Shown in pieces: positions 1 through 64,000 of a stretch of 64,000 nucleotides of DNA. Position 1 is the stretch's first letter; every line of letters starts with the position of its first letter. The DNA is from Streptomyces sp. TN58 (GTDB lineage: Bacteria; Actinomycetota; Actinomycetes; Streptomycetales; Streptomycetaceae). Where the stretch lies: NCBI RefSeq assembly GCF_001941845.1, contig NZ_CP018870.1, forward strand, positions 3,095,501-3,159,500. Reading direction: 5' to 3'. A program made the translations under genes and the position numbers. The notes under the pieces are model-generated. The model was not told the origin of the DNA. It did no database searches and saw nothing but the letters and a program-made list of their open reading frames with translations.

Positions 1-932
1 CGTACCGGGCCGGCGTCTGCCTGGGCACCCTCCTCGGCAGCCGCGCCGGGCTCGAACCGGCCGTGACCGGCTTCCACCGAGGCGACGGCACCGGCCAGGC
101 GCCCGGCCCGGGGCCGGCGCCGGACCTCACCGACGCGGTGGCCCGCCGACTGGGCTTCCGCGGACCGGGCCTGGCCGTCGCCACGGCCTGCGCCTCGGGC
201 AACAGCGCGCTCGCCCACGCCGCGGACACCATCCGGGCGGGACGCGCGGACGTGATGATCGCCGGCGGCGTCGACGAACTGTCCAGCGGCATCATGATGA
301 TGTTCTCCAGCCTGCGCTCGCTGGCCCCCGACTTCCTGCGGCCCTTCGACCGCGACCGCGCGGGGCTCATCGTCTCCGAGGGGGCGGCCGCCCTGGTCCT
401 GGAGTCGTACGAGCACGCCCGCCGGCGCGGCGCGCACGTCCACGCCGAACTCGCGGGCTGGGCCTCGGCGTCGGACGCCCACCACATGACTGCCCCGCAC
501 CCGCAGGGCAGCGGCGCCCGCCGCTCCATGCTGCGGGCCCTGAAGTCCGCCGGGATCTCCCCCGACCGCGTCGACCACGTCAGCGCCCACGGCACCGGCA
601 CCCCCTCCAACGACCGCGTCGAGGCACAGGCCCTGCGGGACGTCTTCGGCCCCCGCACACCGGCCGTGACCTCGCTGAAGGGGGCCCTCGGGCACACCCA
701 GGGCGCGGCCAGCGCCATCGAGGCGGTGGCCTGCGTCCTGGCGCTGCGCGACGGGGTGGTCCCGCCCACGGCCAACCTGGTCGACCTGGACCCCGAGTGC
801 GATGTCGACGTCGTCCGCGGCCAGGCGCGCGAGACGCCGGTGCGGGTCGCCGTCAACAACGCGTTCGGCTTCGGCGGCAACACCGCCTGCACCGTCTTCA
901 CCCGCATGAGCACAGCAGGGAGCGCACGATGA
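1..932 (+). CDS. Ketosynthase (KAS II/KS-alpha-like), 5' end cut by window edge
   Basis: The open frame runs in from the left edge, so the true start lies outside the window. The visible part is the core and C-terminal half of a discrete condensing enzyme of the FabF/KS-alpha type. It has the nucleophile motif ATACASGNSA (about nt 180-210), the first histidine in AHGTGTPSND (about nt 588-617) and the second in GALGHTQGAA (about nt 681-710), so the Cys-His-His triad is intact. It ends in the usual NNAFGFGGNT strand. The stop overlaps the next start as ATGA (929-932), implying translational coupling. Together with that degenerate partner it looks like a KS/CLF pair as in type II PKSs. No aromatic cyclases are visible in the window, so a reduced or polyene-like chain is more likely than an aromatic product. 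Substrate unknown. Confidence 0.9.
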   Translation, partial: YRAGVCLGTLLGSRAGLEPAVTGFHRGDGTGQAPGPGPAPDLTDAVARRLGFRGPGLAVATACASGNSALAHAADTIRAGRADVMIAGGVDELSSGIMMMFSSLRSLAPDFLRPFDRDRAGLIVSEGAAALVLESYEHARRRGAHVHAELAGWASASDAHHMTAPHPQGSGARRSMLRALKSAGISPDRVDHVSAHGTGTPSNDRVEAQALRDVFGPRTPAVTSLKGALGHTQGAASAIEAVACVLALRDGVVPPTANLVDLDPECDVDVVRGQARETPVRVAVNNAFGFGGNTACTVFTRMSTAGSAR

Positions 933-2113
933 GCCCCACGGCCGCCGTCACCGGCATCGCCCTGGCCTGCCCGCTCGGCGGCGGCCTCGACGCGACCTGG
1001 GAGGCGCTGCTGGCCGGGCGGACCGGCCTCACACCGGCCGCCGCCACCGACGGCCTGTACCCGGGCGCGGTGAAGGCGACGGCCGGCGCGCTCGCCGACG
1101 ACCTGCCGGACGTACCGGCCTTCGGCCGCAAGCGGCTGCGCGCGCTCAGCCGCGAGTCCCTGCTGGTCTCCCGGGTCGGGATGCTCGCCTGGCAGGACGC
1201 CGGATTCGGACCGGACACGGCCCCGGACCCGGAGGAGACCGCCGTCGTCCTGGGCACGGCCGCCGGCGGCCTGACGGGCTACCTCCGGGTGATGCGCGAC
1301 GGCCTGACCCTCGGACCGGAGCTGGTCAGCCCGTACGCCGGCCCGCAGGGCAGCCTGAACGCCGCGGCCTCGGACCTGTCCATCGCCGCCGGCGCCCAGG
1401 GCAGCATCGTCACCGTCACGGCCGGCCGCTGCTCCGGGGCGCACGCGCTGACCGTCGCCGCCGACCAGGTCCGTACGGGGCAGGCGCAGGCCGTGCTCGT
1501 CGCGGCCGTGGACGTACTGGACCCGCTGCGGCTGGCCGCCGGTGAACGGGCGGGCACGCCCCGGCCGTTCGGCACGGACCGGGCCGGCGCCCCTCCCGGC
1601 GAGGCCGCCGTCGTACTCGTCGTCGAGGACGTCGCGCGGGCCCGGGCCCGGGGCGCGCGGGTGCACGCCGAGATCGCGGGCGTGAGCACCCTGCGCGGCG
1701 GCGCCGACGGCGCGAGCGCGGCCGCCCCCGCCGTCGCCGCGGCCCTGCGCGAGGCCGGCGTCGCGGCCGGGGACCTCTCCCTGGTCTGCTGCTCCGCCGC
1801 CGGCGACCCGTACGTCGACCGCGCCGAGGCCTTCGCCGTGCACGGGGCCGTCGGCGCCGCCACTCCCGTCCACAGCCCCTTCGGCGCCCTCGGGGACTGC
1901 GCGGGCGCCACCGCCCTGCTCCAGGTCGCGCTGACCGCGAGGGCCCTCGCCGACCGGTGCGCCCCGCCCACCGCGAACTGGGGCGGCCCCGATCCGGACC
2001 TGCCGGCCGTCGCCGCCTCGGACGGGCCGCGCGACCTGGCGGGCGGGCCCGCGCTGGTCCTGACGGCCGACGCGGACGGCCAGGCCTCGGCCGTGGTGCT
2101 GCGCACCCCGTAG
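929..2113 (+). CDS. Degenerate ketosynthase, chain-length-factor-like (KS-beta)
   Basis: 394 aa. The ATG at 929 sits inside the stop of the upstream KS (ATGA). The thiolase fold is recognisable: the N-terminus resembles AVTGIALACPLGG, and the alignment holds through the nucleophilic elbow. The catalytic site is lost. At the active-site position the sequence reads TAGRCSGAHA, which places Arg167 where the upstream KS has its Cys, with a Cys one residue later. The HGTGT block is replaced by CCSAAGDPYVD, and the GHT histidine position reads GDC. Such non-catalytic partners (KS-beta/CLF) dimerise with the active KS and set chain length in type II PKSs. Role by analogy; the coupling to the active KS supports a heterodimer. 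Confidence 0.82.
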   Translation: MSPTAAVTGIALACPLGGGLDATWEALLAGRTGLTPAAATDGLYPGAVKATAGALADDLPDVPAFGRKRLRALSRESLLVSRVGMLAWQDAGFGPDTAPDPEETAVVLGTAAGGLTGYLRVMRDGLTLGPELVSPYAGPQGSLNAAASDLSIAAGAQGSIVTVTAGRCSGAHALTVAADQVRTGQAQAVLVAAVDVLDPLRLAAGERAGTPRPFGTDRAGAPPGEAAVVLVVEDVARARARGARVHAEIAGVSTLRGGADGASAAAPAVAAALREAGVAAGDLSLVCCSAAGDPYVDRAEAFAVHGAVGAATPVHSPFGALGDCAGATALLQVALTARALADRCAPPTANWGGPDPDLPAVAASDGPRDLAGGPALVLTADADGQASAVVLRTP

Positions 2114-2234
2114 GCCCGCGGGCCTCGTCCGCCGGCCCGCCCGGCTCACCCGGCCCGCCCGGCCCGCGTACCAGAAGCCATGAACGAACCAGGGAGATCC
2201 GGACCTCCGGCCCCCTGCCGTACGGAGGTAGGAA

Positions 2235-5200
2235 GTGCATCACGACCCGGCTGAGCTGATCGCCATCGTGGGAATGGCGGGGCGATTCCCCGAGGCTCCC
2301 GACACGGACCGGTTCTGGGACCTGCTCATGGACGGCGGTGACGCGATCCGCCCGATTCCGTCGGCCCGGTGGAGGACCGACGAGCCCCTGGACCCGGAGA
2401 AGGAGATCCAGGGCCACGGCGGCTTCCTCGAAGGCATCGACGAGTTCGACGCCGCCTTCTTCGGGGTCTCACCGCGCGAGGCGGAGGTCCTCGACCCGCA
2501 GCAGCGGCTGATGCTGGAGACGAGCTGGCTGGCGCTGGAGGACGCCGGAGTGCCCACCGCGAGCCTGAGCGGCACCCGGACCGGCGTCTACTTCGGCGGC
2601 CTGTGGCAGGACTACGAGCGGCTGCGCGAGGACCGCGGCGCCCGCCCGACCCAGCACTCCATATCCGGCAACGCCCTCGACATGCTGTCCGCCCGCATCT
2701 CCTACTTCCTCGGCCTCACGGGACCGAGCCTGACCCTGGAGACCGGCTGCTCCTCCTCCCTCGTCGCCCTGCACCTGGCCTGCCAGGCGATCCGGGCCGG
2801 CGACGTGGACGGCGCGCTGGTCGGCGCCGCCAACCTGATGCTGACCCCGGACGTGACCATCGGCCTCACCCACTTCGGCGGCCTGTCCCCCAAGGGCCGG
2901 TGCAGCGCCTTCGGCGCCGGCGCGGACGGCTTCGTACGCGGCGAGGGCGTGGCCGCCGTCTACCTCAAGACCCTGGAGCGGGCCCGCCGGGACGGGGACC
3001 GGGTGCACGCCGTGATCGTGCGCACCGCCTCGAACAACGACGGCGGCGGCACCAGCCTGGTGACGCCCAGCCTGGCCGGCCAGGAGGACCTGCTGCGCCG
3101 CGTGTACACCGACTCGGGGATCCCCGTCGACCGGGTCGCCTACGTGGAGGCGCACGGCACCGGCACCCGGGCGGGCGACCCGGTCGAGGCGACCGCCCTG
3201 GGCAGGGTGCTGGGGCAGGCCCCGGAACGGGCGGGCCGACCGCTCGGCATCGGGTCGGTGAAGACGAACATCGGGCACCTCGAACCGGTGGCCGCGCTCG
3301 CCGGGCTGTTCAAGGCGGTGCTCTCGCTGAAGAACGGCGTCGTGCCGCCCAGCCTGCACTCCGCCGAGCTCAACCCGGACATCCCCTTCGGCGAACTGGG
3401 CCTGGAGGTCGTACGGAAGCCGCTGCCGCTGCCCGCGGACGGCGCTCCGGTCTACCTGGGCGTCAGCTCCTTCGGCTGGGGCGGCACCAACGCCCACGCC
3501 GTGATCACCGCCGCCCCGCCGGGCGGCGCGCCGGGCTCCGCCGCGGCGGACGGGGCCGCGCCGCCGGACCGCGGCCGGGGGCCCTTCGTCCTGCCGCTGA
3601 GCGGCCACAGCCAGGCGGCGCTGGTCCAGCGCGCCCGCGACGTGCGCGGGGCCCTGGACGCCCCCGGCGCCGATCCGCGGGAGATCGCCGCCACCCTGGG
3701 CTGGCAGCGCGACCAGTTCCCCTTCCGGGCGGGCCTCGTCGCCACCGACGGCGACGGCCTGCGCGCCGCGCTCGACGCCTACACCGCCGACCCGGAGGCC
3801 ACCGCGACCGGCACCGCCGCCGGCCGGGCCCGCGACCGCGGCCGTACCGCCTTCGTCTTCCCCGGCCAGGGCTCGCAGTGGGCCGCCATGGGCGCCCGGC
3901 TGTACGCCGAGGACCCGGCGTTCGCCGCGGTGGTCGACCGGTGTGCCGAAGCGCTCGCCCCGCACACCGACTGGTCCCTGACCGAGGTGCTGACCGGCCG
4001 CGACGGCGACGCCTGGATGGGCCGCGTCGACATCGTCCAGCCGGTGCTGTGGGCGGTCTCCGTCGCCTTGGCCGCCGCCTGGCGCACGGCCGGCGTGGAA
4101 CCGGACGTCGTCGTCGGCCACAGCCAGGGCGAGATCGCCGCCGCCACCGTGGCCGGGATCCTCTCCCTGGAGGACGCCGCCCTCGTCGTGGCCCGGCGCA
4201 GCGCCGTCCTGCTGCGCACCGCGGCGGGCACCGGCCGGATGCTCGCCGTCGACCTCGACGCCGACGCGGCCGCCGCGGCCCTGGAGGGCTTCGAGGACTG
4301 TGTGGCGCTCGCCGTGCACAACGGCCCCAGCTCCTGCGTGCTCTCCGGCGACGGCGACTCGGTGCTGCTGCTGAAGGAGCTCCTGGAGGCGGACGGCACG
4401 TACTGCCGCCTGATCAACGTGGACTACGCCTCCCACAGCCCGCTCATGCTGGACCTGACCGGTGAGCTGCACGACGTGCTGGCCCCGGTCCGGCCCCGCG
4501 AGGGCTCGGTCCCCCTCATGTCCACGGTGCGCGCCGCGGAACTGGCGGGCCCGGAGATGGACGGGGCGTACTGGGTGGAGAACCTGTGCCGCCCGGTGCG
4601 CTTCGCGCAGGCGATGGACGCGCTCCTCGACGAGGGCGTCACCCACGTCGTGGAGGTCAGCGCGCACCCCGTCCTGGTGCCGGCGCTGGAGCAGATCGGC
4701 GCGCTGCGCAAGGAGCCGCCGGCCGTGCTGGGCACCCTGCACCGCGACCGCGGCGCCCCCGAGGACCTGGCCGAGAGCTTCGCCCAGGCCCATGTCGCGG
4801 GCCTGACGGCGTACGGGCCGCGCCCGAGGTCGCGGGACGCGGGAGTGCCCGCGTACCCGTGGCAGCGCGAGAGCTACTGGGTCGGTGCGCCGCAGCGCGG
4901 AGCGGGCCGGTCGGCCGCCTTCGCCTTCCCGCTCGCCCCGCTGCCGACCGAGGCGGGCACCTGGCACGGCACCACCGAGATCGGCACCGGATCCCATCCC
5001 TGGCTCGCCGACCACCAGGTGCACGACGCCGTCGTCGTGCCCGCCGCGGCCTCCATCGAGCTGTGCCTGGGCACGGCGGCCGCACGCACCGGCGGTGTCC
5101 CGCAGTCGCTGCGCGGCCTGTCCTTCCTCAGCGACATGACCCTCGCGGACGGCGGCCTGCACCTGGGCGGCGTCTGGCGGGAGGACGCCGGCGAGGGCGC

Positions 5201-8200
5201 CGGCCTGGAGGTGCTGTCGCTGCCCGACGGCGGCGACGGCTGGACGCGGCACATGACGGCGCACGCCTCCTACCGCGCCGAGCAGGCCGCCCCGCCGGTC
5301 TTCCCCGCCGGCCTGGTGCGGGAACCGGCCGTCGACGGGGCCGCGTTCTACCGCTCCTGCACCGCCCGCGGCCTGCGGTACGGCCCGGCCTTCCAGGGCG
5401 TACGCGAACTGCGCGTGCACGGCGGCGAGGCGCTGGGCCGGGTGGCCCTGGCCGAGCAGTGCCGGCCCGGCGCCCGCCGGTTCGTGCTGCACCCGGCCCT
5501 GTGGGACGGGGCGTTCCAGGTCTCCCTCGCGCTGTGCGGGCACGAGGACACCGTGGTGCCCGTCGCGATCGAACGGCTCGCGCTGCTGCCGGGGCGGCCC
5601 TCGGAGCTGACGGAGCTGTGGGTGCACGCGGTGCGCCGCCCCGACGGGCTCTTCGACCTGGCCCTGTACGGGCCGGACCGCCAGCCGGTGGCCCGCGTGA
5701 GCGGGCTGGAGCTGCGCCGCCTGCGCACGGGCGAGCGGTCCGGGCCGGCTCCCGAGCGCGTGCACCGGTTCGGCTTCCACGAACGCCCGTACGCCGGCCC
5801 GGCGCAGGGCGCCGAGCAGGGGCCGTGGCTGGTCTGCGGCCCGGAGGCGGCCCGCGCCGCCGTCGCCGAACTGGCCGGTGCGCTGGGCGGCACCGCCGTG
5901 ACGCTGCCACGGGCCGGGGCCGACGGGACGCGGGCGTGGGCCGAGGCGCTGCGGGCCGCCGACGGCGGGGAGGTCGTGTTCGCCGCCCCGGACCGGTCGG
6001 CGGGCGAGGAGGAGCAGCGGGCGGGCCTGGAGGCCCTCGGCGCGCTCGCCGCGGCCTGCGCGGACCGGCCGGTGGCGCCCCGCCTGACGGTGCTGACCAC
6101 GCGGGCGCAGGCCGCGTCGGCCACCGAGGCTCCCGATCCCGGAGCGGCCCTGTACTGGGGCTTCGTACGGGTACTGCAGGGCGAGCACCCGGGGCTCGCG
6201 GCGCGGCTGGTGGACACCGCGGGCGGCGAGGGGTGGACGGCCGGCGTCGTACGGGAGCTGCTGGACGCCGAGCGCGAGGACCAGGTCCTCAGCCGCGGGG
6301 AGCGGCGCCTGGCCGGCCGGCTGGAGCGCGGCGGGCACCGCCCGGACGACCCGGACGCGCCGCTGCCGTACACCGGCCGCCAGCCGTTCCGGCTGCACCC
6401 GGGCCCGCGGCCCGGGCTGTGGGAGTCCCTGCGCTACCTGCCGCTGGTGCGCCGCAGGCCCGGGCCGGGCGAGATCGAGATCGAGGTGGAGGCGGCCTCC
6501 CTCAACTTCATCGACGTGATGAAGGCCGTCGGCACCTACCCCGACGAGGCCGGCGGCAAGGACCTGCTCGGCGGGGACTGCTCGGGCCGGGTCGTCTCGG
6601 TGGGCCCCGGTACGACCGGGTTCCGGGTCGGCGACCGGGTGGTGGCCTGCGTCTTCGGCGCGATCGTCTCGCACGTGACCGTCCGCGCCGACCACGCGCG
6701 GCCGGTGCCCGGGGAGATGTCGCAGGAGGACGCCGCCGCGCTGCCGCTGGTCCTGGCCACCGCCTGGTACGCGTTGCACGACCTGGCCCGCACGGAGCCG
6801 GGCGAGACCGTCCTGGTCCACTCGGCGGCCGGCGGTCTGGGTCTGGCCGCCGTCCAGGTGGCGCGGATGCTGGGCGCCGAGGTCATCGCGACGGCGGGCA
6901 GCGCCGCCAAGCGCGCCTACCTGCGGGAACTGGGCGTCGAGCACGTCTTCGACTCGCGTGACCTGTCGTGGGCGGACGCCGTGCTGGAGCGCACCGGCGG
7001 CCGCGGCGTCGACGTCGTCCTCAACTCGCTGACCGGCGCCGCCATCGCGCGCGGCCTGGAGGTCCTCGCCGAGGACGGCCGGTTCGTCGAGGTCGGCAAG
7101 AAGGACATCCACGGCGAGCGGACACTGGGCCTCGCCCCCTTCCGCAAGGGCGTCAGCTTCGCGGCCGTGGACCTGGAGGGGCTCGTCATGCGGCGGCCCC
7201 AGCGGTTCGCGCGTCTGTTCCGCGCGGTCTGGGACGAGGTGGAGGCCGGCCGGCTCACGGCGCTGCCCGTCACGCAGTACACCTTCGACAACGCGGCGGA
7301 GGCGCTGCGCGCCATGTCGCACGGCGACCACATCGGCAAGTTCGTGCTGTACGGCCCGCAGACGGTCGAGCGGGTGGTCGCGGACCCGCTGCCGTACGGC
7401 CGCTTCCGCGCCGACGGCACCTACCTGATCACCGGCGGCCTGGGGGACCTGGGGATGTCCCTGGCCGAGCACCTGGTGGAGCGCGGGGCCACCGCCCTGG
7501 CCCTGCTGGGCCGTTCGGAGCCCTCCGCGCGGGCGGCGGAGCGTGTCGCGGCGCTGCGCGCGGCCGGCGCCCGGGTCGCGATCGTGCACGCGGACGTCGC
7601 CGACGCCACCTCCCTGGACCTGGCGCTCGCCCAGGTGCGGGCCGAACTTCCGGTGCTGCGCGGTGTGTTCCACGCGGCGGGCGTCCTCTCCGACGCCGTC
7701 GTACGCAACCTCGACCCGGCGGGCGTGGCCCGGGTGCTGGCGCCGAAGGCCGACGGCGCCGCCGCACTGGACCGGCTGACGGCGGACGATCCGCTGGACC
7801 TGTTCGTGCTGTTCTCTTCCGCGGCGGGGCTCGTCGGCAACGTCGGCCAGTCCGCCTACGCCGCGGCCAACACGTACATGGACGCGTTGGCCGCCGCCCG
7901 GCGGGCCGCGGGCCGGCCCGCGCTCAGCGTCCAGTGGGGCACCTTCGACGGCATCGGCCTGGCGGCCCGGTCCGCCGAGCGCGGCGAGCGGCTGGCGGAC
8001 CGCGGCATGGACGGCTTCGAGGCCGCCGAGGCCTGGCGGGCGCTGGAGTCCTTCCTCGCGGAGGGCGAGAGCGTCGTGGGGTACGTGGCCCTGGACCCGC
8101 GCCGCTGGTTCGAGACGTACCCGGCGGCGGCGGGGCTGCCGAGCTGGAGCCCGCTGCGTACGGCGAGGGAGCCGGGCGCCGGGTCGGGCGGCGACTTCCG

Positions 8201-8480
8201 CCAGCTGCTGGGCGGCTGCACCGAGGAGGAGCGGCACGCGGTGGTCGAGGAGCGCGTACGGCAGCTCGCCGGCCGGGTGCTGCGGCTGTCCGCGGACTCC
8301 ATCGACCGCGAGACGCCCCTGAAGTCGCTCGGCCTGGACTCGCTGATGAGCCTGGAGCTGCGCAACCGGCTGGAGGCCGATCTGGGGCTGCGGCTGTCGC
8401 CGACGCTCCTGTGGACGTACGGGGCGCTGCGGCCGCTGGCCGGCGCGCTGGTGGAACGGCTCGCGGAACAGGAGGCCTGA
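2235..8480 (+). CDS. Type I PKS, single module KS-AT-DH-ER-KR-ACP (methylmalonyl-type AT)
   Basis: 2081 aa. GTG start with GGAGG at 2224-2228. Order: KS (about 8-425; Cys172 in TGCSSS, HGTGT near 306, GHLEP near 346); AT (about 535-830; [14 protein letters not shown] near 627, YASH near 729, the pattern of methylmalonyl-CoA ATs); DH (from about 915); ER (LNFIDV near 1422, nucleotide loop HSAAGGLG near 1528); KR (TGGLGDLG near 1732; Ser/Tyr/Asn in FSSAAG and SAYAAANT near 1860-1878); ACP (Ser in GLDSLMSL near 2035). The full reductive loop predicts a saturated alpha-methyl unit per cycle. The DH motif reads H-x3-D-x4-P rather than H-x3-G-x4-P, though the second motif DGAFQ is intact. There is no thioesterase and no clear N-terminal docking helix. 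It could act once or iteratively. Confidence 0.93.
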   Translation: MHHDPAELIAIVGMAGRFPEAPDTDRFWDLLMDGGDAIRPIPSARWRTDEPLDPEKEIQGHGGFLEGIDEFDAAFFGVSPREAEVLDPQQRLMLETSWLALEDAGVPTASLSGTRTGVYFGGLWQDYERLREDRGARPTQHSISGNALDMLSARISYFLGLTGPSLTLETGCSSSLVALHLACQAIRAGDVDGALVGAANLMLTPDVTIGLTHFGGLSPKGRCSAFGAGADGFVRGEGVAAVYLKTLERARRDGDRVHAVIVRTASNNDGGGTSLVTPSLAGQEDLLRRVYTDSGIPVDRVAYVEAHGTGTRAGDPVEATALGRVLGQAPERAGRPLGIGSVKTNIGHLEPVAALAGLFKAVLSLKNGVVPPSLHSAELNPDIPFGELGLEVVRKPLPLPADGAPVYLGVSSFGWGGTNAHAVITAAPPGGAPGSAAADGAAPPDRGRGPFVLPLSGHSQAALVQRARDVRGALDAPGADPREIAATLGWQRDQFPFRAGLVATDGDGLRAALDAYTADPEATATGTAAGRARDRGRTAFVFPGQGSQWAAMGARLYAEDPAFAAVVDRCAEALAPHTDWSLTEVLTGRDGDAWMGRVDIVQPVLWAVSVALAAAWRTAGVEPDVVVGHSQGEIAAATVAGILSLEDAALVVARRSAVLLRTAAGTGRMLAVDLDADAAAAALEGFEDCVALAVHNGPSSCVLSGDGDSVLLLKELLEADGTYCRLINVDYASHSPLMLDLTGELHDVLAPVRPREGSVPLMSTVRAAELAGPEMDGAYWVENLCRPVRFAQAMDALLDEGVTHVVEVSAHPVLVPALEQIGALRKEPPAVLGTLHRDRGAPEDLAESFAQAHVAGLTAYGPRPRSRDAGVPAYPWQRESYWVGAPQRGAGRSAAFAFPLAPLPTEAGTWHGTTEIGTGSHPWLADHQVHDAVVVPAAASIELCLGTAAARTGGVPQSLRGLSFLSDMTLADGGLHLGGVWREDAGEGAGLEVLSLPDGGDGWTRHMTAHASYRAEQAAPPVFPAGLVREPAVDGAAFYRSCTARGLRYGPAFQGVRELRVHGGEALGRVALAEQCRPGARRFVLHPALWDGAFQVSLALCGHEDTVVPVAIERLALLPGRPSELTELWVHAVRRPDGLFDLALYGPDRQPVARVSGLELRRLRTGERSGPAPERVHRFGFHERPYAGPAQGAEQGPWLVCGPEAARAAVAELAGALGGTAVTLPRAGADGTRAWAEALRAADGGEVVFAAPDRSAGEEEQRAGLEALGALAAACADRPVAPRLTVLTTRAQAASATEAPDPGAALYWGFVRVLQGEHPGLAARLVDTAGGEGWTAGVVRELLDAEREDQVLSRGERRLAGRLERGGHRPDDPDAPLPYTGRQPFRLHPGPRPGLWESLRYLPLVRRRPGPGEIEIEVEAASLNFIDVMKAVGTYPDEAGGKDLLGGDCSGRVVSVGPGTTGFRVGDRVVACVFGAIVSHVTVRADHARPVPGEMSQEDAAALPLVLATAWYALHDLARTEPGETVLVHSAAGGLGLAAVQVARMLGAEVIATAGSAAKRAYLRELGVEHVFDSRDLSWADAVLERTGGRGVDVVLNSLTGAAIARGLEVLAEDGRFVEVGKKDIHGERTLGLAPFRKGVSFAAVDLEGLVMRRPQRFARLFRAVWDEVEAGRLTALPVTQYTFDNAAEALRAMSHGDHIGKFVLYGPQTVERVVADPLPYGRFRADGTYLITGGLGDLGMSLAEHLVERGATALALLGRSEPSARAAERVAALRAAGARVAIVHADVADATSLDLALAQVRAELPVLRGVFHAAGVLSDAVVRNLDPAGVARVLAPKADGAAALDRLTADDPLDLFVLFSSAAGLVGNVGQSAYAAANTYMDALAAARRAAGRPALSVQWGTFDGIGLAARSAERGERLADRGMDGFEAAEAWRALESFLAEGESVVGYVALDPRRWFETYPAAAGLPSWSPLRTAREPGAGSGGDFRQLLGGCTEEERHAVVEERVRQLAGRVLRLSADSIDRETPLKSLGLDSLMSLELRNRLEADLGLRLSPTLLWTYGALRPLAGALVERLAEQEA

Positions 8481-8482
8481 CG

Positions 8483-10231
8483 GTGGGACAGGACAGCGGC
8501 AAGGCGGCGGGCGCGGTCCGCGCGACGCCGGTCAGCCGGGCGATGGAGACGATCCGCGCGCTGCGGGAGGAACTGGCGGCGCTGCGGGGCGACCGGTCGG
8601 TCGCCGTGGTCGGCGTGGGCCTGCGGGCCCCCGGCGGCATCGAGGACCTGGACGGCTACTGGTCGGCGCTGGTGTCGGGGACGGACGCGGTGCGCCCGAT
8701 CCCGCAGGCGCGCCGGGCGCCCTTCGGGGAGGCCTGGGACGAGGTGCCGCACCGGGGCGGATTCCTGGACGAGGTGCTGGAGTTCGACGGCCCGTTCTTC
8801 GGTGTCGCGCCCCGCGAGGGGCGCTCTCTGGACCCGCAGCACCGGATGCTCCTCGAAGTGGTGTGGGAGGCCCTGGACGACGCCGGCATCCCCGCCGGCC
8901 GGGCGGCGGCCGCCGCGACCGGCCTGTACGTGGGCATCACCGGCCAGGACTACCGGGAGTGGATGCGCGAGGGGCCCGACTCGTACTGGGCGACCGGCAA
9001 CGGGCACTGCTTCGCCGCCGGGCGCCTCGCGCACACGCTGGGCCTGACCGGCCCGGCCATGGCCGTGGACACGGCCTGCTCCTCCTCGCTGGTGGCGGTG
9101 CACCTGGCGCGGCAGGCGCTGCGCAGCGGCGAGTGCGACATCGCGGTGGCGGGCGGGGTGAACCTGGTGCTGTCACCGCACGGGACCGCGCTCGCGGCTC
9201 GCACGGGCGCCCTGTCCCCGGACGGGGTGTGCCGTCCGTTCGACGCGCGGGCCAACGGCTTCACCCGGTCCGAGGGCTGCGGCATCGTGGTCCTCAAGCG
9301 GCTGGCGGACGCGGTGCGCGACGGCGACCGGGTGCACGCGGTCATCCACGGTTCGGCGGTCAACCACGACGGGCGGGCCTCGGGCTTCACCGCGCCCAAC
9401 GTGCTGGCGCAGACCCGGCTGGTGGAGCGGGCTCTGGCGGAGGCGGGCCTCGGTCCGGCCGACATCGGCCATGTGGAGGCCCACGGCACCGGTACCCCGC
9501 TGGGTGATCCGATCGAGGTGGAGGCGCTGGCGGCGGCTCTGGGCCGGCCGGGCGGCACGGGCGCGCCGGTCCTGCTCGGCTCGGCCAAGGCGAACCTCGG
9601 CCACACCGAGTCGGCGGCGGGTGTGCTGGGCCTGATCAAGGCGATGCTGAGCCTGCGGCACCGGGCGGTGCCGCCCGTACCGCACTTCACCACCCTGAAC
9701 CCGCGCATCGACCTGTCGGGGACGGGCCTGCGCGTCCCGACCGAGCTGGAGCCGTGGCCCGCCGGCGCCGGCGCGTACGCGGGCGTCAGCTCCTTCGGCA
9801 TGAGCGGCACCAACGCCCACGTCGTACTCGGCGCACCGGAGCCGGACCCGGCCCCGGGTGCCGCAGTCCCCGTGGCCGGCTTCGAGGTGTCGGCCCGGAC
9901 GCCGGCCGCGCTGCGCTCGTACGCGGGGCGGCTGGCCGCGCGGCTGGCCGGCATCAAGGACGAGGAGTACGCCGCCTTCGCCTACACCGTCACGCACGGC
10001 CGTACGCCCCTGGCCGCCCGGATCAGGGTCGAGGCGTCCGACCGGCACCGGGCGGCGGCCGCCCTGGCCGCCGTCGCCGAGGGCCTGGCGCCGCCGGAGG
10101 TGAGGGAGGTCGCGGCGGACGCGGCCCCCGGGTTCGCGGACCTGCCCCGCCGGGTCGTCGACCTGCCCGCGTACCCGTGGGAGCGGCGGCGCTACGCCCC
10201 GTTCGACGCGGAGCACCCGCCCGCGGGCTGA
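8483..10231 (+). CDS. AT-less ketosynthase protein with remnant AT-flanking linkers
   Basis: 582 aa from a GTG at 8483, with GGAGG (8471-8475) inside the end of the preceding PKS gene. The N-terminal about 40 residues, with METIRALREELAALRG, look like a coiled docking helix. The KS domain (about 40-460) has an intact triad: Cys199 in TACSSS, HGTGTPLGDP near 333, NLGHTESAAG near 373. After the KS come a KS-AT-linker-like segment and then, only about 110 residues on, VVDLPAYPWERRRY, which is normally the linker after an AT. The roughly 300-residue AT between them is absent. The protein may be a KS that works with another protein's AT/ACP, or the result of an in-frame AT deletion. Confidence 0.88.
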   Translation: MGQDSGKAAGAVRATPVSRAMETIRALREELAALRGDRSVAVVGVGLRAPGGIEDLDGYWSALVSGTDAVRPIPQARRAPFGEAWDEVPHRGGFLDEVLEFDGPFFGVAPREGRSLDPQHRMLLEVVWEALDDAGIPAGRAAAAATGLYVGITGQDYREWMREGPDSYWATGNGHCFAAGRLAHTLGLTGPAMAVDTACSSSLVAVHLARQALRSGECDIAVAGGVNLVLSPHGTALAARTGALSPDGVCRPFDARANGFTRSEGCGIVVLKRLADAVRDGDRVHAVIHGSAVNHDGRASGFTAPNVLAQTRLVERALAEAGLGPADIGHVEAHGTGTPLGDPIEVEALAAALGRPGGTGAPVLLGSAKANLGHTESAAGVLGLIKAMLSLRHRAVPPVPHFTTLNPRIDLSGTGLRVPTELEPWPAGAGAYAGVSSFGMSGTNAHVVLGAPEPDPAPGAAVPVAGFEVSARTPAALRSYAGRLAARLAGIKDEEYAAFAYTVTHGRTPLAARIRVEASDRHRAAAALAAVAEGLAPPEVREVAADAAPGFADLPRRVVDLPAYPWERRRYAPFDAEHPPAG

Positions 10232-10240
10232 CCGCGCCGC

Positions 10241-10330
10241 CGCACGGCCGCGCCGCGGGTACGCGCGAGGGCCGCTCCCGGACGGTGATCCGGGACCGGC
10301 CCTCGCGTGTACCCGCGGCGCGGCCGTGCG
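10241..10330. terminator. Bidirectional terminator between convergent genes
   Basis: A long inverted repeat. Left arm 10241-10273, beginning CGCACGGCCGCGCCGCGGGT, pairs with right arm 10298-10330. There is only one non-Watson-Crick position (G/T) in about 33 bp, with a loop containing a smaller CCCGG/CCGGG hairpin. It fills the gap between the stop of the KS gene (10231) and the convergent ACP stop (10332), so it should terminate both transcripts. Confidence 0.88.
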
Positions 10331-10331
10331 G

Positions 10332-10583
10332 TCAGGCCGCTGCCGCGTCCTGGATCAGGGCGACGACGGCGGCGACCGTGAGGTCCTTGGTCAGCGCTTC
10401 GAGGGGGACGTCGACGCCGAACTCGCGCTTGACGGACGCGGTGAGCTCGACGACGCCGAGCGAGTCGATCTCCAGCTCGTCCAGCCTGGCCTGGTCCGTG
10501 ATCGCGTCGGGCTCCGCCCCGAAGTCGACGAGTTCGCGCTCGACGAAGGCACGGACGGAAGCAAGATCGGCGGGCTGGGGCAC
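10332..10583 (-). CDS. Free-standing acyl carrier protein
   Basis: 83 aa, from a GTG preceded by GAGG. A longer frame reaches an ATG upstream, but those residues do not look like ACP. The protein reads like a type II ACP: an acidic four-helix protein with the phosphopantetheine serine in ELEIDSLGVVEL. It is convergent with the PKS block to its left and divergent from the acyltransferase operon to its right. It is a plausible partner for the KS/CLF pair or the AT-less KS, or a carrier in the isonitrile branch. Another ACP (15539-15934) sits closer to the FcoT gene and is the better ScoB counterpart. Confidence 0.9.
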   Translation of the reverse strand: MPQPADLASVRAFVERELVDFGAEPDAITDQARLDELEIDSLGVVELTASVKREFGVDVPLEALTKDLTVAAVVALIQDAAAA

Positions 10584-10771
10584 GACATCCTCGTCTCTGG
10601 ATCCTGAGCAGTGAAACGCGCAGCAGCCTAACAACAGGCGCACTACGCGCGGCTAAAGCGCTCCTTTCATCCGGCTGATCGCGGCACTAAACCCGTCTTG
10701 CCCGCCCCGGCGCTCGCTCCTATATTCCCGGTGAACGCTCGGCCGAGACGTTCAGAGATGGAGACCTGCAC
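10584..10771. promoter_or_regulatory. Divergent promoter region with palindrome
   Basis: 188 bp between the divergent ACP and acyltransferase genes, so it should hold both promoters. Part of it is AT-rich, with TATATT at 10721-10726, a possible -10-like element. An imperfect palindrome at 10733-10753 has GAACG/CGTTC outer arms around CTCGGCCGAG, and is a possible operator for a cluster regulator. Position and symmetry are the only evidence. Confidence 0.4.
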
Positions 10772-11482
10772 ATGCTCCGGATGCTGCTGAGGCGGCTCCT
10801 CCTCATTCCGCTTCGGCTCGTCCTGCGGCCCCGTGTCAGCGGTGTCGGGAACCTGCCGAGGTCCGGCCCCTTCATCGTCGCGGCGAACCACCTGTCCTTT
10901 TTCGACTCGATATTCATCGCGCTGTTGGTCCCGCGGCACCTGTATTTCGTGGGTAAGCAGGGCTGGCTTGAGATGCCCGGTCTGAAGGGGCGGCTGCAGG
11001 GCCTGTTCTTCCGTTCCGTCGGGATGATCTCCGTGGACGGCACGAGCGGCTCCGCGACCATGGCGGGGCTGGAGACCTCCCTGCGGATCATGCGCGAGGG
11101 CCACGGGGTGGGCGTGCACGTCGAGGGCACCCGGTCGCCCGACGGCCGCCTGTACAAGGGCAACACGGGCACGGCGTGGATCGCGATGCGGAGCGGGGCG
11201 CCGGTGGTCCCCTGCGGGCTGATCGGCACGGAGCGGGTGCACCCGGCCGGCGCCAGACGCCTCTACGTATCCCGCTTCGACGTCCGCTTCGGCACCCCCA
11301 TGACCTTCCCCGAGTACGCCGGACGGGAGGCCGACCGCAGCGCGCGCCGCGAGGTCACGAACCGGATCACCCGGGAGATATCCGCCCTGACCGGCCAGGA
11401 ATACGTGGACACCTATGCCGCGACCGTCAAGAGCCGGGCGGCTGCGGAATCCGCGGCCACGGCGGCGACAAGCACGGAATAA
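10772..11482 (+). CDS. PlsC-like 1-acylglycerol-phosphate acyltransferase family protein
   Basis: 236 aa; ATG with GGAGA upstream. The LPLAT/PlsC hallmarks are in order: block I NHLSFFDS (NHx4D, near residue 38), block II around FFRSVGMISVDG, block III EGTRSPDG (near 117), and block IV APVVPCGLIG. The N-terminus is basic and hydrophobic, as in membrane-associated acyltransferases. Family members move acyl groups from acyl-ACP or acyl-CoA to a hydroxyl acceptor, usually lysophosphatidate. As first gene of the operon with the isonitrile-type genes, it could modify the product, load or off-load an ACP, or remodel lipids for self-protection. The sequence does not say which. Confidence 0.85.
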   Translation: MLRMLLRRLLLIPLRLVLRPRVSGVGNLPRSGPFIVAANHLSFFDSIFIALLVPRHLYFVGKQGWLEMPGLKGRLQGLFFRSVGMISVDGTSGSATMAGLETSLRIMREGHGVGVHVEGTRSPDGRLYKGNTGTAWIAMRSGAPVVPCGLIGTERVHPAGARRLYVSRFDVRFGTPMTFPEYAGREADRSARREVTNRITREISALTGQEYVDTYAATVKSRAAAESAATAATSTE

Positions 11483-11547
11483 GAAGGGCTTTAGCCCCCG
11501 CCGATACCCTCGTTCCGAGCGCGACTTGACCACCGAGAGAGGTTCTC

Positions 11548-12438
11548 GTGAAGATTTCCCGCCAGGAAGACAAGAAGTTCGGCGTAACCGTCGAGGGATT
11601 CGATCTCAACACCGCCGCGGACGCGGATTTCGAGGAGATCAAGAACCGCGTCTACAGTGACAAGATCGTCGTGCTGCGCAACCAGCACCTGTCCTCCCCG
11701 GAATTCGCCGAGCTCGGCCGCCGCCTCGGCACCGTGGAGACGTACTACGAGCCCATGTACCAGCACCCTGAGGTCTCCGAGATCTTCGTGTCCTCGAACG
11801 TGGCGAGCGCGGACGGCACCCAGGTGGGCGTCCCGAAGACCGGCAAGTTCTGGCACGCGGACTACCAGTTCATGCCGAACCCCTTCGGTCTGACCCTCAT
11901 CTACCCGCAGGTCGTGCCCAAGAAGAACCGCGGCACCTTCTTCATCGACATGGGCCGCGCCTACGAGGGCCTGTCGGACGAGCTGAAGCACGCCGTCGAG
12001 GGCACCCGCGCGGTGCAGAACGTCAGCCGCTACTTCAAGATCCGCCCCGAGGACGTCTACCGCCCGGTCGGCGAGCTGGTCGACGAGATCCAGGCCAAGA
12101 CGCCCCCGTCGCCGCACCCGACCGCCTTCAAGCACCCCGCCACCGGCGAGACCGTCCTCTACATCAGCGAGGGCTTCACCACCGGCCTGCTGGACGCGGA
12201 CGGCAACGCGCTGGACAAGTCCCTGCTGACGGCCCTGCTGGAGTCCAGCGGCCAGCTCGACGACACCTTCGAGCACGAGAACATCCACCTGCAGACCTTC
12301 GAGCAGGGCGACCTGCTGGTCTGGGACAACCGCAGCCTCGTCCACCGGGCCCTGCACACCGCCACCCCGGAGCCGGCCGTCTCGCACCGCGTGACCGTGT
12401 ACGACCAGTACCCCTTCTACGAGGGCATCGGCGCCTGA
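11548..12438 (+). CDS. Fe(II)/2-oxoglutarate-dependent TauD-family oxidase, ScoE-like (isonitrile formation)
   Basis: 296 aa, GTG start with GAGAGAGG. A TauD/TfdA fold with iron ligands His103 and Asp105 (FWHADYQF) and His266 (SLVHRAL), and the 2-oxoglutarate-binding Arg281 (SHRVTV). Blocks such as [40 protein letters not shown] and [18 protein letters not shown] are, from memory, those of ScoE and Rv0097, not generic taurine dioxygenases. ScoE converts an N-carboxymethyl-3-amino fatty acid into a 3-isocyano fatty acid in two oxidations. Clustering with an FcoT-type thioesterase, an ACP and an acyl-AMP ligase supports the same role here. The family call is firm; the isonitrile product is inference. 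Confidence 0.88.
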
Positions 12439-12477
12439 CCCCCACCGTCTGCACCCACCCCGAACAACGAGGTAGTC

Positions 12478-13677
12478 ATGACCATCGGATGTCCCGTCAC
12501 CGGTCACAAGAACCCCTTCGACGAGGAGTTCTTCGCCGACCCCTACCCGGTGTACGCGCAGATGCACGAGGAAGCGCCCGTACACCGGGTGCGTCTCCCC
12601 GAGGGGACGCTCGTCTGGCTCGTCACCAAGTACGAGGAAGCCAGCGAGGCGCTCAAGGACCGCCGTCTGGTCCGCAACCGCCGCTACGCGGGCGAGGACT
12701 ACGAGAACGAGATCCTTCCGGAGATCGTGCGCTCCGGAAACCTCCACATGGAGGACGGCCCCCTGCACACCCGCCTGCGGCGGTTCATGAACTTCGCCTT
12801 CACCCCGAAGCGGATCGCGGCCATGGAGCCGCGCATCCACGAGGTCACCGCCGCCCTTCTCGACCGCATCGAGGCGGACGGCGGCGGCGACATCATGGAC
12901 CTGCTCGCCGCCCCGCTGCCCATCACGATGACCAGCGACATCCTCGGCGTCCCGGAGGACAGCCGGAGCAACTTCCGCGAGTGGAGCGACACCCTGCTCG
13001 GCGGTGAGCCGGTGGCCGCCAAGCAGGCCGCCGTCAGCCTGCTGGGCTTCGTCACGGAGCTCATCGCCGACAAGCGCAAGAACCTCACCGACGACCTCAT
13101 CTCGTACTGGATCACCGCCCAGGACAACGACGGCCAGCCGCTGACCGATCAGGAAATGATCGGCATGACGTTCTTCCTCCTGCTCGGCGGATACGACACC
13201 ACCGTCGGCCAGATCGGCGCGTCCACCCTCGCCCTGCTCAACAACCCGGACAAGGCCGCGCTGATGCGCGACAACCCGGCGATCATCCCGGACGCGGTCG
13301 AGGAGCTGATGCGCTGGGACGGCTCCACGCACAGCGGCATCCGCCGCTTCGCCGCCGAGGACATGAACATCGGCGGCGTGGACATCGCCAAGGGCGACTG
13401 CGTGCTCATCTCGCTCGGCGCGGCAAACCGCTGCCCGGTGCGCTTCGAGGACCCCGAGGTCATGGACTTCGGGCGCGAGGAGAACTGGCAGCTGGCCTTC
13501 GGCCGCGGCCCGCACCACTGCCCCGGCAAGGAGCTGGCCCGCAAGGAACTCCAGATCGCCCTCGGCGAGCTCGTGCGCCGCTTCCCGAACATGCGCCTCA
13601 CCAACCCCGAGGAAGAGGTCGTCTGGCGGCCCTCCTACATCATCCGGGTCCCCCAGTCCCTGCACATCACGGTCTGA
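12478..13677 (+). CDS. Cytochrome P450 (first of a tandem pair)
   Basis: 399 aa, a soluble bacterial class I P450 of normal length. I-helix motif LLLGGYDTT, the ExxR motif in VEELMRW, and the heme loop FGRGPHHCPG with ligand Cys348 are all present. It probably accepts electrons from a ferredoxin encoded elsewhere, since none is seen nearby. Its stop shares one base with the next start (TGATG), so the two P450s are likely co-translated. In this context it probably oxidises the acyl chain (hydroxylation, epoxidation or desaturation). The target position cannot be predicted. Confidence 0.94.
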   Translation: MTIGCPVTGHKNPFDEEFFADPYPVYAQMHEEAPVHRVRLPEGTLVWLVTKYEEASEALKDRRLVRNRRYAGEDYENEILPEIVRSGNLHMEDGPLHTRLRRFMNFAFTPKRIAAMEPRIHEVTAALLDRIEADGGGDIMDLLAAPLPITMTSDILGVPEDSRSNFREWSDTLLGGEPVAAKQAAVSLLGFVTELIADKRKNLTDDLISYWITAQDNDGQPLTDQEMIGMTFFLLLGGYDTTVGQIGASTLALLNNPDKAALMRDNPAIIPDAVEELMRWDGSTHSGIRRFAAEDMNIGGVDIAKGDCVLISLGAANRCPVRFEDPEVMDFGREENWQLAFGRGPHHCPGKELARKELQIALGELVRRFPNMRLTNPEEEVVWRPSYIIRVPQSLHITV

Positions 13678-14936
13678 TGCACAGCGAGGAGACGAAGTTG
13701 GAGCGCAGTCAGGACCTGGCGGAGGACACCGTGCAGGTCAGCGCCGCCCGGTGCCCCGTGGGGCCGCTCGGCACACCGTTCGACGCCCAGTTCTTCGCCG
13801 ACCCCTACGCCACCTACCGCCGGCTGCACACCGAGGGTCCGGTGCACCACATCAGGACACCGGACGGCGTGGAGGCCTGGCTGGTCACGCGCTTCGCCGA
13901 GGTCCGCCAGGGGCTGGGTGACCACCGGCTCGTACGCCACGTGCGGCACGCCAAGGACACCTACCACCGGTTCCCGCTGCCGGTGGAGTTCACCAAGTCG
14001 CTCGTACGGGAGGACCCGCCCGAGCACACCCGCCTGCGCCGCTTCATGAACATGGCGTTCGCGCCCAAGCGGGTCCGCCTGCTGCGGCCGCGGATCGTCG
14101 AGGTCGCCGAACGTCTCGTCGACGAGCTCGGCGAGCACGGCGAGACCGAACTGATGTCCTCGTACGCCGCCGCGCTCCCCATCGAGATCATCGCGGACAT
14201 GCTCGACATCGCCCAGGAGGACCGCACGAGCTTCCGGCGGTGGGCGGACGTGATCCTCGGCATCGACCCGGAGGAGATGCGCGAGGGCGGCGTCGGGATG
14301 CTGAAGGTCCTCACCGACCTGATCGAACGCAAGCGGGCCGAGCCGGGCGACGACATCTGGACCGAGTGGATCGAAGGCAAGGACGACCAAGGCGGAAGCC
14401 TCGACCAGCACGAGCTGATCGGCATGGGCTTCATGGTCCTGCTGGGGGGCTACGACCCCACCGCGGGTGTCATCGGCTGCGCCATCCACACGCTCCTGCA
14501 GGACCCCGCCCTCGCCGAGCGGCTGCGCAAGGAGCCGGAGCTCATGGCGGACGCCGTCGAGGAGTTCCTGCGGATGTTCGGGTCGAACCACACCGCTGCC
14601 AGGAGGTTCGCCGCCGAGGACGTCGAGCTCGGGGGCGTCACCATCCCCGCCGGCGACACCGTGCTGCTCTCCCTCGGCGCCGCCGACCGCGACGCCCTGC
14701 AGTTCGACGAGCCCGACACCTTCGACATGGCACGGCCCAACAACCGCCACGTCGCCTTCGGTTTCGGGCCGCACTACTGCCCCGGTACCGAACTCGCGCG
14801 CATCCAGATCGCGGTCGCACTCGAAGTGGTCCTGCGGCGCCTGCCGGATCTCAAGCTCACGATCCCGGCCGAGGACGTCCGGCTGCGGCCGGCCTACTTC
14901 ATCCGTTCACCCGTCGCACTGCCCGTCTCCTACTGA
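13677..14936 (+). CDS. Cytochrome P450 (second of a tandem pair)
   Basis: 419 aa, starting on the last base of the upstream P450 stop. I-helix VLLGGYDPTAG, ExxR in EEFLRMF, heme loop FGFGPHYCPG with ligand Cys368. It is clearly homologous to its neighbour over the whole length (RLRRFMN, RRFAAED and the C-terminal region match), which suggests local duplication followed by divergence. The I-helix Pro before Thr (DPT instead of DTT) is a visible difference. Likely a second oxidation on the same intermediate or product. Confidence 0.94.
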   Translation: MHSEETKLERSQDLAEDTVQVSAARCPVGPLGTPFDAQFFADPYATYRRLHTEGPVHHIRTPDGVEAWLVTRFAEVRQGLGDHRLVRHVRHAKDTYHRFPLPVEFTKSLVREDPPEHTRLRRFMNMAFAPKRVRLLRPRIVEVAERLVDELGEHGETELMSSYAAALPIEIIADMLDIAQEDRTSFRRWADVILGIDPEEMREGGVGMLKVLTDLIERKRAEPGDDIWTEWIEGKDDQGGSLDQHELIGMGFMVLLGGYDPTAGVIGCAIHTLLQDPALAERLRKEPELMADAVEEFLRMFGSNHTAARRFAAEDVELGGVTIPAGDTVLLSLGAADRDALQFDEPDTFDMARPNNRHVAFGFGPHYCPGTELARIQIAVALEVVLRRLPDLKLTIPAEDVRLRPAYFIRSPVALPVSY

Positions 14937-14957
14937 GTGCGGGCTCTGGAGAGACAC

Positions 14958-15542
14958 GTGACGCAGACAAGGACTCCACCGGCCGGGTCCCGCCCCGGCC
15001 GGCTCGGCACCGACACCGGCCTGCTGGCGCAGGTGCTGGTGCCCTACCGGGAGCACTGCCAGTACCTGAAGTCGTGCGAGGTGGCGGTAGGGGGCGACGG
15101 GCCGGCCGGGCTGGTCTCGGCCCGCTGCGAGTTCGAGATACCGGAGTCGTGCTACATCGACGACACCGGGCACTTCAACTCGGTGGAGTTCAACATCTGT
15201 TACAACCAGATGCTGTACTACGTCATCGCGAAGTCGGTGCAGGACGGACTCCTGGAGTCCTTCGCGCACTGGTCCATGGAGGACTACTGGCAGCGCCAGC
15301 TGGCCGACTTCCTCATCACCGACTTCCGCAGCACCTTCAAAAGGGCCATGCGCGGCCGCCACTTCTCCGGCGAGATCCAGATCCTGGACGTCGTGGAGTG
15401 GGAGGGCAGCGACATCCGCGAGCCGCTGCTCGTCGTCCACACCGCCTGCCGGTACTGGGACGCGAGCGGCGGCAACTGCCACGGCGAAGTGAAGATCGCC
15501 ATCACCCACCCGACGACTGCGACGACTGGGGTGCAGCCATGA
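14958..15542 (+). CDS. FcoT/ScoD-like hot-dog thioesterase
   Basis: 194 aa from the GTG at 14958, which has GGAGAG at the right distance. Another in-frame GTG at 14937 directly abuts the P450 stop. The protein resembles FcoT (Rv0098), a single hot-dog fold; the helix region NSVEFNICYNQMLYYVIA and the Tyr/Asn-rich active-site area are typical. In isonitrile lipopeptide pathways the homologue ScoD adds glycine to the beta carbon of an alpha,beta-unsaturated acyl-ACP and then releases the amino acid, giving the substrate of the ScoE oxidase. Both partners are in this operon. The stop overlaps the ACP start as ATGA, as expected for an enzyme acting on that ACP. Confidence 0.87.
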   Translation: MTQTRTPPAGSRPGRLGTDTGLLAQVLVPYREHCQYLKSCEVAVGGDGPAGLVSARCEFEIPESCYIDDTGHFNSVEFNICYNQMLYYVIAKSVQDGLLESFAHWSMEDYWQRQLADFLITDFRSTFKRAMRGRHFSGEIQILDVVEWEGSDIREPLLVVHTACRYWDASGGNCHGEVKIAITHPTTATTGVQP

Positions 15543-15934
15543 CCATCGACCCCCGTGCGGCCGACCGCTTCCGGCGGCTTCCCCGGTCGGAGTGGCGGAC
15601 GGAGCTGGAGGCCGTCGTGGTCCGGGAGTTCCGTACGGCCCTGCTGATGACGGGGGCCGAAACCGTTCCGCTCGACCAGAACTACTTCGACCTGGGCCTG
15701 ACCTCACTGCGCGCCACCGAGATCAAGCAGCGGCTGGAGGCCGGTCTCGGCGTCACCATCGACACGTCCGTGCTCTTCGGCAGCCCGACGGTCGACCGGC
15801 TCCTGGACCACCTGCTCACGCAGCCCCTGGACGGCAGGCCCGCGCCCGACCCGGCGGCACCCGCCGGGCCGGGCGCACCCGACCTGCGCAAGTCCCTGGT
15901 CGACGACCTGCTGAGCGACCTCTACCAGGCCTGA
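15539..15934 (+). CDS. Acyl carrier protein with C-terminal docking tail (ScoB-like)
   Basis: 131 aa, coupled to the FcoT gene (ATGA at 15539-15542). The carrier domain (about 15-95) carries the phosphopantetheine serine in LGLTSLRATEIKQRLE. A Pro/Ala linker follows, then the short helix LRKSLVDDLLSDLYQA, typical of C-terminal docking elements on modular PKS proteins. The following PKS starts with a charged coiled helix, so a hand-over from this ACP to that PKS is plausible. It is the likely carrier for FcoT-catalysed glycine addition or for loading by the acyl-AMP ligase. Confidence 0.88.
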   Translation: MTIDPRAADRFRRLPRSEWRTELEAVVVREFRTALLMTGAETVPLDQNYFDLGLTSLRATEIKQRLEAGLGVTIDTSVLFGSPTVDRLLDHLLTQPLDGRPAPDPAAPAGPGAPDLRKSLVDDLLSDLYQA

Positions 15935-15986
15935 CCACGTCTCTCCGGCAGGGCCCCGCGGCCCTGCCGGATCTGGAGGAAAGACC

Positions 15987-18900
15987 GTGCCCAACACGCC
16001 CGCGCGTGAGCAGGATGAGCTGGAGGCGTCCCGTGAGGCACTCCGGCAGCACAAGCAGCTCCTCAAGGAGCTGATGCTGGAGAAGTACGAGCCCATCGCC
16101 ATCGTCGGCGCCGGAATCCGCTTCCCGGGCGGCAACGACACCCCCGAGGGCTTCACCGAGTTCCTGCGCGCCGGCGGTGTCGGGACCGGCCCCATCCCCG
16201 AATCCCGCTGGAACGTCGCGGAGTTCGCGTCCGGCGGCGAGAACGCCAAGGGCCGGATCCTGCCGCACAGCGGCGGCTTCCTCGACGGCATCGACCGGTT
16301 CGACCCCCGCTTCTTCAACATCTCCCCCAAGGAGGCCCAGTACATCGACCCGCAGCAGCGGCTCGTACTGGAGACCGCCTGGGAGGCGCTGGAACACGCG
16401 AACATCGACCCGACCGCCCTGCGCGGCGGCAACGGCGGCGTCTACGTCGGCATCAGCTGCGTCGACTACACCATCGAGATCGACGACCTCGCCTACGACG
16501 AGCTGGACGCCAACGTGGGCACCGGTACGGCCCACAGCGTCGCGGCCGGCCGCATCTCCTACTTCCTCGGCATGCGCGGCCCGAGCATGGCCATCGACAC
16601 CGCCTGCTCCTCCTCGCTGGTCGCCCTGCACCTCGCGGTCGAGGGGCTGCGGCGCGGCGAGTGCGAGATCGCGCTGTGCGGCGGCGTCAACGCCATCCAC
16701 CACCCGCGCAACCACATCGTCTTCTCCCAGGCGGGCATGCTCTCGCCCGACGGGATGTGCAAGACCTTCGACGACTCGGCCGACGGCTACAGCCGCGCCG
16801 AGGGCTGCGGCATGGTCGTCCTCAAGCGGCTGTCGGACGCACTGCGCGACGGCGACCGGGTGGTCGCCCTGGTCCGCGGCACGGCCGTGCGCCAGGACGG
16901 CGAGAGCGGCGGCCTGACCGTCCCCAACGGCTCCGCGCAGGAGCAGGTGATGCGGGCCGCGCTGGCCGCGGCGATGCTGGAGCCCGGCGACGTCTCCTAC
17001 GTGGAGGCGCACGGCACCGGGACCTCGCTCGGCGACCCCATCGAGATGGGCGCCATCAGCGGGGTCTTCTCCCGGTCCCACACCGCGGACACGCCGCTCG
17101 TCGTCGGCTCGCTCAAGAGCAACATCGGCCACATGGAGGCGGCCGCCGGCATCGGCGGTGTCGTCAAGGCCGCGCTCCAGCTGCAGAACGGCGAGATCTA
17201 CCCGCACCTGCACGTGGACAAGCCCTCCTCGCACATCCCGTGGGCGGACATGCCCGTCGAGGTGCCGAACGAGGGCCGCGCCTGGACCGCGCCGGTCCGC
17301 CGCGCACTGATCAACTCCTTCGGCTTCCAGGGCACCATCGCCTCCGCCGTGCTGGAGCAGCCGCCCGCACCCGCCGGCGGCGCGCAGCCCGACCAGGAGC
17401 AGCAGCCGGAAGCCGCGGGGCACGTCTTCACCCTCTCCGCCAAGGGCGAGAAGGCCCTGGCCCTCCAGACCCGGAACTACCGGGCCTTCCTCGCCGAGAA
17501 CCCGGACGCCGACCTCGCCGACCTCTGCTACACCGGCAACGTCGGCCGCGCCCACTTCGGGACCCGCCTGACGGGTGTCGTCCGCGACCGCGCCGAGCTG
17601 GAGGCGCTCCTGGACAAGGTGCCCGCGGCCGCCTCCGACCTGCGCAGGGTCGCGCTGCTCTTCACCGGGCAGGGCTCCCAGTACCCGGGGATGGGCCGAT
17701 CCCTGTACGAGGCGTACCCGGTGTTCCGGGAGCACCTGGACACCTGCGACCGGCTGTTCGCGCAGGGCCTCGGCCGGTCGGTGAAGGACCTCGTCCTGGG
17801 CACCGCCGAGGACGCCGAGGTGATCCACGAGACCCGCTTCACCCAGCCGGCGCTGTTCGCCTTGGAGTACGCCACCGCGAAGCTCTGGCTGAGCTGGGGC
17901 ATCGAACCGAGCGTCCTGATCGGCCACAGCATCGGCGAGGTCGTCGCCGCCGCGATCGGCGGGCTGTTCTCGCTGGAGGACGCCGTACGCCTGGTCACGG
18001 CCCGCGCCCGGTTGATGCAGTCGGTGACCGCGCCCGGCGGCATGGTCGCCGTGACGGCGGCCGCCGAGGAGGTGGCGCCGCTGCTGGAGTCCTACGCGGA
18101 CGTGTCCTTCGCCGCGTTCAACGCCCCCGGCCAGTGCGTCGTCTCGGGCGGCACCGCCTCCCTCGCCGAGATCACCGCCGTGCTCGCCGGCCGCGGGGTG
18201 AAGACGAAGGCGCTGCCGGTCTCGCACGCCTTCCACTCGCCGCTGATGCACGAGGTGTTCGACGCGTTCCGCGAGGTCGTCGCCACGATCGACTTCCGGG
18301 TGCCCGAGCTGACCCTGGTCTCCAACCTGACCGGCCGGGTCGCCGACCCGGCCGAGCTGGCCACCCCCGAGTACTGGGTGCGCCACATCGGCGAGCCGGT
18401 CGACTTCAGCGCGGGCATGGCCACGATCGGCGCCCGCGGCCGCCACGTCTTCATCGAGGTCGGGCCCGCCGCGACGCTGCTCGGGCTGGGCCGGCGCATC
18501 CTCGACGCCCGCGACCACGTGTGGGTGGCGAGCACCGGCACCCAGGACAGCGCCGGCGCCACGGCCCGCAAGGCGCTCACCGACGTCTACGCCGCGGGCC
18601 TGCACGTCGACTGGGCCGGCTACCACGCGGGCCGCCCGCGCCGCCGCGTCCCGCTGCCGCGCACGGTCTTCGACCGCAAGCGCTACTGGCTCCCGATCAA
18701 CGGCGTCCGGCACTCCAAGGAACTGGTGGCCGACGCCTCGCGCGTCCACCACCCGCTGCTGGGCGAGGAGATCACCGACCCCGCGGGCCGGGAGCGGGGC
18801 GTGCGCGAGTTCGCCGCGACCATCGCCCCCGACCGTCCGGCACAGCTCGCCGACCACGTGGTCATGGGCCAGGTGGTGTTCCCCGGAGCGGGCTACGTCG

Positions 18901-21900
18901 AGATCCTGCTGGCGCTCCAGGACGCCGTGTACGGCGAGACGGGCCGGCCGCTGGAGGGCGTGCACATCCTCGAACCGCTGATCCTCACCGAGGACCAGCC
19001 CACCGAGGTCCGCACCCGCCTGACGCCGCTGCCGGACGGCGGCGCCGAGGTGGAGATCGTCAGCCGGGTCGACGGCTCCGGCCGGGCCATCGAGCGGCGG
19101 CACGCCGTCGCCCGGATAGCCGCCGGCTGGACCCTCCTGCCCGAGCTGGAGCGGGCGGCGGCGGAACTGACCGCACGGGCCGCCGCCGACACCGGCGCGA
19201 CGTCCCCGGCCCCGCGCCGCGCGGACGACCTGTACGCCGACTTCGCCGACCTCGGCCTGGAGTACGGCCCTGAGTTCCGGCGCATCGAGCTGCTGTCCCG
19301 CGAGGGCGACGGCGTGGCCGTCGCGCAGCTCCTCGGCCGCCCGGCCGGCGCGGTGGAGCACATGCCGCCGTCCGTCCTCGACAACGTCATCCAGTCCCTC
19401 GCGGCCGTCCTCGACAACGGCCACACCTACCTCCCGGTCGCCTTCGGCACCTTCCAGCTGCTGAAGAAGCCCAAGCAGGGCGCCCTGCGCAGCCTGGCGC
19501 GGATCACCGGCGAGGAGAGCGCCGACGGCGAACTCACCGCCGACCTGCTGCTGCTGGAGGGCGACCGGCCGCTGTTCGTCGTACGCGACCTGGGCTTCAA
19601 GCGGGTCGCCAACACCGCCGGCGGGCCCCGCCGCAGGTTCTTCCACACCCCGCGCTGGACCAAGCGCTCGCTGGTGCGGCGCGCCGCGGAGGGCGCCGCC
19701 CGCCGGATCCTGGTGGTCGGCCGGGACGGGGACGCCCTCGCGGGGGCGGTGCCCGAGCTGACGGCGGCCGACGCCGCCCTGGCGTTCGCCCCGGACGCCG
19801 CGTCGGCGGCCCGCGCCGCCGAGTCCCTGTCCGGCCGGCCCACCGATGTGGCCTGGTTCTGGCGTGACCGGCCGGGCCCGGTCACCGAGGAGCGGCTGCG
19901 CGCCGAGTCCGAGGCCAACTACCGGGACCTGCTGGCGCTGCTGGCCTCGCTGGAGCAGCAGGGCTTCGGCCGCGAACAGCGGCTGTGGCTGGTCACCGAG
20001 GGCGCCCAGCGGCTGCCGGGCGACGTGCCCGCCCCGGGTGCCGGCGCCGTGCCGGCCTCCTCCCTGTGGGGCTTCGGCCTGTCCCTGTGGAGTGAGTACC
20101 CGACGTACAAGGTCACCCTCGTCGACCTGCCGGACGGCGGCGACGCCCGGTCGCTGGCCGACGAGTGGCTGGCCGCGGAGGCCGAGGAGTTCCAGATCGG
20201 CTACCGGGCGGGCAACCGCCACGTGCGCCGGCTGCGCCCGGTGGAGCCGGCCGCCGCGGACGACGGCAACTTCGAGCTCACGGTGACGGAGTACGGCGAG
20301 TTCGCCCACATCAAGCCGGTGCCGCTGGCCGACACCGCCCCCCAGGGCGACGAGGTGCAGGTCCAGGTGCACGCCGCGGGCCTCAACTTCAAGGACGTCC
20401 TCAACGCCCTCGGCCTGCTCAAGCAGCACGCCGAGGACACCGGGGTGCCCTACCAGCCTCTGCCCCTCGGTTTCGAGGGCTCCGGCACGGTCCTCGCGGC
20501 CGGACCGGACGCCGAGTTCGCGCCGGGCGACGAGGTCGTCCTCAGCCACCTCGGGTGCATGAAGCGCCGGGTGACGGTGCCGTCGGCCATGGCGGTGCGC
20601 AAGCCCGCCAACATCGGCTTCGCCGAGGCGGCCGGTCTGGCCACCGCGTACGTGACCGCGTACTACGCCCTGCACGACCTGGCCGGCATCAAGGCCGGCG
20701 ACAAGGTGCTGGTGCACGCCGCCGCGGGCGGGGTGGGGCAGGCCGCGGTGCAGCTGGCGCAGCTCGCCGGGGCGGAGGTCATCGCCACGGCCAGCCCGCG
20801 CAAGCAGGCCCTGCTGCACGCCCAGGGCGTCGAGCACGTCCTGAACTCCCGCTCCCCGCAGTTCGCCGACCGGATCCTGGAGATCACCGGCGGCGCGGGC
20901 GTCGACATCGTCCTCAACAGCCTGAACAAGGAGTACATCGCCGAGGGCATGCGGGCGCTGGGCCGCGGCGGGCGCTTCGTGGAGCTCGGCAAGATCGGCA
21001 TCTGGTCCGCGGAGCAGGCCCGCGAGGCGCGTCCGGACGTGGCCTACCACAACTTCGACCTCAGCGAGTTCCCCGAGGACGAGCTGCGCTCGGTGAACAA
21101 GCAGATCCTGGAGACCGTCGCCGGCCTGCTGGAGCGCGAGGAGATCCGGCCGATCCCGACGACCTCGTACTCCCTGGAGGAGATCGAGGAGGCGTTCGGG
21201 GTCCTCAGCCGGGGTGCGAACATCGGCAAGCTCGTCCTCGACCTGACCGCGTCGGGCGACCGGCCGGCCCGGCCGGTGGAGATCGCCGCCGACCGCACCT
21301 ACCTGATCACGGGCGGTCTGGGCGCCATCGGCACCGTCACCGCCGAACGCCTTGTCGCCCTGGGCGCCCGGCACATCGCGCTGGTCAGCCGCCGCGCCGT
21401 GTCCGCCGAGCGGACCGCGGCCATCGCGGCCGGCCTCGGCGAGGGCGTCTCGGTGACCGCCTACCAGGGCGACATCGCCCGCGCCGAGGACGTGCGGCGC
21501 ATCGCCGAGGACCTGAAGGCGACCGGCCGGCCGCTCGCGGGCGTCTTCCACGGCGCGGGCGTCCTGGCCGACATGCCGGTCTCGGCGATGGACTGGGAGA
21601 GCATCGAGAAGGTCTTCGAGGCCAAGGTGTTCGGCACCTGGCAGCTCGACCAGGTCCTGCGGACCTTCCCCGAGGAGCCGTTCCTGGTGGGCTACTCCTC
21701 GGTGGCCTCGGTGCTGGGGCCGGTGGCGCAGGGCAACTACGCGGCCGGCAACGCCTTCGTCGACGCGGTGATGCGGTGGCGCTCCGCGGCCGGCCTGCCG
21801 GGGCTCAGCATCGGCTGGGGGCCGTGGGCCGAGGTCGGCATGGCCGCGAACCTCAGCGCCGACCTGATCCGCGGCATCGAGGGCCAGGGCATGCGGTTCC

Positions 21901-22445
21901 TGAAGCCGACGGACGGCGCACGGTGCCTGTTCAAGGCGCTGGGCGGCAGCGAGTCGCACGTCACCGTCGGTGAGTTCGACTGGGACCGGTACGCGTCCGG
22001 GCGCCCGGCGGTCAGCGCGCTCTACCGCGAGGTGGCGCGGGCGTCGGCCGCGGCGGTGCGCAAGGTCGACCTGGAGGCGCTGCGGGCCCTGCCCCGGGCC
22101 GAGCGCCGGGCCACCGTCAACGAGCTGATCCGGGAGCGGATCGCCGTGCTCCTCCACTTCGAGGGCGCGGACGACGTCCCCGCGGACGCGAAGTTCACCG
22201 AGCTGGGACTGGACTCCCTGGTGGCCGTCGAGCTGAAGAACGCCCTGGAGGCGGGCTTCCAGGTGCCGCTGCCGACGTCGATCGTGTTCGACTACCCGTC
22301 GATCCTGCTGCTGGCCGAGTACCTGGACCAGGAGATCGCCCCGCCGGCCGCCGACGAGGCGTCCGCGGGCCGGGCGCCGAAGGACGTCCGGGAGCTGTCC
22401 GAGGCGGACGCCGACGCCGAACTCGCCGACCTGATGGACCTGTGA
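15987..22445 (+). CDS. Type I PKS, single module KS-AT-DH-ER-KR-ACP (malonyl-type AT)
   Basis: 2152 aa, GTG start with GGAGGAAA. An N-terminal docking helix (about 5-33, rich in Glu/Leu/Lys) precedes the KS (Cys207 in TACSSS; HGTGTSLGDP near 341; NIGHMEAA near 381). The AT has GHSIGE (near 646) and HAFH (near 747), the malonyl-CoA pattern. DH has HVVMGQVVFP (near 955) and DNVIQ (near 1131). ER has LNFKDV (near 1467) and HAAAGGVG. KR has TGGLGAIG (near 1773) with Ser/Tyr/Asn in YSSVAS and GNYAAGNA. The ACP Ser is near 2076, and an acidic tail ends in ELADLMDL. The KS ends SFGFQGTIASAV where modular KSs have SGTNAHV. Full reduction of malonyl units would extend a saturated alkyl chain, perhaps iteratively. 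Confidence 0.93.
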   Translation: MPNTPAREQDELEASREALRQHKQLLKELMLEKYEPIAIVGAGIRFPGGNDTPEGFTEFLRAGGVGTGPIPESRWNVAEFASGGENAKGRILPHSGGFLDGIDRFDPRFFNISPKEAQYIDPQQRLVLETAWEALEHANIDPTALRGGNGGVYVGISCVDYTIEIDDLAYDELDANVGTGTAHSVAAGRISYFLGMRGPSMAIDTACSSSLVALHLAVEGLRRGECEIALCGGVNAIHHPRNHIVFSQAGMLSPDGMCKTFDDSADGYSRAEGCGMVVLKRLSDALRDGDRVVALVRGTAVRQDGESGGLTVPNGSAQEQVMRAALAAAMLEPGDVSYVEAHGTGTSLGDPIEMGAISGVFSRSHTADTPLVVGSLKSNIGHMEAAAGIGGVVKAALQLQNGEIYPHLHVDKPSSHIPWADMPVEVPNEGRAWTAPVRRALINSFGFQGTIASAVLEQPPAPAGGAQPDQEQQPEAAGHVFTLSAKGEKALALQTRNYRAFLAENPDADLADLCYTGNVGRAHFGTRLTGVVRDRAELEALLDKVPAAASDLRRVALLFTGQGSQYPGMGRSLYEAYPVFREHLDTCDRLFAQGLGRSVKDLVLGTAEDAEVIHETRFTQPALFALEYATAKLWLSWGIEPSVLIGHSIGEVVAAAIGGLFSLEDAVRLVTARARLMQSVTAPGGMVAVTAAAEEVAPLLESYADVSFAAFNAPGQCVVSGGTASLAEITAVLAGRGVKTKALPVSHAFHSPLMHEVFDAFREVVATIDFRVPELTLVSNLTGRVADPAELATPEYWVRHIGEPVDFSAGMATIGARGRHVFIEVGPAATLLGLGRRILDARDHVWVASTGTQDSAGATARKALTDVYAAGLHVDWAGYHAGRPRRRVPLPRTVFDRKRYWLPINGVRHSKELVADASRVHHPLLGEEITDPAGRERGVREFAATIAPDRPAQLADHVVMGQVVFPGAGYVEILLALQDAVYGETGRPLEGVHILEPLILTEDQPTEVRTRLTPLPDGGAEVEIVSRVDGSGRAIERRHAVARIAAGWTLLPELERAAAELTARAAADTGATSPAPRRADDLYADFADLGLEYGPEFRRIELLSREGDGVAVAQLLGRPAGAVEHMPPSVLDNVIQSLAAVLDNGHTYLPVAFGTFQLLKKPKQGALRSLARITGEESADGELTADLLLLEGDRPLFVVRDLGFKRVANTAGGPRRRFFHTPRWTKRSLVRRAAEGAARRILVVGRDGDALAGAVPELTAADAALAFAPDAASAARAAESLSGRPTDVAWFWRDRPGPVTEERLRAESEANYRDLLALLASLEQQGFGREQRLWLVTEGAQRLPGDVPAPGAGAVPASSLWGFGLSLWSEYPTYKVTLVDLPDGGDARSLADEWLAAEAEEFQIGYRAGNRHVRRLRPVEPAAADDGNFELTVTEYGEFAHIKPVPLADTAPQGDEVQVQVHAAGLNFKDVLNALGLLKQHAEDTGVPYQPLPLGFEGSGTVLAAGPDAEFAPGDEVVLSHLGCMKRRVTVPSAMAVRKPANIGFAEAAGLATAYVTAYYALHDLAGIKAGDKVLVHAAAGGVGQAAVQLAQLAGAEVIATASPRKQALLHAQGVEHVLNSRSPQFADRILEITGGAGVDIVLNSLNKEYIAEGMRALGRGGRFVELGKIGIWSAEQAREARPDVAYHNFDLSEFPEDELRSVNKQILETVAGLLEREEIRPIPTTSYSLEEIEEAFGVLSRGANIGKLVLDLTASGDRPARPVEIAADRTYLITGGLGAIGTVTAERLVALGARHIALVSRRAVSAERTAAIAAGLGEGVSVTAYQGDIARAEDVRRIAEDLKATGRPLAGVFHGAGVLADMPVSAMDWESIEKVFEAKVFGTWQLDQVLRTFPEEPFLVGYSSVASVLGPVAQGNYAAGNAFVDAVMRWRSAAGLPGLSIGWGPWAEVGMAANLSADLIRGIEGQGMRFLKPTDGARCLFKALGGSESHVTVGEFDWDRYASGRPAVSALYREVARASAAAVRKVDLEALRALPRAERRATVNELIRERIAVLLHFEGADDVPADAKFTELGLDSLVAVELKNALEAGFQVPLPTSIVFDYPSILLLAEYLDQEIAPPAADEASAGRAPKDVRELSEADADAELADLMDL

Positions 22446-22449
22446 CGCG

Positions 22450-23901
22450 GTGAGGGAGTACATCGAGTCCCTGTCGGGGCTCTCCCACAAGCAGCTGGTC
22501 CTGATGCTGGCACGGCAGCGGCTGCGCGAGAGCGAGGGCATCGCCGTCACCGGCCTCGCCTGCCGCCTGCCGGGCGGCCTGGACAGCCCCCGGCAGTACT
22601 GGGAGGCGCTGCGGGACGGCCGTGTGGTGGCCGGCGGCGGCGGGATACCCGTCGACTCCGCCGGCCGCCCCCGGTGGAACGTGGCCGCGCCCGACCTGGC
22701 ACCCCTGGCCGAACTGCTCGGCCAGGGCTCCTACCTGGCGGACATCGACGTCTTCGACGCCGAGCGGTTCGGCATCGGCGAGGAGGAGGCGGCCTTCATG
22801 GACCCGCAGCAGCGGCTGCTGCTGACCGTGGCGGCCGAAGCACTGCAGGACGCGGGGGCGGCGCCCGGCACCGACGCCCGGGTCGGGGTGTTCGCCGGGG
22901 TGAGCACCGTCGAGTACAACTACGCCTGCCTGCGCAACGGGGTCGGACCCGAGGGCCTGTCCCCGTACATGGGCACCGGCGGCGCGCTGAGCGCCGCCGC
23001 CGCCCGCGTCGCCACCGGGCTGCGCCTGGGCGGCCCGGTGCTCACCGTCGACACGGCCTGCTCCTCGGCGCTGACCGCGCTGCACCTGGCCTCGCACGCG
23101 CTGCGCGCCCGCGAGTGCGACCTCGCCGTCGTGGGCGCCTGCCACCTGCTGCTGGCGCCGTTCACGACGGCGGTGTTCGCCCAGGCCGGCATGGTCTCGC
23201 CGACGGGCCGCAGCCGGCCCTTCGACGCGGCGGCCGACGGGCACGTGCGGGGCGAGGGCTGCGGGGTGCTCGTCCTGAAACGGCAGTCCGACGCCAAGGC
23301 GGACGGGGACACCCCGTACGCCGTGGTCCGCGGCAGCGGCATCCACCAGCACGGCGACCGGCCCGCGATGGCCGCGGCGTCCGCGCTGGGCCAGCGCCGG
23401 GTCATCGCGGACACGCTGCGCTCCGCCGGGATCGACCCGCACGAGGTGGGCTACGTCGAGGCGCAGGCCAACGGCTCCAAGCTGGGCGGGGTCATCGAGG
23501 CGGAAACCCTCGCCGGCGTCTACGGCCGGGACTCCGCGGACGCCCCCGAACTGCTCGTCGGCTCCGCCAAGGGCACCCTCGGCTACCTGGAGACGGCGTC
23601 CGGCGCGGCCGGCCTGATCAAGGCCGTGCTGGCGGTGAACCACCGCACGGTCCCGGTGCAGCCCGGCTTCGACGTGCCGGACCCGGCGATCCCGTGGCGG
23701 CGCATGGCGCTGCGGGTGCCGACGGCCTCGCAGCCGTGGCCGGAGGGGCCGCGGCGGCTGGCCGGGGTGAGTGCGTTCGGCTTCACCGGAACCAACGCGC
23801 ACGTCCTGATGGAGGGCGTGGACGGGCCCCCGCGGCAGCCGCCCGGGCCGGCGCCCGTACGCGGCCGCCGGTACTGGCCCGAGGGCAACCAGTGGACTTG
23901 A
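22450..23901 (+). CDS. Ketosynthase-only protein lacking both catalytic histidines
   Basis: 483 aa, GTG start 4 nt after the upstream PKS stop. An N-terminal docking-like segment (EYIESLSGLSHKQLVLML) is followed by one KS domain. The nucleophile is kept (Cys204 in DTACSSA), but the HGTGT block reads EAQANGSKLGG (His to Gln at 339) and the NIGH block reads GTLGYLET (His to Tyr at 379). The fold blocks MDPQQRLLLTV and FTGTNAHVLM are intact. Without these histidines decarboxylative condensation is not expected. It may pass on or hold an acyl chain by transacylation, like non-elongating KS0 domains. A short tail with RGRRYWPEG resembles the end of a post-AT linker, so an AT may have been lost here too. 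Confidence 0.9.
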   Translation: MREYIESLSGLSHKQLVLMLARQRLRESEGIAVTGLACRLPGGLDSPRQYWEALRDGRVVAGGGGIPVDSAGRPRWNVAAPDLAPLAELLGQGSYLADIDVFDAERFGIGEEEAAFMDPQQRLLLTVAAEALQDAGAAPGTDARVGVFAGVSTVEYNYACLRNGVGPEGLSPYMGTGGALSAAAARVATGLRLGGPVLTVDTACSSALTALHLASHALRARECDLAVVGACHLLLAPFTTAVFAQAGMVSPTGRSRPFDAAADGHVRGEGCGVLVLKRQSDAKADGDTPYAVVRGSGIHQHGDRPAMAAASALGQRRVIADTLRSAGIDPHEVGYVEAQANGSKLGGVIEAETLAGVYGRDSADAPELLVGSAKGTLGYLETASGAAGLIKAVLAVNHRTVPVQPGFDVPDPAIPWRRMALRVPTASQPWPEGPRRLAGVSAFGFTGTNAHVLMEGVDGPPRQPPGPAPVRGRRYWPEGNQWT

Positions 23902-23918
23902 GGAGCGAGGAGCCGGAC

Positions 23919-25490
23919 ATGTACCACCCGCAGTTGCAGACCCTGGACCGTACGGCGGCCTTCCACGCCGCCGAGCGCCCCGACCGGACGGCCGTGGTCT
24001 GCGAGGGCCGCGAGGTCGGCTACGGGGAGCTGCACCGGCGCAGCAACCGGACGGCCCGCGCGCTGCACGCGGCCGGGGCGGTGCGCGGCTCCCGGGTGGC
24101 GTACCTGGGCAAGGAGTCGGAGCACTACTACGACATCCTCTTCGGCTGTGCGAAGGCCGGCACGGTCCTCGTGCCCATCAACTGGCGGCTGACGGCCTCC
24201 GAGGTGGACCACATCCTGCGGGACTCGGGGACGGCGCTGCTCTTCGTCGAGGACGAGTTCCTGGACGTCGCGCACAAGGCGGCCGCCGAACTGCCCTCGC
24301 CGGTGCTGGTCGTCCCGCTCGACGGGCCGGACGGGCCCGGCAGCGCCTTCACCGCCTGGCAGGCGGGGCACTCGGACGCCGACCCGGAGACGTCCGCCTC
24401 CCCCGACGACCCGATCGCCCAGATCTACACGAGCGGCACCACGGGCCTGCCCAAGGGCGTGGTGCTCGCGCACCGCAGCTTCTTCAAGGTGCGCGACGCC
24501 CTCGCGTCCGAGGGACTGCGGTGGATCGACTGGCGTGAGGACGACGTCAGCCTCATCGGCATCCCCGGCTTCCACATCGGCGGCCTCTGGTGGGCGACGC
24601 AGGGCTTCAACGCGGGGGTCACCAATGTCGCCATGCGGATGTTCGTCAGCGGCGAGGCGGTGCGGCTGATCCGCGAGCACGGGGTGAGCACCACCTGCCT
24701 GGTCCCGGCGATGCTCCAGATGATGCTGGCCGAACCGGGCGCCGTCAGCGCCGACTTCGAGACCCTCCGCAAGGTCGTCTACGGCGGTTCGCCCATCTCC
24801 GAGAGCCTGCTCCAGGAGTGCCTGGAGCGGATCGGCTGCGAGTTCGCGCAGATCTACGGGCTCACCGAGACCGGGAACACCGCGGTCTGCCTGCCGCCGC
24901 ACGAGCACGTGCCCGGCGGGGCCCGGCTGAAGGCCGCGGGGCGGCCCTATCCGGGCTTCGAGGCCAAGATCGTCGACCGGGCGGGCCGGGAGCTGCCCAC
25001 GGGCGCGATCGGGGAGGTGTGCCTGCGCACGCCGTCGCGGATGCTGTCGTACTGGGGGCTGCCCGAGGCCACCGCGGACACCCTCGTGGACGGCTGGATC
25101 CACACCGGGGACGCCGGCTATCTCGACGCCGGCGGCTACGTGTTCATCTGCGACCGGATCAAGGACACGGTCATCGTGGCCGGGGAGAACGTGTATCCGG
25201 CCGAGATCGAGAACGCGCTCGCCCGGCACGAGGCAGTGGTGGAGGCTGCGGTCGTGGGTGTCCCGGACGAGCGCTGGGGCGAGGCCATCCACGCGTTCGT
25301 CGTGGTCAGGCCCGGTCACGAGGTCACTCCGCGGCAGCTGGTGCTCTCCCTCAAGGGCACGATCGCCGACTTCAAGATTCCGTCCGGTTTCGAGTTCATC
25401 GAGACCCTGCCGCGCAACCCGAGTGGAAAGATCCTCCGGCGGGAACTGCGCGACCGCTTCTGGAAAGACCGGGAGCGTCAGGTCAACTGA
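23919..25490 (+). CDS. Acyl-AMP ligase (FadD10/ScoC-like, ANL superfamily)
   Basis: 523 aa, ATG with GGAGCGAGGA upstream. An adenylate-forming enzyme: P-loop YTSGTTGLPKG (near 169), A5-type YGLTETGN, the hinge region around TGDAGYLD and CDRIKDTVIVAGENVYP, and catalytic lysine in NPSGKILRREL (near 502). Such enzymes activate a carboxylate as acyl-AMP and transfer it to an ACP or CoA. In isonitrile pathways the counterpart (ScoC, FadD10) loads a fatty acid on the ACP. Here it could load the starter or reload the free isonitrile acid after FcoT release, so that the PKSs can extend it. Substrate not predictable from the visible motifs. Confidence 0.9.
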   Translation: MYHPQLQTLDRTAAFHAAERPDRTAVVCEGREVGYGELHRRSNRTARALHAAGAVRGSRVAYLGKESEHYYDILFGCAKAGTVLVPINWRLTASEVDHILRDSGTALLFVEDEFLDVAHKAAAELPSPVLVVPLDGPDGPGSAFTAWQAGHSDADPETSASPDDPIAQIYTSGTTGLPKGVVLAHRSFFKVRDALASEGLRWIDWREDDVSLIGIPGFHIGGLWWATQGFNAGVTNVAMRMFVSGEAVRLIREHGVSTTCLVPAMLQMMLAEPGAVSADFETLRKVVYGGSPISESLLQECLERIGCEFAQIYGLTETGNTAVCLPPHEHVPGGARLKAAGRPYPGFEAKIVDRAGRELPTGAIGEVCLRTPSRMLSYWGLPEATADTLVDGWIHTGDAGYLDAGGYVFICDRIKDTVIVAGENVYPAEIENALARHEAVVEAAVVGVPDERWGEAIHAFVVVRPGHEVTPRQLVLSLKGTIADFKIPSGFEFIETLPRNPSGKILRRELRDRFWKDRERQVN

Positions 25491-25563
25491 TGTCCACGGG
25501 CGTCGTGTTGTCGCCTGTTCCCCCCACTTCCCGTTCCGTCCCAGCGAGAAAGCAGGCAGCCGG

Positions 25564-26403
25564 ATGGCTTCCCTCAGCACCATACGCAACGTCGTCAACG
25601 CCGTGTCGTACGTCTCCGTCAAGGCGGCCGGAGCCCCGGCCTGGAAGCTGTTCCTCGGCGCACCGCCGCGCACCCCGGTCCGGCCCGAGCAGCGGGAGGT
25701 CCACGACCGCGCCGAGCAGGAGACCCTCAACGTCGGCGGGCGTGACATCCGCACCTACCGCTGGGGCAGCGGTGAGAAGCCCGTCCTGCTGGTGCACGGC
25801 GTCAGCGGGCGGGCGGCGAACTTCGCCGGCTTCGTCGCGGGCATCGAAGCCCTCGGTCTGACCGCCGTCGCCTACGACGCCCCCGGCCACGGCTCGTCGG
25901 GCGGTTCGACCTGCACCATCCTGGAGCACGGCGCCGTCATGACGGCGATGCAGGAGCGGTACGGCGACTTCCACGCGGTCGTCGGGCACTCCTTCGGCGG
26001 CACCTCCGCCTACCTGGCGGCCCGCCGCGGCCTGGCCACCGAGCGGATCGTCTCCATCTCCTCCGTGGCGGACTTCGGCTCGCTCCCGGACACCTTCTGC
26101 GGCCAGCTCGGGCTGCGGCCCGCCCTCGTCGGCGAACTGCGCCGGCGCTCCGAGCTGTTCTTCGAGCCCGAGCGGGACATCTGGAACCGCTTCTCCGCCG
26201 ACCACCGCCCGGAGGAGATCACGGCGCGGATCCTCGTCGTCCACGACGAGAACGACCGCGAGGTCGGCGTCGACCAGGGCCGACGGCTCGCCGCGAGCTA
26301 CGGCGACCGGGCGGAGCTGATGATCACGAGCAAGCTCGGGCACCGCCGGATCCTGGGCGACCCCGAGGTCATCGGCAGGGTCCTGGACTTCCTCAAGGAC
26401 TGA
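25564..26403 (+). CDS. Alpha/beta hydrolase
   Basis: 279 aa; ATG at 25564 chosen because the residues upstream in the open frame do not look coding. It has the oxyanion strand LLVHGVSG, nucleophile elbow GHSFGG, an acid in HDENDRE and a C-terminal His in LGHRRI, a complete Ser-Asp-His set. No signal peptide is evident. The N-terminal about 50 residues are helical and precede the core. It lies between the ligase and the bimodular PKS. Release of a finished chain or hydrolysis of a tailoring intermediate is possible; none of the PKSs here carries a thioesterase domain. Confidence 0.87.
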
Positions 26404-26495
26404 ACCGGCGGCGGGCGGCACACGCGGCGGGCCGGCACAAGCGGCGGGCCGGCGGGCGGAATCGACGAGCGCGGACGATGGGACGGAAGAGAGCG

Positions 26496-29400
26496 ATGAG
26501 CAGCAAGCCTGGGACCACAGCCGGCCACCCGGAGCGGCACGCGCCGGCCGAACCGATCGCCGTCATCGCCATGGCCTGCCGCCTGCCGGGCGCGGCCGGC
26601 CCGCGGGACCTCTGGCGCCTCCTGCGGGACGGGGCGAGCGGCGTCGGGGACGTCCCCGCCGACCGCTGGAACGCCGAGGAGTTCTACGACCGGGAGGCGC
26701 GGCGGCCGGGCAGCGTGAACACGCGGCGCGGCGGCTTCCTCGACGACGTCGCCGGCTTCGACGCGGAGTTCTTCGGCATCTCCCCGCTGGAGGCCGAGGC
26801 GATGGACCCGCAGCAGCGGCTGGTGCTGGAGCTGGGCTGGGAGGCCTTCGAGAACGCAGGCCTGCGCCCCTCGGAGGTCCGGGGCACTGCCGCGGGTGTC
26901 TTCGTCGGCTCCATCGCCGCCGACTACGAGGCGCTGCTCGCGCAGCAGGGCCCCGAGGCGATCGGCCCGTACGCCTTCACCGGTCTGCAGCGGGCGCTCG
27001 TCGCCAACCGCCTCTCCCACACCTTCGGCCTGACCGGGCCCAGCATGACGGTGGACACCGGACAGTCGTCCTCCCTGGTCGCCGTGCACCTGGCCTGCGA
27101 GAGCCTGCGCCGCGGCGAGTCCGAACTCGCGCTCGCCGGCGGTGTGCACCTCAACCTCATCCCCGAGAGCGCGGTGCGCGCCTCGCAGTTCGGCGTGCTG
27201 TCCCCGGACGGCGAGTGCCACACCTTCGATGCCCGCGCCAACGGTTTCGTACGCGGCGAGGGCGCCGCCGTCGTCCTGCTCAAGCCGCTGGCCCGGGCGC
27301 TCGCCGACGAGGACGAGATCGTCTGCGTCGTCCACGGCAGCGCGGTCAACAACGACGGCCGCGGCGAAGGGCTCGGCGTGCCGAACCCCGACGCGCAGGG
27401 CGACGTCATCCGCGCCGCCCTGCGCCAGGCGGGTGTCGCGGCCCGCGACATCGGCTACGTCGAGCTGCACGGCACCGGCACCCCGGTGGGCGACCGGCTG
27501 GAGGCCGAGGCGCTGGGCGGTGTCTTCGCGGCCGGCCGCGAGGACGTCGGCCCGCTGCGGGTCGGCTCGGTGAAGACGAACATCGGCCACCTGGAGGGCG
27601 CGGCGGGCATCGCCGGGCTGCTCAAGGCGGCCCTCAGCGTCCGGCACGGGGAGATACCCCGCAGCCTCAACTTCGAGCGGCCGAGCGACCTCGTCCCCCT
27701 GGACCGGCTGGGGCTCACCGTCCAGCGCGACCACGGCACGTGGCCCGGCGGCAGCCGCCCCCGGCTGGCCGGGGTCAGCTCGTTCGGTGTGGGCGGCACC
27801 AACTGCCATGTGGTCATCGGCCAGGCACCGCCGCGACCGGCGGCCGCCCCGGCCGGCGAGAGGGCCGCGGGCGCCGTCGTGCCGTGGGTGCTCTCCGCCC
27901 GCAGCACCGCCGCGCTGCGCGACCAGGCCCGGGCGCTCGGCGAGCGGTTCGCCGCCGACCTGGGGCTGACGCCCGCCGACGTGTCCTACGCGCTGGCCGC
28001 GACCCGCGACCCGATGGAACACCGGGCCGTGCTCGTGGCGGGAGCGCGGGAGGGCTTCCTGGCCGGGCTGGAGGCACTGGCCGAGGGGCGCCCCGCGCCG
28101 GGCCTCTTCCGCGGACGGGTCCGCCGCCCGGCCCGTACCGTCTTCGTCTTCCCCGGCCAGGGCTCGCAGTGGGAGGGCATGGCCCTTCAGCTGATGGAGG
28201 CCTCGGATGTCTTCCGCGCGTCCATCGAGGAGTGTGCGCAAGCCCTCGCCCCCCACACCGACTGGTCGTTGACGGACGTCCTGCGGGGCGCGCCCGGGGC
28301 GCCGGGCCTGGACCGGGTGGACGTGGTCCAGCCCGTGCTGTTCTCGGTGATGGTGTCGCTGGCCGCCCTGTGGCGCGCGCACGGCGTGGAACCGGACGCG
28401 GTGGTCGGCCACTCGCAGGGGGAGATCGCCGCCGCCTGCGTGTCGGGGGCGCTGTCGCTGGCGGACGCCGCCCGGGTCGTCGCCCTGCGCAGCCGCGCCA
28501 TCGTCCGCCTCGCGGGCACCGGCGGCATGATGTCGGTGGCGCTGTCCCCGCATGACCTGGAGCCGCTGCTCGCCCGGCACCCGGGCGAGCTGGCCCTGGC
28601 CGTGGTCAACGGCCCGTCGTCGGCCGTGGCCGGAGGCTCCCCGCAGGCCCTCGCCGCCCTGCGCGCGAAGTGCGAGGAGACCGGCGTCCGTACGCACACC
28701 CTCCCCGTCGACTACGCCTCGCACTCCCCGCAGGTCGAGGCCGTCGCCGACGAGGTACGCACGGCCCTGGACGGCATCCGGCCGCGCACGGCCCGGATCC
28801 CCTACTGCTCCAGCACCACCGGGGAGTTCCTGGACACCCTGGCGCTCGACGGCGGCTACTGGTACCGCAACCTGCGCGACACGGTGCGCTTCGACCGCTC
28901 CACGCGGACCCTGCTCGACGCCGGCTTCGACCTGTTCGTCGAGGTCAGCCCGCACGCCGTACTGGCCGCCGGACTCGCCGACACCCTGGAGTCCCGCCCG
29001 GCCGGGGGCGACCGCGACGTCCGTGTGGTGGGCACCCTCGCCCGCGACGAGGGCGGCCTGGACCGCTTCCTGCTGTCCCTGGCCGAGGCCCACGCGGGCG
29101 GCGCCGCGGCGGACCTGGCCGAGGTGGCCCGGGCCGCCGGGGGCCGCCGGGTGCCGCTGCCCACCTACCCCTTCCAGCGGCGCCGGCACTGGCTGCGCAC
29201 CCGGCCGCGCCCCGCGGCCGCGGCCCCGGCCGGGCCGGCCGATCCGGTCGAGCAGACCGGGCAGGCCGAACCGGTGCCCGCGGCGGCAGCGTCCGCCGAG
29301 GTGTCCGGCGCGGACGCGCTGGACCTCGTACTGGGGCACGCGGCCGCGCTGCTCGGGTACGCGGACCCGGCGGACGTCGACCCGCACGGCGCCTTCCGCG

Positions 29401-32400
29401 ACCTGGGCTTCAACTCCCTGACCCTGGTGCAGTTGCGGCGGCGCCTCGCCGAGGCCACCGGCCTGCGGCTGCCCGCCACCCTGTTCTTCGACTTCCCCAC
29501 GCCCGACGCCACGGCGCGGCGGCTGCGGGAGCTGGACGGCGGCCGGGCGGACGGCCCCGCGGACGCGCCCGCCGTGCCGTCCGCGGCCGGCGCGCCGCAG
29601 GACGGCGATCCGGTCGTCATCGTGTCGATGGCCTGCCGCTACCCCGGCGGCGTCGGCTCCCCCGAGGACCTGTGGCGGCTCGTCACCGAGGGCGGCGACG
29701 CCATGTCGGACTTCCCCGCCGACCGCGGCTGGGACCTGGACGCCCTCCACGACCCCGATCCCGCCCGCCCGGGCACCACGTACGCGCGCCGGGCCGGCTT
29801 CCTCTCCGACGCGGCCCGCTTCGACGCCACCCTGTTCGGCATCAGTCCGCGCGAGGCCCTGGCCATGGACCCGCAGCAGCGGATCATGCTGGAACTGGCC
29901 TGGGAGACCTTCGAACGGGCGGGCATCGACCCGCGGTCCGTCCGCGGCCACCGCACCGGCGTGTTCGTCGGCGCCATGCCCTCCGGCTACGGCCCCCCGC
30001 TGCACGAAGCCCCCCGCAACGCCGAGGGCCACCTGCTGACGGGATCCGCGCCCAGCGTCATATCCGGCCGGATCAGCTACGTCCTCGGACTCCAGGGCCC
30101 CGCCCTGACCGTGGACACCGCCTGCTCGTCCTCGCTGGTCTCCCTGCACCTGGCCGCGCAGGCCGTCGAGCGCGGCGAGTGCGACGCGGCGCTCGCCGGA
30201 GGCGTCACCGTCATGGCCAACCCGGGCATGTTCACCGAGTTCAGCCGCCAGCGCGGACTGGCGGCCGACGGCCTGTGCAAGGCGTACTCCGCCGACGCCG
30301 ACGGCACCGGCTGGAGCGAGGGCGCCGGCCTGCTGCTGCTGGAACGCCTCTCCGACGCGCGCCGCCACGGCCACCCGGTCCTCGCGGTCGTCAAGGGCAC
30401 CGCCACCAACCAGGACGGCGCCAGCAACGGGCTGACCGCCCCGCACGGCCCCTCCCAGGAGCGGGTCATCCGCGCGGCCCTCGACGCCGCCGGGCTCGCC
30501 CCGCACGAGGTGGACGCGGTCGAGGGCCACGGCACGGGCACCGTGCTCGGCGACCCGATCGAGGCCGCGGCGCTGCTGGCCACCTACGGCCGGGACCGGC
30601 CGGGCGACTCCCCGCTGTGGCTGGGCTCCCTCAAGTCCAACATCGGCCACACCCAGGCGGCGGCCGGGGTCGGCGGTGTGATCAAGACCGTCCTCGCGAT
30701 GCGCCACGGCCTGCTGCCGCGCACCCTGCACGCCGAGTCCCCCTCACCGCACGTCGACTGGTCGTCGGGCGCCGTACGGCTGTTGCAGGAGCACCGGCCC
30801 TGGCCGGCGGCGGCCGCCCCGCGCCGGGCCGCGGTCTCCTCCTTCGGCATCAGCGGCACCAACGCGCACGTGGTCGTCGAGGAGCCGCCCGCCCCGGCGG
30901 CCGCGGCCGAACCGGCGGCCGCCCCGGCACCGGTCGGCGGACCCGTCGCCTGGCCGCTGTCGGCCGCCGACGAGGACGCGCTGCGCGCCACCGCGGCCCG
31001 ACTGCGGGACGCGGTGGCCGGCGGACAGCCGCCCGCGCCGGCCGACATCGGCCACTCCCTGGCCACCGGACGCGCCGACCTGGCGCACCGCGCGGTCGTC
31101 CTCGCGACCGGCCACGAGGAGTTCACCGAGGCGCTGACCGCCCTCGCGGACGGCACGGCGACCCCGTCCGTCCACCGGGGCACCGCCGCCTCGGCACCCG
31201 GCCGGCTCGCCTTCCTCTTCACCGGGCAGGGCAGCCAGCGCCCCGGGATGGGCCGCGAACTGTACGGGGCGTTCCCGGTGTTCGCCCGTGCGCTCGACGA
31301 GGTGTGCCGACACCTCGACGGCCTGCTCGAAGGCTCCCTGCGCACCGTGATGTTCGCCCCCGAGGGCACCGCCGAGGCCGCCCTGCTGGACCGTACCCAG
31401 TGGACGCAGCCGGCCCTGTTCGCCTTCGAGGTCGCCCTCTTCCGGCTGGTCGAGGCGTGGGGCCTGCGCCCCGACCGGCTGCTCGGGCACTCCGTCGGCG
31501 AGCTCGCCGCCGCCCACGTGGCGGGGGTGCTGTCCCTGCCCGACGCCTGCGCGCTGGTCGCGGCCCGGGCCCGGCTGATGGGTGCGCTGCCGGAGGGCGG
31601 GGCCATGGCCGCGCTGCACGCGCCGGAGGAGGAGGTGCTCGGCCTGCTCGCCGGGCACGAGGACGTCGCGGGCGTCGCCGCCGTCAACGGCCCCCGCTCG
31701 GTCGTGGTGTCCGGGGCCGAGGACGTCGTACGGGAGATCCTGGACCGCTGCCGGGAGTCGGGCCGGCGCGGCAGGCTCCTCAACGTCAGCCACGCCTTCC
31801 ACTCGCCGCTCATGGAGCCGATGCTGGAGCGGTTCGCCGCCGTCGCCCGGTCGGTGGCCTACCGGGCGCCGCGGATCCCCGTGGTGTCGTACCGCACCGG
31901 GCGGCCGGTGTCCGCCGCCGAGCTGTGCACCGCCGAGTACTGGGTGGAGCACGTCCGCCTGCCGGTGCGCTTCCTCGACGGGATGACCGCGCTCGCCGGG
32001 GACGGCGTACGGGCCTGCCTGGAACTGGGTCCCGACGGCGTGCTCGGCGCGATGGCCCGCGCGTGCCTGGCCGAGCCGGGGGCGACCGTACTGGCCGCGG
32101 CGGCCCGGCGGGGACGGCCGGAGCCGGACACGCTCCTCGGCGCGCTCGCCGAACTGCACGTGCGCGGCACGACGGTGGCCTGGGACCGGGTACTGGCCGG
32201 GCGCGGGGCGCGCCGGGTGGACCTGCCGGCCTATCCCTTCCGGGGTTCCGCGTACTGGCTGCCGCTGCCCGGTCCGGCCGGCGGCGGCCTGGCCGCGGCG
32301 GGCATCGGGCGCAGCGGCCACCCGCTGCTCGGCGCGGAGATCGAACTGCCGGGACAGGACGGCCTGTTGTTCACCTCGCGGCTGTCGACGGAGAGCCACC

Positions 32401-34904
32401 CGTGGCTCGCGGACCACGTCGTGCAGGGGACGGTCCTGGCGCCCGGTACCGCCTTCGTCGAGATCGCCCTGCAGGCCGGGGCCGCCGTCGGCGCCGCGGG
32501 AATCGCCGAGCTGGTGCTGCGGCGCCCGCTCGCGCTGGGCGCGGGCACCGCGGTGGACTTGCGCTGCCAGGTCGGGGCCGCCGGCCCGGACGGCACGCGC
32601 AGCGTCACGGTGCACTCCCGTCCGGCCGGTGCGGACCGCGGGGAGCCGTGGACCGACCACGCCGGCGGCCTGCTGCTGGGGCCGGAGGAGCCCGCGGCGC
32701 GGGAGGAGCGGGTGACCGTTCCGGCGGCGCCGGTGGACGCGGGCGAGGGGCACGGGCTCCCGGACGGCACGTACGAGCGGCTGGCCGGCCTGGGGTTCGC
32801 CTACGGGCCGGGCTTCCGGGGGCTGCGGTCGATGGGGCGCACCGGCGGAGCGCTGTGGGCCGAGGTGGCGCTGCCCGAAGGGCAGCGGCATGCGGCGGCC
32901 GCCTTCGCGGCGCACCCGGCGCTGCTGGACGCCGCGCTGCACCCCTTCCTGGTGGACGGTCTGGACTCGGGCGGCGGGGAGGTCCTGCTGCCCTTCGTGT
33001 GGCGCGGTGTACGGGTGCACAGCCCCGGAGCCGGGGCGGCCCGGGTGCGGCTGGAGCCGGGACCGGGTGCGGGCACGTTCGCGCTGGAGCTGGCGGACGG
33101 CGGGGGCCGGCCGGTCCTGACGGCGGAGTCCGTGGTGTTCCGCGCCCGTCCGGCCGGGAACGACCCGGCGGCGGCCCTGCTCGTACCCGACTGGTCGCCG
33201 GCGTCGGAGCCGGTGTCGGGGTCGGAGGCGGAGTCGGGGTCGGAGCCTGCGGTGGGCGGGCGGTGGGCGGTGCTGGGATCCGACAGCCTGGGGCTGGCCA
33301 CGGCGTTCAAGGCACGGGACGTCGCGGTGACCACGTTCGTGGACCTGCTCGCCCTGGACGGCGGGCTGGGCGCGGCGCGGGAGGTCCCGGACGTCGTGTT
33401 CGTCACCGCCCGCGGTGAGGCCCCGGACACCGCGGACGCGACCCGCTCCGCCGCCCAGCGCACCCTGCTGCTGCTCCAGGAGTGGCTGACCGACACCCGC
33501 CTCGGCGACAGCAGGCTGGTCTTCGTCACCTCCGGCGCCGTCGCCGCGACGGCCGCGGACGAGGTCTGCGACCTGGCCGGCGCCGCCCTGTGGGGGCTGG
33601 TGCGCAGCGCGCAGACCGAGCACCCCGGCCGGTTCGTCCTGGTCGACGTGGCCGCGGACGAGGACGTCGACGGGCGGGCCCTGGCCTCGGTGGTGGCATC
33701 CGGGGCGCCGCAGTCCGCGATCCGGGCGGGCACCGTACTGCACCCGGCCCTCACCCGGGCCGTCGCCGTCGCCGGCGGTGGCACCGGTGGTGGCGGACTG
33801 GAGGCGGCCGGAACGGCCTGGGGCGGGCACGGCACGGTGCTGGTCACCGGCGGCACCGGCGCCCTCGGCGCCCTGCTGGCCGAGCACCTGGTGCGCCGTC
33901 ACGGCGTACGGGACCTGCTGCTGCTCAGCCGGAGCGGGCCGCAGGCTCCGGGCGCGGGGCGGCTCGTCGCCGCTCTGGCGGAGCTGGGGGCGTCGGCCAC
34001 CGTCGTGGCCTGCGACGCCTCGGACGCGGAGGCGCTGGCAGCCGTACTGGCCGGTGTACCGGCCGACCGGCCGCTGACGGCCGTGGTGCACGCGGCGGGG
34101 ATCACCGACGACTCGACGGTCGCGGGGCTCACGCCGCGCCGGCTGGAGCGGGTGCTGGAGGCCAAGTCCGCGGCCGCGCTGAACCTGCACCGGCTGACGG
34201 AGGGTGCGCCGCTGCGGGCGTTCGTGCTGTTCTCCTCCGTCATGGGCCTGCTGGGCGGCGCCGGACAGGCCAACTATGCGGCCGCCAATGCCCAGTTGGA
34301 CGCGCTCGCCCGGCACCGGCGGGATCTCGGCCTGCCGGGTCTGTCCCTGGCCTGGGGGCTGTGGGGCGGCGCGGGGATGGGGGGCCGGCTCGGGGCGGCG
34401 GACCTGGCCCGTATGGCCCGGACGGGCCTGGCGCCGCTCTCGGCGGAGCAGGGCCTGGAGCTGTTCGACGCGGCCTGCGCGGGCGACGAGGCGGTCGTCG
34501 CGCCGGTCGCCCTGGCACCCCAGGCGCTGCGGGGTGACGGGCGCCGGCTTCCGGCGCTGCTGCGGGGCCTCGCCCGGGGCGGCGGGGCCCCGGCGGGGAC
34601 CGCGGCGGCGGGGGCGGATTCCCCGCGTGAGGCGCTGCGCGGGCTGCCGCCGGCGGAGCGGCGGGCGGAACTCGTGGAGGTGGTGCGCCGCCTGGTCGCC
34701 GAGGTCCTGGGGCACGCCGGCGCGGAGGCGGTGGCCGCGGACCGCGACTTCTGGGAGCTGGGCCTGGACTCGCTCACCGCGCTGGAGCTGACCGGCAGGC
34801 TCGGTTCCGAGGCGGGGGTGCGACTGGGCGCGACGGCTGCCTTCGACCACCCGACGGCCCTGGCCCTGGCCGACCACCTGGGCGCCGAGATGGACGGGGC
34901 CTGA
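26496..34904 (+). CDS. Bimodular type I PKS: KSQ-AT-ACP (loading) + KS-AT-DH-KR-ACP
   Basis: 2802 aa from the ATG at 26496, preceded by GGAAGAGAG; an in-frame ATG at 26478 is the alternative. Loading module: KS with Gln190 in place of Cys (DTGQSSS, a KSQ decarboxylase), AT with GHSQGE (near 638) and YASH (near 739) implying methylmalonyl, ACP Ser in LGFNSLTL (near 974). Extension module: active KS (TACSSS near 1208, HGTGT near 1345, NIGHTQ near 1382), AT with GHSVGE and HAFH (malonyl), DH with [10 protein letters not shown] and DAALH, KR with TGGTGALG and [16 protein letters not shown] near 2757. The KR has the B-type-like HAAGITDD. No ER or TE. Predicted output: propionyl starter plus one malonyl unit, reduced to 2-pentenoyl-ACP. 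Confidence 0.94.
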
Positions 34905-34936
34905 GAGACGGGCCGGTTCGACGGGGCCTGACAGAC

Positions 34937-34973
34937 GGCCGCCGCCGTGGGGGTGTCCCCCGCGGCGGCGGCC
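34937..34973. terminator. Bidirectional terminator
   Basis: A strong hairpin with arms 34937-34953 and 34957-34973 (GGCCGCCGCCG plus GGGGG against CCCCC plus CGGCGGCGGCC), one G/T wobble and a 3-nt loop. It lies in the 87-bp gap between the end of the bimodular PKS gene and the convergent thioesterase stop. Confidence 0.85.
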
Positions 34974-34991
34974 GGTGCGGCGTGCGGGGGG

Positions 34992-35750
34992 TCAGTGCGC
35001 GAGGGCCTCGCGCAGGGTGTCCACGACCGCGCCGCGGTGTGCGTCGGCGAGGAGGAAGAAGTGGTCCCCGTCGAAGCGGCGGACCCGGCAGGGCCCGGTG
35101 GTGTGGTCGGCCCAGCCGTCCAGGGGCTCGTGCGGGACGAGCGGATCGGCCGTGCCGCCCAGGACGTACAGGGGCACGTCGAGGCGTATGTCCTCGAACC
35201 CTGCGGCCGCTTCCCGGCTGAGGTCGATGTCGGCGCGCAGGACGCGCGTGACGTGGGCGAGCATCTCCGGGTCCTGCATGACCCACTCGGGTGTGCCCCC
35301 GCCGTCGCGCAGCAGCCGTACCGCGTCCTCCTCGGTGCTGGTGGCGTGCGCCCGGCGCGTGGTCCGGCCGGGTACCTGCCCGCTGACGACGGCGGCGCGG
35401 CAGTGCGGGCCGAGGAGGTGCGCGGCGCGGGTGGCCAGGAGCGCCCCGAGGCTGTGGCCGAAGACCACGGTGGGCAGCGGGTCCCGGCCCAGCACCTCGT
35501 CGGTGACGGAGTCGACGACCTCGCCGAGGCGGCAGCCGGGGGTCTCGCCGAAGCGGCGCTCCCTCCCGGGCAGCGACAGCCCGAGCACTTCGACGTCGTC
35601 GGGGAGTGGTTCGACGAGGGGGAAGAGGGTGTTGGGGCCGGCTCCGGAGTGTGGGAACACCAGCAGGCGCAGCCGGGGCGCGACTGCCGCCTCCTGCAGC
35701 CGCAGCAGCGGCCACCAGGGGGCGGTGGAGGAGGACTTCACGGTGGTCAC
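34992..35750 (-). CDS. Type II (editing) thioesterase
   Basis: 252 aa, from the GTG 14 nt after the KAS III stop, with GGGACGGA upstream. It has the TEII pattern: LVFPHSGAGPNTLFPL near the N-terminus, nucleophile GHSLGA, acid in GGTADPLVP and C-terminal His in DGDHFFL. These proteins hydrolyse stalled or misprimed acyl groups from PKS carrier domains. It is transcribed with the KAS III gene on the strand opposite the PKSs. It may also supply the missing chain release. Confidence 0.92.
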   Translation of the reverse strand: MTTVKSSSTAPWWPLLRLQEAAVAPRLRLLVFPHSGAGPNTLFPLVEPLPDDVEVLGLSLPGRERRFGETPGCRLGEVVDSVTDEVLGRDPLPTVVFGHSLGALLATRAAHLLGPHCRAAVVSGQVPGRTTRRAHATSTEEDAVRLLRDGGGTPEWVMQDPEMLAHVTRVLRADIDLSREAAAGFEDIRLDVPLYVLGGTADPLVPHEPLDGWADHTTGPCRVRRFDGDHFFLLADAHRGAVVDTLREALAH

Positions 35751-35764
35751 GTCGTCCGTCCCGG

Positions 35765-36703
35765 TCACGGGCAGTGGATGATCTGGCCGGCGTAGGACAG
35801 GCCGCCGCCGAACGCGAAGAGCAGTACGGGTGATCCCTTCTCGATCTCGCCGCGCTCGACGAGCTTGGAGAGCGCGAGCGGGATGCTGGCGGCGGAGGTG
35901 TTGCCCGAGTCCACGACGTCCTTGGCGACGACGGCGTTGACGGCGCCGATCTTGCGGGCCAGCGGTTCGATGATCCGCAGGTTGGCCTGGTGCAGGACGA
36001 CGCCGCCCAGGTCCTCGGGCTTGATCCCGGCCCGCTCGCACACCTGGAGCGCGACCTTCGGCAGGGCGGTGGTGGCCCAGCGGTACACCGACTGCCCTTC
36101 CTGGGAGAAGGTGTGGGTCGGCGCCTCGATGCGCACGGCGTGCCCCATCTCGGGTACGGATCCCCACACGACCGGGCTGATGAGGGGCTCCTCGGAGGCG
36201 GCCACGACGGCCGCTCCGGCTCCGTCGCCGACGAGCACGCAGGTGGTGCGGTCGGTCCAGTCGGCGAAGTCCGTGAGCTTCTCCACACCGATGACCAGGG
36301 CCTTGGTGGCGGAGCCGGTCCGGATGCTCTGGTCCGCCAGCGCCATTGCGTGTGGAAATCCCGAACAGGCCGTGTTCACGTCGATCGCGGCCGGGGCCTT
36401 CGCGCCGACGGCCGCGGCGACGCGGGCCGCCATGTTGGGAGAGCGGTCCTGCGCCGTGCAGGTGGCGACGATGACGAAATCTATGTCCGCTCCGGTCAGG
36501 CCCGCATTAGCCAGGGCGTTTGCAGCGGCCTTTGCTGCCATGTCCGAAACCGACTCGTCATCGGCGGCCACCCGGCGGGTCTTGATCCCGACCCGGCTCT
36601 GAATCCACTCGTCACTGGTCTCGACCATCTGCTCCAGATCGGCGTTGGTCAAAACTTTTGACGGCTGATAGTGCCCGAAGGAAAGGACGCGGGACCCGAC
36701 CAT
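35765..36703 (-). CDS. Beta-ketoacyl-ACP synthase III (FabH-like)
   Basis: 312 aa from the ATG with AGGAG upstream; a frame extension adds 19 unlikely residues. The FabH triad is complete: Cys in NTACSGFPHA, His in LHQANLRIIE and Asn in SGNTSAAS. DEWIQSRVGIKTR and the GDGAGAAVV region are typical. It resembles housekeeping actinobacterial FabH more than priming KSs with altered triads, but no fab operon surrounds it. Possible jobs are a starter-forming KAS III for the KS/CLF pair or an inhibitor-insensitive copy of the fatty-acid-synthesis target. The latter is attractive because the isonitrile fatty acid amycomicin is reported to act on FabH. Confidence 0.92.
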   Translation of the reverse strand: MVGSRVLSFGHYQPSKVLTNADLEQMVETSDEWIQSRVGIKTRRVAADDESVSDMAAKAAANALANAGLTGADIDFVIVATCTAQDRSPNMAARVAAAVGAKAPAAIDVNTACSGFPHAMALADQSIRTGSATKALVIGVEKLTDFADWTDRTTCVLVGDGAGAAVVAASEEPLISPVVWGSVPEMGHAVRIEAPTHTFSQEGQSVYRWATTALPKVALQVCERAGIKPEDLGGVVLHQANLRIIEPLARKIGAVNAVVAKDVVDSGNTSAASIPLALSKLVERGEIEKGSPVLLFAFGGGLSYAGQIIHCP

Positions 36704-36784
36704 CAGTGATTCTCCTCGTTCCGTGGACCCTGACCCGGATCCGGATTGCCCAACGGTCACCCTATGCAGCGGGCCGACCGCACC

Positions 36785-37585
36785 TCATGCGGCGTTCACG
36801 CCCACCAGCTGATCCGCGCCACAGTCGTCCAGGGACGGGGCATGGGTCAAGATCGCGTGCTGAAGTCGCTGCAGGCGGGGGGCGGGCTCGATGCCGTGGT
36901 CCTCGACCAGGTTCCGCCTGACCCTGCTGTACGTCGCCAGCGCCTCGGCGGTCCGCCCGCTGCGGTACAGCGCCACCATCAGGTAGGCGAACAGGTTCTC
37001 CCACGTCGACCGGTCGTCGAGCAGCGCGTATATCTCGCCGACGAGGGCCTTGTGGTTTCCGAGTTCGAGTTCGAGCTCGAAACGCTGCTCGTACGCGAAG
37101 GAACGGCGCTCGTCGAGCCGGCGCCCGAGGGATTCGAATGCCGGAATTCCGCGCAGATCCTCCAGGGCCTGCCCGCGCCACAACGAAATGGCCTGCTCGA
37201 ATGTTTTCGAAGCCTTTTCCCGCTCGCCCTGCCTGCGGAATTCCCGGGCCGACGCGAGCAGCCGGTCGAATTCATAGACGTCGAGATCGCATCCGACGAG
37301 GCGGAGTTTGTATCCGGGCGGCTGCGTGGTGATGAGGGCGGCTGCGTCGAGGTCGAGGCTCTGGAGGTGCTTGCGCAGCTTGGACACGTAGACGTGCAGG
37401 GCGGTGGAGGCGGTCTGCGGAGGCGCACCCGACCACAGGGCCTCGATGAGCCGGCCGGAGGACACGGCCTCGCCGTGGTGGGCGCAGAGATAGGCGAGCA
37501 GGGAGCGGAGCTTGAGCGCTCTCGGCGAAACCTGAACCCCTTCCGCTGTCTCTATCTCAACCGGTCCGAGCACTTGGAACTTCAC
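36785..37585 (-). CDS. SARP-family transcriptional activator
   Basis: 266 aa from the GTG with GGGGGAA upstream; a further 10 codons upstream are open but unlikely. An N-terminal OmpR-like winged helix (VKFQVLGPVEIETAEG, LRSLLAYLCAHHGEAVSS, LIEALWSGAPPQTASTALHVYVSKLRKHL) is followed by a bacterial transcriptional activation domain (about 95-245, tetratricopeptide-like). This is the AfsR/ActII-orf4 family of antibiotic pathway activators without an ATPase part. It lies 81 bp upstream of the KAS III gene in the same direction and is the most likely pathway-specific activator. I saw no TTA codon in it, so no bldA control is evident. Confidence 0.93.
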   Translation of the reverse strand: MKFQVLGPVEIETAEGVQVSPRALKLRSLLAYLCAHHGEAVSSGRLIEALWSGAPPQTASTALHVYVSKLRKHLQSLDLDAAALITTQPPGYKLRLVGCDLDVYEFDRLLASAREFRRQGEREKASKTFEQAISLWRGQALEDLRGIPAFESLGRRLDERRSFAYEQRFELELELGNHKALVGEIYALLDDRSTWENLFAYLMVALYRSGRTAEALATYSRVRRNLVEDHGIEPAPRLQRLQHAILTHAPSLDDCGADQLVGVNAA

Positions 37586-38043
37586 GGTATTCCCCCTGGT
37601 AGATCTCTGCGCCACGAAGGGGATGCGAACAACCGGCCTGCATGTGCAGCCCCCCTCCGCACCCCTAGATCTTTCATGGGGTACCTAGATCGAGTCAAGC
37701 AGCTCATCTCTCTTCTGAGCAACCTTTGAGGTGTCGAGAGGGAATCTCCGCATTGCGAACGCTCCACACGAATCGGTCACATTTCACACTCATCCGAGAT
37801 GACCTGATTCCGTTTCTCCGCCACCCCGGAACAGCCATTTCCCGCCACTCGAACCAAGCATTCAAGCCAAATACAAACGGCTCGAAAGCGACCTGCCGCG
37901 TGACCTCCATACCGCCACAAAACGGGCATCCGATGCCACGGCTACCTCACCGCCGCCCCAGATCCCGCCACGTCCGACCGAGCGCGTAACACCTCGGCCA
38001 CGCCGACGCCGGGTTCACCCCGCGCACCGACCCGGCTGCCCAG
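37586..38043. promoter_or_regulatory. AT-richer intergenic region upstream of the SARP gene
   Basis: About 460 bp with no convincing gene; base composition is clearly less GC-rich than the surroundings. TAGATC occurs at 37600, 37666 and 37686. The last two lie in 7-bp copies (CTAGATC) 20 bp apart, start to start, a spacing not far from the direct heptamers bound by SARPs. Promoter(s) for the SARP gene probably lie here. Two short frames (one per strand) look non-coding. Confidence 0.45.
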
Positions 38044-38083
38044 CACTCCGCCCCGACCCCCACACGGGGGCCGGGGCGGAGTG
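38044..38083 (-). terminator. Terminator after the acyltransferase gene
   Basis: Hairpin with arms CACTCCGCCCCG (38044-38055) and CGGGGCGGAGTG (38072-38083), plus inner CCCCC/GGGGG pairing and an ACAC loop. It lies just beyond the stop of the minus-strand acyltransferase gene (38101). Confidence 0.8.
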
Positions 38084-38100
38084 GCGTACGTCCGTACGGC

Positions 38101-39477
38101 TCAGGTGCGCCCGGCGCCGGTGAGGGTGGCCTCCGCCTCGGCCTCGGCCGGAGCGCCCGACCGCGGGCCGGGGACGGGGGCCGGGCTCACCGGACGGCGG
38201 CGCTCCACCGCCTTCTGTACGCGACGGCCGAGCCGCTGCATCGGCATCTCGACCAGTCGGTACATCAGGTGGCTGACGGCCACCACGACACCGAGGAAGA
38301 TCGCCGTCCAGGCGATCTTGCCGAGGGTCGAGGACGGCTGCGGCGGAATCCCCAGCAGCGGTTCGATGGTGCGCAGCAGCGGGATGTGCAGCAGGTACAC
38401 GGAGAAGCTGATCGCGCCGAGCCAGGTCAGCACCTTCGGGAAGCGCCGCTCCCGCAGGAGGAAGCCGACGCCGAAGAGCGCCCAGGCGGCGAGGTAGGCG
38501 ACGGACCAGGCCTTCCAGCCGGAGGACCAGGTCAGGTCCAGAACCGCGCCGTGGTTGTACAGCCGGCCCACCAGAGCACCGGCGACGATCACGAACCCGC
38601 AGGCGAGGAGGGCCGGAATCCGGGCGAGCTGCCCGTGCTGGGCGCGGTAGACGACGGTCCCGGCGAACATGGTCGCGAAGATCATCCAGGTCTCGAAGGC
38701 GGGGGCCCTGCTGTTCAGCGTGACCAGCACCAGACCGACCGCGCCGAGCAGCAGGGCGCCTGCCCCGGTCAGCCTGCGGTTGCCGCTGAGCACTCCGGCG
38801 AGTCCCGCGAGCACGAGCGGCGTCACGATGAGGAGGAGCTTGCGGGTCGAGCCGAGTTCCGTGTTCAGGATGTGGGTTCCGACGGCCGTACCGGCCAGCA
38901 GCGCCACACCGGCCAGGCCCACGGAGATCGGGCCGCTGTGCCGGTGGAGGCCCCGGGTGAACAGGGCGGTGACGAGGAAGTAGAAGACCATCTCGTAGCA
39001 GAGCGTCCAGGTGACGTTCATGCCGTTGATCACGCCGAGCAGGTCCTGGAGCATCAGGCCGTTCGCCACCAGCGAGGCCGGGTTGTCGCCGGTGCGCAGC
39101 AGCTCGACCGAGTCGTCGCCGTCCGGAAGCATCATCATCGAGAGGACGAAGGCGGCGATCAGGGCCGGGTAGATCCGGAAGATCCGCCCGATCCAGAAGG
39201 CACGGACGTCGCCCCGCCGCTCCAGGGAGGCCGGGATGATGTAGCCGCTGACGATGAAGAAGAGCATGACGCCGAACAGGCCCATGTCGAAGCTCCGCCA
39301 GATCGCGCCCCCGAAGGGCAGCATCCGCAGCACGTCGAAGTGGTGCAGTGCCACGACCAGGGCGGCGATGCCGCGCAGCGCGTCCAGCCAGCCGAGCCGG
39401 GCCGCCGGCGCGCCGGCGGCCTTGGGCGCGGCCGACGCCTCGGACGTCCGCCGGGTGAGTTGGGGTATGAGCTTCAC
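38101..39477 (-). CDS. Membrane acyltransferase, acyltransferase-3 (OafA/YrhL-like) family
   Basis: 458 aa from a GTG giving VKLIPQLTRR; a start 13 codons earlier is equally possible and neither has a clear ribosome site. The family signature RLGWLDALRGIAALVVALHH begins near residue 29. About ten hydrophobic segments follow, with FFIVSGYIIPASL and the R-x10-R region RAFWIGRIFRIYPAL typical. The C-terminus is an Ala/Pro/Glu-rich tail. These proteins O-acylate sugars, antibiotics or cell-wall polymers at the membrane. It could be a cluster tailoring or resistance function, or a chromosomal neighbour. The AT-rich gap to its right-hand cluster genes makes membership uncertain. Confidence 0.88.
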   Translation of the reverse strand: MKLIPQLTRRTSEASAAPKAAGAPAARLGWLDALRGIAALVVALHHFDVLRMLPFGGAIWRSFDMGLFGVMLFFIVSGYIIPASLERRGDVRAFWIGRIFRIYPALIAAFVLSMMMLPDGDDSVELLRTGDNPASLVANGLMLQDLLGVINGMNVTWTLCYEMVFYFLVTALFTRGLHRHSGPISVGLAGVALLAGTAVGTHILNTELGSTRKLLLIVTPLVLAGLAGVLSGNRRLTGAGALLLGAVGLVLVTLNSRAPAFETWMIFATMFAGTVVYRAQHGQLARIPALLACGFVIVAGALVGRLYNHGAVLDLTWSSGWKAWSVAYLAAWALFGVGFLLRERRFPKVLTWLGAISFSVYLLHIPLLRTIEPLLGIPPQPSSTLGKIAWTAIFLGVVVAVSHLMYRLVEMPMQRLGRRVQKAVERRRPVSPAPVPGPRSGAPAEAEAEATLTGAGRT

Positions 39478-39575
39478 CGCAGGGACGATATCCGACGCCC
39501 GACAGCGGGCTGCCACGTGTGGGCCGGCATCGCGGGCCGACCGGTGTCGGCCCCAGGTCCCCGCCGCCGGGTCGC

Positions 39576-42500
39576 TCAGTCGGAGGAGCCGAACGCGGTG
39601 GCCACGTTCTCGCCGGCCCAGCCGGCCGGAATGCGCCAGATGACATGGACGCGGAAGACGTCACGGATCGTGTCCGCGGTCCAGTCCTCGGCGGGCGGCT
39701 CGGACAGGACGAGGAAGAGCCCGTCGGCCGGCGTGGACAGCGTGTGGTTGATTTCGAGCAGCCTGGTCGCGCCCGACCGCAGGTCCGCGTAGCCGGAGCG
39801 GCCCGCGCCCAGCGCCTCGTAGAGGAAGAGGCCCTGCGGGGTGGCGCAGCTGACGTCCACGACCGGCGAGTCGGCCGGCTGGAGGTCCGCCCAGAGCAGC
39901 GACGCCTTCAGCTCGTGGCGCACCGCTTCGTGCTTGCGGCACGCGCGGTCGGTCGCGGCGGCGGCCTCCAGTGCGCGGAGGAAGCCGTCCTTCGTGGCCG
40001 CGGCCGGCGTTGCGGTGCGGCGGGTGGTGGTGTCCGCGGTGGTCATCTGCGCTTCTTCCTTCGGTTCGGGTTGCGTCGTGGCGGCGGGCACCGCTGCGGT
40101 GGAGGTCGGCGCCGCGGCCGTGCCGAAGCGCTCCGCGAGCTCCCGCCGCGCTGCCGCGAGGGGGCCCGCCCAGCCGGAAGCGGCGAGCGCAGCCGCGAGC
40201 CGGCCCCGGTCGAACGTGCCGTCCTTGAGCGCACGGTTCGTCGTCGCGGCGAGATCGCGGAGAGCTCCGAGCCGTTCCCTGTCCGGATCGCCGAACAGGT
40301 GGAGTACGTCGACCCAGTCGGCCTGGTCCCGTCGGAGGATGCGGTTGGCCATCCCCTGGAGTTCGGAGAGCCGGATCCGGGCCTCGGGCACGTCGCCGTC
40401 GCTCTCGGCCAGTTCTGCCAGCACGTCGACTGCCGCGAGGTAGCGCCCTGCCATCCGCTCCGAGACGGGCGAGCGACCGCGCTGGTCGGCGGCGAGCACC
40501 GTCTGCGTCGTCTCGTTCGCGAACACCCAGCAGTCCAGCTTCTCGCCCCGTACCGGCGGAGCCGTCCCATGGCGGACGGTGAGCACCAGCGGCCGGTCGA
40601 TCACCGGGGACAGGGGCCTGACCTTGTAGCGGCCTCCCGGAGCCCGGTCCACGACCTCGACCCGGACCTCGCTGCCGATCCGGGGGAGCCCTGCGGTGCC
40701 CGCGCCTTCCGGCCGGCCGGCGGGCCCGGTCGGCGCCTGGGCGTCCCCGACGCCAGTACCGGCGCCGGCACCGGTGAGCGCGTCCGGCAGCGGCGCGGTG
40801 TGCAGGACGGTCAGGCTCTGGGTGCTGCGGGTGAGGGCCACGTACAACTGGCGGAGCCCGGCGGGACCGCGGTCGGCGATGGTGGCGGGTTCGACGACCA
40901 GGACGTGGTCGTACTCCATTCCCTTGGCCTGGGTGGCGGCCAGCACGTGCACGGCCCGGCGGTCCTGCTCCGCGATGTCGCCGCCCCCGTCGATCCGGCG
41001 GCTGATGGCGTCCAGCCAGTCCGAGTCGTCGGGGACGAGGACGGCCACGGAGCGCGGTGTGCTCCCGTCGCTGGTGTGCACGAGGCGCGCCACGTGGGCG
41101 ACGGTGTCGTCGAGCAGCTTCCACGGCTCGGTCGCCACGGTCCGTACGGCGTCCGCCCCCGCCTCACGGACCGCCCGCGGATACGGCAGGGCCGGGGCGA
41201 TCACCCGGGCGAGCGGGGCGACGAAGTCCATGATCTCGGCGGGGACGCGGTAGCTGGTGTCGAGCGGGGCGACGCTCCAGTCGCCGTGATCGGAGAGGAG
41301 CGCGCCGAGCAGGTCCCAGCTCGTGGGGATGTGGGCGCCCGTCGCCTGCGCGAGGTCGCCGAGGACGGTCATGGAGCCGCCCACGGCGCAGCGCCGCCGC
41401 AGGGAGCGGGCCTGCATGGGCGTGAGGTCCTGTGCCTCGTCGACGACGATGTGCCCGTAGCGCGGCGGGGTGTCGCCGCTGATCAGCACGCCGAGTTCTT
41501 CGAGGCAGACGTGGTCCTCAAGGGTCCACGGATCGGCGTCGGCGCTGACGGCGCGGGCGCGCAGCAGGGACGCCTGCTCGTCCTCGTCGAGGATGCCGTC
41601 GGCGCAGGTCCGCAGCAGGTCGGCCGAGTCGTAGAGGCTGCGCAGGGCCTCTCGGGGGCCGGGGGACGGCCAGACGCGTTCGACGAGGCGCTCGACCCGG
41701 CGGTTGCGTTCCAGGTCGCGGCGGATGTTGCCGGCCTGCCCGCGGCGCGGCGCGATGTCGGCGAGCTCCTGGAGGAGGCGGTCGACGAAGAGCCCGCGCA
41801 GGCGCTCGCGCCGCTCCCGGAAGGGGCCGTCGCCGGCGTGGGCGCGGTCGAGGAGGGCGAGCACCTCGGACTTGGGTACGCGCAGGGTCGTACTGCCCGC
41901 GGTGACGACGACGGCGGGTTCGTCGCCCTCGAAGGAGGGAGCGACGGTGAGGGCGTCGAGGGCGTCGGGACGGTAGTCGCTCTCGACGCGGCGCCGCAGC
42001 ACGGCCGCCATGCGGTCGTCCGACTTCACCAGGCGCGCCTTCGGGGAGTCGGTGCCGAGGATCTCGCCCTCCCACAGCCGGTCCAGTTGGACGGCGTTGA
42101 CGTCGCGGGTGCCGAGGGTGGGGAGGACCTGTCCGACGTAGTCGAGGAACCGCTGGTGGGGGCCGATGACGAGGATGTCCTGGGCTTTGAAGTGCTCGTT
42201 GTTGACGAGCCAGGTAACGCGGTGGAGGCCGACCGCCGACTTGCCGGTACCGGGGCCGCCCTGCACGACGAGGATGTCCGAGGGCGAGCCGGTGACCAGC
42301 TCCATCTGGTCACGCCGGATGGTCTCGACGATGTCGCGCATCCGTCCGCCGCGCGACCGCTGGAGTTCGCGCAGCAGGAAGTCGTCCGGCTGGAGGGCCT
42401 TGCGCCGCTGCCGCCGGACGACGTCGCCGGGGCTGGGCGCCGCCGTACGCTCCGGGGCGCGGCGCGCGTCCGCTTCCTCCGCTTCCCCCGCCGCGTCGTC

Positions 42501-43064
42501 GTCGGGGGCCCGCCGGGGCTCGGGCACGGCGGCGGGCACGGGCTCCGGCACGGCGGCGGCATCGGGTACGGACGAAGGCGCGGGAGCGGGCGTCGGCACG
42601 GGAGCGGGCACGGTCTCAGGCGTCGCCGGGGAGATCTCGTCGAAGTAGCTCTCCACGATCCGCTGCACGCAGCGGAGTTGACGACGCAGGACCACCTCGC
42701 CCGGCTCCTCGGGCCGGGTCTCGATCCACCGCTTCGCCAGGGGGCTGGTCCACAGCAGGACCACCGGATCGTGCTTGGCGTCGTGCACACCGCGCCGCCC
42801 GATGTACCACGGCCGGGGAGCCTCACCCGGGTCCTCCGGGGCGTCTACGCGGGAGAAGACCAGGGCTTCGTCGCCGAGCCCTCCGTACGCCTCCGCACGA
42901 GCCTCCGCCTCGGCCCGGTTGGCGATCCCGTCCTTGCCGCTCGCCGAGGCCGTCGCGGCCGAAGTCCCGTTCAGCTCGGCCAGTTTCGCGGTGTAGCAGT
43001 CGTACGCGTGGTCCACCGCCCGCTGCTCGCCGGCGAGGATCTCGTCCCGAGTGGTGGTGCTCAT
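39576..43064 (-). CDS. HelD-like UvrD/Rep superfamily 1 helicase with long C-terminal extension
   Basis: 1162 aa, ATG with GGAGGACG upstream. The N-terminal region holds a charged coiled segment and the IGRRGVHD block. Walker A GGPGTGKSAVGLHR lies near 270, Walker B-like VDEAQDLTPMQ near 540, then GDLAQATG, SYRVPAEIMDF and VALTRSTQSL. This layout matches the HelD family, which binds RNA polymerase and recycles it; actinobacterial relatives (HelR type) can protect the enzyme from rifamycins. It is longer than HelD proteins I know of (roughly 700-800 aa). The last about 400 residues add a mixed domain, a Thr/Ala linker and a compact C-terminal module. Function of that extension unknown. Confidence 0.87.
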   Translation of the reverse strand: MSTTTRDEILAGEQRAVDHAYDCYTAKLAELNGTSAATASASGKDGIANRAEAEARAEAYGGLGDEALVFSRVDAPEDPGEAPRPWYIGRRGVHDAKHDPVVLLWTSPLAKRWIETRPEEPGEVVLRRQLRCVQRIVESYFDEISPATPETVPAPVPTPAPAPSSVPDAAAVPEPVPAAVPEPRRAPDDDAAGEAEEADARRAPERTAAPSPGDVVRRQRRKALQPDDFLLRELQRSRGGRMRDIVETIRRDQMELVTGSPSDILVVQGGPGTGKSAVGLHRVTWLVNNEHFKAQDILVIGPHQRFLDYVGQVLPTLGTRDVNAVQLDRLWEGEILGTDSPKARLVKSDDRMAAVLRRRVESDYRPDALDALTVAPSFEGDEPAVVVTAGSTTLRVPKSEVLALLDRAHAGDGPFRERRERLRGLFVDRLLQELADIAPRRGQAGNIRRDLERNRRVERLVERVWPSPGPREALRSLYDSADLLRTCADGILDEDEQASLLRARAVSADADPWTLEDHVCLEELGVLISGDTPPRYGHIVVDEAQDLTPMQARSLRRRCAVGGSMTVLGDLAQATGAHIPTSWDLLGALLSDHGDWSVAPLDTSYRVPAEIMDFVAPLARVIAPALPYPRAVREAGADAVRTVATEPWKLLDDTVAHVARLVHTSDGSTPRSVAVLVPDDSDWLDAISRRIDGGGDIAEQDRRAVHVLAATQAKGMEYDHVLVVEPATIADRGPAGLRQLYVALTRSTQSLTVLHTAPLPDALTGAGAGTGVGDAQAPTGPAGRPEGAGTAGLPRIGSEVRVEVVDRAPGGRYKVRPLSPVIDRPLVLTVRHGTAPPVRGEKLDCWVFANETTQTVLAADQRGRSPVSERMAGRYLAAVDVLAELAESDGDVPEARIRLSELQGMANRILRRDQADWVDVLHLFGDPDRERLGALRDLAATTNRALKDGTFDRGRLAAALAASGWAGPLAAARRELAERFGTAAAPTSTAAVPAATTQPEPKEEAQMTTADTTTRRTATPAAATKDGFLRALEAAAATDRACRKHEAVRHELKASLLWADLQPADSPVVDVSCATPQGLFLYEALGAGRSGYADLRSGATRLLEINHTLSTPADGLFLVLSEPPAEDWTADTIRDVFRVHVIWRIPAGWAGENVATAFGSSD

Positions 43065-43426
43065 GTGCGTCCTCCCTGCGGTGCCGGGGGACACCGCCAC
43101 GGGCGTGCGCCCGTGCCCCGCTGAAACAACTATCAGAAACCGGACGGTAACGAACGGTCAGTGGATCAGTTCCCGGTCGGGAACCCGGACGAGGCACCGC
43201 CCCCGGTCCACCGGCCCCGTACCTGCCCGTATGCGCGTACGAGCCGTTCGAACGGTCCCGGGGCCGGACCCGCTCCACCGCCGCGAAGGCGCGCCGGCCC
43301 TTCCCCGGCGCGGGGCCGGCGCCGCGATCACCGACCCGACCCGCTCCCACGGCAATCCGGGCGACCGCCACCAGCACGATCCGCTAGGCTGTCAGCGGTC
43401 ACACGGCGGTTCTCGCCGAGGCCCCC
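43065..43426. other. Intergenic region between helicase and tRNA
   Basis: 362 bp without a supportable gene. It contains the promoter side of the helicase gene and upstream DNA of the tRNA. A short TTCGAA-centred symmetric stretch (GCCGTTCGAACGG, about 43240-43255) is visible. I did not find the GGGGCTTGC-type rifamycin-associated element that would support HelR-like regulation. Confidence 0.35.
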
Positions 43427-43499
43427 GCCTTCGTAGCTCAGGGGATAGAGCACGGCTCTCCTAAAGCCGGTGTCGCAGGTTCGAATCCTGCCGAGGGCA
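43427..43499 (+). tRNA. tRNA-Arg, anticodon CCT
   Basis: 73 nt folding as a full cloverleaf. Acceptor arms are GCCTTCG and CGAGGGC with discriminator A (43499); D-arm TAGCTCAGGGGATAGAGCA; anticodon stem CGGCT/AGCCG with loop CTCCTAA, giving anticodon CCT (43460-43462, reads AGG); T-arm GCAGG-TTCGAAT-CCTGC. No CCA is encoded, usual for Streptomyces. tRNA-Arg genes are frequent integration targets, but no attachment-site duplicate or integrase was seen in this window. Confidence 0.97.
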
Positions 43500-43504
43500 C
43501 AGTC

Positions 43505-43539
43505 GAGGACCCCCTGCCGGTGAACGGCAGGGGGTCCTC
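43505..43539. terminator. Terminator between tRNA and histidine kinase gene
   Basis: Perfect 15-bp stem: GAGGACCCCCTGCCG (43505-43519) and CGGCAGGGGGTCCTC (43525-43539), loop GTGAA. It follows the tRNA by 5 nt and lies beyond the stop of the convergent kinase gene, so it can serve both. Confidence 0.9.
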
Positions 43540-43575
43540 TGCGCGTTCGTCGCGTTCGTCGCGTTGTGCCGGGCT

Positions 43576-44928
43576 TCAGCGGGCGCGGCTCGTGCAGGGG
43601 CCGGGGGCCGGGGGCGTGTCCCGGCGGGCGTCGTCCCGGTCGGGGTGGGGTTCGGGCGCCGGGGGTGAGACGGGGCCCGGGAGCACGACGCGGGCCTCGG
43701 CGCCGCCCTCCGGCCGGTTGCGGAAGGCGAGGGCGGCGCCGAGGACCCGGGCCTGGCCGACGGCGATGGTCAGGCCCAGTCCGTGGCCCTTGTTCGTGCC
43801 CTCCGTGCGGAAGCGCTGCGGGCCGGTCGTGATCAGGTACTCCGGATAGCCCGGCCCGGCGTCCGTCACCGTCAGGACCGGGCCGTCCACCGTGACCGTG
43901 ACCGGCGCTGCGCCGTGGCTGTGCGCGTTGGCGACGAGGTTGCCCAGGATCCGCTCCAGGCGGCGCCGGTCGGTCTCCACCCGCGGCGAGGAGAGCACCC
44001 GCAGGGCGGTGTCGGTGCCGGACGCGCGGATCGTGCGGGCCGCCAGGTCGGCCAGGTCGTACGAGTCCAGCTCCACGCGCTCGCTGCGCGTCTCCAGCCG
44101 GGAGATCTCCAGCAGGTCCTCGGTGAGCGAGCGCATCGCCTGGACCCGGTCCCGTACGAGTTCGGCCGGGCGGCCCGGCGGCAGGAGCTCGGCGGCCGCG
44201 TTCAGGCCGGTCAGCGGGGTGCGGAGCTCGTGGGCGACGTCCGCCGTGAACCGCTGTTCCGCCTCCAGCTTGCCCTGGAGGGACGAGGCCATGGTGTCCA
44301 GGGCCCGGGAGACCGCCGCGACCTCGTCCTTGTTGCGGGGCCTGTCCGCGACCCGGGCGTCCAGGTCGCCGGCGCTGATCCGGCGGGCCACCTGCGCGGT
44401 CACGTGCAGGCGCCGGGTGATCCGGGTGACGCCGGCCGCCCCGATGAGCAGGGTGGCGCCGATGGCGAGTCCCGAGGAGCCGAGGATGGCCCGGTCGAGG
44501 TCCTCGATGGTGCGCTCGGCCCCGCGGAAGTCCACGAAGACGGCGATCGCGCTGCCGTGCTCGGCGGGCGCTGCCGCCCACATCACAGGGCGCCCGCGGT
44601 GACTGCCCACGGTCGTGCCGCGCTTGCCGGCCAGCGCGAGGGCGCGCAGCTCGGGCGGGAGGCCCGAGGGGTCGATGCCCTCGCCGCGCGGCATGCGTGC
44701 GCCGTCCTCGTACGCCTCGATGGACCGCTCCAGCTTCAGCAGCGCCTTCTCGCGCGCCGTGCCCACGGTCTGGCGGGTCATGGCGCCGTGCACGAGGCAG
44801 CCGAGCAGGGCGGCGAGGCCGCAGCACATCAGGGTGATGAAGACCGTGGCCTTCCAGGTCAGGGTCGAGGTCCAGGCGGGCAGCCGCGGGCGCGGCCGCA
44901 GCCGCGCTCTGCGCTGCATTTCGTTCAT
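43576..44928 (-). CDS. Sensor histidine kinase (orphan)
   Basis: 450 aa. TM1 about 25-47, an extracytoplasmic segment of about 100 residues, TM2 about 152-172, HAMP (TRRLHVTAQVARRISAGDLDARV), H-box with phospho-His in FTADVAHELRTPLTG (near 229), N-box ERILGNLVANAHSHG, G1 TVTDAGPGYPE and G2 GHGLGLTIAV. It is a complete classical kinase. The response regulator that normally precedes such kinases is not present on either side: one flank has the tRNA and the other a repeat-filled gap and a small hypothetical gene. Signal and partner unknown. Confidence 0.92.
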   Translation of the reverse strand: MNEMQRRARLRPRPRLPAWTSTLTWKATVFITLMCCGLAALLGCLVHGAMTRQTVGTAREKALLKLERSIEAYEDGARMPRGEGIDPSGLPPELRALALAGKRGTTVGSHRGRPVMWAAAPAEHGSAIAVFVDFRGAERTIEDLDRAILGSSGLAIGATLLIGAAGVTRITRRLHVTAQVARRISAGDLDARVADRPRNKDEVAAVSRALDTMASSLQGKLEAEQRFTADVAHELRTPLTGLNAAAELLPPGRPAELVRDRVQAMRSLTEDLLEISRLETRSERVELDSYDLADLAARTIRASGTDTALRVLSSPRVETDRRRLERILGNLVANAHSHGAAPVTVTVDGPVLTVTDAGPGYPEYLITTGPQRFRTEGTNKGHGLGLTIAVGQARVLGAALAFRNRPEGGAEARVVLPGPVSPPAPEPHPDRDDARRDTPPAPGPCTSRAR

Positions 44929-45338
44929 GGTCAGGTCACGGTAATGCGCCCGCCCTGGCGGGCGACCGGCGGGATCCGGCCGGATCCCGCGAGATCCAGC
45001 CGGATCGCGGCCGGCCCCGCGGGCGGTGTGCGCGCCGGTGCGGGCGTCCGCGGGGGCGGGAGCCGAACGCCACCGAGGCCGCGGCCGGGACCGGCACAGG
45101 GGTCGCGGCCGGGAACGGAACCGGAAACGGAAGTGGAAACCGAGGTGGAAACGGAACCGGAACCGGCACCGGCACCGGCACCGGCACCGGCACCGGCACC
45201 GGCACCGGGAGGATAGGGGGACGGGCAGCCGGCCCGGAACAGGGCCCGGAGCAGGGCCCGGAACAGGGGCGCAACGGGAAGTCCCCGCGGGCGCCGGAAG
45301 CCCGCACGCCGCCGGGAAGGGCGTCAGGCCGCACGAAG
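44929..45338. repeat. Repeat-rich intergenic region with a hexanucleotide array
   Basis: Seven perfect copies of ACCGGC at 45162-45203, preceded by degenerate GGAAAC/GGAACC-type units (from about 45110). Separately, three 12-bp units GGCCCGGAACAG (middle copy with one change) lie at 45231-45266. Both strands are open across this stretch, but the translations are simple Pro-Val or Arg-His repeats, so no gene is called. The kinase promoter must lie at the left end. Confidence 0.75.
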
Positions 45339-45362
45339 CCCTCCCGGCCTGAGCCGGAAGGG
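45339..45362 (-). terminator. Probable terminator of the small hypothetical gene
   Basis: Hairpin CCCTCCCGGC / GCCGGAAGGG with loop CTGA; nine of ten positions pair. It lies 35 bp beyond the stop at 45397 on the minus strand. Confidence 0.6.
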
Positions 45363-45396
45363 CCGCGCCACCACGTGTGCGCCTTCCCGCGAGGGA

Positions 45397-45603
45397 TCAG
45401 CTCAGGCCACTGCTGCGTTCGCCGATGCGGTCGCCCTGCGGAGTGCCGGCCCGCTTGAGCGCGGCCTTCGTGTGCAGTCCGCCCTTGACCTTGCTCCGTA
45501 CAGGACCGTCGAAGCCGTGACCCGGGGAGCGCGGCGGCTGTGAAGCCGACTCCTGCGCCTTGGCGATGGCCGCCCGGACGTCCCGCTTCTGCTCTTTGTT
45601 CAT
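45397..45603 (-). CDS. Small hypothetical basic protein
   Basis: 68 aa from the ATG at 45603; a GTG nine codons upstream is the alternative start, and GAGGGAG sits between them. Highly charged, beginning MNKEQKRDVRAAIAKAQESA, with a central Pro/Gly part and a Lys/Arg-rich middle (VRSKVKGGLHTKAALKRAG). No membrane segment, signal peptide or cysteine pair. I do not recognise a family. The gene has normal codon pattern and its own terminator, which supports it as real. Confidence 0.65.
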   Translation of the reverse strand: MNKEQKRDVRAAIAKAQESASQPPRSPGHGFDGPVRSKVKGGLHTKAALKRAGTPQGDRIGERSSGLS

Positions 45604-45730
45604 CCCGTCGTCAACTCCCTCAGGAAGCACCCAATCGGACTACTGGGATCGTATGCAGATATACGGAGCAACGCACCCGGACCGGAACGTAAAGAATTCG
45701 GTCACCCGCACGCGACCGGCGGTCACCGGC

Positions 45731-47632
45731 TCAAGGAGTCGAGCCGGTCGCAGGGGCAGGGCTCTCCGGCACCCCCACCGTCGCCTCGATGACCTCCTCG
45801 GGACAGGGCGTGCCGCGGGGCAGCTGGTACTTGGCCGCCACCCGGTACTCCCCCGGCGCCGGCACCAGCAGCTCCGTCCACACGTCGCCCTCGGCGTCCG
45901 GCACCGCCTTGAACAGGCATCCGGCGGTGTTCGCGAACTCCTTCGGCACGGCCCCCCGCGCCTTCGAGTCCGCGGTCTCCTGCGGCGGCGGCACCGGCTT
46001 GCCGGCCCCGTCCACCAGCCCCAGCCACGGCGAGTGCGGGATCCGCACCAGCACCCGGCCCGCCTGCCTGACGTCGACGACGAGCTGGTCGGCGCCCGCC
46101 CGCACCACGGTCGCGGGTCCCGCCACCAGGTTCGTCGGATCGTCGACCTTGAAGAGCTGCCAGTTCGCGTCGCCCCACACCTGCTTCAGGTACGGGAGAC
46201 CCGCCCGCACCAGCTTCGCCTCGTCCTCCCCGCCCGAATCGGGTTTGTCGGCCGGCAGCACCACGTAGTGCACGGCCCAGCGCTCCAGCCAGGCCCGGTA
46301 GCTGTCGGCGCTGAGCGTGTCGTCGTAGAAGAGCGGGTTGCGCTCCAGGTCGGCCTGCCGGTTCCAGCCGCGCGCGAGGTTCACGTACGAGGGGAAGGCG
46401 GAGGACTCGCGGTGGCTGCTGACGGGGACCACCTCGACCCGGCCGCGGTCGGCGCCCGCCTTCTGGAGCTGGTCCACGAGCGGGGCCAGCTCGCGGTTCC
46501 AGGCGGCCACCGGGGTGGTGCGGACGATGTCCGTGATGCTGTTGGTGGTGATCCAGGCGTTCAGGCCGACGAACGCCAGCAGCACCCCGTACCAGCGCCG
46601 CGACCGCGGGACCTCGTACGGGAGGGCCGCGAGCAGCACGGCGCCGCCGAAGAGCATCACCATCCTGGTGACGTTCGAGCCGACCTGGGAGTCGATCACC
46701 CAGGTCAGGAAGACCCCGAGGGCGTAGACGGCGGCGGCGATCCGTACCGTCTTCCAGCGCCGCGGCACCAGGAAGAAGATCAGCAGCCCGAACACGAACG
46801 GCAGCCCGGCCGAACCGATCTTCATCGGCTGCGTCCCGGAGAAGGGGAAGAGCCAGGCCGACAGCCCGACAACGGCCACCGGGGCCAGCCCCAGCGCGTA
46901 CGCACCCGGGCGCCGCCGGCTCAGGAACAGCGCGGCCGCGACCACCCCGAGGAAGAGGCCCGCGACGGGGCTGGCGGCGGTCGCGAGCCCGGCGAGCGGG
47001 GCCGCCACCGCGGCCTTGCCCCAGCGCCGGTGCGCCCACTTGCGGGGCCAGCAGAAGACCGCCGCGACCGCGCCGAGGGCGAACATGGCGCCGAGCCCGA
47101 AGGTCACCCGGCCCGAGAGCGCGTTGCAGAACAGCCCGTACGCCCCGGCCAGGGCGGGCCACACCGGCTCCCGCACGGCCCCGCGGCAGCGGGTCAGGAT
47201 CAGGGCGAGCAACCCGGCCGAGACGGTGCCCGCGATCATCATCGTGGTCCGTACGCCGAGCATGTGCATGAGGTACGGGGACACCACGCTGTACGAGACG
47301 GGGTGCATGCCGCCGTACCAGGCGAGGTTGTACGCCGAGTCGGGATGCCGGCCCACGAACTCGGCCCAGGCGTCCTGCGCGGCGAGGTCGCCGCCGCTGT
47401 TGGCGAAGCTGAAGAACCAGACGACGTGCAGGACGGCGGCGAACAGGGTGGCGACGGCCACCGGGTGCCGGCGGAGCGGATCGAGCACGCCGGTGCGCGT
47501 ACCGGTCCGGGAAGGGGTGGCGGTACGGGTGTCCTGCTGCGGCGGCAGGGCATCGGCGCCGCGGCCCGGGCCGCCGCCGTCGGCCGACGGGATGGCTGCC
47601 TGGCGCCGGCCCTGCTGCTCAGCGGTGGTCAC
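45731..47632 (-). CDS. Polytopic membrane protein, possible GT-C-like fold
   Basis: 633 aa from the GTG with GGGGAG upstream. A disordered N-terminus (about 50 residues) is followed by about ten hydrophobic segments (about 55-375), then a soluble C-terminal half (about 390-633) with a beta-rich region ending in VPAPGEYRVAAKYQLP. An acidic/aromatic loop after the first membrane segment (DAWAEFVGRHPDSAYNLAWYGGMHP) resembles the extracytoplasmic loops of GT-C glycosyltransferases, but I cannot identify a definite catalytic motif. Likely extracytoplasmic polymer or lipid work at the membrane; function unassigned. Confidence 0.75.
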   Translation of the reverse strand: MTTAEQQGRRQAAIPSADGGGPGRGADALPPQQDTRTATPSRTGTRTGVLDPLRRHPVAVATLFAAVLHVVWFFSFANSGGDLAAQDAWAEFVGRHPDSAYNLAWYGGMHPVSYSVVSPYLMHMLGVRTTMMIAGTVSAGLLALILTRCRGAVREPVWPALAGAYGLFCNALSGRVTFGLGAMFALGAVAAVFCWPRKWAHRRWGKAAVAAPLAGLATAASPVAGLFLGVVAAALFLSRRRPGAYALGLAPVAVVGLSAWLFPFSGTQPMKIGSAGLPFVFGLLIFFLVPRRWKTVRIAAAVYALGVFLTWVIDSQVGSNVTRMVMLFGGAVLLAALPYEVPRSRRWYGVLLAFVGLNAWITTNSITDIVRTTPVAAWNRELAPLVDQLQKAGADRGRVEVVPVSSHRESSAFPSYVNLARGWNRQADLERNPLFYDDTLSADSYRAWLERWAVHYVVLPADKPDSGGEDEAKLVRAGLPYLKQVWGDANWQLFKVDDPTNLVAGPATVVRAGADQLVVDVRQAGRVLVRIPHSPWLGLVDGAGKPVPPPQETADSKARGAVPKEFANTAGCLFKAVPDAEGDVWTELLVPAPGEYRVAAKYQLPRGTPCPEEVIEATVGVPESPAPATGSTP

Positions 47633-47785
47633 TGCCGCACTCCCCACACATGGATCCGCACCGGCACGCCCTGCGCGTCCCGGTCCACCCTGCCGTCAAA
47701 GTCTCTCCGAGGCCGCCTGCGGCCGCGCGGCCGCCCCGGTGGCCCTGGCCGCGCGCCCGCACCGCGGGTCGCAGCACTAGGGTCC

Positions 47786-47937
47786 GTATCGAGTTGCCCC
47801 GCGGCGTCGCCACGCCCGGCACGCACCCTCGGCGCACGAGCCGAATGTCCTGGTAGCTCCGCTACGAGCGGCATTCGTCCCGCACGCCGAGGGCACGCAC
47901 CGAATGCCGCTCCTTGCTCCACGGGGCAACTCGATAC
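47786..47937. repeat. 152-bp nested palindrome (MITE-like or structured element)
   Basis: Perfect 16-bp terminal inverted repeats, GTATCGAGTTGCCCCG (47786-47801) and CGGGGCAACTCGATAC (47922-47937), enclose further symmetric pairs with nearly the same centre: CGAATG/CATTCG (47842-47847 and 47872-47877) and GTAGC-TCC-GCTAC (47853-47865). A CCCTCGGCG/CGCCGAGGG pair also lies between. The whole unit could fold into one long hairpin. No clear target-site duplication and no gene inside. It sits between two minus-strand genes. Confidence 0.75.
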
Positions 47938-47954
47938 AGACCTGCAGACGCGGA

Positions 47955-47984
47955 CCGGCGCCCCGGGGTTGCCCGGGGCGCCGG
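47955..47984 (-). terminator. Terminator after the carboxypeptidase gene
   Basis: Perfect 13-bp stem CCGGCGCCCCGGG (47955-47967) / CCCGGGGCGCCGG (47972-47984) with loop GTTG, 58 bp beyond the stop of the minus-strand gene at 48042. Confidence 0.85.
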
Positions 47985-48041
47985 ATCAGCGCTTTCGGCG
48001 ACTGCCGCGTCAGGCGGTACGCCCGTCACGCGGCACGCGCG

Positions 48042-50888
48042 TCAGCCGATGCGGGTCAGCTTGCTGCCGATGCCCGGCGAGGCCAGGTCGCTCTGCAGTG
48101 CCACCGGCACCTTGACCTGGCTGGCGCCCTCGCCGACGGTCAGCAGGCCCACCTCGGTACCGGCCTTCGCGGTCTGCGGCACCTTGCTGCCACCGTCCGC
48201 GAGCTTCACGTCCACGGTCAGCGATGCCCACCCGATCGCCTGCACGTCGGCGGTGGCGACGACCGGCGTCCGGCCGCCGAGCCCGTCGTCGACGTACCCC
48301 ACGACCTGGCCCTTCTTCACGACGACCGCTCCGTCGAGGGCCTTCTGCGTGGCGGTCATCAGCTGCTTGCTCGCGGCGAGCACGGTGTCGATGATCGCCG
48401 GCTTGTGCTGGCCGAGGACGGCTCCGACGATCAGCTGGTTGGTGTTGCCGATCTTCTTCTGCGCGGCGAAGAGGAGGTTTCCGCCGGCCTTCGTCGTCGT
48501 ACCGGTCTTGATCCCGAGCGCGCCGCTGGGCCCTGTCAGACCGTTCCAGTTGCGCCAGTTCTTCCCGGACGGGTCGACCCAGAACGGCTTCTTGGTGATG
48601 TCGAGCAACGTCTCGATCTCGACCAGCTTCAGGCCCAGCTTCACCTGGTCCTCGGCGGTGCTGACCGTGGTCGCGTCCAGACCCGAGGGGTCCGTGTACG
48701 TGGTGTTGGTCATGCCGAGTTCCTTGGCGGTGTCGTTCATCTTCTTGACGAACGCCTCCTGGGAACCGGAGTCCCAGCGCGCCAGCAGCCGCGCGATGTT
48801 GTTGGCCGACGGGATCATGAGGGCCGCGATCGCGTCGTACTCGGAGATCTTGTCGCCTTCCTTGACCGTGTCGAGCGTGGACTCGTTGTTGACGGAGTCG
48901 TTCTTCTTGCCCTCCGTCTCGGCCGTCTTGTCGACGTCGATCATCGCGCCCTGCTCACCCTTCTTGATGGGGTGGTCGCGCAGGATGATGTACGCCGTCA
49001 TCGACTTGGTGACGCTGGCGATCGGCACCGGCTTCTGCTCGCCGGACTGGCCGAGCGTGCCGAGGCCGGCGGCCGCCATGTACGCCTGGCCCTCGGTGGG
49101 CCAGGGCAGCTGCGGCGCGGCGCCCTCGAAGGTGTACGAGGACTTCGCCGTCATCACGAGCTTCGGCTCGGGCAGCGGGCGTACGAGCTGCACGACGGAC
49201 AGGATGACCGCCAGGAGCACGACGAGCGGTGCGTAGATCTTGATCCGGCGGACGGCGGTGCGCAGGGGGCTCGGCGGCGGGGGCGGGTTGTTCGTGAGGT
49301 CCGCCAGCATGTCGAGCGGAGGCTTCGGCGGCAGCGGCTGCTGGGTGGTCCGCTCGCTCCGGTCGCTGTGGTCGAACCGCTCGGTGGTGGTCGCCGCGGA
49401 TGCCTTTGCCGGCGGGGCCGGCGGAACCGGGGCCTTCGGCGCCGCCCCGCCGTCGGCGCGCAGCGGCACGAAGGTACTGGCCTTGGGCGCGTCGGGCCGG
49501 GGCGCCGCCGGCTTCGGGGCGCGGAAGACGGCGGTGCGCTCGCTGTCTTCGGTGGATGCCCCGTCGGCAGGAGCGGAAGCGGAGGTGGAAGCGGAGGTGG
49601 AAGGGGAGGCCGGCCTCGCGGCTGCGGGCTTCGGCTTCTGCTTGTCCCCGCTGTCGGGCTTCAGCGCGTCCACCTTCGGCACGCGGAACACGGCGGTGCG
49701 CTCGCTGTCCACGGGTTCCTCGGCAGCGGGCTTCGAGGGCGCGGCCGGCGCCGGCCCCTTCGGCAGCCGCACGCCGCGGGACTTCGCCTCCCCGGACCCG
49801 GACCCGGACCCGGACCCGGTCCCGGCGGAGTCCGGCTTCACGGCACGGAACACCGCGGTGCGCTCACTGTCCGCCGACTCGTCGGCGGGAGTCTCCGCAG
49901 GCTTCGGGCTACCGGTCCCGGCGGAGCCGGGCTTCACGGCACGGAACACCGCGGTGCGCTCACTGTCCTCGACCGCGGACTTCCCCTCGCCGGAAGCGGA
50001 ACCATCGCCGGACGCCCGGCCCGCGCCGCCAGAACCCAACCCGCCGGAGCCGGGACGGTCACCGTCCACATCGCCCTCGCCGGAACCGGAACCAGCCACA
50101 CGGGCCTCGGCAGGGCCCCCGTCGGCCTCGCCCGACGACTCGCCCGCGTCGGCGGAGCCAGAGCGGGCGCCGTCCGCGACAGCGGACTTCGCCGCGCCGG
50201 AAGCGGAACCATTCGCCCGGGCCGCAGCAGAACCGGCACGCTCACCGGCCACCGACCCAGCAGCCGCAGGCTTCGACTCACCGGAAGCGGTATCGGCCGC
50301 ACTGGACGCAGCAGCACCTGCGTCGGAGCGGACGCCGTCCGCGGCCGCGGACTTCCCTTCGCCCGAACCGGAGCCGGAACCGCCGCCGGCGGACTTCGAC
50401 TCACCCGAAGCGGAACCGGGACGCTCGCCGGCCGCCGACCCGGCAGCCGCAGGCTTCGAACCGGCAGAAGCGGGACGCTCGGCTACCTCACCGGACGCCC
50501 GGCCCGCGCCGGCGGAGCCCGTGTCGGCGTCGGCCGGGGAACCGTCCGTGTCCGCGGCATCCACACCGGTGGAGCCGGAAGCGGGCTCCTCCGTGGTGGC
50601 GACCCATGCCGCGACGGCCTCGCGCAGCGCATCCCGCCCGCCGGCCTCGGCCTCAGCGTCGGCCCCGGCCACACCGGCACCGGCACCGGCCTCGGCCTCG
50701 GCCGAATCAACATCGCCGTCGGCACGGGCACCGGCACCCGCCCCGCTGTCGCCCCCGCGGGTGACCACGGGACCGTCCTCGGATGCCCTCGGCCGGAACA
50801 CCGACAGCCTCGGGTCGCGCTCCGCGGACGACTCCGCCGCCCCCGGCGTTTCTTCATCTACCGACTTGTCGGGGGACTCGCCCGCCAC
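48042..50888 (-). CDS. D-alanyl-D-alanine carboxypeptidase (S11) with long cytoplasmic repeat region
   Basis: 948 aa, GTG with GAGGAGCG. The C-terminal about 390 residues are a peptidase S11 domain behind one membrane segment (IYAPLVVLLAVILSVVQLV, near 560): SxxK as SVTK, SxN as SAN and KTG in GIKTGTTT, a complete penicillin-binding active site facing outside. The first about 550 residues are low-complexity Ser/Ala/Gly/Glu with four copies of DSERTAVFR, plus RLSVFR near the N-terminus. Such acidic-Thr motifs resemble Ser/Thr-kinase phosphorylation and FHA-binding sites, so the cytoplasmic tail may be regulated by a PASTA-type kinase (inference). It trims the terminal D-Ala of peptidoglycan stems. 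About twice the usual length for the family. Confidence 0.92.
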   Translation of the reverse strand: MAGESPDKSVDEETPGAAESSAERDPRLSVFRPRASEDGPVVTRGGDSGAGAGARADGDVDSAEAEAGAGAGVAGADAEAEAGGRDALREAVAAWVATTEEPASGSTGVDAADTDGSPADADTGSAGAGRASGEVAERPASAGSKPAAAGSAAGERPGSASGESKSAGGGSGSGSGEGKSAAADGVRSDAGAAASSAADTASGESKPAAAGSVAGERAGSAAARANGSASGAAKSAVADGARSGSADAGESSGEADGGPAEARVAGSGSGEGDVDGDRPGSGGLGSGGAGRASGDGSASGEGKSAVEDSERTAVFRAVKPGSAGTGSPKPAETPADESADSERTAVFRAVKPDSAGTGSGSGSGSGEAKSRGVRLPKGPAPAAPSKPAAEEPVDSERTAVFRVPKVDALKPDSGDKQKPKPAAARPASPSTSASTSASAPADGASTEDSERTAVFRAPKPAAPRPDAPKASTFVPLRADGGAAPKAPVPPAPPAKASAATTTERFDHSDRSERTTQQPLPPKPPLDMLADLTNNPPPPPSPLRTAVRRIKIYAPLVVLLAVILSVVQLVRPLPEPKLVMTAKSSYTFEGAAPQLPWPTEGQAYMAAAGLGTLGQSGEQKPVPIASVTKSMTAYIILRDHPIKKGEQGAMIDVDKTAETEGKKNDSVNNESTLDTVKEGDKISEYDAIAALMIPSANNIARLLARWDSGSQEAFVKKMNDTAKELGMTNTTYTDPSGLDATTVSTAEDQVKLGLKLVEIETLLDITKKPFWVDPSGKNWRNWNGLTGPSGALGIKTGTTTKAGGNLLFAAQKKIGNTNQLIVGAVLGQHKPAIIDTVLAASKQLMTATQKALDGAVVVKKGQVVGYVDDGLGGRTPVVATADVQAIGWASLTVDVKLADGGSKVPQTAKAGTEVGLLTVGEGASQVKVPVALQSDLASPGIGSKLTRIG

Positions 50889-51073
50889 CGCTCCTCCTCA
50901 TCGCCGCCACGTTCGGCTGTCCGAATGTCTAACAGTGTCCCGTCTCGGGGGCATCGCCCCCGTGCTAGACGAGAACGACATAGCTGCGGGTTCCCCCACA
51001 AAGCGGCCACGCGCTCTCGACAGATGAATGTGAGAGGCGTCACCCTGTCACTCATCCACGCGGGGAGGCATGG

Positions 51074-51808
51074 ATGGGCAGGAGCCGCAGAACAATTCCG
51101 GAGGAGCTTCTGCTGCTCGCCTTGGACCCGGCCACGGGTACCACGGCGCAGCCGCAGTCGCTCGACCTCGGCCTGGCCGGGGCACAGCTAGTGGAGCTGG
51201 CTCTGGCAGGACGGATAGCCCCTGATGGGGATCGTATCGCCGTGGTGATGCCACGGCCGACAGGAGATCCGACTCTGGACTCCGCACTGGAACTGCTGCG
51301 CAGGCGCGGCAGCCCGGTACGGGCCGTCCACTGGATCGGCGGGCCCCGGCTGGGGCTCCGTCAGATTTACCTCGCGCACCTTGAGCGCTGCGGCATGGTC
51401 CATGCCGTCGCGGGACAGATGTGCGGGGTGTTGCCGACGACTCGCTACCAGGCGACGGACACGGAGATCAGCCGGGAGATCCGAGCCCGGCTCGACAGTG
51501 CGATCCGCACCGGCGTACCGCCGGACCCGCGGACCGCGGCGCTCGCCGCGCTGGCCCACGCGGTCGGACTCGGCAAGCACCTGTACCCCGGCAACGAGGG
51601 GCGCTCGTCCAGGTCCCGGCTGCGGGACCTGATCAGGCACGACCCGATGGGCGGACTCGTGGCGCACGCCGTGATGGACGTCCAGAACGGTGTGGCCGCA
51701 CAGCCGCGCCGGGAACGCCCACCGGCGCCGCAGGCCCGGCCCGCGGCGGGTGGCATGGCGATGCAGCCGCGTCGCACGGGTGCGATGGCCCGCGTGGCCG
51801 CGCACTGA
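51074..51808 (+). CDS. GPP34 (GOLPH3/Vps74-like) family protein
   Basis: 244 aa, ATG with GGGGAGG 6 nt upstream, divergent from the carboxypeptidase gene (shared 185-bp promoter region). The family pattern is visible: TIPEELLLLALDPATG at the N-terminus, LGLAGAQLVELALAGRI, and a helical core with RLRDLIRHDP near the C-terminus. In eukaryotes these proteins bind phosphoinositides and Golgi enzymes. Streptomyces carry many paralogues whose role is not established. A Pro/Ala/Arg-rich tail of about 40 residues ends the protein. Probably cytoplasmic or membrane-peripheral. Confidence 0.88.
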   Translation: MGRSRRTIPEELLLLALDPATGTTAQPQSLDLGLAGAQLVELALAGRIAPDGDRIAVVMPRPTGDPTLDSALELLRRRGSPVRAVHWIGGPRLGLRQIYLAHLERCGMVHAVAGQMCGVLPTTRYQATDTEISREIRARLDSAIRTGVPPDPRTAALAALAHAVGLGKHLYPGNEGRSSRSRLRDLIRHDPMGGLVAHAVMDVQNGVAAQPRRERPPAPQARPAAGGMAMQPRRTGAMARVAAH

Positions 51809-51960
51809 TCCACCCCAGGTGCGGACCGGACAGATCCCGGGTCCACCGTTCCACCGTTCCACCGCTCGACCTTTGCACAGCCGCACCGCACCACCCGCAC
51901 CACCCGCACCACAGCTCCACCCGCACCTCAGCTGCACCGCACCACCGCACCGAACTGCCG

Positions 51961-52007
51961 GCGCGCGGGGTGGCGGGGCCGGTCCTCCGGCTCCGCCACC
52001 CCGCGCG
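51961..52007 (+). terminator. Terminator after the GPP34 gene
   Basis: 21-bp stem with arms at 51962-51982 and 51987-52007 (CGCGCGGGGTGGCGGGGCCGG in the left arm except one G/T wobble), loop TCCT, followed by TCTGTGTTTT. Rest of the 317-bp gap (51809-52125) holds low-complexity CCACCG/GCACCACCC repeats and the promoter of the regulator. Confidence 0.85.
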
Positions 52008-52125
52008 TCTGTGTTTTCCCCGCCGTTCCCCAGCGGCGCCGACCGCTTCGGTGGCAGTCTGCTGAACATCAGCCACGCAGAGAGACAGCTGCTGCACTAC
52101 AGAAGAAGGCGGAGGTGCCGTTCAC

Positions 52126-53010
52126 GTGGCGTCCAATGTCAATCCCACCGTCCGACGCCGCCGACTGGGAATGGAGCTGCGCAAGCTCCGCGAGGACAAG
52201 GGCATGACGGCCGAACAGGTCGCCGAACGCCTCCTCGTCTCCCAGTCGAAGATCAGCCGACTGGAGAACGGCCGCCGTTCCATCAGCCAGCGCGACGTCC
52301 GAGACCTGTGCGACGTGTACGAGGTCGAGGACCGCCGGCTCATCGACTCCCTCATGCAGATGGCGAAGGACTCCCGCCAGCAGGGCTGGTGGCACGCCTT
52401 CGGTGACATCCCGTACAGCGTCTACATCGGGCTGGAGACGGATGCCGCCAGCCTGCGCACGTACGAGCCCCTGGTGATCCCGGGGCTGCTCCAGACCACG
52501 GAGTACGCCCAGGCCCTCGTCCGCGGCGCGTGGCCGGAGACCGCGCCGGCCGACGTGGACAAGCGCGTCCAGGTGAGGATGCACCGCCAGAAGCGGCTCT
52601 CCGAGACCGAGAACAACAACCCGGACCTCGGGCCGCTGCGCCTGTGGGCGGTCATCGACGAGGCGGCGCTGCGCCGCCACGTGGGCGACGCCCAGCTGAT
52701 GATCCGACAGCTTGAGTACTTGATAGAGCAGTCGGAGCAGCCGCACGTCACGGTGCAGGTGATGCCCTTCGAGCTGGGCGCGCACCCCGGCGTGAACGGC
52801 CAGTACGCGATCCTGGAGTTCCCGGACGCGTCCGATTCGACGGTCGTCTACATCGAGGGTGTGACGAGCGACCTGTACCTGGAGAAGGCCAACGACGTCC
52901 AGAAGTACAGCGTGATGTACGAGCACCTGCGCGCCCAGGCTCTGGGTGTCGACCGGACACGGGAGTTCATCCTGGGGATCATCGACGAATATGCCGACAA
53001 AGGCGAATAG
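52126..53010 (+). CDS. XRE-family regulator with DUF5753 sensor domain
   Basis: 294 aa, GTG with GGAGGTG upstream. An N-terminal Cro/CI-type helix-turn-helix (about 12-70: LGMELRKLREDKGMTAEQVAERL, SQSKISRLENGRRSI) is followed by a DUF5753 domain (about 85-285; PGLLQTTEYAQAL, VTVQVMPFELGAHPG). This is the most common Streptomyces XRE type. It is usually paired with a small DUF397 protein, as here (53209-53418). The WhiJ and Scr1/Scr2-type pairs behave as repressor plus antagonist in development or defence-like switches. The palindrome between the two genes is a candidate operator. Confidence 0.93.
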   Translation: MASNVNPTVRRRRLGMELRKLREDKGMTAEQVAERLLVSQSKISRLENGRRSISQRDVRDLCDVYEVEDRRLIDSLMQMAKDSRQQGWWHAFGDIPYSVYIGLETDAASLRTYEPLVIPGLLQTTEYAQALVRGAWPETAPADVDKRVQVRMHRQKRLSETENNNPDLGPLRLWAVIDEAALRRHVGDAQLMIRQLEYLIEQSEQPHVTVQVMPFELGAHPGVNGQYAILEFPDASDSTVVYIEGVTSDLYLEKANDVQKYSVMYEHLRAQALGVDRTREFILGIIDEYADKGE

Positions 53011-53103
53011 TCCTGTGACGCAAGGGACGGGCGGGATCGGGGGCGGCACCGTACACCGTCGATCCCCAGCCACAGAAGGCTTGAATGGAATATGCCACCC
53101 GGT

Positions 53104-53126
53104 CGGGTGAATGCTTCCTTCACCCG
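53104..53126. promoter_or_regulatory. Palindrome upstream of the DUF397 gene, candidate operator
   Basis: CGGGTGAA (53104-53111) and TTCACCCG (53119-53126), 8-bp perfect arms with a 7-nt spacer, 83 bp before the DUF397 start. Position between an XRE gene and its partner suggests a regulator binding site. No other evidence. Confidence 0.5.
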
Positions 53127-53208
53127 TCAGGAGCTGCCGGTAGCGTCGATCACGTCAGCCGGAAATGGCCGACAGGACACCGGAACTACTCGCTCACCGG
53201 AGAGAAAC

Positions 53209-53418
53209 ATGGCTATTCGCCAGGGCGCCAACGACAACTGGGTCAAGTCCTCCTACTCCGCCAACGGCGCCTGCGTCGAGGTCAAGTCCCCCGTCATGGA
53301 GGCGATCGCCGTACGCGACTCGAAGGTGCAGGACGGCCCGTCCCTCACGTTCGCGCCCGGCTCGTGGACCTCGTTCGTCACCGACGTCACCGAAGGCCGG
53401 CTGGGACGCCTCGCCTGA
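53209..53418 (+). CDS. DUF397 domain protein
   Basis: 69 aa, ATG with GGAGAG upstream. It fits DUF397: W-x-KSSYSxxxGxCVEV (NWVKSSYSANGACVEV), AVRDSK near the middle, and a final region with SLTFAPGSWTSFVTDV. The family is small, cytoplasmic and almost always encoded beside an XRE/DUF5753 regulator. Proposed to counteract that regulator or act as the toxin-like part of the pair. Confidence 0.94.
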   Translation: MAIRQGANDNWVKSSYSANGACVEVKSPVMEAIAVRDSKVQDGPSLTFAPGSWTSFVTDVTEGRLGRLA

Positions 53419-53475
53419 AGATCACCACGCGTCCCGACCGTCCCGCCTGGAGCCCTCTCGACCGGTCCGCCGTCT

Positions 53476-53495
53476 TGGCCGAGGGGGCTCGGCCA
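53476..53495. terminator. Bidirectional terminator between convergent genes
   Basis: Perfect 8-bp stem TGGCCGAG / CTCGGCCA with a GGGG loop, between the DUF397 stop and the convergent gene ending at 53575. Confidence 0.65.
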
Positions 53496-53546
53496 TGCCC
53501 GCCCCGCCTCGCCCCGCCCCCGTCGGGGCACAGCCGGTTCAGCCAG

Positions 53547-53578
53547 CCGGTCAGCCGGTCAGCCGGTCAGCCGGTCAG
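53547..53578. repeat. Four tandem CCGGTCAG octamers
   Basis: Four perfect 8-bp copies. The last overlaps the stop codon region of the minus-strand gene that ends at 53575, so changes in copy number would leave the protein intact or change only its last residues. Confidence 0.85.
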
Positions 53579-54426
53579 CGCAACTGGTCGACGTACCGGT
53601 CGGTGCCCGGCACCGTCGGGATGAACGGGGCCACCAGTTCCACCCGCCCCAGGCCCGCCTCCGCGACCTCCGCGTCAAGCCCCCGGAAGCGGTCCCAGCA
53701 GCCCCGGGGGTCCTCCTCCAGGAACCACAGCAGCGTGAGGCGCGTGTCGACCCCCTCCACCTGCTTGACGTACGTCATCCGGTCACCGGGCAGCGGTGTC
53801 GGCCGGAATACGGTCACCATCGCCGCCGGGGAGCCGTGCAGCCGCCTCGGCAGCGCGCGCGAGCGCAGCCATTCCAGCAACTCGGCCCGCTGCTCGGGGC
53901 CTTCGGCGTCAACCACCTGCACCACCAGTCCGGCGTACGGGTGATCGAGCGCGTGGTAGTCGCGCGGGCCCGCGGCGCCGTCGCGGTAGACGGTGGCCAT
54001 GTGGTCCTGGAAGGCCGTGAAGACGTGGGTCCGGTCCTGGTAGACGCGCCCGTCCCGGTTGAGCCGCTTGTTGATGCCGACGGTCCACTTCATGTGCTCG
54101 TCGTAGCGGCCCTCGGTGACCCAGTACGTCGAGATGTAGCAGCCCGCCGTGACCGGTTGGGCGACGGCCGACTTCTCGGGGTAGCGCAGCTCCTGGAGTT
54201 CCCGGGTGGCCACCCAGCGGCGGCCGGCGTACATCCAGGGCATGGCCATGGCGCCGGCGTAGTAGTGGTCGTCCTCGTACCAGCGGTTGTACGCGTACTC
54301 GTGGCCCGGGTGCGGCTCCACCATGGTGATCAGCGCATGGCCGGGGCGGACGCCGTAAGGGCCCACGGCCGCCAGGGCGGCGTAGTCGTCGACGCGGGTG
54401 CCGGAGTCCTGCTCTGCTGTCGTCAT
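53575..54426 (-). CDS. Hypothetical protein, possible dimeric alpha/beta-barrel (EthD-like) fold
   Basis: 283 aa, ATG start. The segment GHALITMVEPHPGHEYAYNRWYEDDHYYAGAM resembles the opening strand and helix of EthD/Dabb-type ferredoxin-like barrels, where a small N-x-W-Y-x-D-x-H motif is common. A second similar half (LVVQVVDAEGPEQRAELLEWL) suggests an internal duplication. No membrane segment. Divergent from the aminotransferase gene to its right. Specific role unknown. Confidence 0.75.
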   Translation of the reverse strand: MTTAEQDSGTRVDDYAALAAVGPYGVRPGHALITMVEPHPGHEYAYNRWYEDDHYYAGAMAMPWMYAGRRWVATRELQELRYPEKSAVAQPVTAGCYISTYWVTEGRYDEHMKWTVGINKRLNRDGRVYQDRTHVFTAFQDHMATVYRDGAAGPRDYHALDHPYAGLVVQVVDAEGPEQRAELLEWLRSRALPRRLHGSPAAMVTVFRPTPLPGDRMTYVKQVEGVDTRLTLLWFLEEDPRGCWDRFRGLDAEVAEAGLGRVELVAPFIPTVPGTDRYVDQLR

Positions 54427-54557
54427 GGGAACGGTCTAGCTGATACAGCGTCAGATCGGGAGGGGGCGTACGGATCCGAGTCCACCCCCTGACACATACA
54501 TGCCGTCTACAACTTCCTGCGGCTACGATGCGCTCACCCGTCTCCCGGAGGAGCCCC

Positions 54558-55891
54558 GTGCCCGCTGCCGCCCCCGCCTCCACCGCTTCCGCCTCCCCTG
54601 CTTCCGCCGCCGTCGCCACCGCCTCCGTCGCCGCACCGCCCGCGTTCGCCGCGCGCGCCGCCTCGGTCGAGGGCTCCCCGTACGCGAGATCCTGGCGCTC
54701 ACCCAGCGGCCCGGGATCATCTCCTTCGCCGGCGGCCTCCCCGCCCCCGAACTCTTCGACACCGAGGGCCTGCGCGCCGCGTACGACGCCGCCTTCGCGC
54801 TGTCGGCGCGCCGGGCGCTCCAGTACTCGACCACCGAGGGAGCGCCGGAGCTCCGCGCCGCCGTCGCGGCGCGCGCCACGGCGCGCGGGCTGCCGGCCGG
54901 CCCGGACGACGTACTCGTCACCTCCGGCTCGCAGCAGGCCCTCGCCCTCGTCACAGCGGCTCTGGTCGAGCCGGGCGACGTGGTGCTGGTCGAGAACCCC
55001 ACCTACCTCGCCGCGCTCCAGTGCTTCGGCCTGGCGGGGGCGCGGGTGGTTGCGGTGCCCTGCGACGACGAGGGCGTACTGCCGGACGCGCTGGCGGAAC
55101 TCGTCGCGCGGGAGCGGCCGAAGCTGCTCTACACGATCCCCACCTTCCAAAACCCGACGGGCCGTACCCTGCCCGCTGCCCGCCGGGCGGCGGTCGCGGA
55201 GGTCGCGGCCCGCCTCGGTCTGTGGCTGGTGGAGGACGACCCGTACGGCGACCTGCGCTACGAGGGCGACGACCTCCCGTGGCTCGCCGCCCACGCGGGT
55301 GCGGAGGACCGTACGGCCCTCCTCGGCAGCTTCTCGAAGACCATGGCGCCGGGGCTGCGGCTGGGCTGGATGCGGGCGCCGGCGGCTCTGCTGCGTGCCG
55401 CGGTGGTCGCGAAGCAGGCGGCGGACCTGCACACCGCCACGGTGGACCAGCTGGCCGCGGCGCACTACCTCGCGACCGTGGACCTGGACGCGCACATATC
55501 CACCGTGCGCGGCGCGTACCGCGAGCGGCGCGACGCCCTGCAGGACGCGCTGAGCCGGACGCTGCCGGCGGACTGCGAGTGGAACCGACCCGAGGGCGGC
55601 ATGTTCGTGTGGGCCCGGCTGCCGGAGGGCCACGACGCGACGGCCCTGCTGGCCACGGCCGTCGCACACGGCGTCGCCTTCGTCCCGGGCGCCCCCTTCC
55701 ACACGGGCAGCCCGGACCCGCGCACGCTGCGCCTGTCCTTCACGACGCACACCCCGGCGGAGATCGCCGAGGGAGTCGGGCGCCTCGGCGCGGCGCTGGC
55801 GGAGTACGGCGGGGCACCGGGACGGAACGGCGGGGCGCCGGGCGGCGGCCGTGGCGCGTCGCGGGGCCTCAGTGCTGGAGCCCGACCTTGA
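54558..55891 (+). CDS. PLP-dependent class I/II aminotransferase, apparently frameshifted near 54680
   Basis: The likely start is the GTG at 54558, with strong GGAGGAG (54547-54553). It opens a frame giving an Ala-rich leader and AARAASVEGSP. The conserved body (VREILALTQRPGIISFAGGLP onward) lies in the -1 frame from about 54680, consistent with one base missing in GGCTCCCCGTACGCG. The body has the aspartate and tyrosine of the cofactor site (EDDPYGDLRY) and Schiff-base lysine in GSFSKTMAPGLRLGW, plus the C-terminal arginine in TLRLSF. It resembles 2-aminoadipate/KAT II-like aminotransferases without a GntR domain. An upstream in-frame ATG (54500) yields only Arg-rich sequence without a ribosome site. 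Either a sequence error or a recent mutation. Confidence 0.82.
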
Positions 55892-57023
55892 GCAGCACGA
55901 TGACCAGCCCGAGGAGGAGGTTGACGATGCCGGCGACCGCCATGAGGCGGCGCGAGGCGCCGGCGCGTCTGGCGGCGACGGTCGCCCAGCCGACCTGGCC
56001 CGCCAGGGCGACCAGCAGGGCCAGCCACGCGATGCCCTGCGGCCCGAGGCCGAACCAGGGGCTGACGGCCGCGGCGAGGGCCGGCGGTACGGCCGCCTCG
56101 ATGATCGGGCGTTCCTCCCGGGAGGTGCGGCGGATCACTCCCCAGCTGAGCCGGCCCATCATGCGGGCGCCGAAGAGGCGGGCGAAGACGTGCGCGGCCC
56201 AGAACACCACGCCGGTGCCGAGCAGCAGCCCGATGAGTTGCAGTCGCGGGAACGAGCCGAGCGTGCCGGCGCCGACGACGACGGAGGCGGCGAGCAGGGA
56301 GCCGTAGACGGCACCGGTGTAGTCCCCCCGGACGTGTCCCCCGCCCCCCTCTGCCCCTGCCGCGTCCTCCGCGTCCTCATGGGGCAGCCGCGCCCGGCGC
56401 TTCCGCGGAGCCGCCTGGGGGCCCGCTCCCGGGGCAGCGGGCGCGGGCGCCGCTCCGGGCGCCGTCCCGGGAACCTCGGGGGCCGTCCCCGGGGCCCCGG
56501 GGGTCGGCTCTGGGGCGTCGGCGCGGCCCGACTCCGGAAACCCACCGCGACCCGGCTCCGGGGCGTCGGCGCGGCCCGGCTCTGGAGCGTCGGCGCGGCC
56601 CGACTCTGGGGCGTCGGCGCGGCCCAGCTCCGGGGACCCACCGCGGCCCGACTCCGGGGACCCAGCGCGGCCCGACTCCGGGAACTCGGCGCGGGCCGAC
56701 TCCGGGGACCCACCGCGGCCCGGCCCCGGGGACCCAGCGCGGCCCGGCCCCGGGAACTCGGCGCGGGCCGACTCCGGGAACTCGGCGCGGCCCGACTCCG
56801 GGGAGCCACCACGACCCGGCTCCGGGAACCCACCACGACCCGACTCCGGGAACTCGGCGCGGGCCGGGTCCGGGACGCCTGCGGGCGCCGCCTCACGGCC
56901 CTCCCCACGGCCCTCCCCACGGGTCTCCTCACGGGCCTGCCCACGGGTCTCCTCACGAGCCGCCCGCCGGGCCTCCTCGCGAGCCTCTCGCCGGGCCTCC
57001 TCCGGTCCGCCGCCCGCGGCCAC
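55869..57023 (-). CDS. Membrane protein with long repetitive Gly/Pro/Glu region
   Basis: 384 aa from the GTG that shares a base with the stop of the upstream amphi-Trp gene (TAGTG), so coupled translation. An Arg/Glu-rich N-terminus of about 45 residues is followed by roughly 20 imperfect octapeptides (GRxxxPES/GRGGFPEP type, about 55-175), a Pro/Ala stretch, then about five hydrophobic segments (about 230-384) with TGAVYGSLLAASVVVGAG and IAWLALLVALAGQVGWA. The C-terminal membrane part looks conserved; the repeats look expandable. The last 23 nt overlap the aminotransferase end on the other strand. Function unknown. Confidence 0.75.
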   Translation of the reverse strand: MAAGGGPEEARREAREEARRAAREETRGQAREETRGEGRGEGREAAPAGVPDPARAEFPESGRGGFPEPGRGGSPESGRAEFPESARAEFPGPGRAGSPGPGRGGSPESARAEFPESGRAGSPESGRGGSPELGRADAPESGRADAPEPGRADAPEPGRGGFPESGRADAPEPTPGAPGTAPEVPGTAPGAAPAPAAPGAGPQAAPRKRRARLPHEDAEDAAGAEGGGGHVRGDYTGAVYGSLLAASVVVGAGTLGSFPRLQLIGLLLGTGVVFWAAHVFARLFGARMMGRLSWGVIRRTSREERPIIEAAVPPALAAAVSPWFGLGPQGIAWLALLVALAGQVGWATVAARRAGASRRLMAVAGIVNLLLGLVIVLLKVGLQH

Positions 57024-57286
57024 TATGACGCGGCCCCGGACCGCGCGGTGGCGGTGGATGTGCCGGTGGGCCACTTGAGCTCGATCTCCATCTCGATCTC
57101 CCCGTCGCCGACCTCGACCTCGATCTCGGTACTGAGTTCGTCGGGGATCCGCAGGCTCATCGTGCCGGGGCCGAGTTCCAGTTCGGCGTTGCCGCCACGC
57201 CGCAAGGCCTCCGCGAGGGCGGAGAGCTGATCGGCGGCCTCCAGGCGTGAAAGGGAGCTCTTCTGCTCGAACTTGAGGTCCTTCAC
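57023..57286 (-). CDS. Amphi-Trp domain protein
   Basis: 87 aa, GTG with GGAGA upstream. It matches the small actinobacterial amphi-Trp family: MKDLKFEQKSSLSRLEAADQ then a run of alternating acidic and hydrophobic beta strands (IEVEVGDGEIEMEIELKW) containing the single Trp. Cytoplasmic, no signal. Its stop is coupled to the membrane protein gene downstream, suggesting a joint role, perhaps a soluble partner of the membrane protein. Confidence 0.88.
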   Translation of the reverse strand: MKDLKFEQKSSLSRLEAADQLSALAEALRRGGNAELELGPGTMSLRIPDELSTEIEVEVGDGEIEMEIELKWPTGTSTATARSGAAS

Positions 57287-57350
57287 GGCTGTCTCCTATC
57301 CGCCACGACCAGCGGGAACAGCGGGATCACCGGTCAAGGCTCGGCTCGCC

Positions 57351-57386
57351 GGGACCACCGGGACCACCGGGACCACCGGGATCACC
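57351..57386. repeat. Tandem 9-bp repeats
   Basis: Three perfect GGGACCACC units and a fourth with one change (GGGATCACC), in the gap between the DAG-kinase-family stop and the amphi-Trp start. Non-coding. Confidence 0.8.
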
Positions 57387-57467
57387 AGGTCACGGACAAG
57401 GTTCATTGTGCCGCCGTACCAGGGGCCGGGCATCCCGGGGCGCTCCCCCGCGCATGCGCCGACGCCG

Positions 57468-58805
57468 TCACCACGCCCCCGGCCGCGACCGGTCGAAGGC
57501 CAGCGCGAGGACGTCCCGCCACTGCATCGGCGGACCGGCCGCCGGAGCGCCCGGCCGCTCCCGCGGCACCCGTACGCGTAGCGCGCCCGGGCGGATGGAG
57601 CAGGTGACGGGCGTGGGCAGGGTCAGGGCCTCCCCGTCGACGGCGACCGGGACGCTCCCGGCGTCCGACCTGATCACGACCTGCCGGGAGGTCAGGACGC
57701 GCAGGCCCGCCGCCCGTGCGCCGCGCAGCGCCACGTCGGCCGCCTGGGCGGCGTTGTTGACGCGGATCCCGACGACGCCCAGCATGCCGAGGTCGAGGCG
57801 GGCCCGGCGGGCGCCCACCGACATCGGCTCCGGGGACGAGTAGGGGTTGTTGCTGACCAGCAGCGCCTGCTGGGCTTCCAGTCGCATCTCGTCGGTCGCC
57901 GCTTCGAGGGTGCGTCCGGCGTAGCCGAGGAGCAGGTCGGGCAGGGCGTTCAGCGCCGAGTCCGCCTTGGCGTCCCGGTACTCCGGGAGCTGCACGACCT
58001 CCGCGTAGACGCCGAAGGAGGCCGTGTTCACGAAGGCGCGGCCCCCGGCGAAGCCCAGGTCGACCCTGAGCTCCTCGCCGTCCGTCAGCGCGTCCAGGCA
58101 CCGGGCCGGGTCCTCGCGGTCCAGGCCGAGGTCCATGGCGAAGTGGTTCCTGGTCCCGGCGGAGACCACCAGGAACGGCAGCTCGTTCTCGGCCGCCACC
58201 TCGGCCACCCGGGCCTGGGTTCCGTCACCGCCCGCCACCCCGAGCAGGTCCGCGCCCTCGGCCACCGCCCGGCGGGCGACGGCGGCGACGTCCGTCACGA
58301 CCTCCGGGTCCAGCAGCACCACGCGGGCGCCCAAGGCCTCGGCCTTCTCGACGAGGCCGAAGCGGCCGACCTTCCCGCCGCCGGACTTCGGATTCATGAT
58401 CAGCACCGGCTTCCGCGGGCGTTCGGCGGGGACCGCCCGCATGCCGGCGGGCGGCCGCGCGGCACGCAGCGCCGTCCGCGCGCACACCACGGCGGCGGCC
58501 CACACCGCGATGGCGGCCAGCGCCGTGGGCCACAGGTCGGCCCGGGCGTAGACGACGAGGATGGCGACGGGGGCGGCCACGGCCAGCAACGCCCCGGCCA
58601 GCCGGACGGGTCCGCGGTGGGCGACCACCCACCAGGTCCCCATGGCGGTGAGCGCCGCGCCGGCCACGCCGACCACGACGACGACCAGCCCGCCGCGCTG
58701 ACCGGCCGCCGCCAACACCACCACCGCGCCCAGCGCACAGACCAGCGCCAGCAGGGCGAACAGCCGGGCGCGCGGCGGCACGCCGGCAGGCTGCGAGTGC
58801 GACAT
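57468..58805 (-). CDS. Diacylglycerol kinase catalytic-domain membrane protein
   Basis: 445 aa, ATG start. Four hydrophobic segments (about 12-110) precede a DAGK/NAD-kinase-like catalytic domain (about 130-430). The start VLIMNPKSGGGKVGRFGL and the nucleotide loop GVAGGDGTQARVA are characteristic, with LVVSAGTRNHFAMDLGL next. It would phosphorylate a lipid such as diacylglycerol, a long-chain base or a polyprenol-related alcohol, at the inner membrane face. Divergent from the Rhs operon to its right. Confidence 0.92.
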   Translation of the reverse strand: MSHSQPAGVPPRARLFALLALVCALGAVVVLAAAGQRGGLVVVVVGVAGAALTAMGTWWVVAHRGPVRLAGALLAVAAPVAILVVYARADLWPTALAAIAVWAAAVVCARTALRAARPPAGMRAVPAERPRKPVLIMNPKSGGGKVGRFGLVEKAEALGARVVLLDPEVVTDVAAVARRAVAEGADLLGVAGGDGTQARVAEVAAENELPFLVVSAGTRNHFAMDLGLDREDPARCLDALTDGEELRVDLGFAGGRAFVNTASFGVYAEVVQLPEYRDAKADSALNALPDLLLGYAGRTLEAATDEMRLEAQQALLVSNNPYSSPEPMSVGARRARLDLGMLGVVGIRVNNAAQAADVALRGARAAGLRVLTSRQVVIRSDAGSVPVAVDGEALTLPTPVTCSIRPGALRVRVPRERPGAPAAGPPMQWRDVLALAFDRSRPGAW

Positions 58806-59112
58806 GTCCTCACGTCCTCCGACCGGGCCCTGGCACGGCGAATCGTCCCCGCCAGGACGCCTCCCACCCGATCATCCCCCGAACACCCACCCCAGGCCCG
58901 CCGAAGCACCCGCCGCACCCATCACATTGCTCCTGCAACCGACCATCACGACCGCATCGAGCACATGAACTCGACCTCCCTGGCGCGATATGTGCGCTAC
59001 CGAACAGTAAAGTTGGTCGACCTCGCACCCCCATGCAAAAGTACGTTCGATTGGACCGCGTGGGAGACACAGCTCGGCAGACAGGCTGACCAGCGGTGGG
59101 GGGAGTCTCGGG
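58806..59112. promoter_or_regulatory. Divergent intergenic region upstream of the Rhs operon
   Basis: 307 bp, with a less GC-rich stretch at about 58920-59060 containing TACCGAACAGTAAAGTTGG. No gene supported. It should contain promoters for the lipid kinase and for the Rhs operon. Confidence 0.4.
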
Positions 59113-59574
59113 GTGGGGTTCGACGAGGAGTGGGGTCGGCTGCGCGTCGATGCCAGCCGGCGGCATGCGTCCTCAGCACCGTCCGACGAGGCCGCCGGCC
59201 CCCCTGCGGCCGACGCGCCGACGGCAGCGCGCGAGGCGGCCCTGAATCGACTGGCGGACTTCCGCAGTCGGCTCCTGCTGGTGCCGCTGGACGGCCGGGA
59301 AGGCCTGTGGACGGTCGAACTCGGCGGGCTGGACTGGATCTGCGCCTTCTCCGACGAGGAGGCCCTCGCGCGGTTCGCCGTGGCCCGCGGCGAGGGAGAC
59401 CGGGAGTGGACGTACCGCCGCGTCGTCGGCGCCCGCCTGCTCGACGACGTGATCCCGGCACTCACCTTTCCCTGCGGCGTCGCCATGAACGCGGCAGGGC
59501 CGGAAGGAATGGTGCTACCGCCCCTGCGCGGAATCGTGCCGGATGCGGCGGCACTTGACGGGGCGGCAGCATGA
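59113..59574 (+). CDS. SseB-like domain protein, first gene of the Rhs operon
   Basis: 153 aa, GTG with GGGGGGAG upstream. A charged N-terminus is followed by an SseB-like fold (about 45-140): LLLVPLDGREGLWTVELGGLDWICAFSDEEAL, a strand with WTYRRV, then TFPCGVAMNAAG. Its stop overlaps the next start (ATGA). SseB-domain genes often precede ESX/WXG100-type effectors in Streptomyces, so a chaperone or adaptor role for the Rhs protein is plausible. Confidence 0.8.
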   Translation: MGFDEEWGRLRVDASRRHASSAPSDEAAGPPAADAPTAAREAALNRLADFRSRLLLVPLDGREGLWTVELGGLDWICAFSDEEALARFAVARGEGDREWTYRRVVGARLLDDVIPALTFPCGVAMNAAGPEGMVLPPLRGIVPDAAALDGAAA

Positions 59575-60233
59575 GCGGCGACGGTTCGGACCTTGATGTC
59601 TCGAAGCAGGCCCTGGGACAGATCGCGAAGGGAATCACGGACAGCCTCTCGGAACTGAAGGAGCTCGGGTCAGTCGGAGAGGCGAGCATGGGCCGCGGCT
59701 TCTCCGAACTGAGCCTGTCCGGGGTTGAAACCGGGCACGCAGGCCTGACGTCCACCCTGGGCACCTTCTGTGAGCGCTGGGGGTGGGGGGTCCGGTCACT
59801 GGTGCAGCAGGGCAATGCCTTCGCCCTGAATGTGGGCCTTTCCGCAGGCCTGGTGCATGAACAGGACCAGTACATCCAAGGCAGCTTCAAGGTCATGGCG
59901 AACGCGGCGCTGGGCAATCCGTACGCCACCGAGAAGGACGTCATCGGCAAGGACTGGGGCGAGGTGCTCTCCGACAACCCCTACACGCAGATCCGCGACG
60001 CGGACTACGGCCGGGAGTCCTTCGGCCGTGCCACGGAGAACGGCAACGAGGCCTGGAAGACCGCGGTGCGGGACGCGAACAGCTCCGACATCTGGATGCA
60101 CAACCACCTCCTCGACGCCACCGGGTTGCGCGACGACATGGACGGAGCGGTCTACGACATCGTGGGCCCGGCCCCAGAGACGGCTGAAATCATCGAAGGG
60201 TCCGAGTCCCGGCCGGGCGGTGAGGGCCGATGA
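59571..60233 (+). CDS. Helical WXG100/ESX-like partner protein
   Basis: 220 aa, coupled on both sides by ATGA overlaps. No signal peptide. Mostly helical at the N-terminus (DVSKQALGQIAKGITDSLSELKELG), with GWGVRSLVQQGNAFALNVGLSAG in the middle and a WxE-poor C-terminal part about 40 residues longer than a WXG100 core. Its place before the Rhs gene suggests that it helps target the toxin for type VII-like export. No strict W-x-G motif is seen, so the family assignment is by context and helix pattern. Confidence 0.72.
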   Translation: MSGDGSDLDVSKQALGQIAKGITDSLSELKELGSVGEASMGRGFSELSLSGVETGHAGLTSTLGTFCERWGWGVRSLVQQGNAFALNVGLSAGLVHEQDQYIQGSFKVMANAALGNPYATEKDVIGKDWGEVLSDNPYTQIRDADYGRESFGRATENGNEAWKTAVRDANSSDIWMHNHLLDATGLRDDMDGAVYDIVGPAPETAEIIEGSESRPGGEGR

Positions 60234-63200
60234 CGGACTGGGGCGCCCTGGTCGACAAGGGCCTGGACAAGATCGAGAACGGCGTCGACTCGGCGAAAAG
60301 GGTCATCGGCCACGGGGTGGACAGAGCCACCGACGAGATCGGCGGCGTCCTCGACCGCGTCGGTGCGCACGGGTGGGCGGACACGGTCGAGGACTTCGGC
60401 GACGACCTCGCATCCAGTATGGGCGCGTCCATCCGGGAGCAGGAGCTCGGCGAGAGCGAACAAGCCGAGGAGCTGGTCCACGGCAAGCCGTCGGCGATCC
60501 GGGCCTCGGCGACCCACCTCACCGACTTCCAGGCCGCTTTCGAGCGGGTTGGCCAGGGCATGAAGGCCCTCGACTCCGACCGGTGGAAGGGGCAGGCCGC
60601 CGACGCGTTCCGCGAGAGGTTCGCGATGCACCCGGCCGACTGGCTGCGCGCCTCGGATGCGTGCGAGGCGGCCGCCGGCGCGCTCACCCGGTACGCGGAC
60701 ATGGTCGAGTGGGCGCAGAAGCAGGCCCAGGAGGCCATCGCGCTGTACAAGGCCTCGGTGAAGGCGACGAAGGAGGCTCACGAGGCGCACGTCGCGAAGG
60801 AGAAGGCCTACGTAGCCGCCTCGGAGGCAGGCCGCGATCCGGGTCCGGAGCCGGTGGAAGGGGTGGACCCGGGTGCGGCCGGGCGCAAGCGAGCCAAGGA
60901 AGTGCTCAACGAGGCGCGCAGGCAGCGGGATGAGGCGGCCTCGACGGCGGAGCGGAGTCTCAACGCCGCCATGGAGCACGCTCCAGCCGAGCCGCCCCCG
61001 ACGGACCGGTTGCTGGCCGGGCTCGCCGACTACGCGGGCTCGGAGGCAGTCGAACTCAACCACTTCGTGGGCGGTGTGGCCAAGGGCGCGGCGGGAACGC
61101 TGAACTTCGCACGAGGTCTGAACCCGATCGACGTGTACACCGTGACGCACCCCGCCGACTACCAGCAGAACGTCAACATGACGCTGGCGGGTCTCGTCTC
61201 GACGGCCTCGCACCCCGAACGCATCCCCGGTCCGCTGATCGACAGTTACATGGCGGACTCCAGCGAGTTCAAGGGCCGTCTCCTCCCTGATCTCCTCGGA
61301 CCGAAGGGCTTCACGACAGCACGGACGGCGATGCGGTTCGCCGACAACGCAGCGGGCCGGGCAGCGAGCAAGGAGGCGGCCCAGGCCGCCGCGAAGGCGA
61401 AGGCGGAGGCCGAGGCCGCGGCTGCCGCCCGCGAGAAAGCCAAGCTGAAATGCAATGGCGACCCCGTCGACGTGGCGACCGGCCGCATGGTCCTGCCGCA
61501 GACGGACCTGACTCTGCCCGGCTCGCTGCCGCTCGTGCTCAGCCGGACCTTCGAGTCCTCGTACCGGGCGGGACGCTGGTTCGGCCCGTCCTGGGCGTCC
61601 ACGATCGATCAGCGCCTGGAGATCGACGAGGAAGGCGTGATCCTCGTCCGCGAGGACGGCAGCCTGCTCGTCTACCCCCGACCCGAGCCGGGCGTGCCCG
61701 CACTGCCCGGCCACGGCCAGCAGTGGCCGCTCACACTCGACGCGGACGGCGGGTACACCGTCACCGACTCCGACTCCGGCCATGTCCGCCACTTCACGCC
61801 CGAAGGTCTCCTGACCCAGCTCGACGACCGCAACGGCGCCTGGATCACCTTCGACCACGACGAGGCGGGTACCCCGACCGCCGTCTCACACAGCGGTGGT
61901 TACGAGATACGCCTGGCCTCGTCCGACGGCCGAATTACCGGCCTTTCTTTCGCCGACGGCACCGAGGTACTCCGCTACGCGTACACGGAGGGCCACCTCA
62001 CCCACGTCACCAACTCCTCCGGACGCCCCCTCCGATTCGGCTACGACGACCTCGGCCGGATCACCTCCTGGACCGACACAAACGGCAGGCAATTCGACTA
62101 CGTCTACGACGACCAGCACCGCTGCATCGCCCAGTCCGGCACCAACGGCCACCTGAACGTCCGGTTCGCCTACGGGGACGGCTTCACCACCTACACCGAT
62201 TCCCTCGGCCACGAGACCCGGTACCTGGTCGACGACCGTGCGCAGGTCGTCGCGGAGATCGACCCTGCGGGAGCGACCACCCGCCACACATACGACGCGT
62301 TCAACCGCCGTCTGACCCAAACGGATCCGCTGGGCCACACGACTCGCCACGTCTACGACGAACAGGGCCGTCTCGCCTCTCTGGTCCGGCCGGACGGCCG
62401 CGAGGTGCGTGCGGAGTACGACGCTCTCGGTCTGCCGGTGACGGTGTTCCACCCGGACGGCCGCATCACGCGCATGACGTACGACGCCCGCGGCAACCGC
62501 ACATCCTCCACCGACCCGTTCGGAGCCACCCACCGCTACACCTACGACGCGCGCGGACACCTGGCCACGGTGACGGACCCCCTGGGGGCAGTCACGAAGG
62601 TGCGGTGCGACGCGGCAGGTCTGCCGCTGGAGATCACCGACCCGCTGGGCGGGACGACCCGCTACACGCGCGACACCTTCGGCCGCCCGACCACCGTCAC
62701 CGACCCCCTCGGCCTGACCACCGTCCTGACGTGGAGCGTGGAAGGCCGGCTGCTGGGCCGCGAGATGCCGGACGGCGCCACGGAGTCCTGGACGTACGAC
62801 GGAGAGGGCAACTGCACCGTCCACACCGACCCGGTCGGAGGGGTGACTCTCTCCCAATACGGCGACTTCGACCTCCTCACGTCCCGTACCGGCCCGGACG
62901 GAGTCCGCTACTCGTTCACGCACGACACCGAACTCCGTCTCACCGAAGTCACCAACCCCCAGGGGTTGACCTGGACCTACACCTATGACCAGGCGGGCCG
63001 CCTCGCATCCGAAACGGACTTCGACGGCCGCACGCTGACCTACGCATACGACGCCGCCGGCCGCCTCACATCTCGCACGAACGCGCTCGGTGCGACGACG
63101 AGCTACGGTCACGACGCCCTCTCCCGCCTTCTCCGGAAGGAGACAGCGGACGGCGTCACCTCGTACGAATACGACGTCTTCGACGGGCTCGCCCGGGCCG

Positions 63201-64000
63201 TCTCACCGGATGGCACCACACTGACCCTGGAGCGGGACCGGTACGGCCGTCTCGTCTCGGAGACGGTGGACGGCCGCACGCTGGCGTACGCGTACGACGC
63301 CGCGGGCCGCAGGGCCCGCCGTACCACCCCTGCGGGAGCGGTCTCGGAATGGACGTACGACGCTGCGGGCCGCCGCAGCGCCGTCAATGCGTCGGGCCGA
63401 ACCCTGACCTTCGAGCGGGACGCCGCGGGCCGGGAGCGGACCCGCAACATCGGCGCTGGCATCGACCTGGTGCAGGAGTACGACCCCGTCGGACGCCTCA
63501 CCGACCAGCGCCTGGTGGGCCAGGACGGCCGCACACTCCAGCGCCGCGGCTACAGCTACCGCGCCGACGGCTCCCTGACGGCGGTCGACGACGCCCTGGG
63601 CGGCCTGCGTACCTTCACTCTGGACGCTGCAGCCCGCGTCACCGGCGTCGACGCCGACAACTGGTCCGAGCGCTACGCCTACGACGACGCCGGCAACCAG
63701 ACGGCTGCGGCCTGGCCGGACCGCCACCCGGGGGCGGAGGCACGGGGCGACCGCTCGTACACCGGCACCCGAATCACCCGTGCCGGCACGGTCCGGTACG
63801 AACACGACGCCCTGGGCCGCATCGTCCTCCGCCAGAAGACGCGCCTCTCCCGCAAGCCCGACAGCTGGCACTACGAGTGGGACGCCGAGGACCGCTTGTC
63901 CGGGGTCACCACCCCGGACGGGACGCGCTGGCGCTACCGCTACGACGCCCTGTCGCGCCGCACGGCCAAGCAGCGCCTGGCCCCTACCGGCGAGGTGGCG
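60230..64000 (+). CDS. Rhs/YD-repeat polymorphic toxin, 3' end cut by window edge
   Basis: 1257 codons are visible and the frame is open to the right edge. ATG at 60230 overlaps the preceding stop (ATGA). Layout: an N-terminal helical region (about 1-230) with a WXG100-like block (SDRWKGQAADAFRERF), a coiled Ala/Glu/Lys segment (about 205-245 and 385-405), a DUF6531-type entry (CNGDPVDVATGRMVLPQTDL near 405), then at least 20 YD/Rhs repeats (YDxxGR type, for example YDDLGRITSW, YDEQGRLASL, YDAAGRLTSR). The repeats form the shell that encloses a C-terminal toxin, which lies beyond the window. No cognate immunity gene is visible yet. Likely exported by a type VII or contact-dependent route. Confidence 0.93.
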   Translation, partial: MTDWGALVDKGLDKIENGVDSAKRVIGHGVDRATDEIGGVLDRVGAHGWADTVEDFGDDLASSMGASIREQELGESEQAEELVHGKPSAIRASATHLTDFQAAFERVGQGMKALDSDRWKGQAADAFRERFAMHPADWLRASDACEAAAGALTRYADMVEWAQKQAQEAIALYKASVKATKEAHEAHVAKEKAYVAASEAGRDPGPEPVEGVDPGAAGRKRAKEVLNEARRQRDEAASTAERSLNAAMEHAPAEPPPTDRLLAGLADYAGSEAVELNHFVGGVAKGAAGTLNFARGLNPIDVYTVTHPADYQQNVNMTLAGLVSTASHPERIPGPLIDSYMADSSEFKGRLLPDLLGPKGFTTARTAMRFADNAAGRAASKEAAQAAAKAKAEAEAAAAAREKAKLKCNGDPVDVATGRMVLPQTDLTLPGSLPLVLSRTFESSYRAGRWFGPSWASTIDQRLEIDEEGVILVREDGSLLVYPRPEPGVPALPGHGQQWPLTLDADGGYTVTDSDSGHVRHFTPEGLLTQLDDRNGAWITFDHDEAGTPTAVSHSGGYEIRLASSDGRITGLSFADGTEVLRYAYTEGHLTHVTNSSGRPLRFGYDDLGRITSWTDTNGRQFDYVYDDQHRCIAQSGTNGHLNVRFAYGDGFTTYTDSLGHETRYLVDDRAQVVAEIDPAGATTRHTYDAFNRRLTQTDPLGHTTRHVYDEQGRLASLVRPDGREVRAEYDALGLPVTVFHPDGRITRMTYDARGNRTSSTDPFGATHRYTYDARGHLATVTDPLGAVTKVRCDAAGLPLEITDPLGGTTRYTRDTFGRPTTVTDPLGLTTVLTWSVEGRLLGREMPDGATESWTYDGEGNCTVHTDPVGGVTLSQYGDFDLLTSRTGPDGVRYSFTHDTELRLTEVTNPQGLTWTYTYDQAGRLASETDFDGRTLTYAYDAAGRLTSRTNALGATTSYGHDALSRLLRKETADGVTSYEYDVFDGLARAVSPDGTTLTLERDRYGRLVSETVDGRTLAYAYDAAGRRARRTTPAGAVSEWTYDAAGRRSAVNASGRTLTFERDAAGRERTRNIGAGIDLVQEYDPVGRLTDQRLVGQDGRTLQRRGYSYRADGSLTAVDDALGGLRTFTLDAAARVTGVDADNWSERYAYDDAGNQTAAAWPDRHPGAEARGDRSYTGTRITRAGTVRYEHDALGRIVLRQKTRLSRKPDSWHYEWDAEDRLSGVTTPDGTRWRYRYDALSRRTAKQRLAPTGEVA

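Follow-up and report, generated by a model that had tools for sequence, protein, structure and literature searches.

Gene content of the probable isonitrile locus

The window, a stretch of 64,000 nucleotides from Streptomyces sp. TN58, carries genes for an oxidase, a thioesterase, an ACP and an acyl-AMP ligase among several polyketide synthases (PKSs) (Table 1). From the oxidase through to the ligase every gene lies on the plus strand, with gaps of at most 52 bp or with overlaps, and we infer that oxidase, thioesterase, ACP, ligase and a fully reducing PKS belong to one putative operon. A previous sequence-only reading had put the oxidase, thioesterase, ACP and ligase in one operon, and the Pfam and PDB matches together with the tight co-directional spacing agree with it. 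The genes it named are all there, but it missed the two P450 genes between oxidase and thioesterase.

Table 1. Features of the isonitrile gene set and its flanks (positions in the window)
Feature	Position	Strand	Evidence and remarks
KS partner of CLF	1..932 (starts ~295 bases left of window)	+	PF02801 2.1e-37 on in-window part
CLF-like protein without recognisable KS Cys motif	929..2113	+	PF00109 9.4e-23
Fully reducing PKS of module A, KS-AT-DH-ER-KR-ACP	2235..8480	+	Pfam
Stand-alone KS of module A, Cys and both His kept	8483..10231	+	PF00109 3.8e-78
ACP of module A	10332..10643	-	PF00550 6.7e-11; conserved in G781, G234
PlsC-type acyltransferase of phosphonate module	10772..11482	+	PF01553 1.6e-20; 65 bp before oxidase
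ScoE-type non-heme iron oxidase/decarboxylase (predicted isonitrile former)	11548..12438	+	NF049937, PDB 6dch, active-site residues
Cytochrome P450 'a'	12478..13677	+	PF00067; heme motif HHCPG, I-helix GYDTT
Cytochrome P450 'b'	13677..14936	+	PF00067; I-helix GYDPT (Thr to Pro)
FcoT/ScoD/CmiS1-type thioesterase (predicted glycine addition to 2-enoyl thioester)	14937..15542	+	PF10862, PDB 5wsy
Stand-alone ACP	15539..15934	+	PF00550 7.8e-13
Fully reducing PKS, KS-AT-DH-ER-KR-ACP	15987..22445	+	Pfam; AT motif HAFH
Stand-alone KS, Cys kept, both catalytic His lost (QANGS, GY)	22450..23901	+	Motif inspection
Acyl-AMP ligase (predicted ScoC role)	23898..25490	+	PF00501 1.8e-83
Alpha/beta hydrolase	25564..26403 (start inferred; ORF opens at 25258)	+	PF00561/PF12697
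PKS, KSQ-AT(YASH)-ACP loading and KS-AT(HAFH)-DH-KR-ACP extension module	26478..34904	+	Pfam, motifs
Beta-ketoacyl-ACP synthase III (FabH-like)	35765..36760	-	NF006829 2.1e-113
SARP-type regulator (BTAD and winged helix)	36785..37615	-	PF03704 3.7e-37

The oxidase scored above the equivalog cut-off of the NCBIfam ScoE family (498 bits versus 400), and in a PDB comparison it matched ScoE (6dch, 2.2e-129) far better than TauD (4.2e-25). H103, D105, H266 and R281, named earlier as the mark of a ScoE-like enzyme, are all present, the numbering of the ScoE iron ligands being the one we assume. Overall, 13 of 13 ScoE active-site positions (iron ligands and CABA/alpha-KG residues, placed by alignment) are identical; the roles of these residues are described in PMC7949033. 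By family score and PDB match the oxidase is a ScoE, and no result put it with the TauD dioxygenases instead. A quick tree of ScoE-type loci, built without a TauD outgroup, grouped the oxidase among them, although support for the inner forks around the window is low (82-84) and the long branches L066 and L069 are unsure.

The thioesterase matched the FcoT family at 8.5e-62 (207.8 versus a cut-off of 27) and fell below the NCBIfam ScoD equivalog cut-off (NF049938, 228.3 bits versus 250). Its top PDB matches were 5wsy (3.2e-55) and 5wsx, which we take to be SAV606. SAV606 is a homolog of CmiS1, and enzymes of the CmiS1/SAV606 type occur in isonitrile pathways according to passages of PMC11284099. 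The ORF listed at 15592 is in the wrong frame with respect to the true ACP gene. The ligase is 57-68% identical to the nearest ligase of 18 mostly NRPS-type loci (L036, L038-L054). Both P450s have generic PDB neighbours; among the P450s compared, the GYDPT I-helix of P450 'b' recurs only in the S. capoamus copy.

Polyketide synthases and the absence of condensation domains

Two fully reducing PKSs had been reported around the set and are present, but the supposed bimodular PKS consists of a KSQ loading module and a single extension module. Likewise, the reported KS/CLF pair exists, but there are two KS/CLF-like pairs, one of them left of the window. The KS inventory had been called unusual and is so, in the form of the KSQ loading module, the KS lacking both His and the KS/CLF pairs of a phosphonate module described below.

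The AT motif HAFH of the reducing PKS at 15987-22445 is presumably malonyl-type, and the protein is 51-58% identical to PKSs of seven more distant isonitrile loci. Homologs of the His-less KS have lost the first His in eight of nine cases and the second in all nine, and in 10/10 clusters of this subtype the reducing PKS directly follows the FcoT-ACP pair. No ER is seen in the KSQ PKS, which runs in the same gene series as the reducing PKS. The first module of the KSQ PKS was matched by 32 sequences: ten close homologs from nine genomes (two from the same genome) were taken for the KSQ count and all carry KSQ, G1007 was left out, and 21 are ordinary KSs with Cys (42-47% identity).

A condensation-domain HMM built from 76 aligned sequences, some of them from the same genomes, had no hit at E<=1 anywhere in a stretch of 143.8 kb that includes the window. 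The absence of an NRPS was judged by this domain. The searched stretch takes in 39.9 kb left of the window, and an NRPS just beyond the left edge, which would have refuted the earlier reading, was not detected there. ScoE, FcoT and ligase homologs are common to this locus and the scoA-E type of isonitrile lipopeptide cluster, whereas here PKSs and P450s accompany them and no NRPS of the ScoA kind was detected by its condensation domain.

The idea that an NRPS-free set is unusual in itself was not supported. Among the 80 named ScoE-type loci listed of 138, 19 are PKS-linked, 58 NRPS-linked and three unclear (within 10 kb), and an amycomicin/aerocyanidin pathway has been published. The TauD-FcoT-ACP-reducing PKS set with a nearby ligase recurs in Streptomyces, Mangrovihabitans and Pseudofrankia, many loci having P450s in between, and the set also recurs in Micromonospora to the extent that its locus reaches.

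The right flank

The alpha/beta hydrolase is likely the release thioesterase, and the SARP likely marks the right cluster edge: the 18 called genes beyond it (38101-65211) had no match in the stretches of four out of four relatives. The FabH-like protein of the cluster shares 70% identity with a FabH that stands alone elsewhere in the genome (C1:6239046). We rejected the latter as the housekeeping enzyme, since another FabH (C1:2332916, 43%) sits in a run that by eye resembles FabD-FabH-ACP-FabF; the cluster copy is thus most similar to a second FabH whose gene stands alone. Amycomicin is reported to target FabH (passages of PMC13273461), and the cluster holds a FabH-like gene. Self-resistance through this gene was nevertheless dropped as unsupported, because the residues that distinguish the cluster copies recur in another Mangrovihabitans FabH and more distant KAS III genes (33-38%) occur in 51 of the 58 NRPS-type loci among the 80 named ones listed of 138.

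A putative phosphonate module adjoins the isonitrile genes

Directly left of the window, genes for a putative PEP mutase, a phosphonopyruvate decarboxylase and a putative AEP aminotransferase stand in a row. They correspond to the three enzymes (PepM-Ppd-AEPT) of 2-aminoethylphosphonate biosynthesis, and the module differs from that pathway in carrying a C-terminal extension of PEP mutase, KS/CLF pairs, and fatty-acid-hydroxylase-like and PlsC genes; it also encodes an MFS exporter. The PlsC-type gene was found in all five loci that have the phosphonate module alone. For PEP mutase the best family was TIGR02320 (311.9 bits versus a cut-off of 319.55). The characteristic motif EDKxxxKxNS appears as EDKRFPKVNSF at 123, and the PEP mutase structure 5unc was matched at 8.8e-145. 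The aminotransferase scored 360.0 bits against a family cut-off of 360.8 (TIGR03301). The PEP mutase extension of about 240 residues had no Pfam match in the two members tested; by eye it may resemble half of a nucleotidyltransferase.

We read the phosphonate module as part of the same supercluster. Of ten clusters with the His-less KS, six have a phosphonate pathway beside them; these six show four layouts and come from two families. Outside the window's lineage, a phosphonate core is adjacent in 3/7 clusters retrieved with oxidase or P450 queries, against a background of 6/390 Streptomyces genomes (binomial 1.2e-4, uncorrected for kinship, two of the seven being from another family than the background). 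Moreover, the SARP that marks the cluster edge branches together with SARPs from phosphonate-only clusters (support 0.87). All three observations speak against two unrelated clusters that merely touch, a situation we consider somewhat unlikely. It would fit the occurrence of each module alone, namely the isonitrile set without adjacent phosphonate genes in G875, M. pattaloongensis, G837 and G855, and the phosphonate module in five genomes that lack any ScoE-type hit at E<=1e-60. It would also fit the co-occurrence in a 392-genome sample, which was not significant once the window and S. virginiae were left out (p=0.06); a Fisher test with p=1e-4 (0.0027 without S. virginiae) was set aside because it counted the window genome that had started the search.

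As the modules are joined not just in this strain but in several other bacteria too, the two pathways may well cooperate. Conceivably, though we regard it as improbable, they build one hybrid molecule, an isonitrile acyl chain on a 2-aminoethylphosphonate head, under one SARP and with one MFS exporter. The parts might be joined, for example, by the PlsC-type acyltransferase. In the literature searched we found no natural product with both an isonitrile and a phosphonate.

A proposed route to a long-chain isonitrile acid

Genes 11548-34904 probably encode an amycomicin-type pathway to a long-chain isonitrile acid, with the phosphonate module in the same supercluster. Gene content, motifs, oxidase family, gene order and the lack of a detected condensation domain are seen in the sequence; the order of steps, the chain length and the P450 products given here are, like the operon, predictions. 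As the KSQ PKS starts with a loading module, the thioesterase probably receives a short 2-enoyl unit from it. KSQ would decarboxylate a loaded (methyl)malonyl unit, and one malonyl extension with KR and DH, without ER, would yield this short 2-enoyl thioester, which would be 2-pentenoyl should YASH stand for methylmalonyl. FcoT would then add glycine to the beta carbon and release an N-carboxymethyl-beta-amino acid, whose N-carboxymethyl group the ScoE-type oxidase would turn into the isonitrile. The ligase may load the resulting beta-isocyano acid on the ACP for elongation with malonyl units by the reducing PKS at 15987-22445, the His-less KS probably just passing the acyl chain on. Finally, the hydrolase would free the acid, and the two P450s would oxidise the isonitrile end. 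The gene set supports the earlier claim that the isonitrile sits on a fatty acid or reduced polyketide rather than on a lipopeptide.

The KSQ PKS was not found in the stretches read of G383, G837, G855 and S. buecherae, although each of them encodes this reducing PKS. The clusters therefore do not all draw their enoyl unit from a KSQ PKS, and the reducing PKS could be its maker. A long enoyl chain might accordingly be built first by the reducing PKS and then modified by FcoT and oxidase, the KSQ PKS serving otherwise. The absence from G383, G837 and G855 and the invariable position of the reducing PKS behind FcoT-ACP are in line with this order. We nonetheless hold it to be unlikely: the reducing PKS has an ER that would have to be skipped, and a KSQ PKS lacking ER comes next in the same gene run.

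Relation to amycomicin and aerocyanidin

The amycomicin/aerocyanidin pathway was published by Zheng, Clardy and Liu 2024, as cited in PMC13273461. Our comparison is with the pathway as described rather than with an authentic cluster sequence, and the passages of PMC13273461 mention no phosphonate genes. The gene content fits a related logic. We take the described pathways to share a glycine-adding thioesterase, a non-heme iron isonitrile former, a ligase with ACP, PKS elongation and P450s, and to lack an NRPS. What we presume to define an amycomicin-type cluster, ScoE, FcoT, ACP, ligase, PKS and P450 together without NRPS, is found here, as the sequence-only reading had anticipated. No Amycolatopsis or Chromobacterium locus is among the 80 named ScoE-type loci listed of 138. 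The cluster product is very likely an antibiotic of the long-chain isonitrile type and a relative of amycomicin.

Would the product be amycomicin itself, and hence not new? PMC13273461 (2026) used a protein search and a PKS network to report the amycomicin cluster BGC0001504 in groups 1 and 2 of S. virginiae, together with a tentative mass. The cluster of S. virginiae ISP-5094 shares 87-97% protein identity with that of the window, P450s apart, and contains the only ScoE-type gene of that strain (the other match has 26%). That the product is amycomicin itself seems quite unlikely, however, since the search criterion was tblastn E below 1e-5, the mass assignment is preliminary, and the passages of PMC13273461 do not place ISP-5094 in either group. 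The P450s differ as well: two here, one other (49-54% identical) in the same slot in S. virginiae, and three cited for amycomicin (PMC13273461).

A role of the FcoT gene in a beta-amino acid macrolactam starter of the cremimycin type, where, as proposed here, such a thioesterase is fed by a short PKS without TE (passages of PMC11284099), is extremely improbable despite the 5wsy/5wsx matches, because a ScoE oxidase predicted to make an isonitrile belongs to the same series of genes and the cluster proteins put to Pfam included no amino acid oxidase in the role of CmiS2.

Implications

ScoE-type sets with PKS and without NRPS form a widespread class with internal subtypes. The isonitrile logic looks to be of the known amycomicin/aerocyanidin kind, and the apparent novelty looks to lie in the phosphonate pathway left of the window. 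The near-identical clusters of S. virginiae and NRRL F-2664 carry different P450s and therefore offer a ready test system. If the two modules cooperate, they would represent a new combination: either a phosphonate that bears an isonitrile, the first of its sort, or two co-regulated compounds attacking as a pair, in the latter case possibly on lipid synthesis.

An amycomicin-type gene set without an NRPS

The window spans C1:3095501-3159500 in a complete genome of 7.585 Mb, and we analyzed it together with flanks of 39.9 kb on each side (143.8 kb in total). The core of the putative isonitrile gene set (module B) is a single gene run, probably an operon. Its oxidase scored 498 bits against the cut-off of 400 for the isonitrile-forming ScoE equivalog, retains all 13 active-site positions of ScoE and is a much stronger match to ScoE than to TauD. 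The thioesterase is FcoT by Pfam and stays below the ScoD equivalog cut-off (228.3 vs 250). To the right of the cluster, the next 18 called genes (38101-65211) were unmatched in the stretches of all four relatives.

Features of the two modules and their surroundings (coordinates relative to the window start)
Feature	Coordinates	Strand	Remarks
FAD/NAD-binding protein	-14851 to -12659	-	module A (phosphonate)
AEP aminotransferase	-12596 to -11481	-	module A; 360.0 vs cut-off 360.8
Phosphonopyruvate decarboxylase-like TPP enzyme	-11484 to -10363	-	module A
PEP mutase	-10363 to -8768	-	module A; motif EDKRFPKVNSF; PDB 5unc 8.8e-145; 311.9 vs cut-off 319.55
Phosphopantetheinyl transferase	-8625 to -7960	-	module A
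MFS exporter, then fatty-acid-hydroxylase-like protein	left of window	-	module A
Hydrolase, two KS/CLF-like pairs, SDR, FabG, second reducing PKS, KS, PlsC		+	module A
ScoE-type oxidase, P450a, P450b, FcoT thioesterase, ACP, reducing PKS, stand-alone KS, ligase, alpha/beta hydrolase, KSQ-started PKS	11548-34904	+	module B core, in order
KSQ-started PKS	26478-34904	+	last gene of the run
FabH-like gene, SARP		-	module B, after the KSQ-started PKS
UvrD-like helicase	39576-43100	-	1174 aa; just right of cluster; unmatched in stretches of four relatives
Large RHS-repeat protein	60230-64000, extending to 64774		T7SS-type secretion signal (PF21725, PF05593); toxin-like; outside cluster
Second SARP-like gene (L005)	93942-94658		36% to cluster SARP; far right of cluster

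The sequence-only reading had set this NRPS-free gene set against isonitrile pathways that feed an NRPS. No condensation domain was detected across the 143.8 kb. Among the best 80 of 138 relatives from a scan of named genomes, neighbours within 10 kb made 58 loci NRPS-linked, 19 PKS-linked and three unclear; the contrast is therefore real but not singular, as the cluster belongs to a sizeable class. A quick 98-row tree that had no TauD outgroup placed the oxidase of the window outside both NRPS branches, on forks with weak support. A separate ScoE and FcoT group beside modular PKSs (L170, L178, L183, L187) is nested near the larger NRPS branch. The S. fumigatiscleroticus loci (L130, L220-L222) combine an oxidase (69%), FcoT, a ligase, FabH (70%) and a modular PKS without a reducing PKS and are another subtype.

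Relation to amycomicin and exchange of P450s

Amycomicin and aerocyanidin are the described members of the PKS-linked class cited in passages of PMC13273461, which report that S. virginiae groups 1 and 2 carry the amycomicin cluster and term the authors' own mass assignment preliminary. S. virginiae NRRL ISP-5094, which these passages assign to no group, has a single ScoE-type gene, located inside a cluster 87-97% protein-identical to that of the window in every gene except the P450s. The amycomicin cluster of PMC13273461 is therefore most likely of the window's cluster family.

Between oxidase and FcoT, the window carries two P450s, and S. virginiae and strain NRRL F-2664 carry one that is 49-54% identical to either; the DNA from 15009 to about 37900 is 90-93% identical between the window and these strains. 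The I-helix of P450b reads GYDPT, shared among the P450s compared only with the S. capoamus copy. The P450a of S. capoamus is broken into two parts that lie in separate reading frames (L035, 8371-9602). The window strain and S. virginiae/NRRL F-2664 probably have products that differ at the oxidised end. The cluster is genuine and well formed, of the amycomicin type, and includes variant parts.

PKS proteins and a proposed route

The first KS of the KSQ-started PKS has Gln in place of Cys (DTGQSSS), as do all 10 close homologs examined (nine genomes), and is paired with an AT of motif YASH; KS-AT(HAFH)-DH-KR-ACP follows this loading part. KSQ and YASH are features we take as signs of propionyl loading. 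The protein should load propionyl and make a 2-enoyl thioester, which according to passages of PMC11284099 is the substrate that FcoT/CmiS1-type enzymes need for glycine addition. From enoyl supply through PKS extension, we infer an order in which the FcoT-type thioesterase would add glycine to this thioester, the ScoE-type oxidase would then form the isonitrile, and the isonitrile acid would be reloaded by ligase and ACP and extended by the reducing PKS. The KSQ PKS was not seen in the stretches read of G383, G837, G855 and S. buecherae.

The stand-alone KS keeps its Cys but has QANGS in place of HGTGT and GY in place of GH; among nine homologs, the first His is lost in eight and the second in all. 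Given this His loss no condensation is expected; the protein should be non-condensing and may only hand acyl chains on.

The FabH-like gene

FabH is the amycomicin target reported in passages of PMC13273461. Of the 10 clusters whose stand-alone KS lacks the catalytic His (His-less-KS subtype: window, S. virginiae, F-2664, S. capoamus, G383, G875, M. pattaloongensis, Mangrovihabitans, G837, G855), eight contain or adjoin a FabH-like gene, the other seven copies being 58-97% identical to that of the window. The nearest relative of the cluster copy is a stand-alone FabH rather than the operon copy. KAS III genes of greater distance occur in 51 of 58 NRPS-type loci. Judged from sequence, the gene is either a candidate resistance gene or a candidate priming enzyme. 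The phosphonate-only cluster of G952 also holds a FabH (81% to the window copy). This gene (L226, C1:5426375-5427319) adjoins a SARP that groups with SARPs of isonitrile clusters, and is perhaps left over from a lost isonitrile module.

Co-occurrence with a phosphonate module

We found no published description of a phosphonate neighbour of an amycomicin-type cluster. The phosphonate core adjoins six of the 10 His-less-KS clusters, in four layouts and two families. G875 (best match 29%) and M. pattaloongensis have no such core, and it is missing from the stretches read of G837 and G855, G837 having a PEP mutase of 47% elsewhere in its genome. Five genomes hold the core without a ScoE-type match (E<=1e-60), among them G1041, which is 55% complete. 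Most phosphonate-module genes of G1041 (L123-L126) are split over frames, probably an assembly error given this incompleteness.

Among 392 Streptomyces genomes, with isonitrile clusters counted only if the P450 search found them, three carried both modules, three the isonitrile set only and five the phosphonate core only (p=1e-4). The co-occurrence p value is 0.0027 without S. virginiae and 0.06 without both S. virginiae and the window. Across all searches, the core is adjacent in three of seven clusters outside the window lineage (S. capoamus, G383, Mangrovihabitans) against a background of 6/390 genomes (1.2e-4, with two of the seven from another family and kinship ignored). The SARP at the cluster edge groups with SARPs of phosphonate-only clusters, apart from the G875 SARP (support 0.87). 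Because of the co-occurrence counts and the SARP grouping, the adjacency reads as a functional link. We hold it about evenly balanced that the two modules are a co-regulated pair; that they are merely adjacent seems to us rather unlikely, and that both together build one molecule is more doubtful still.
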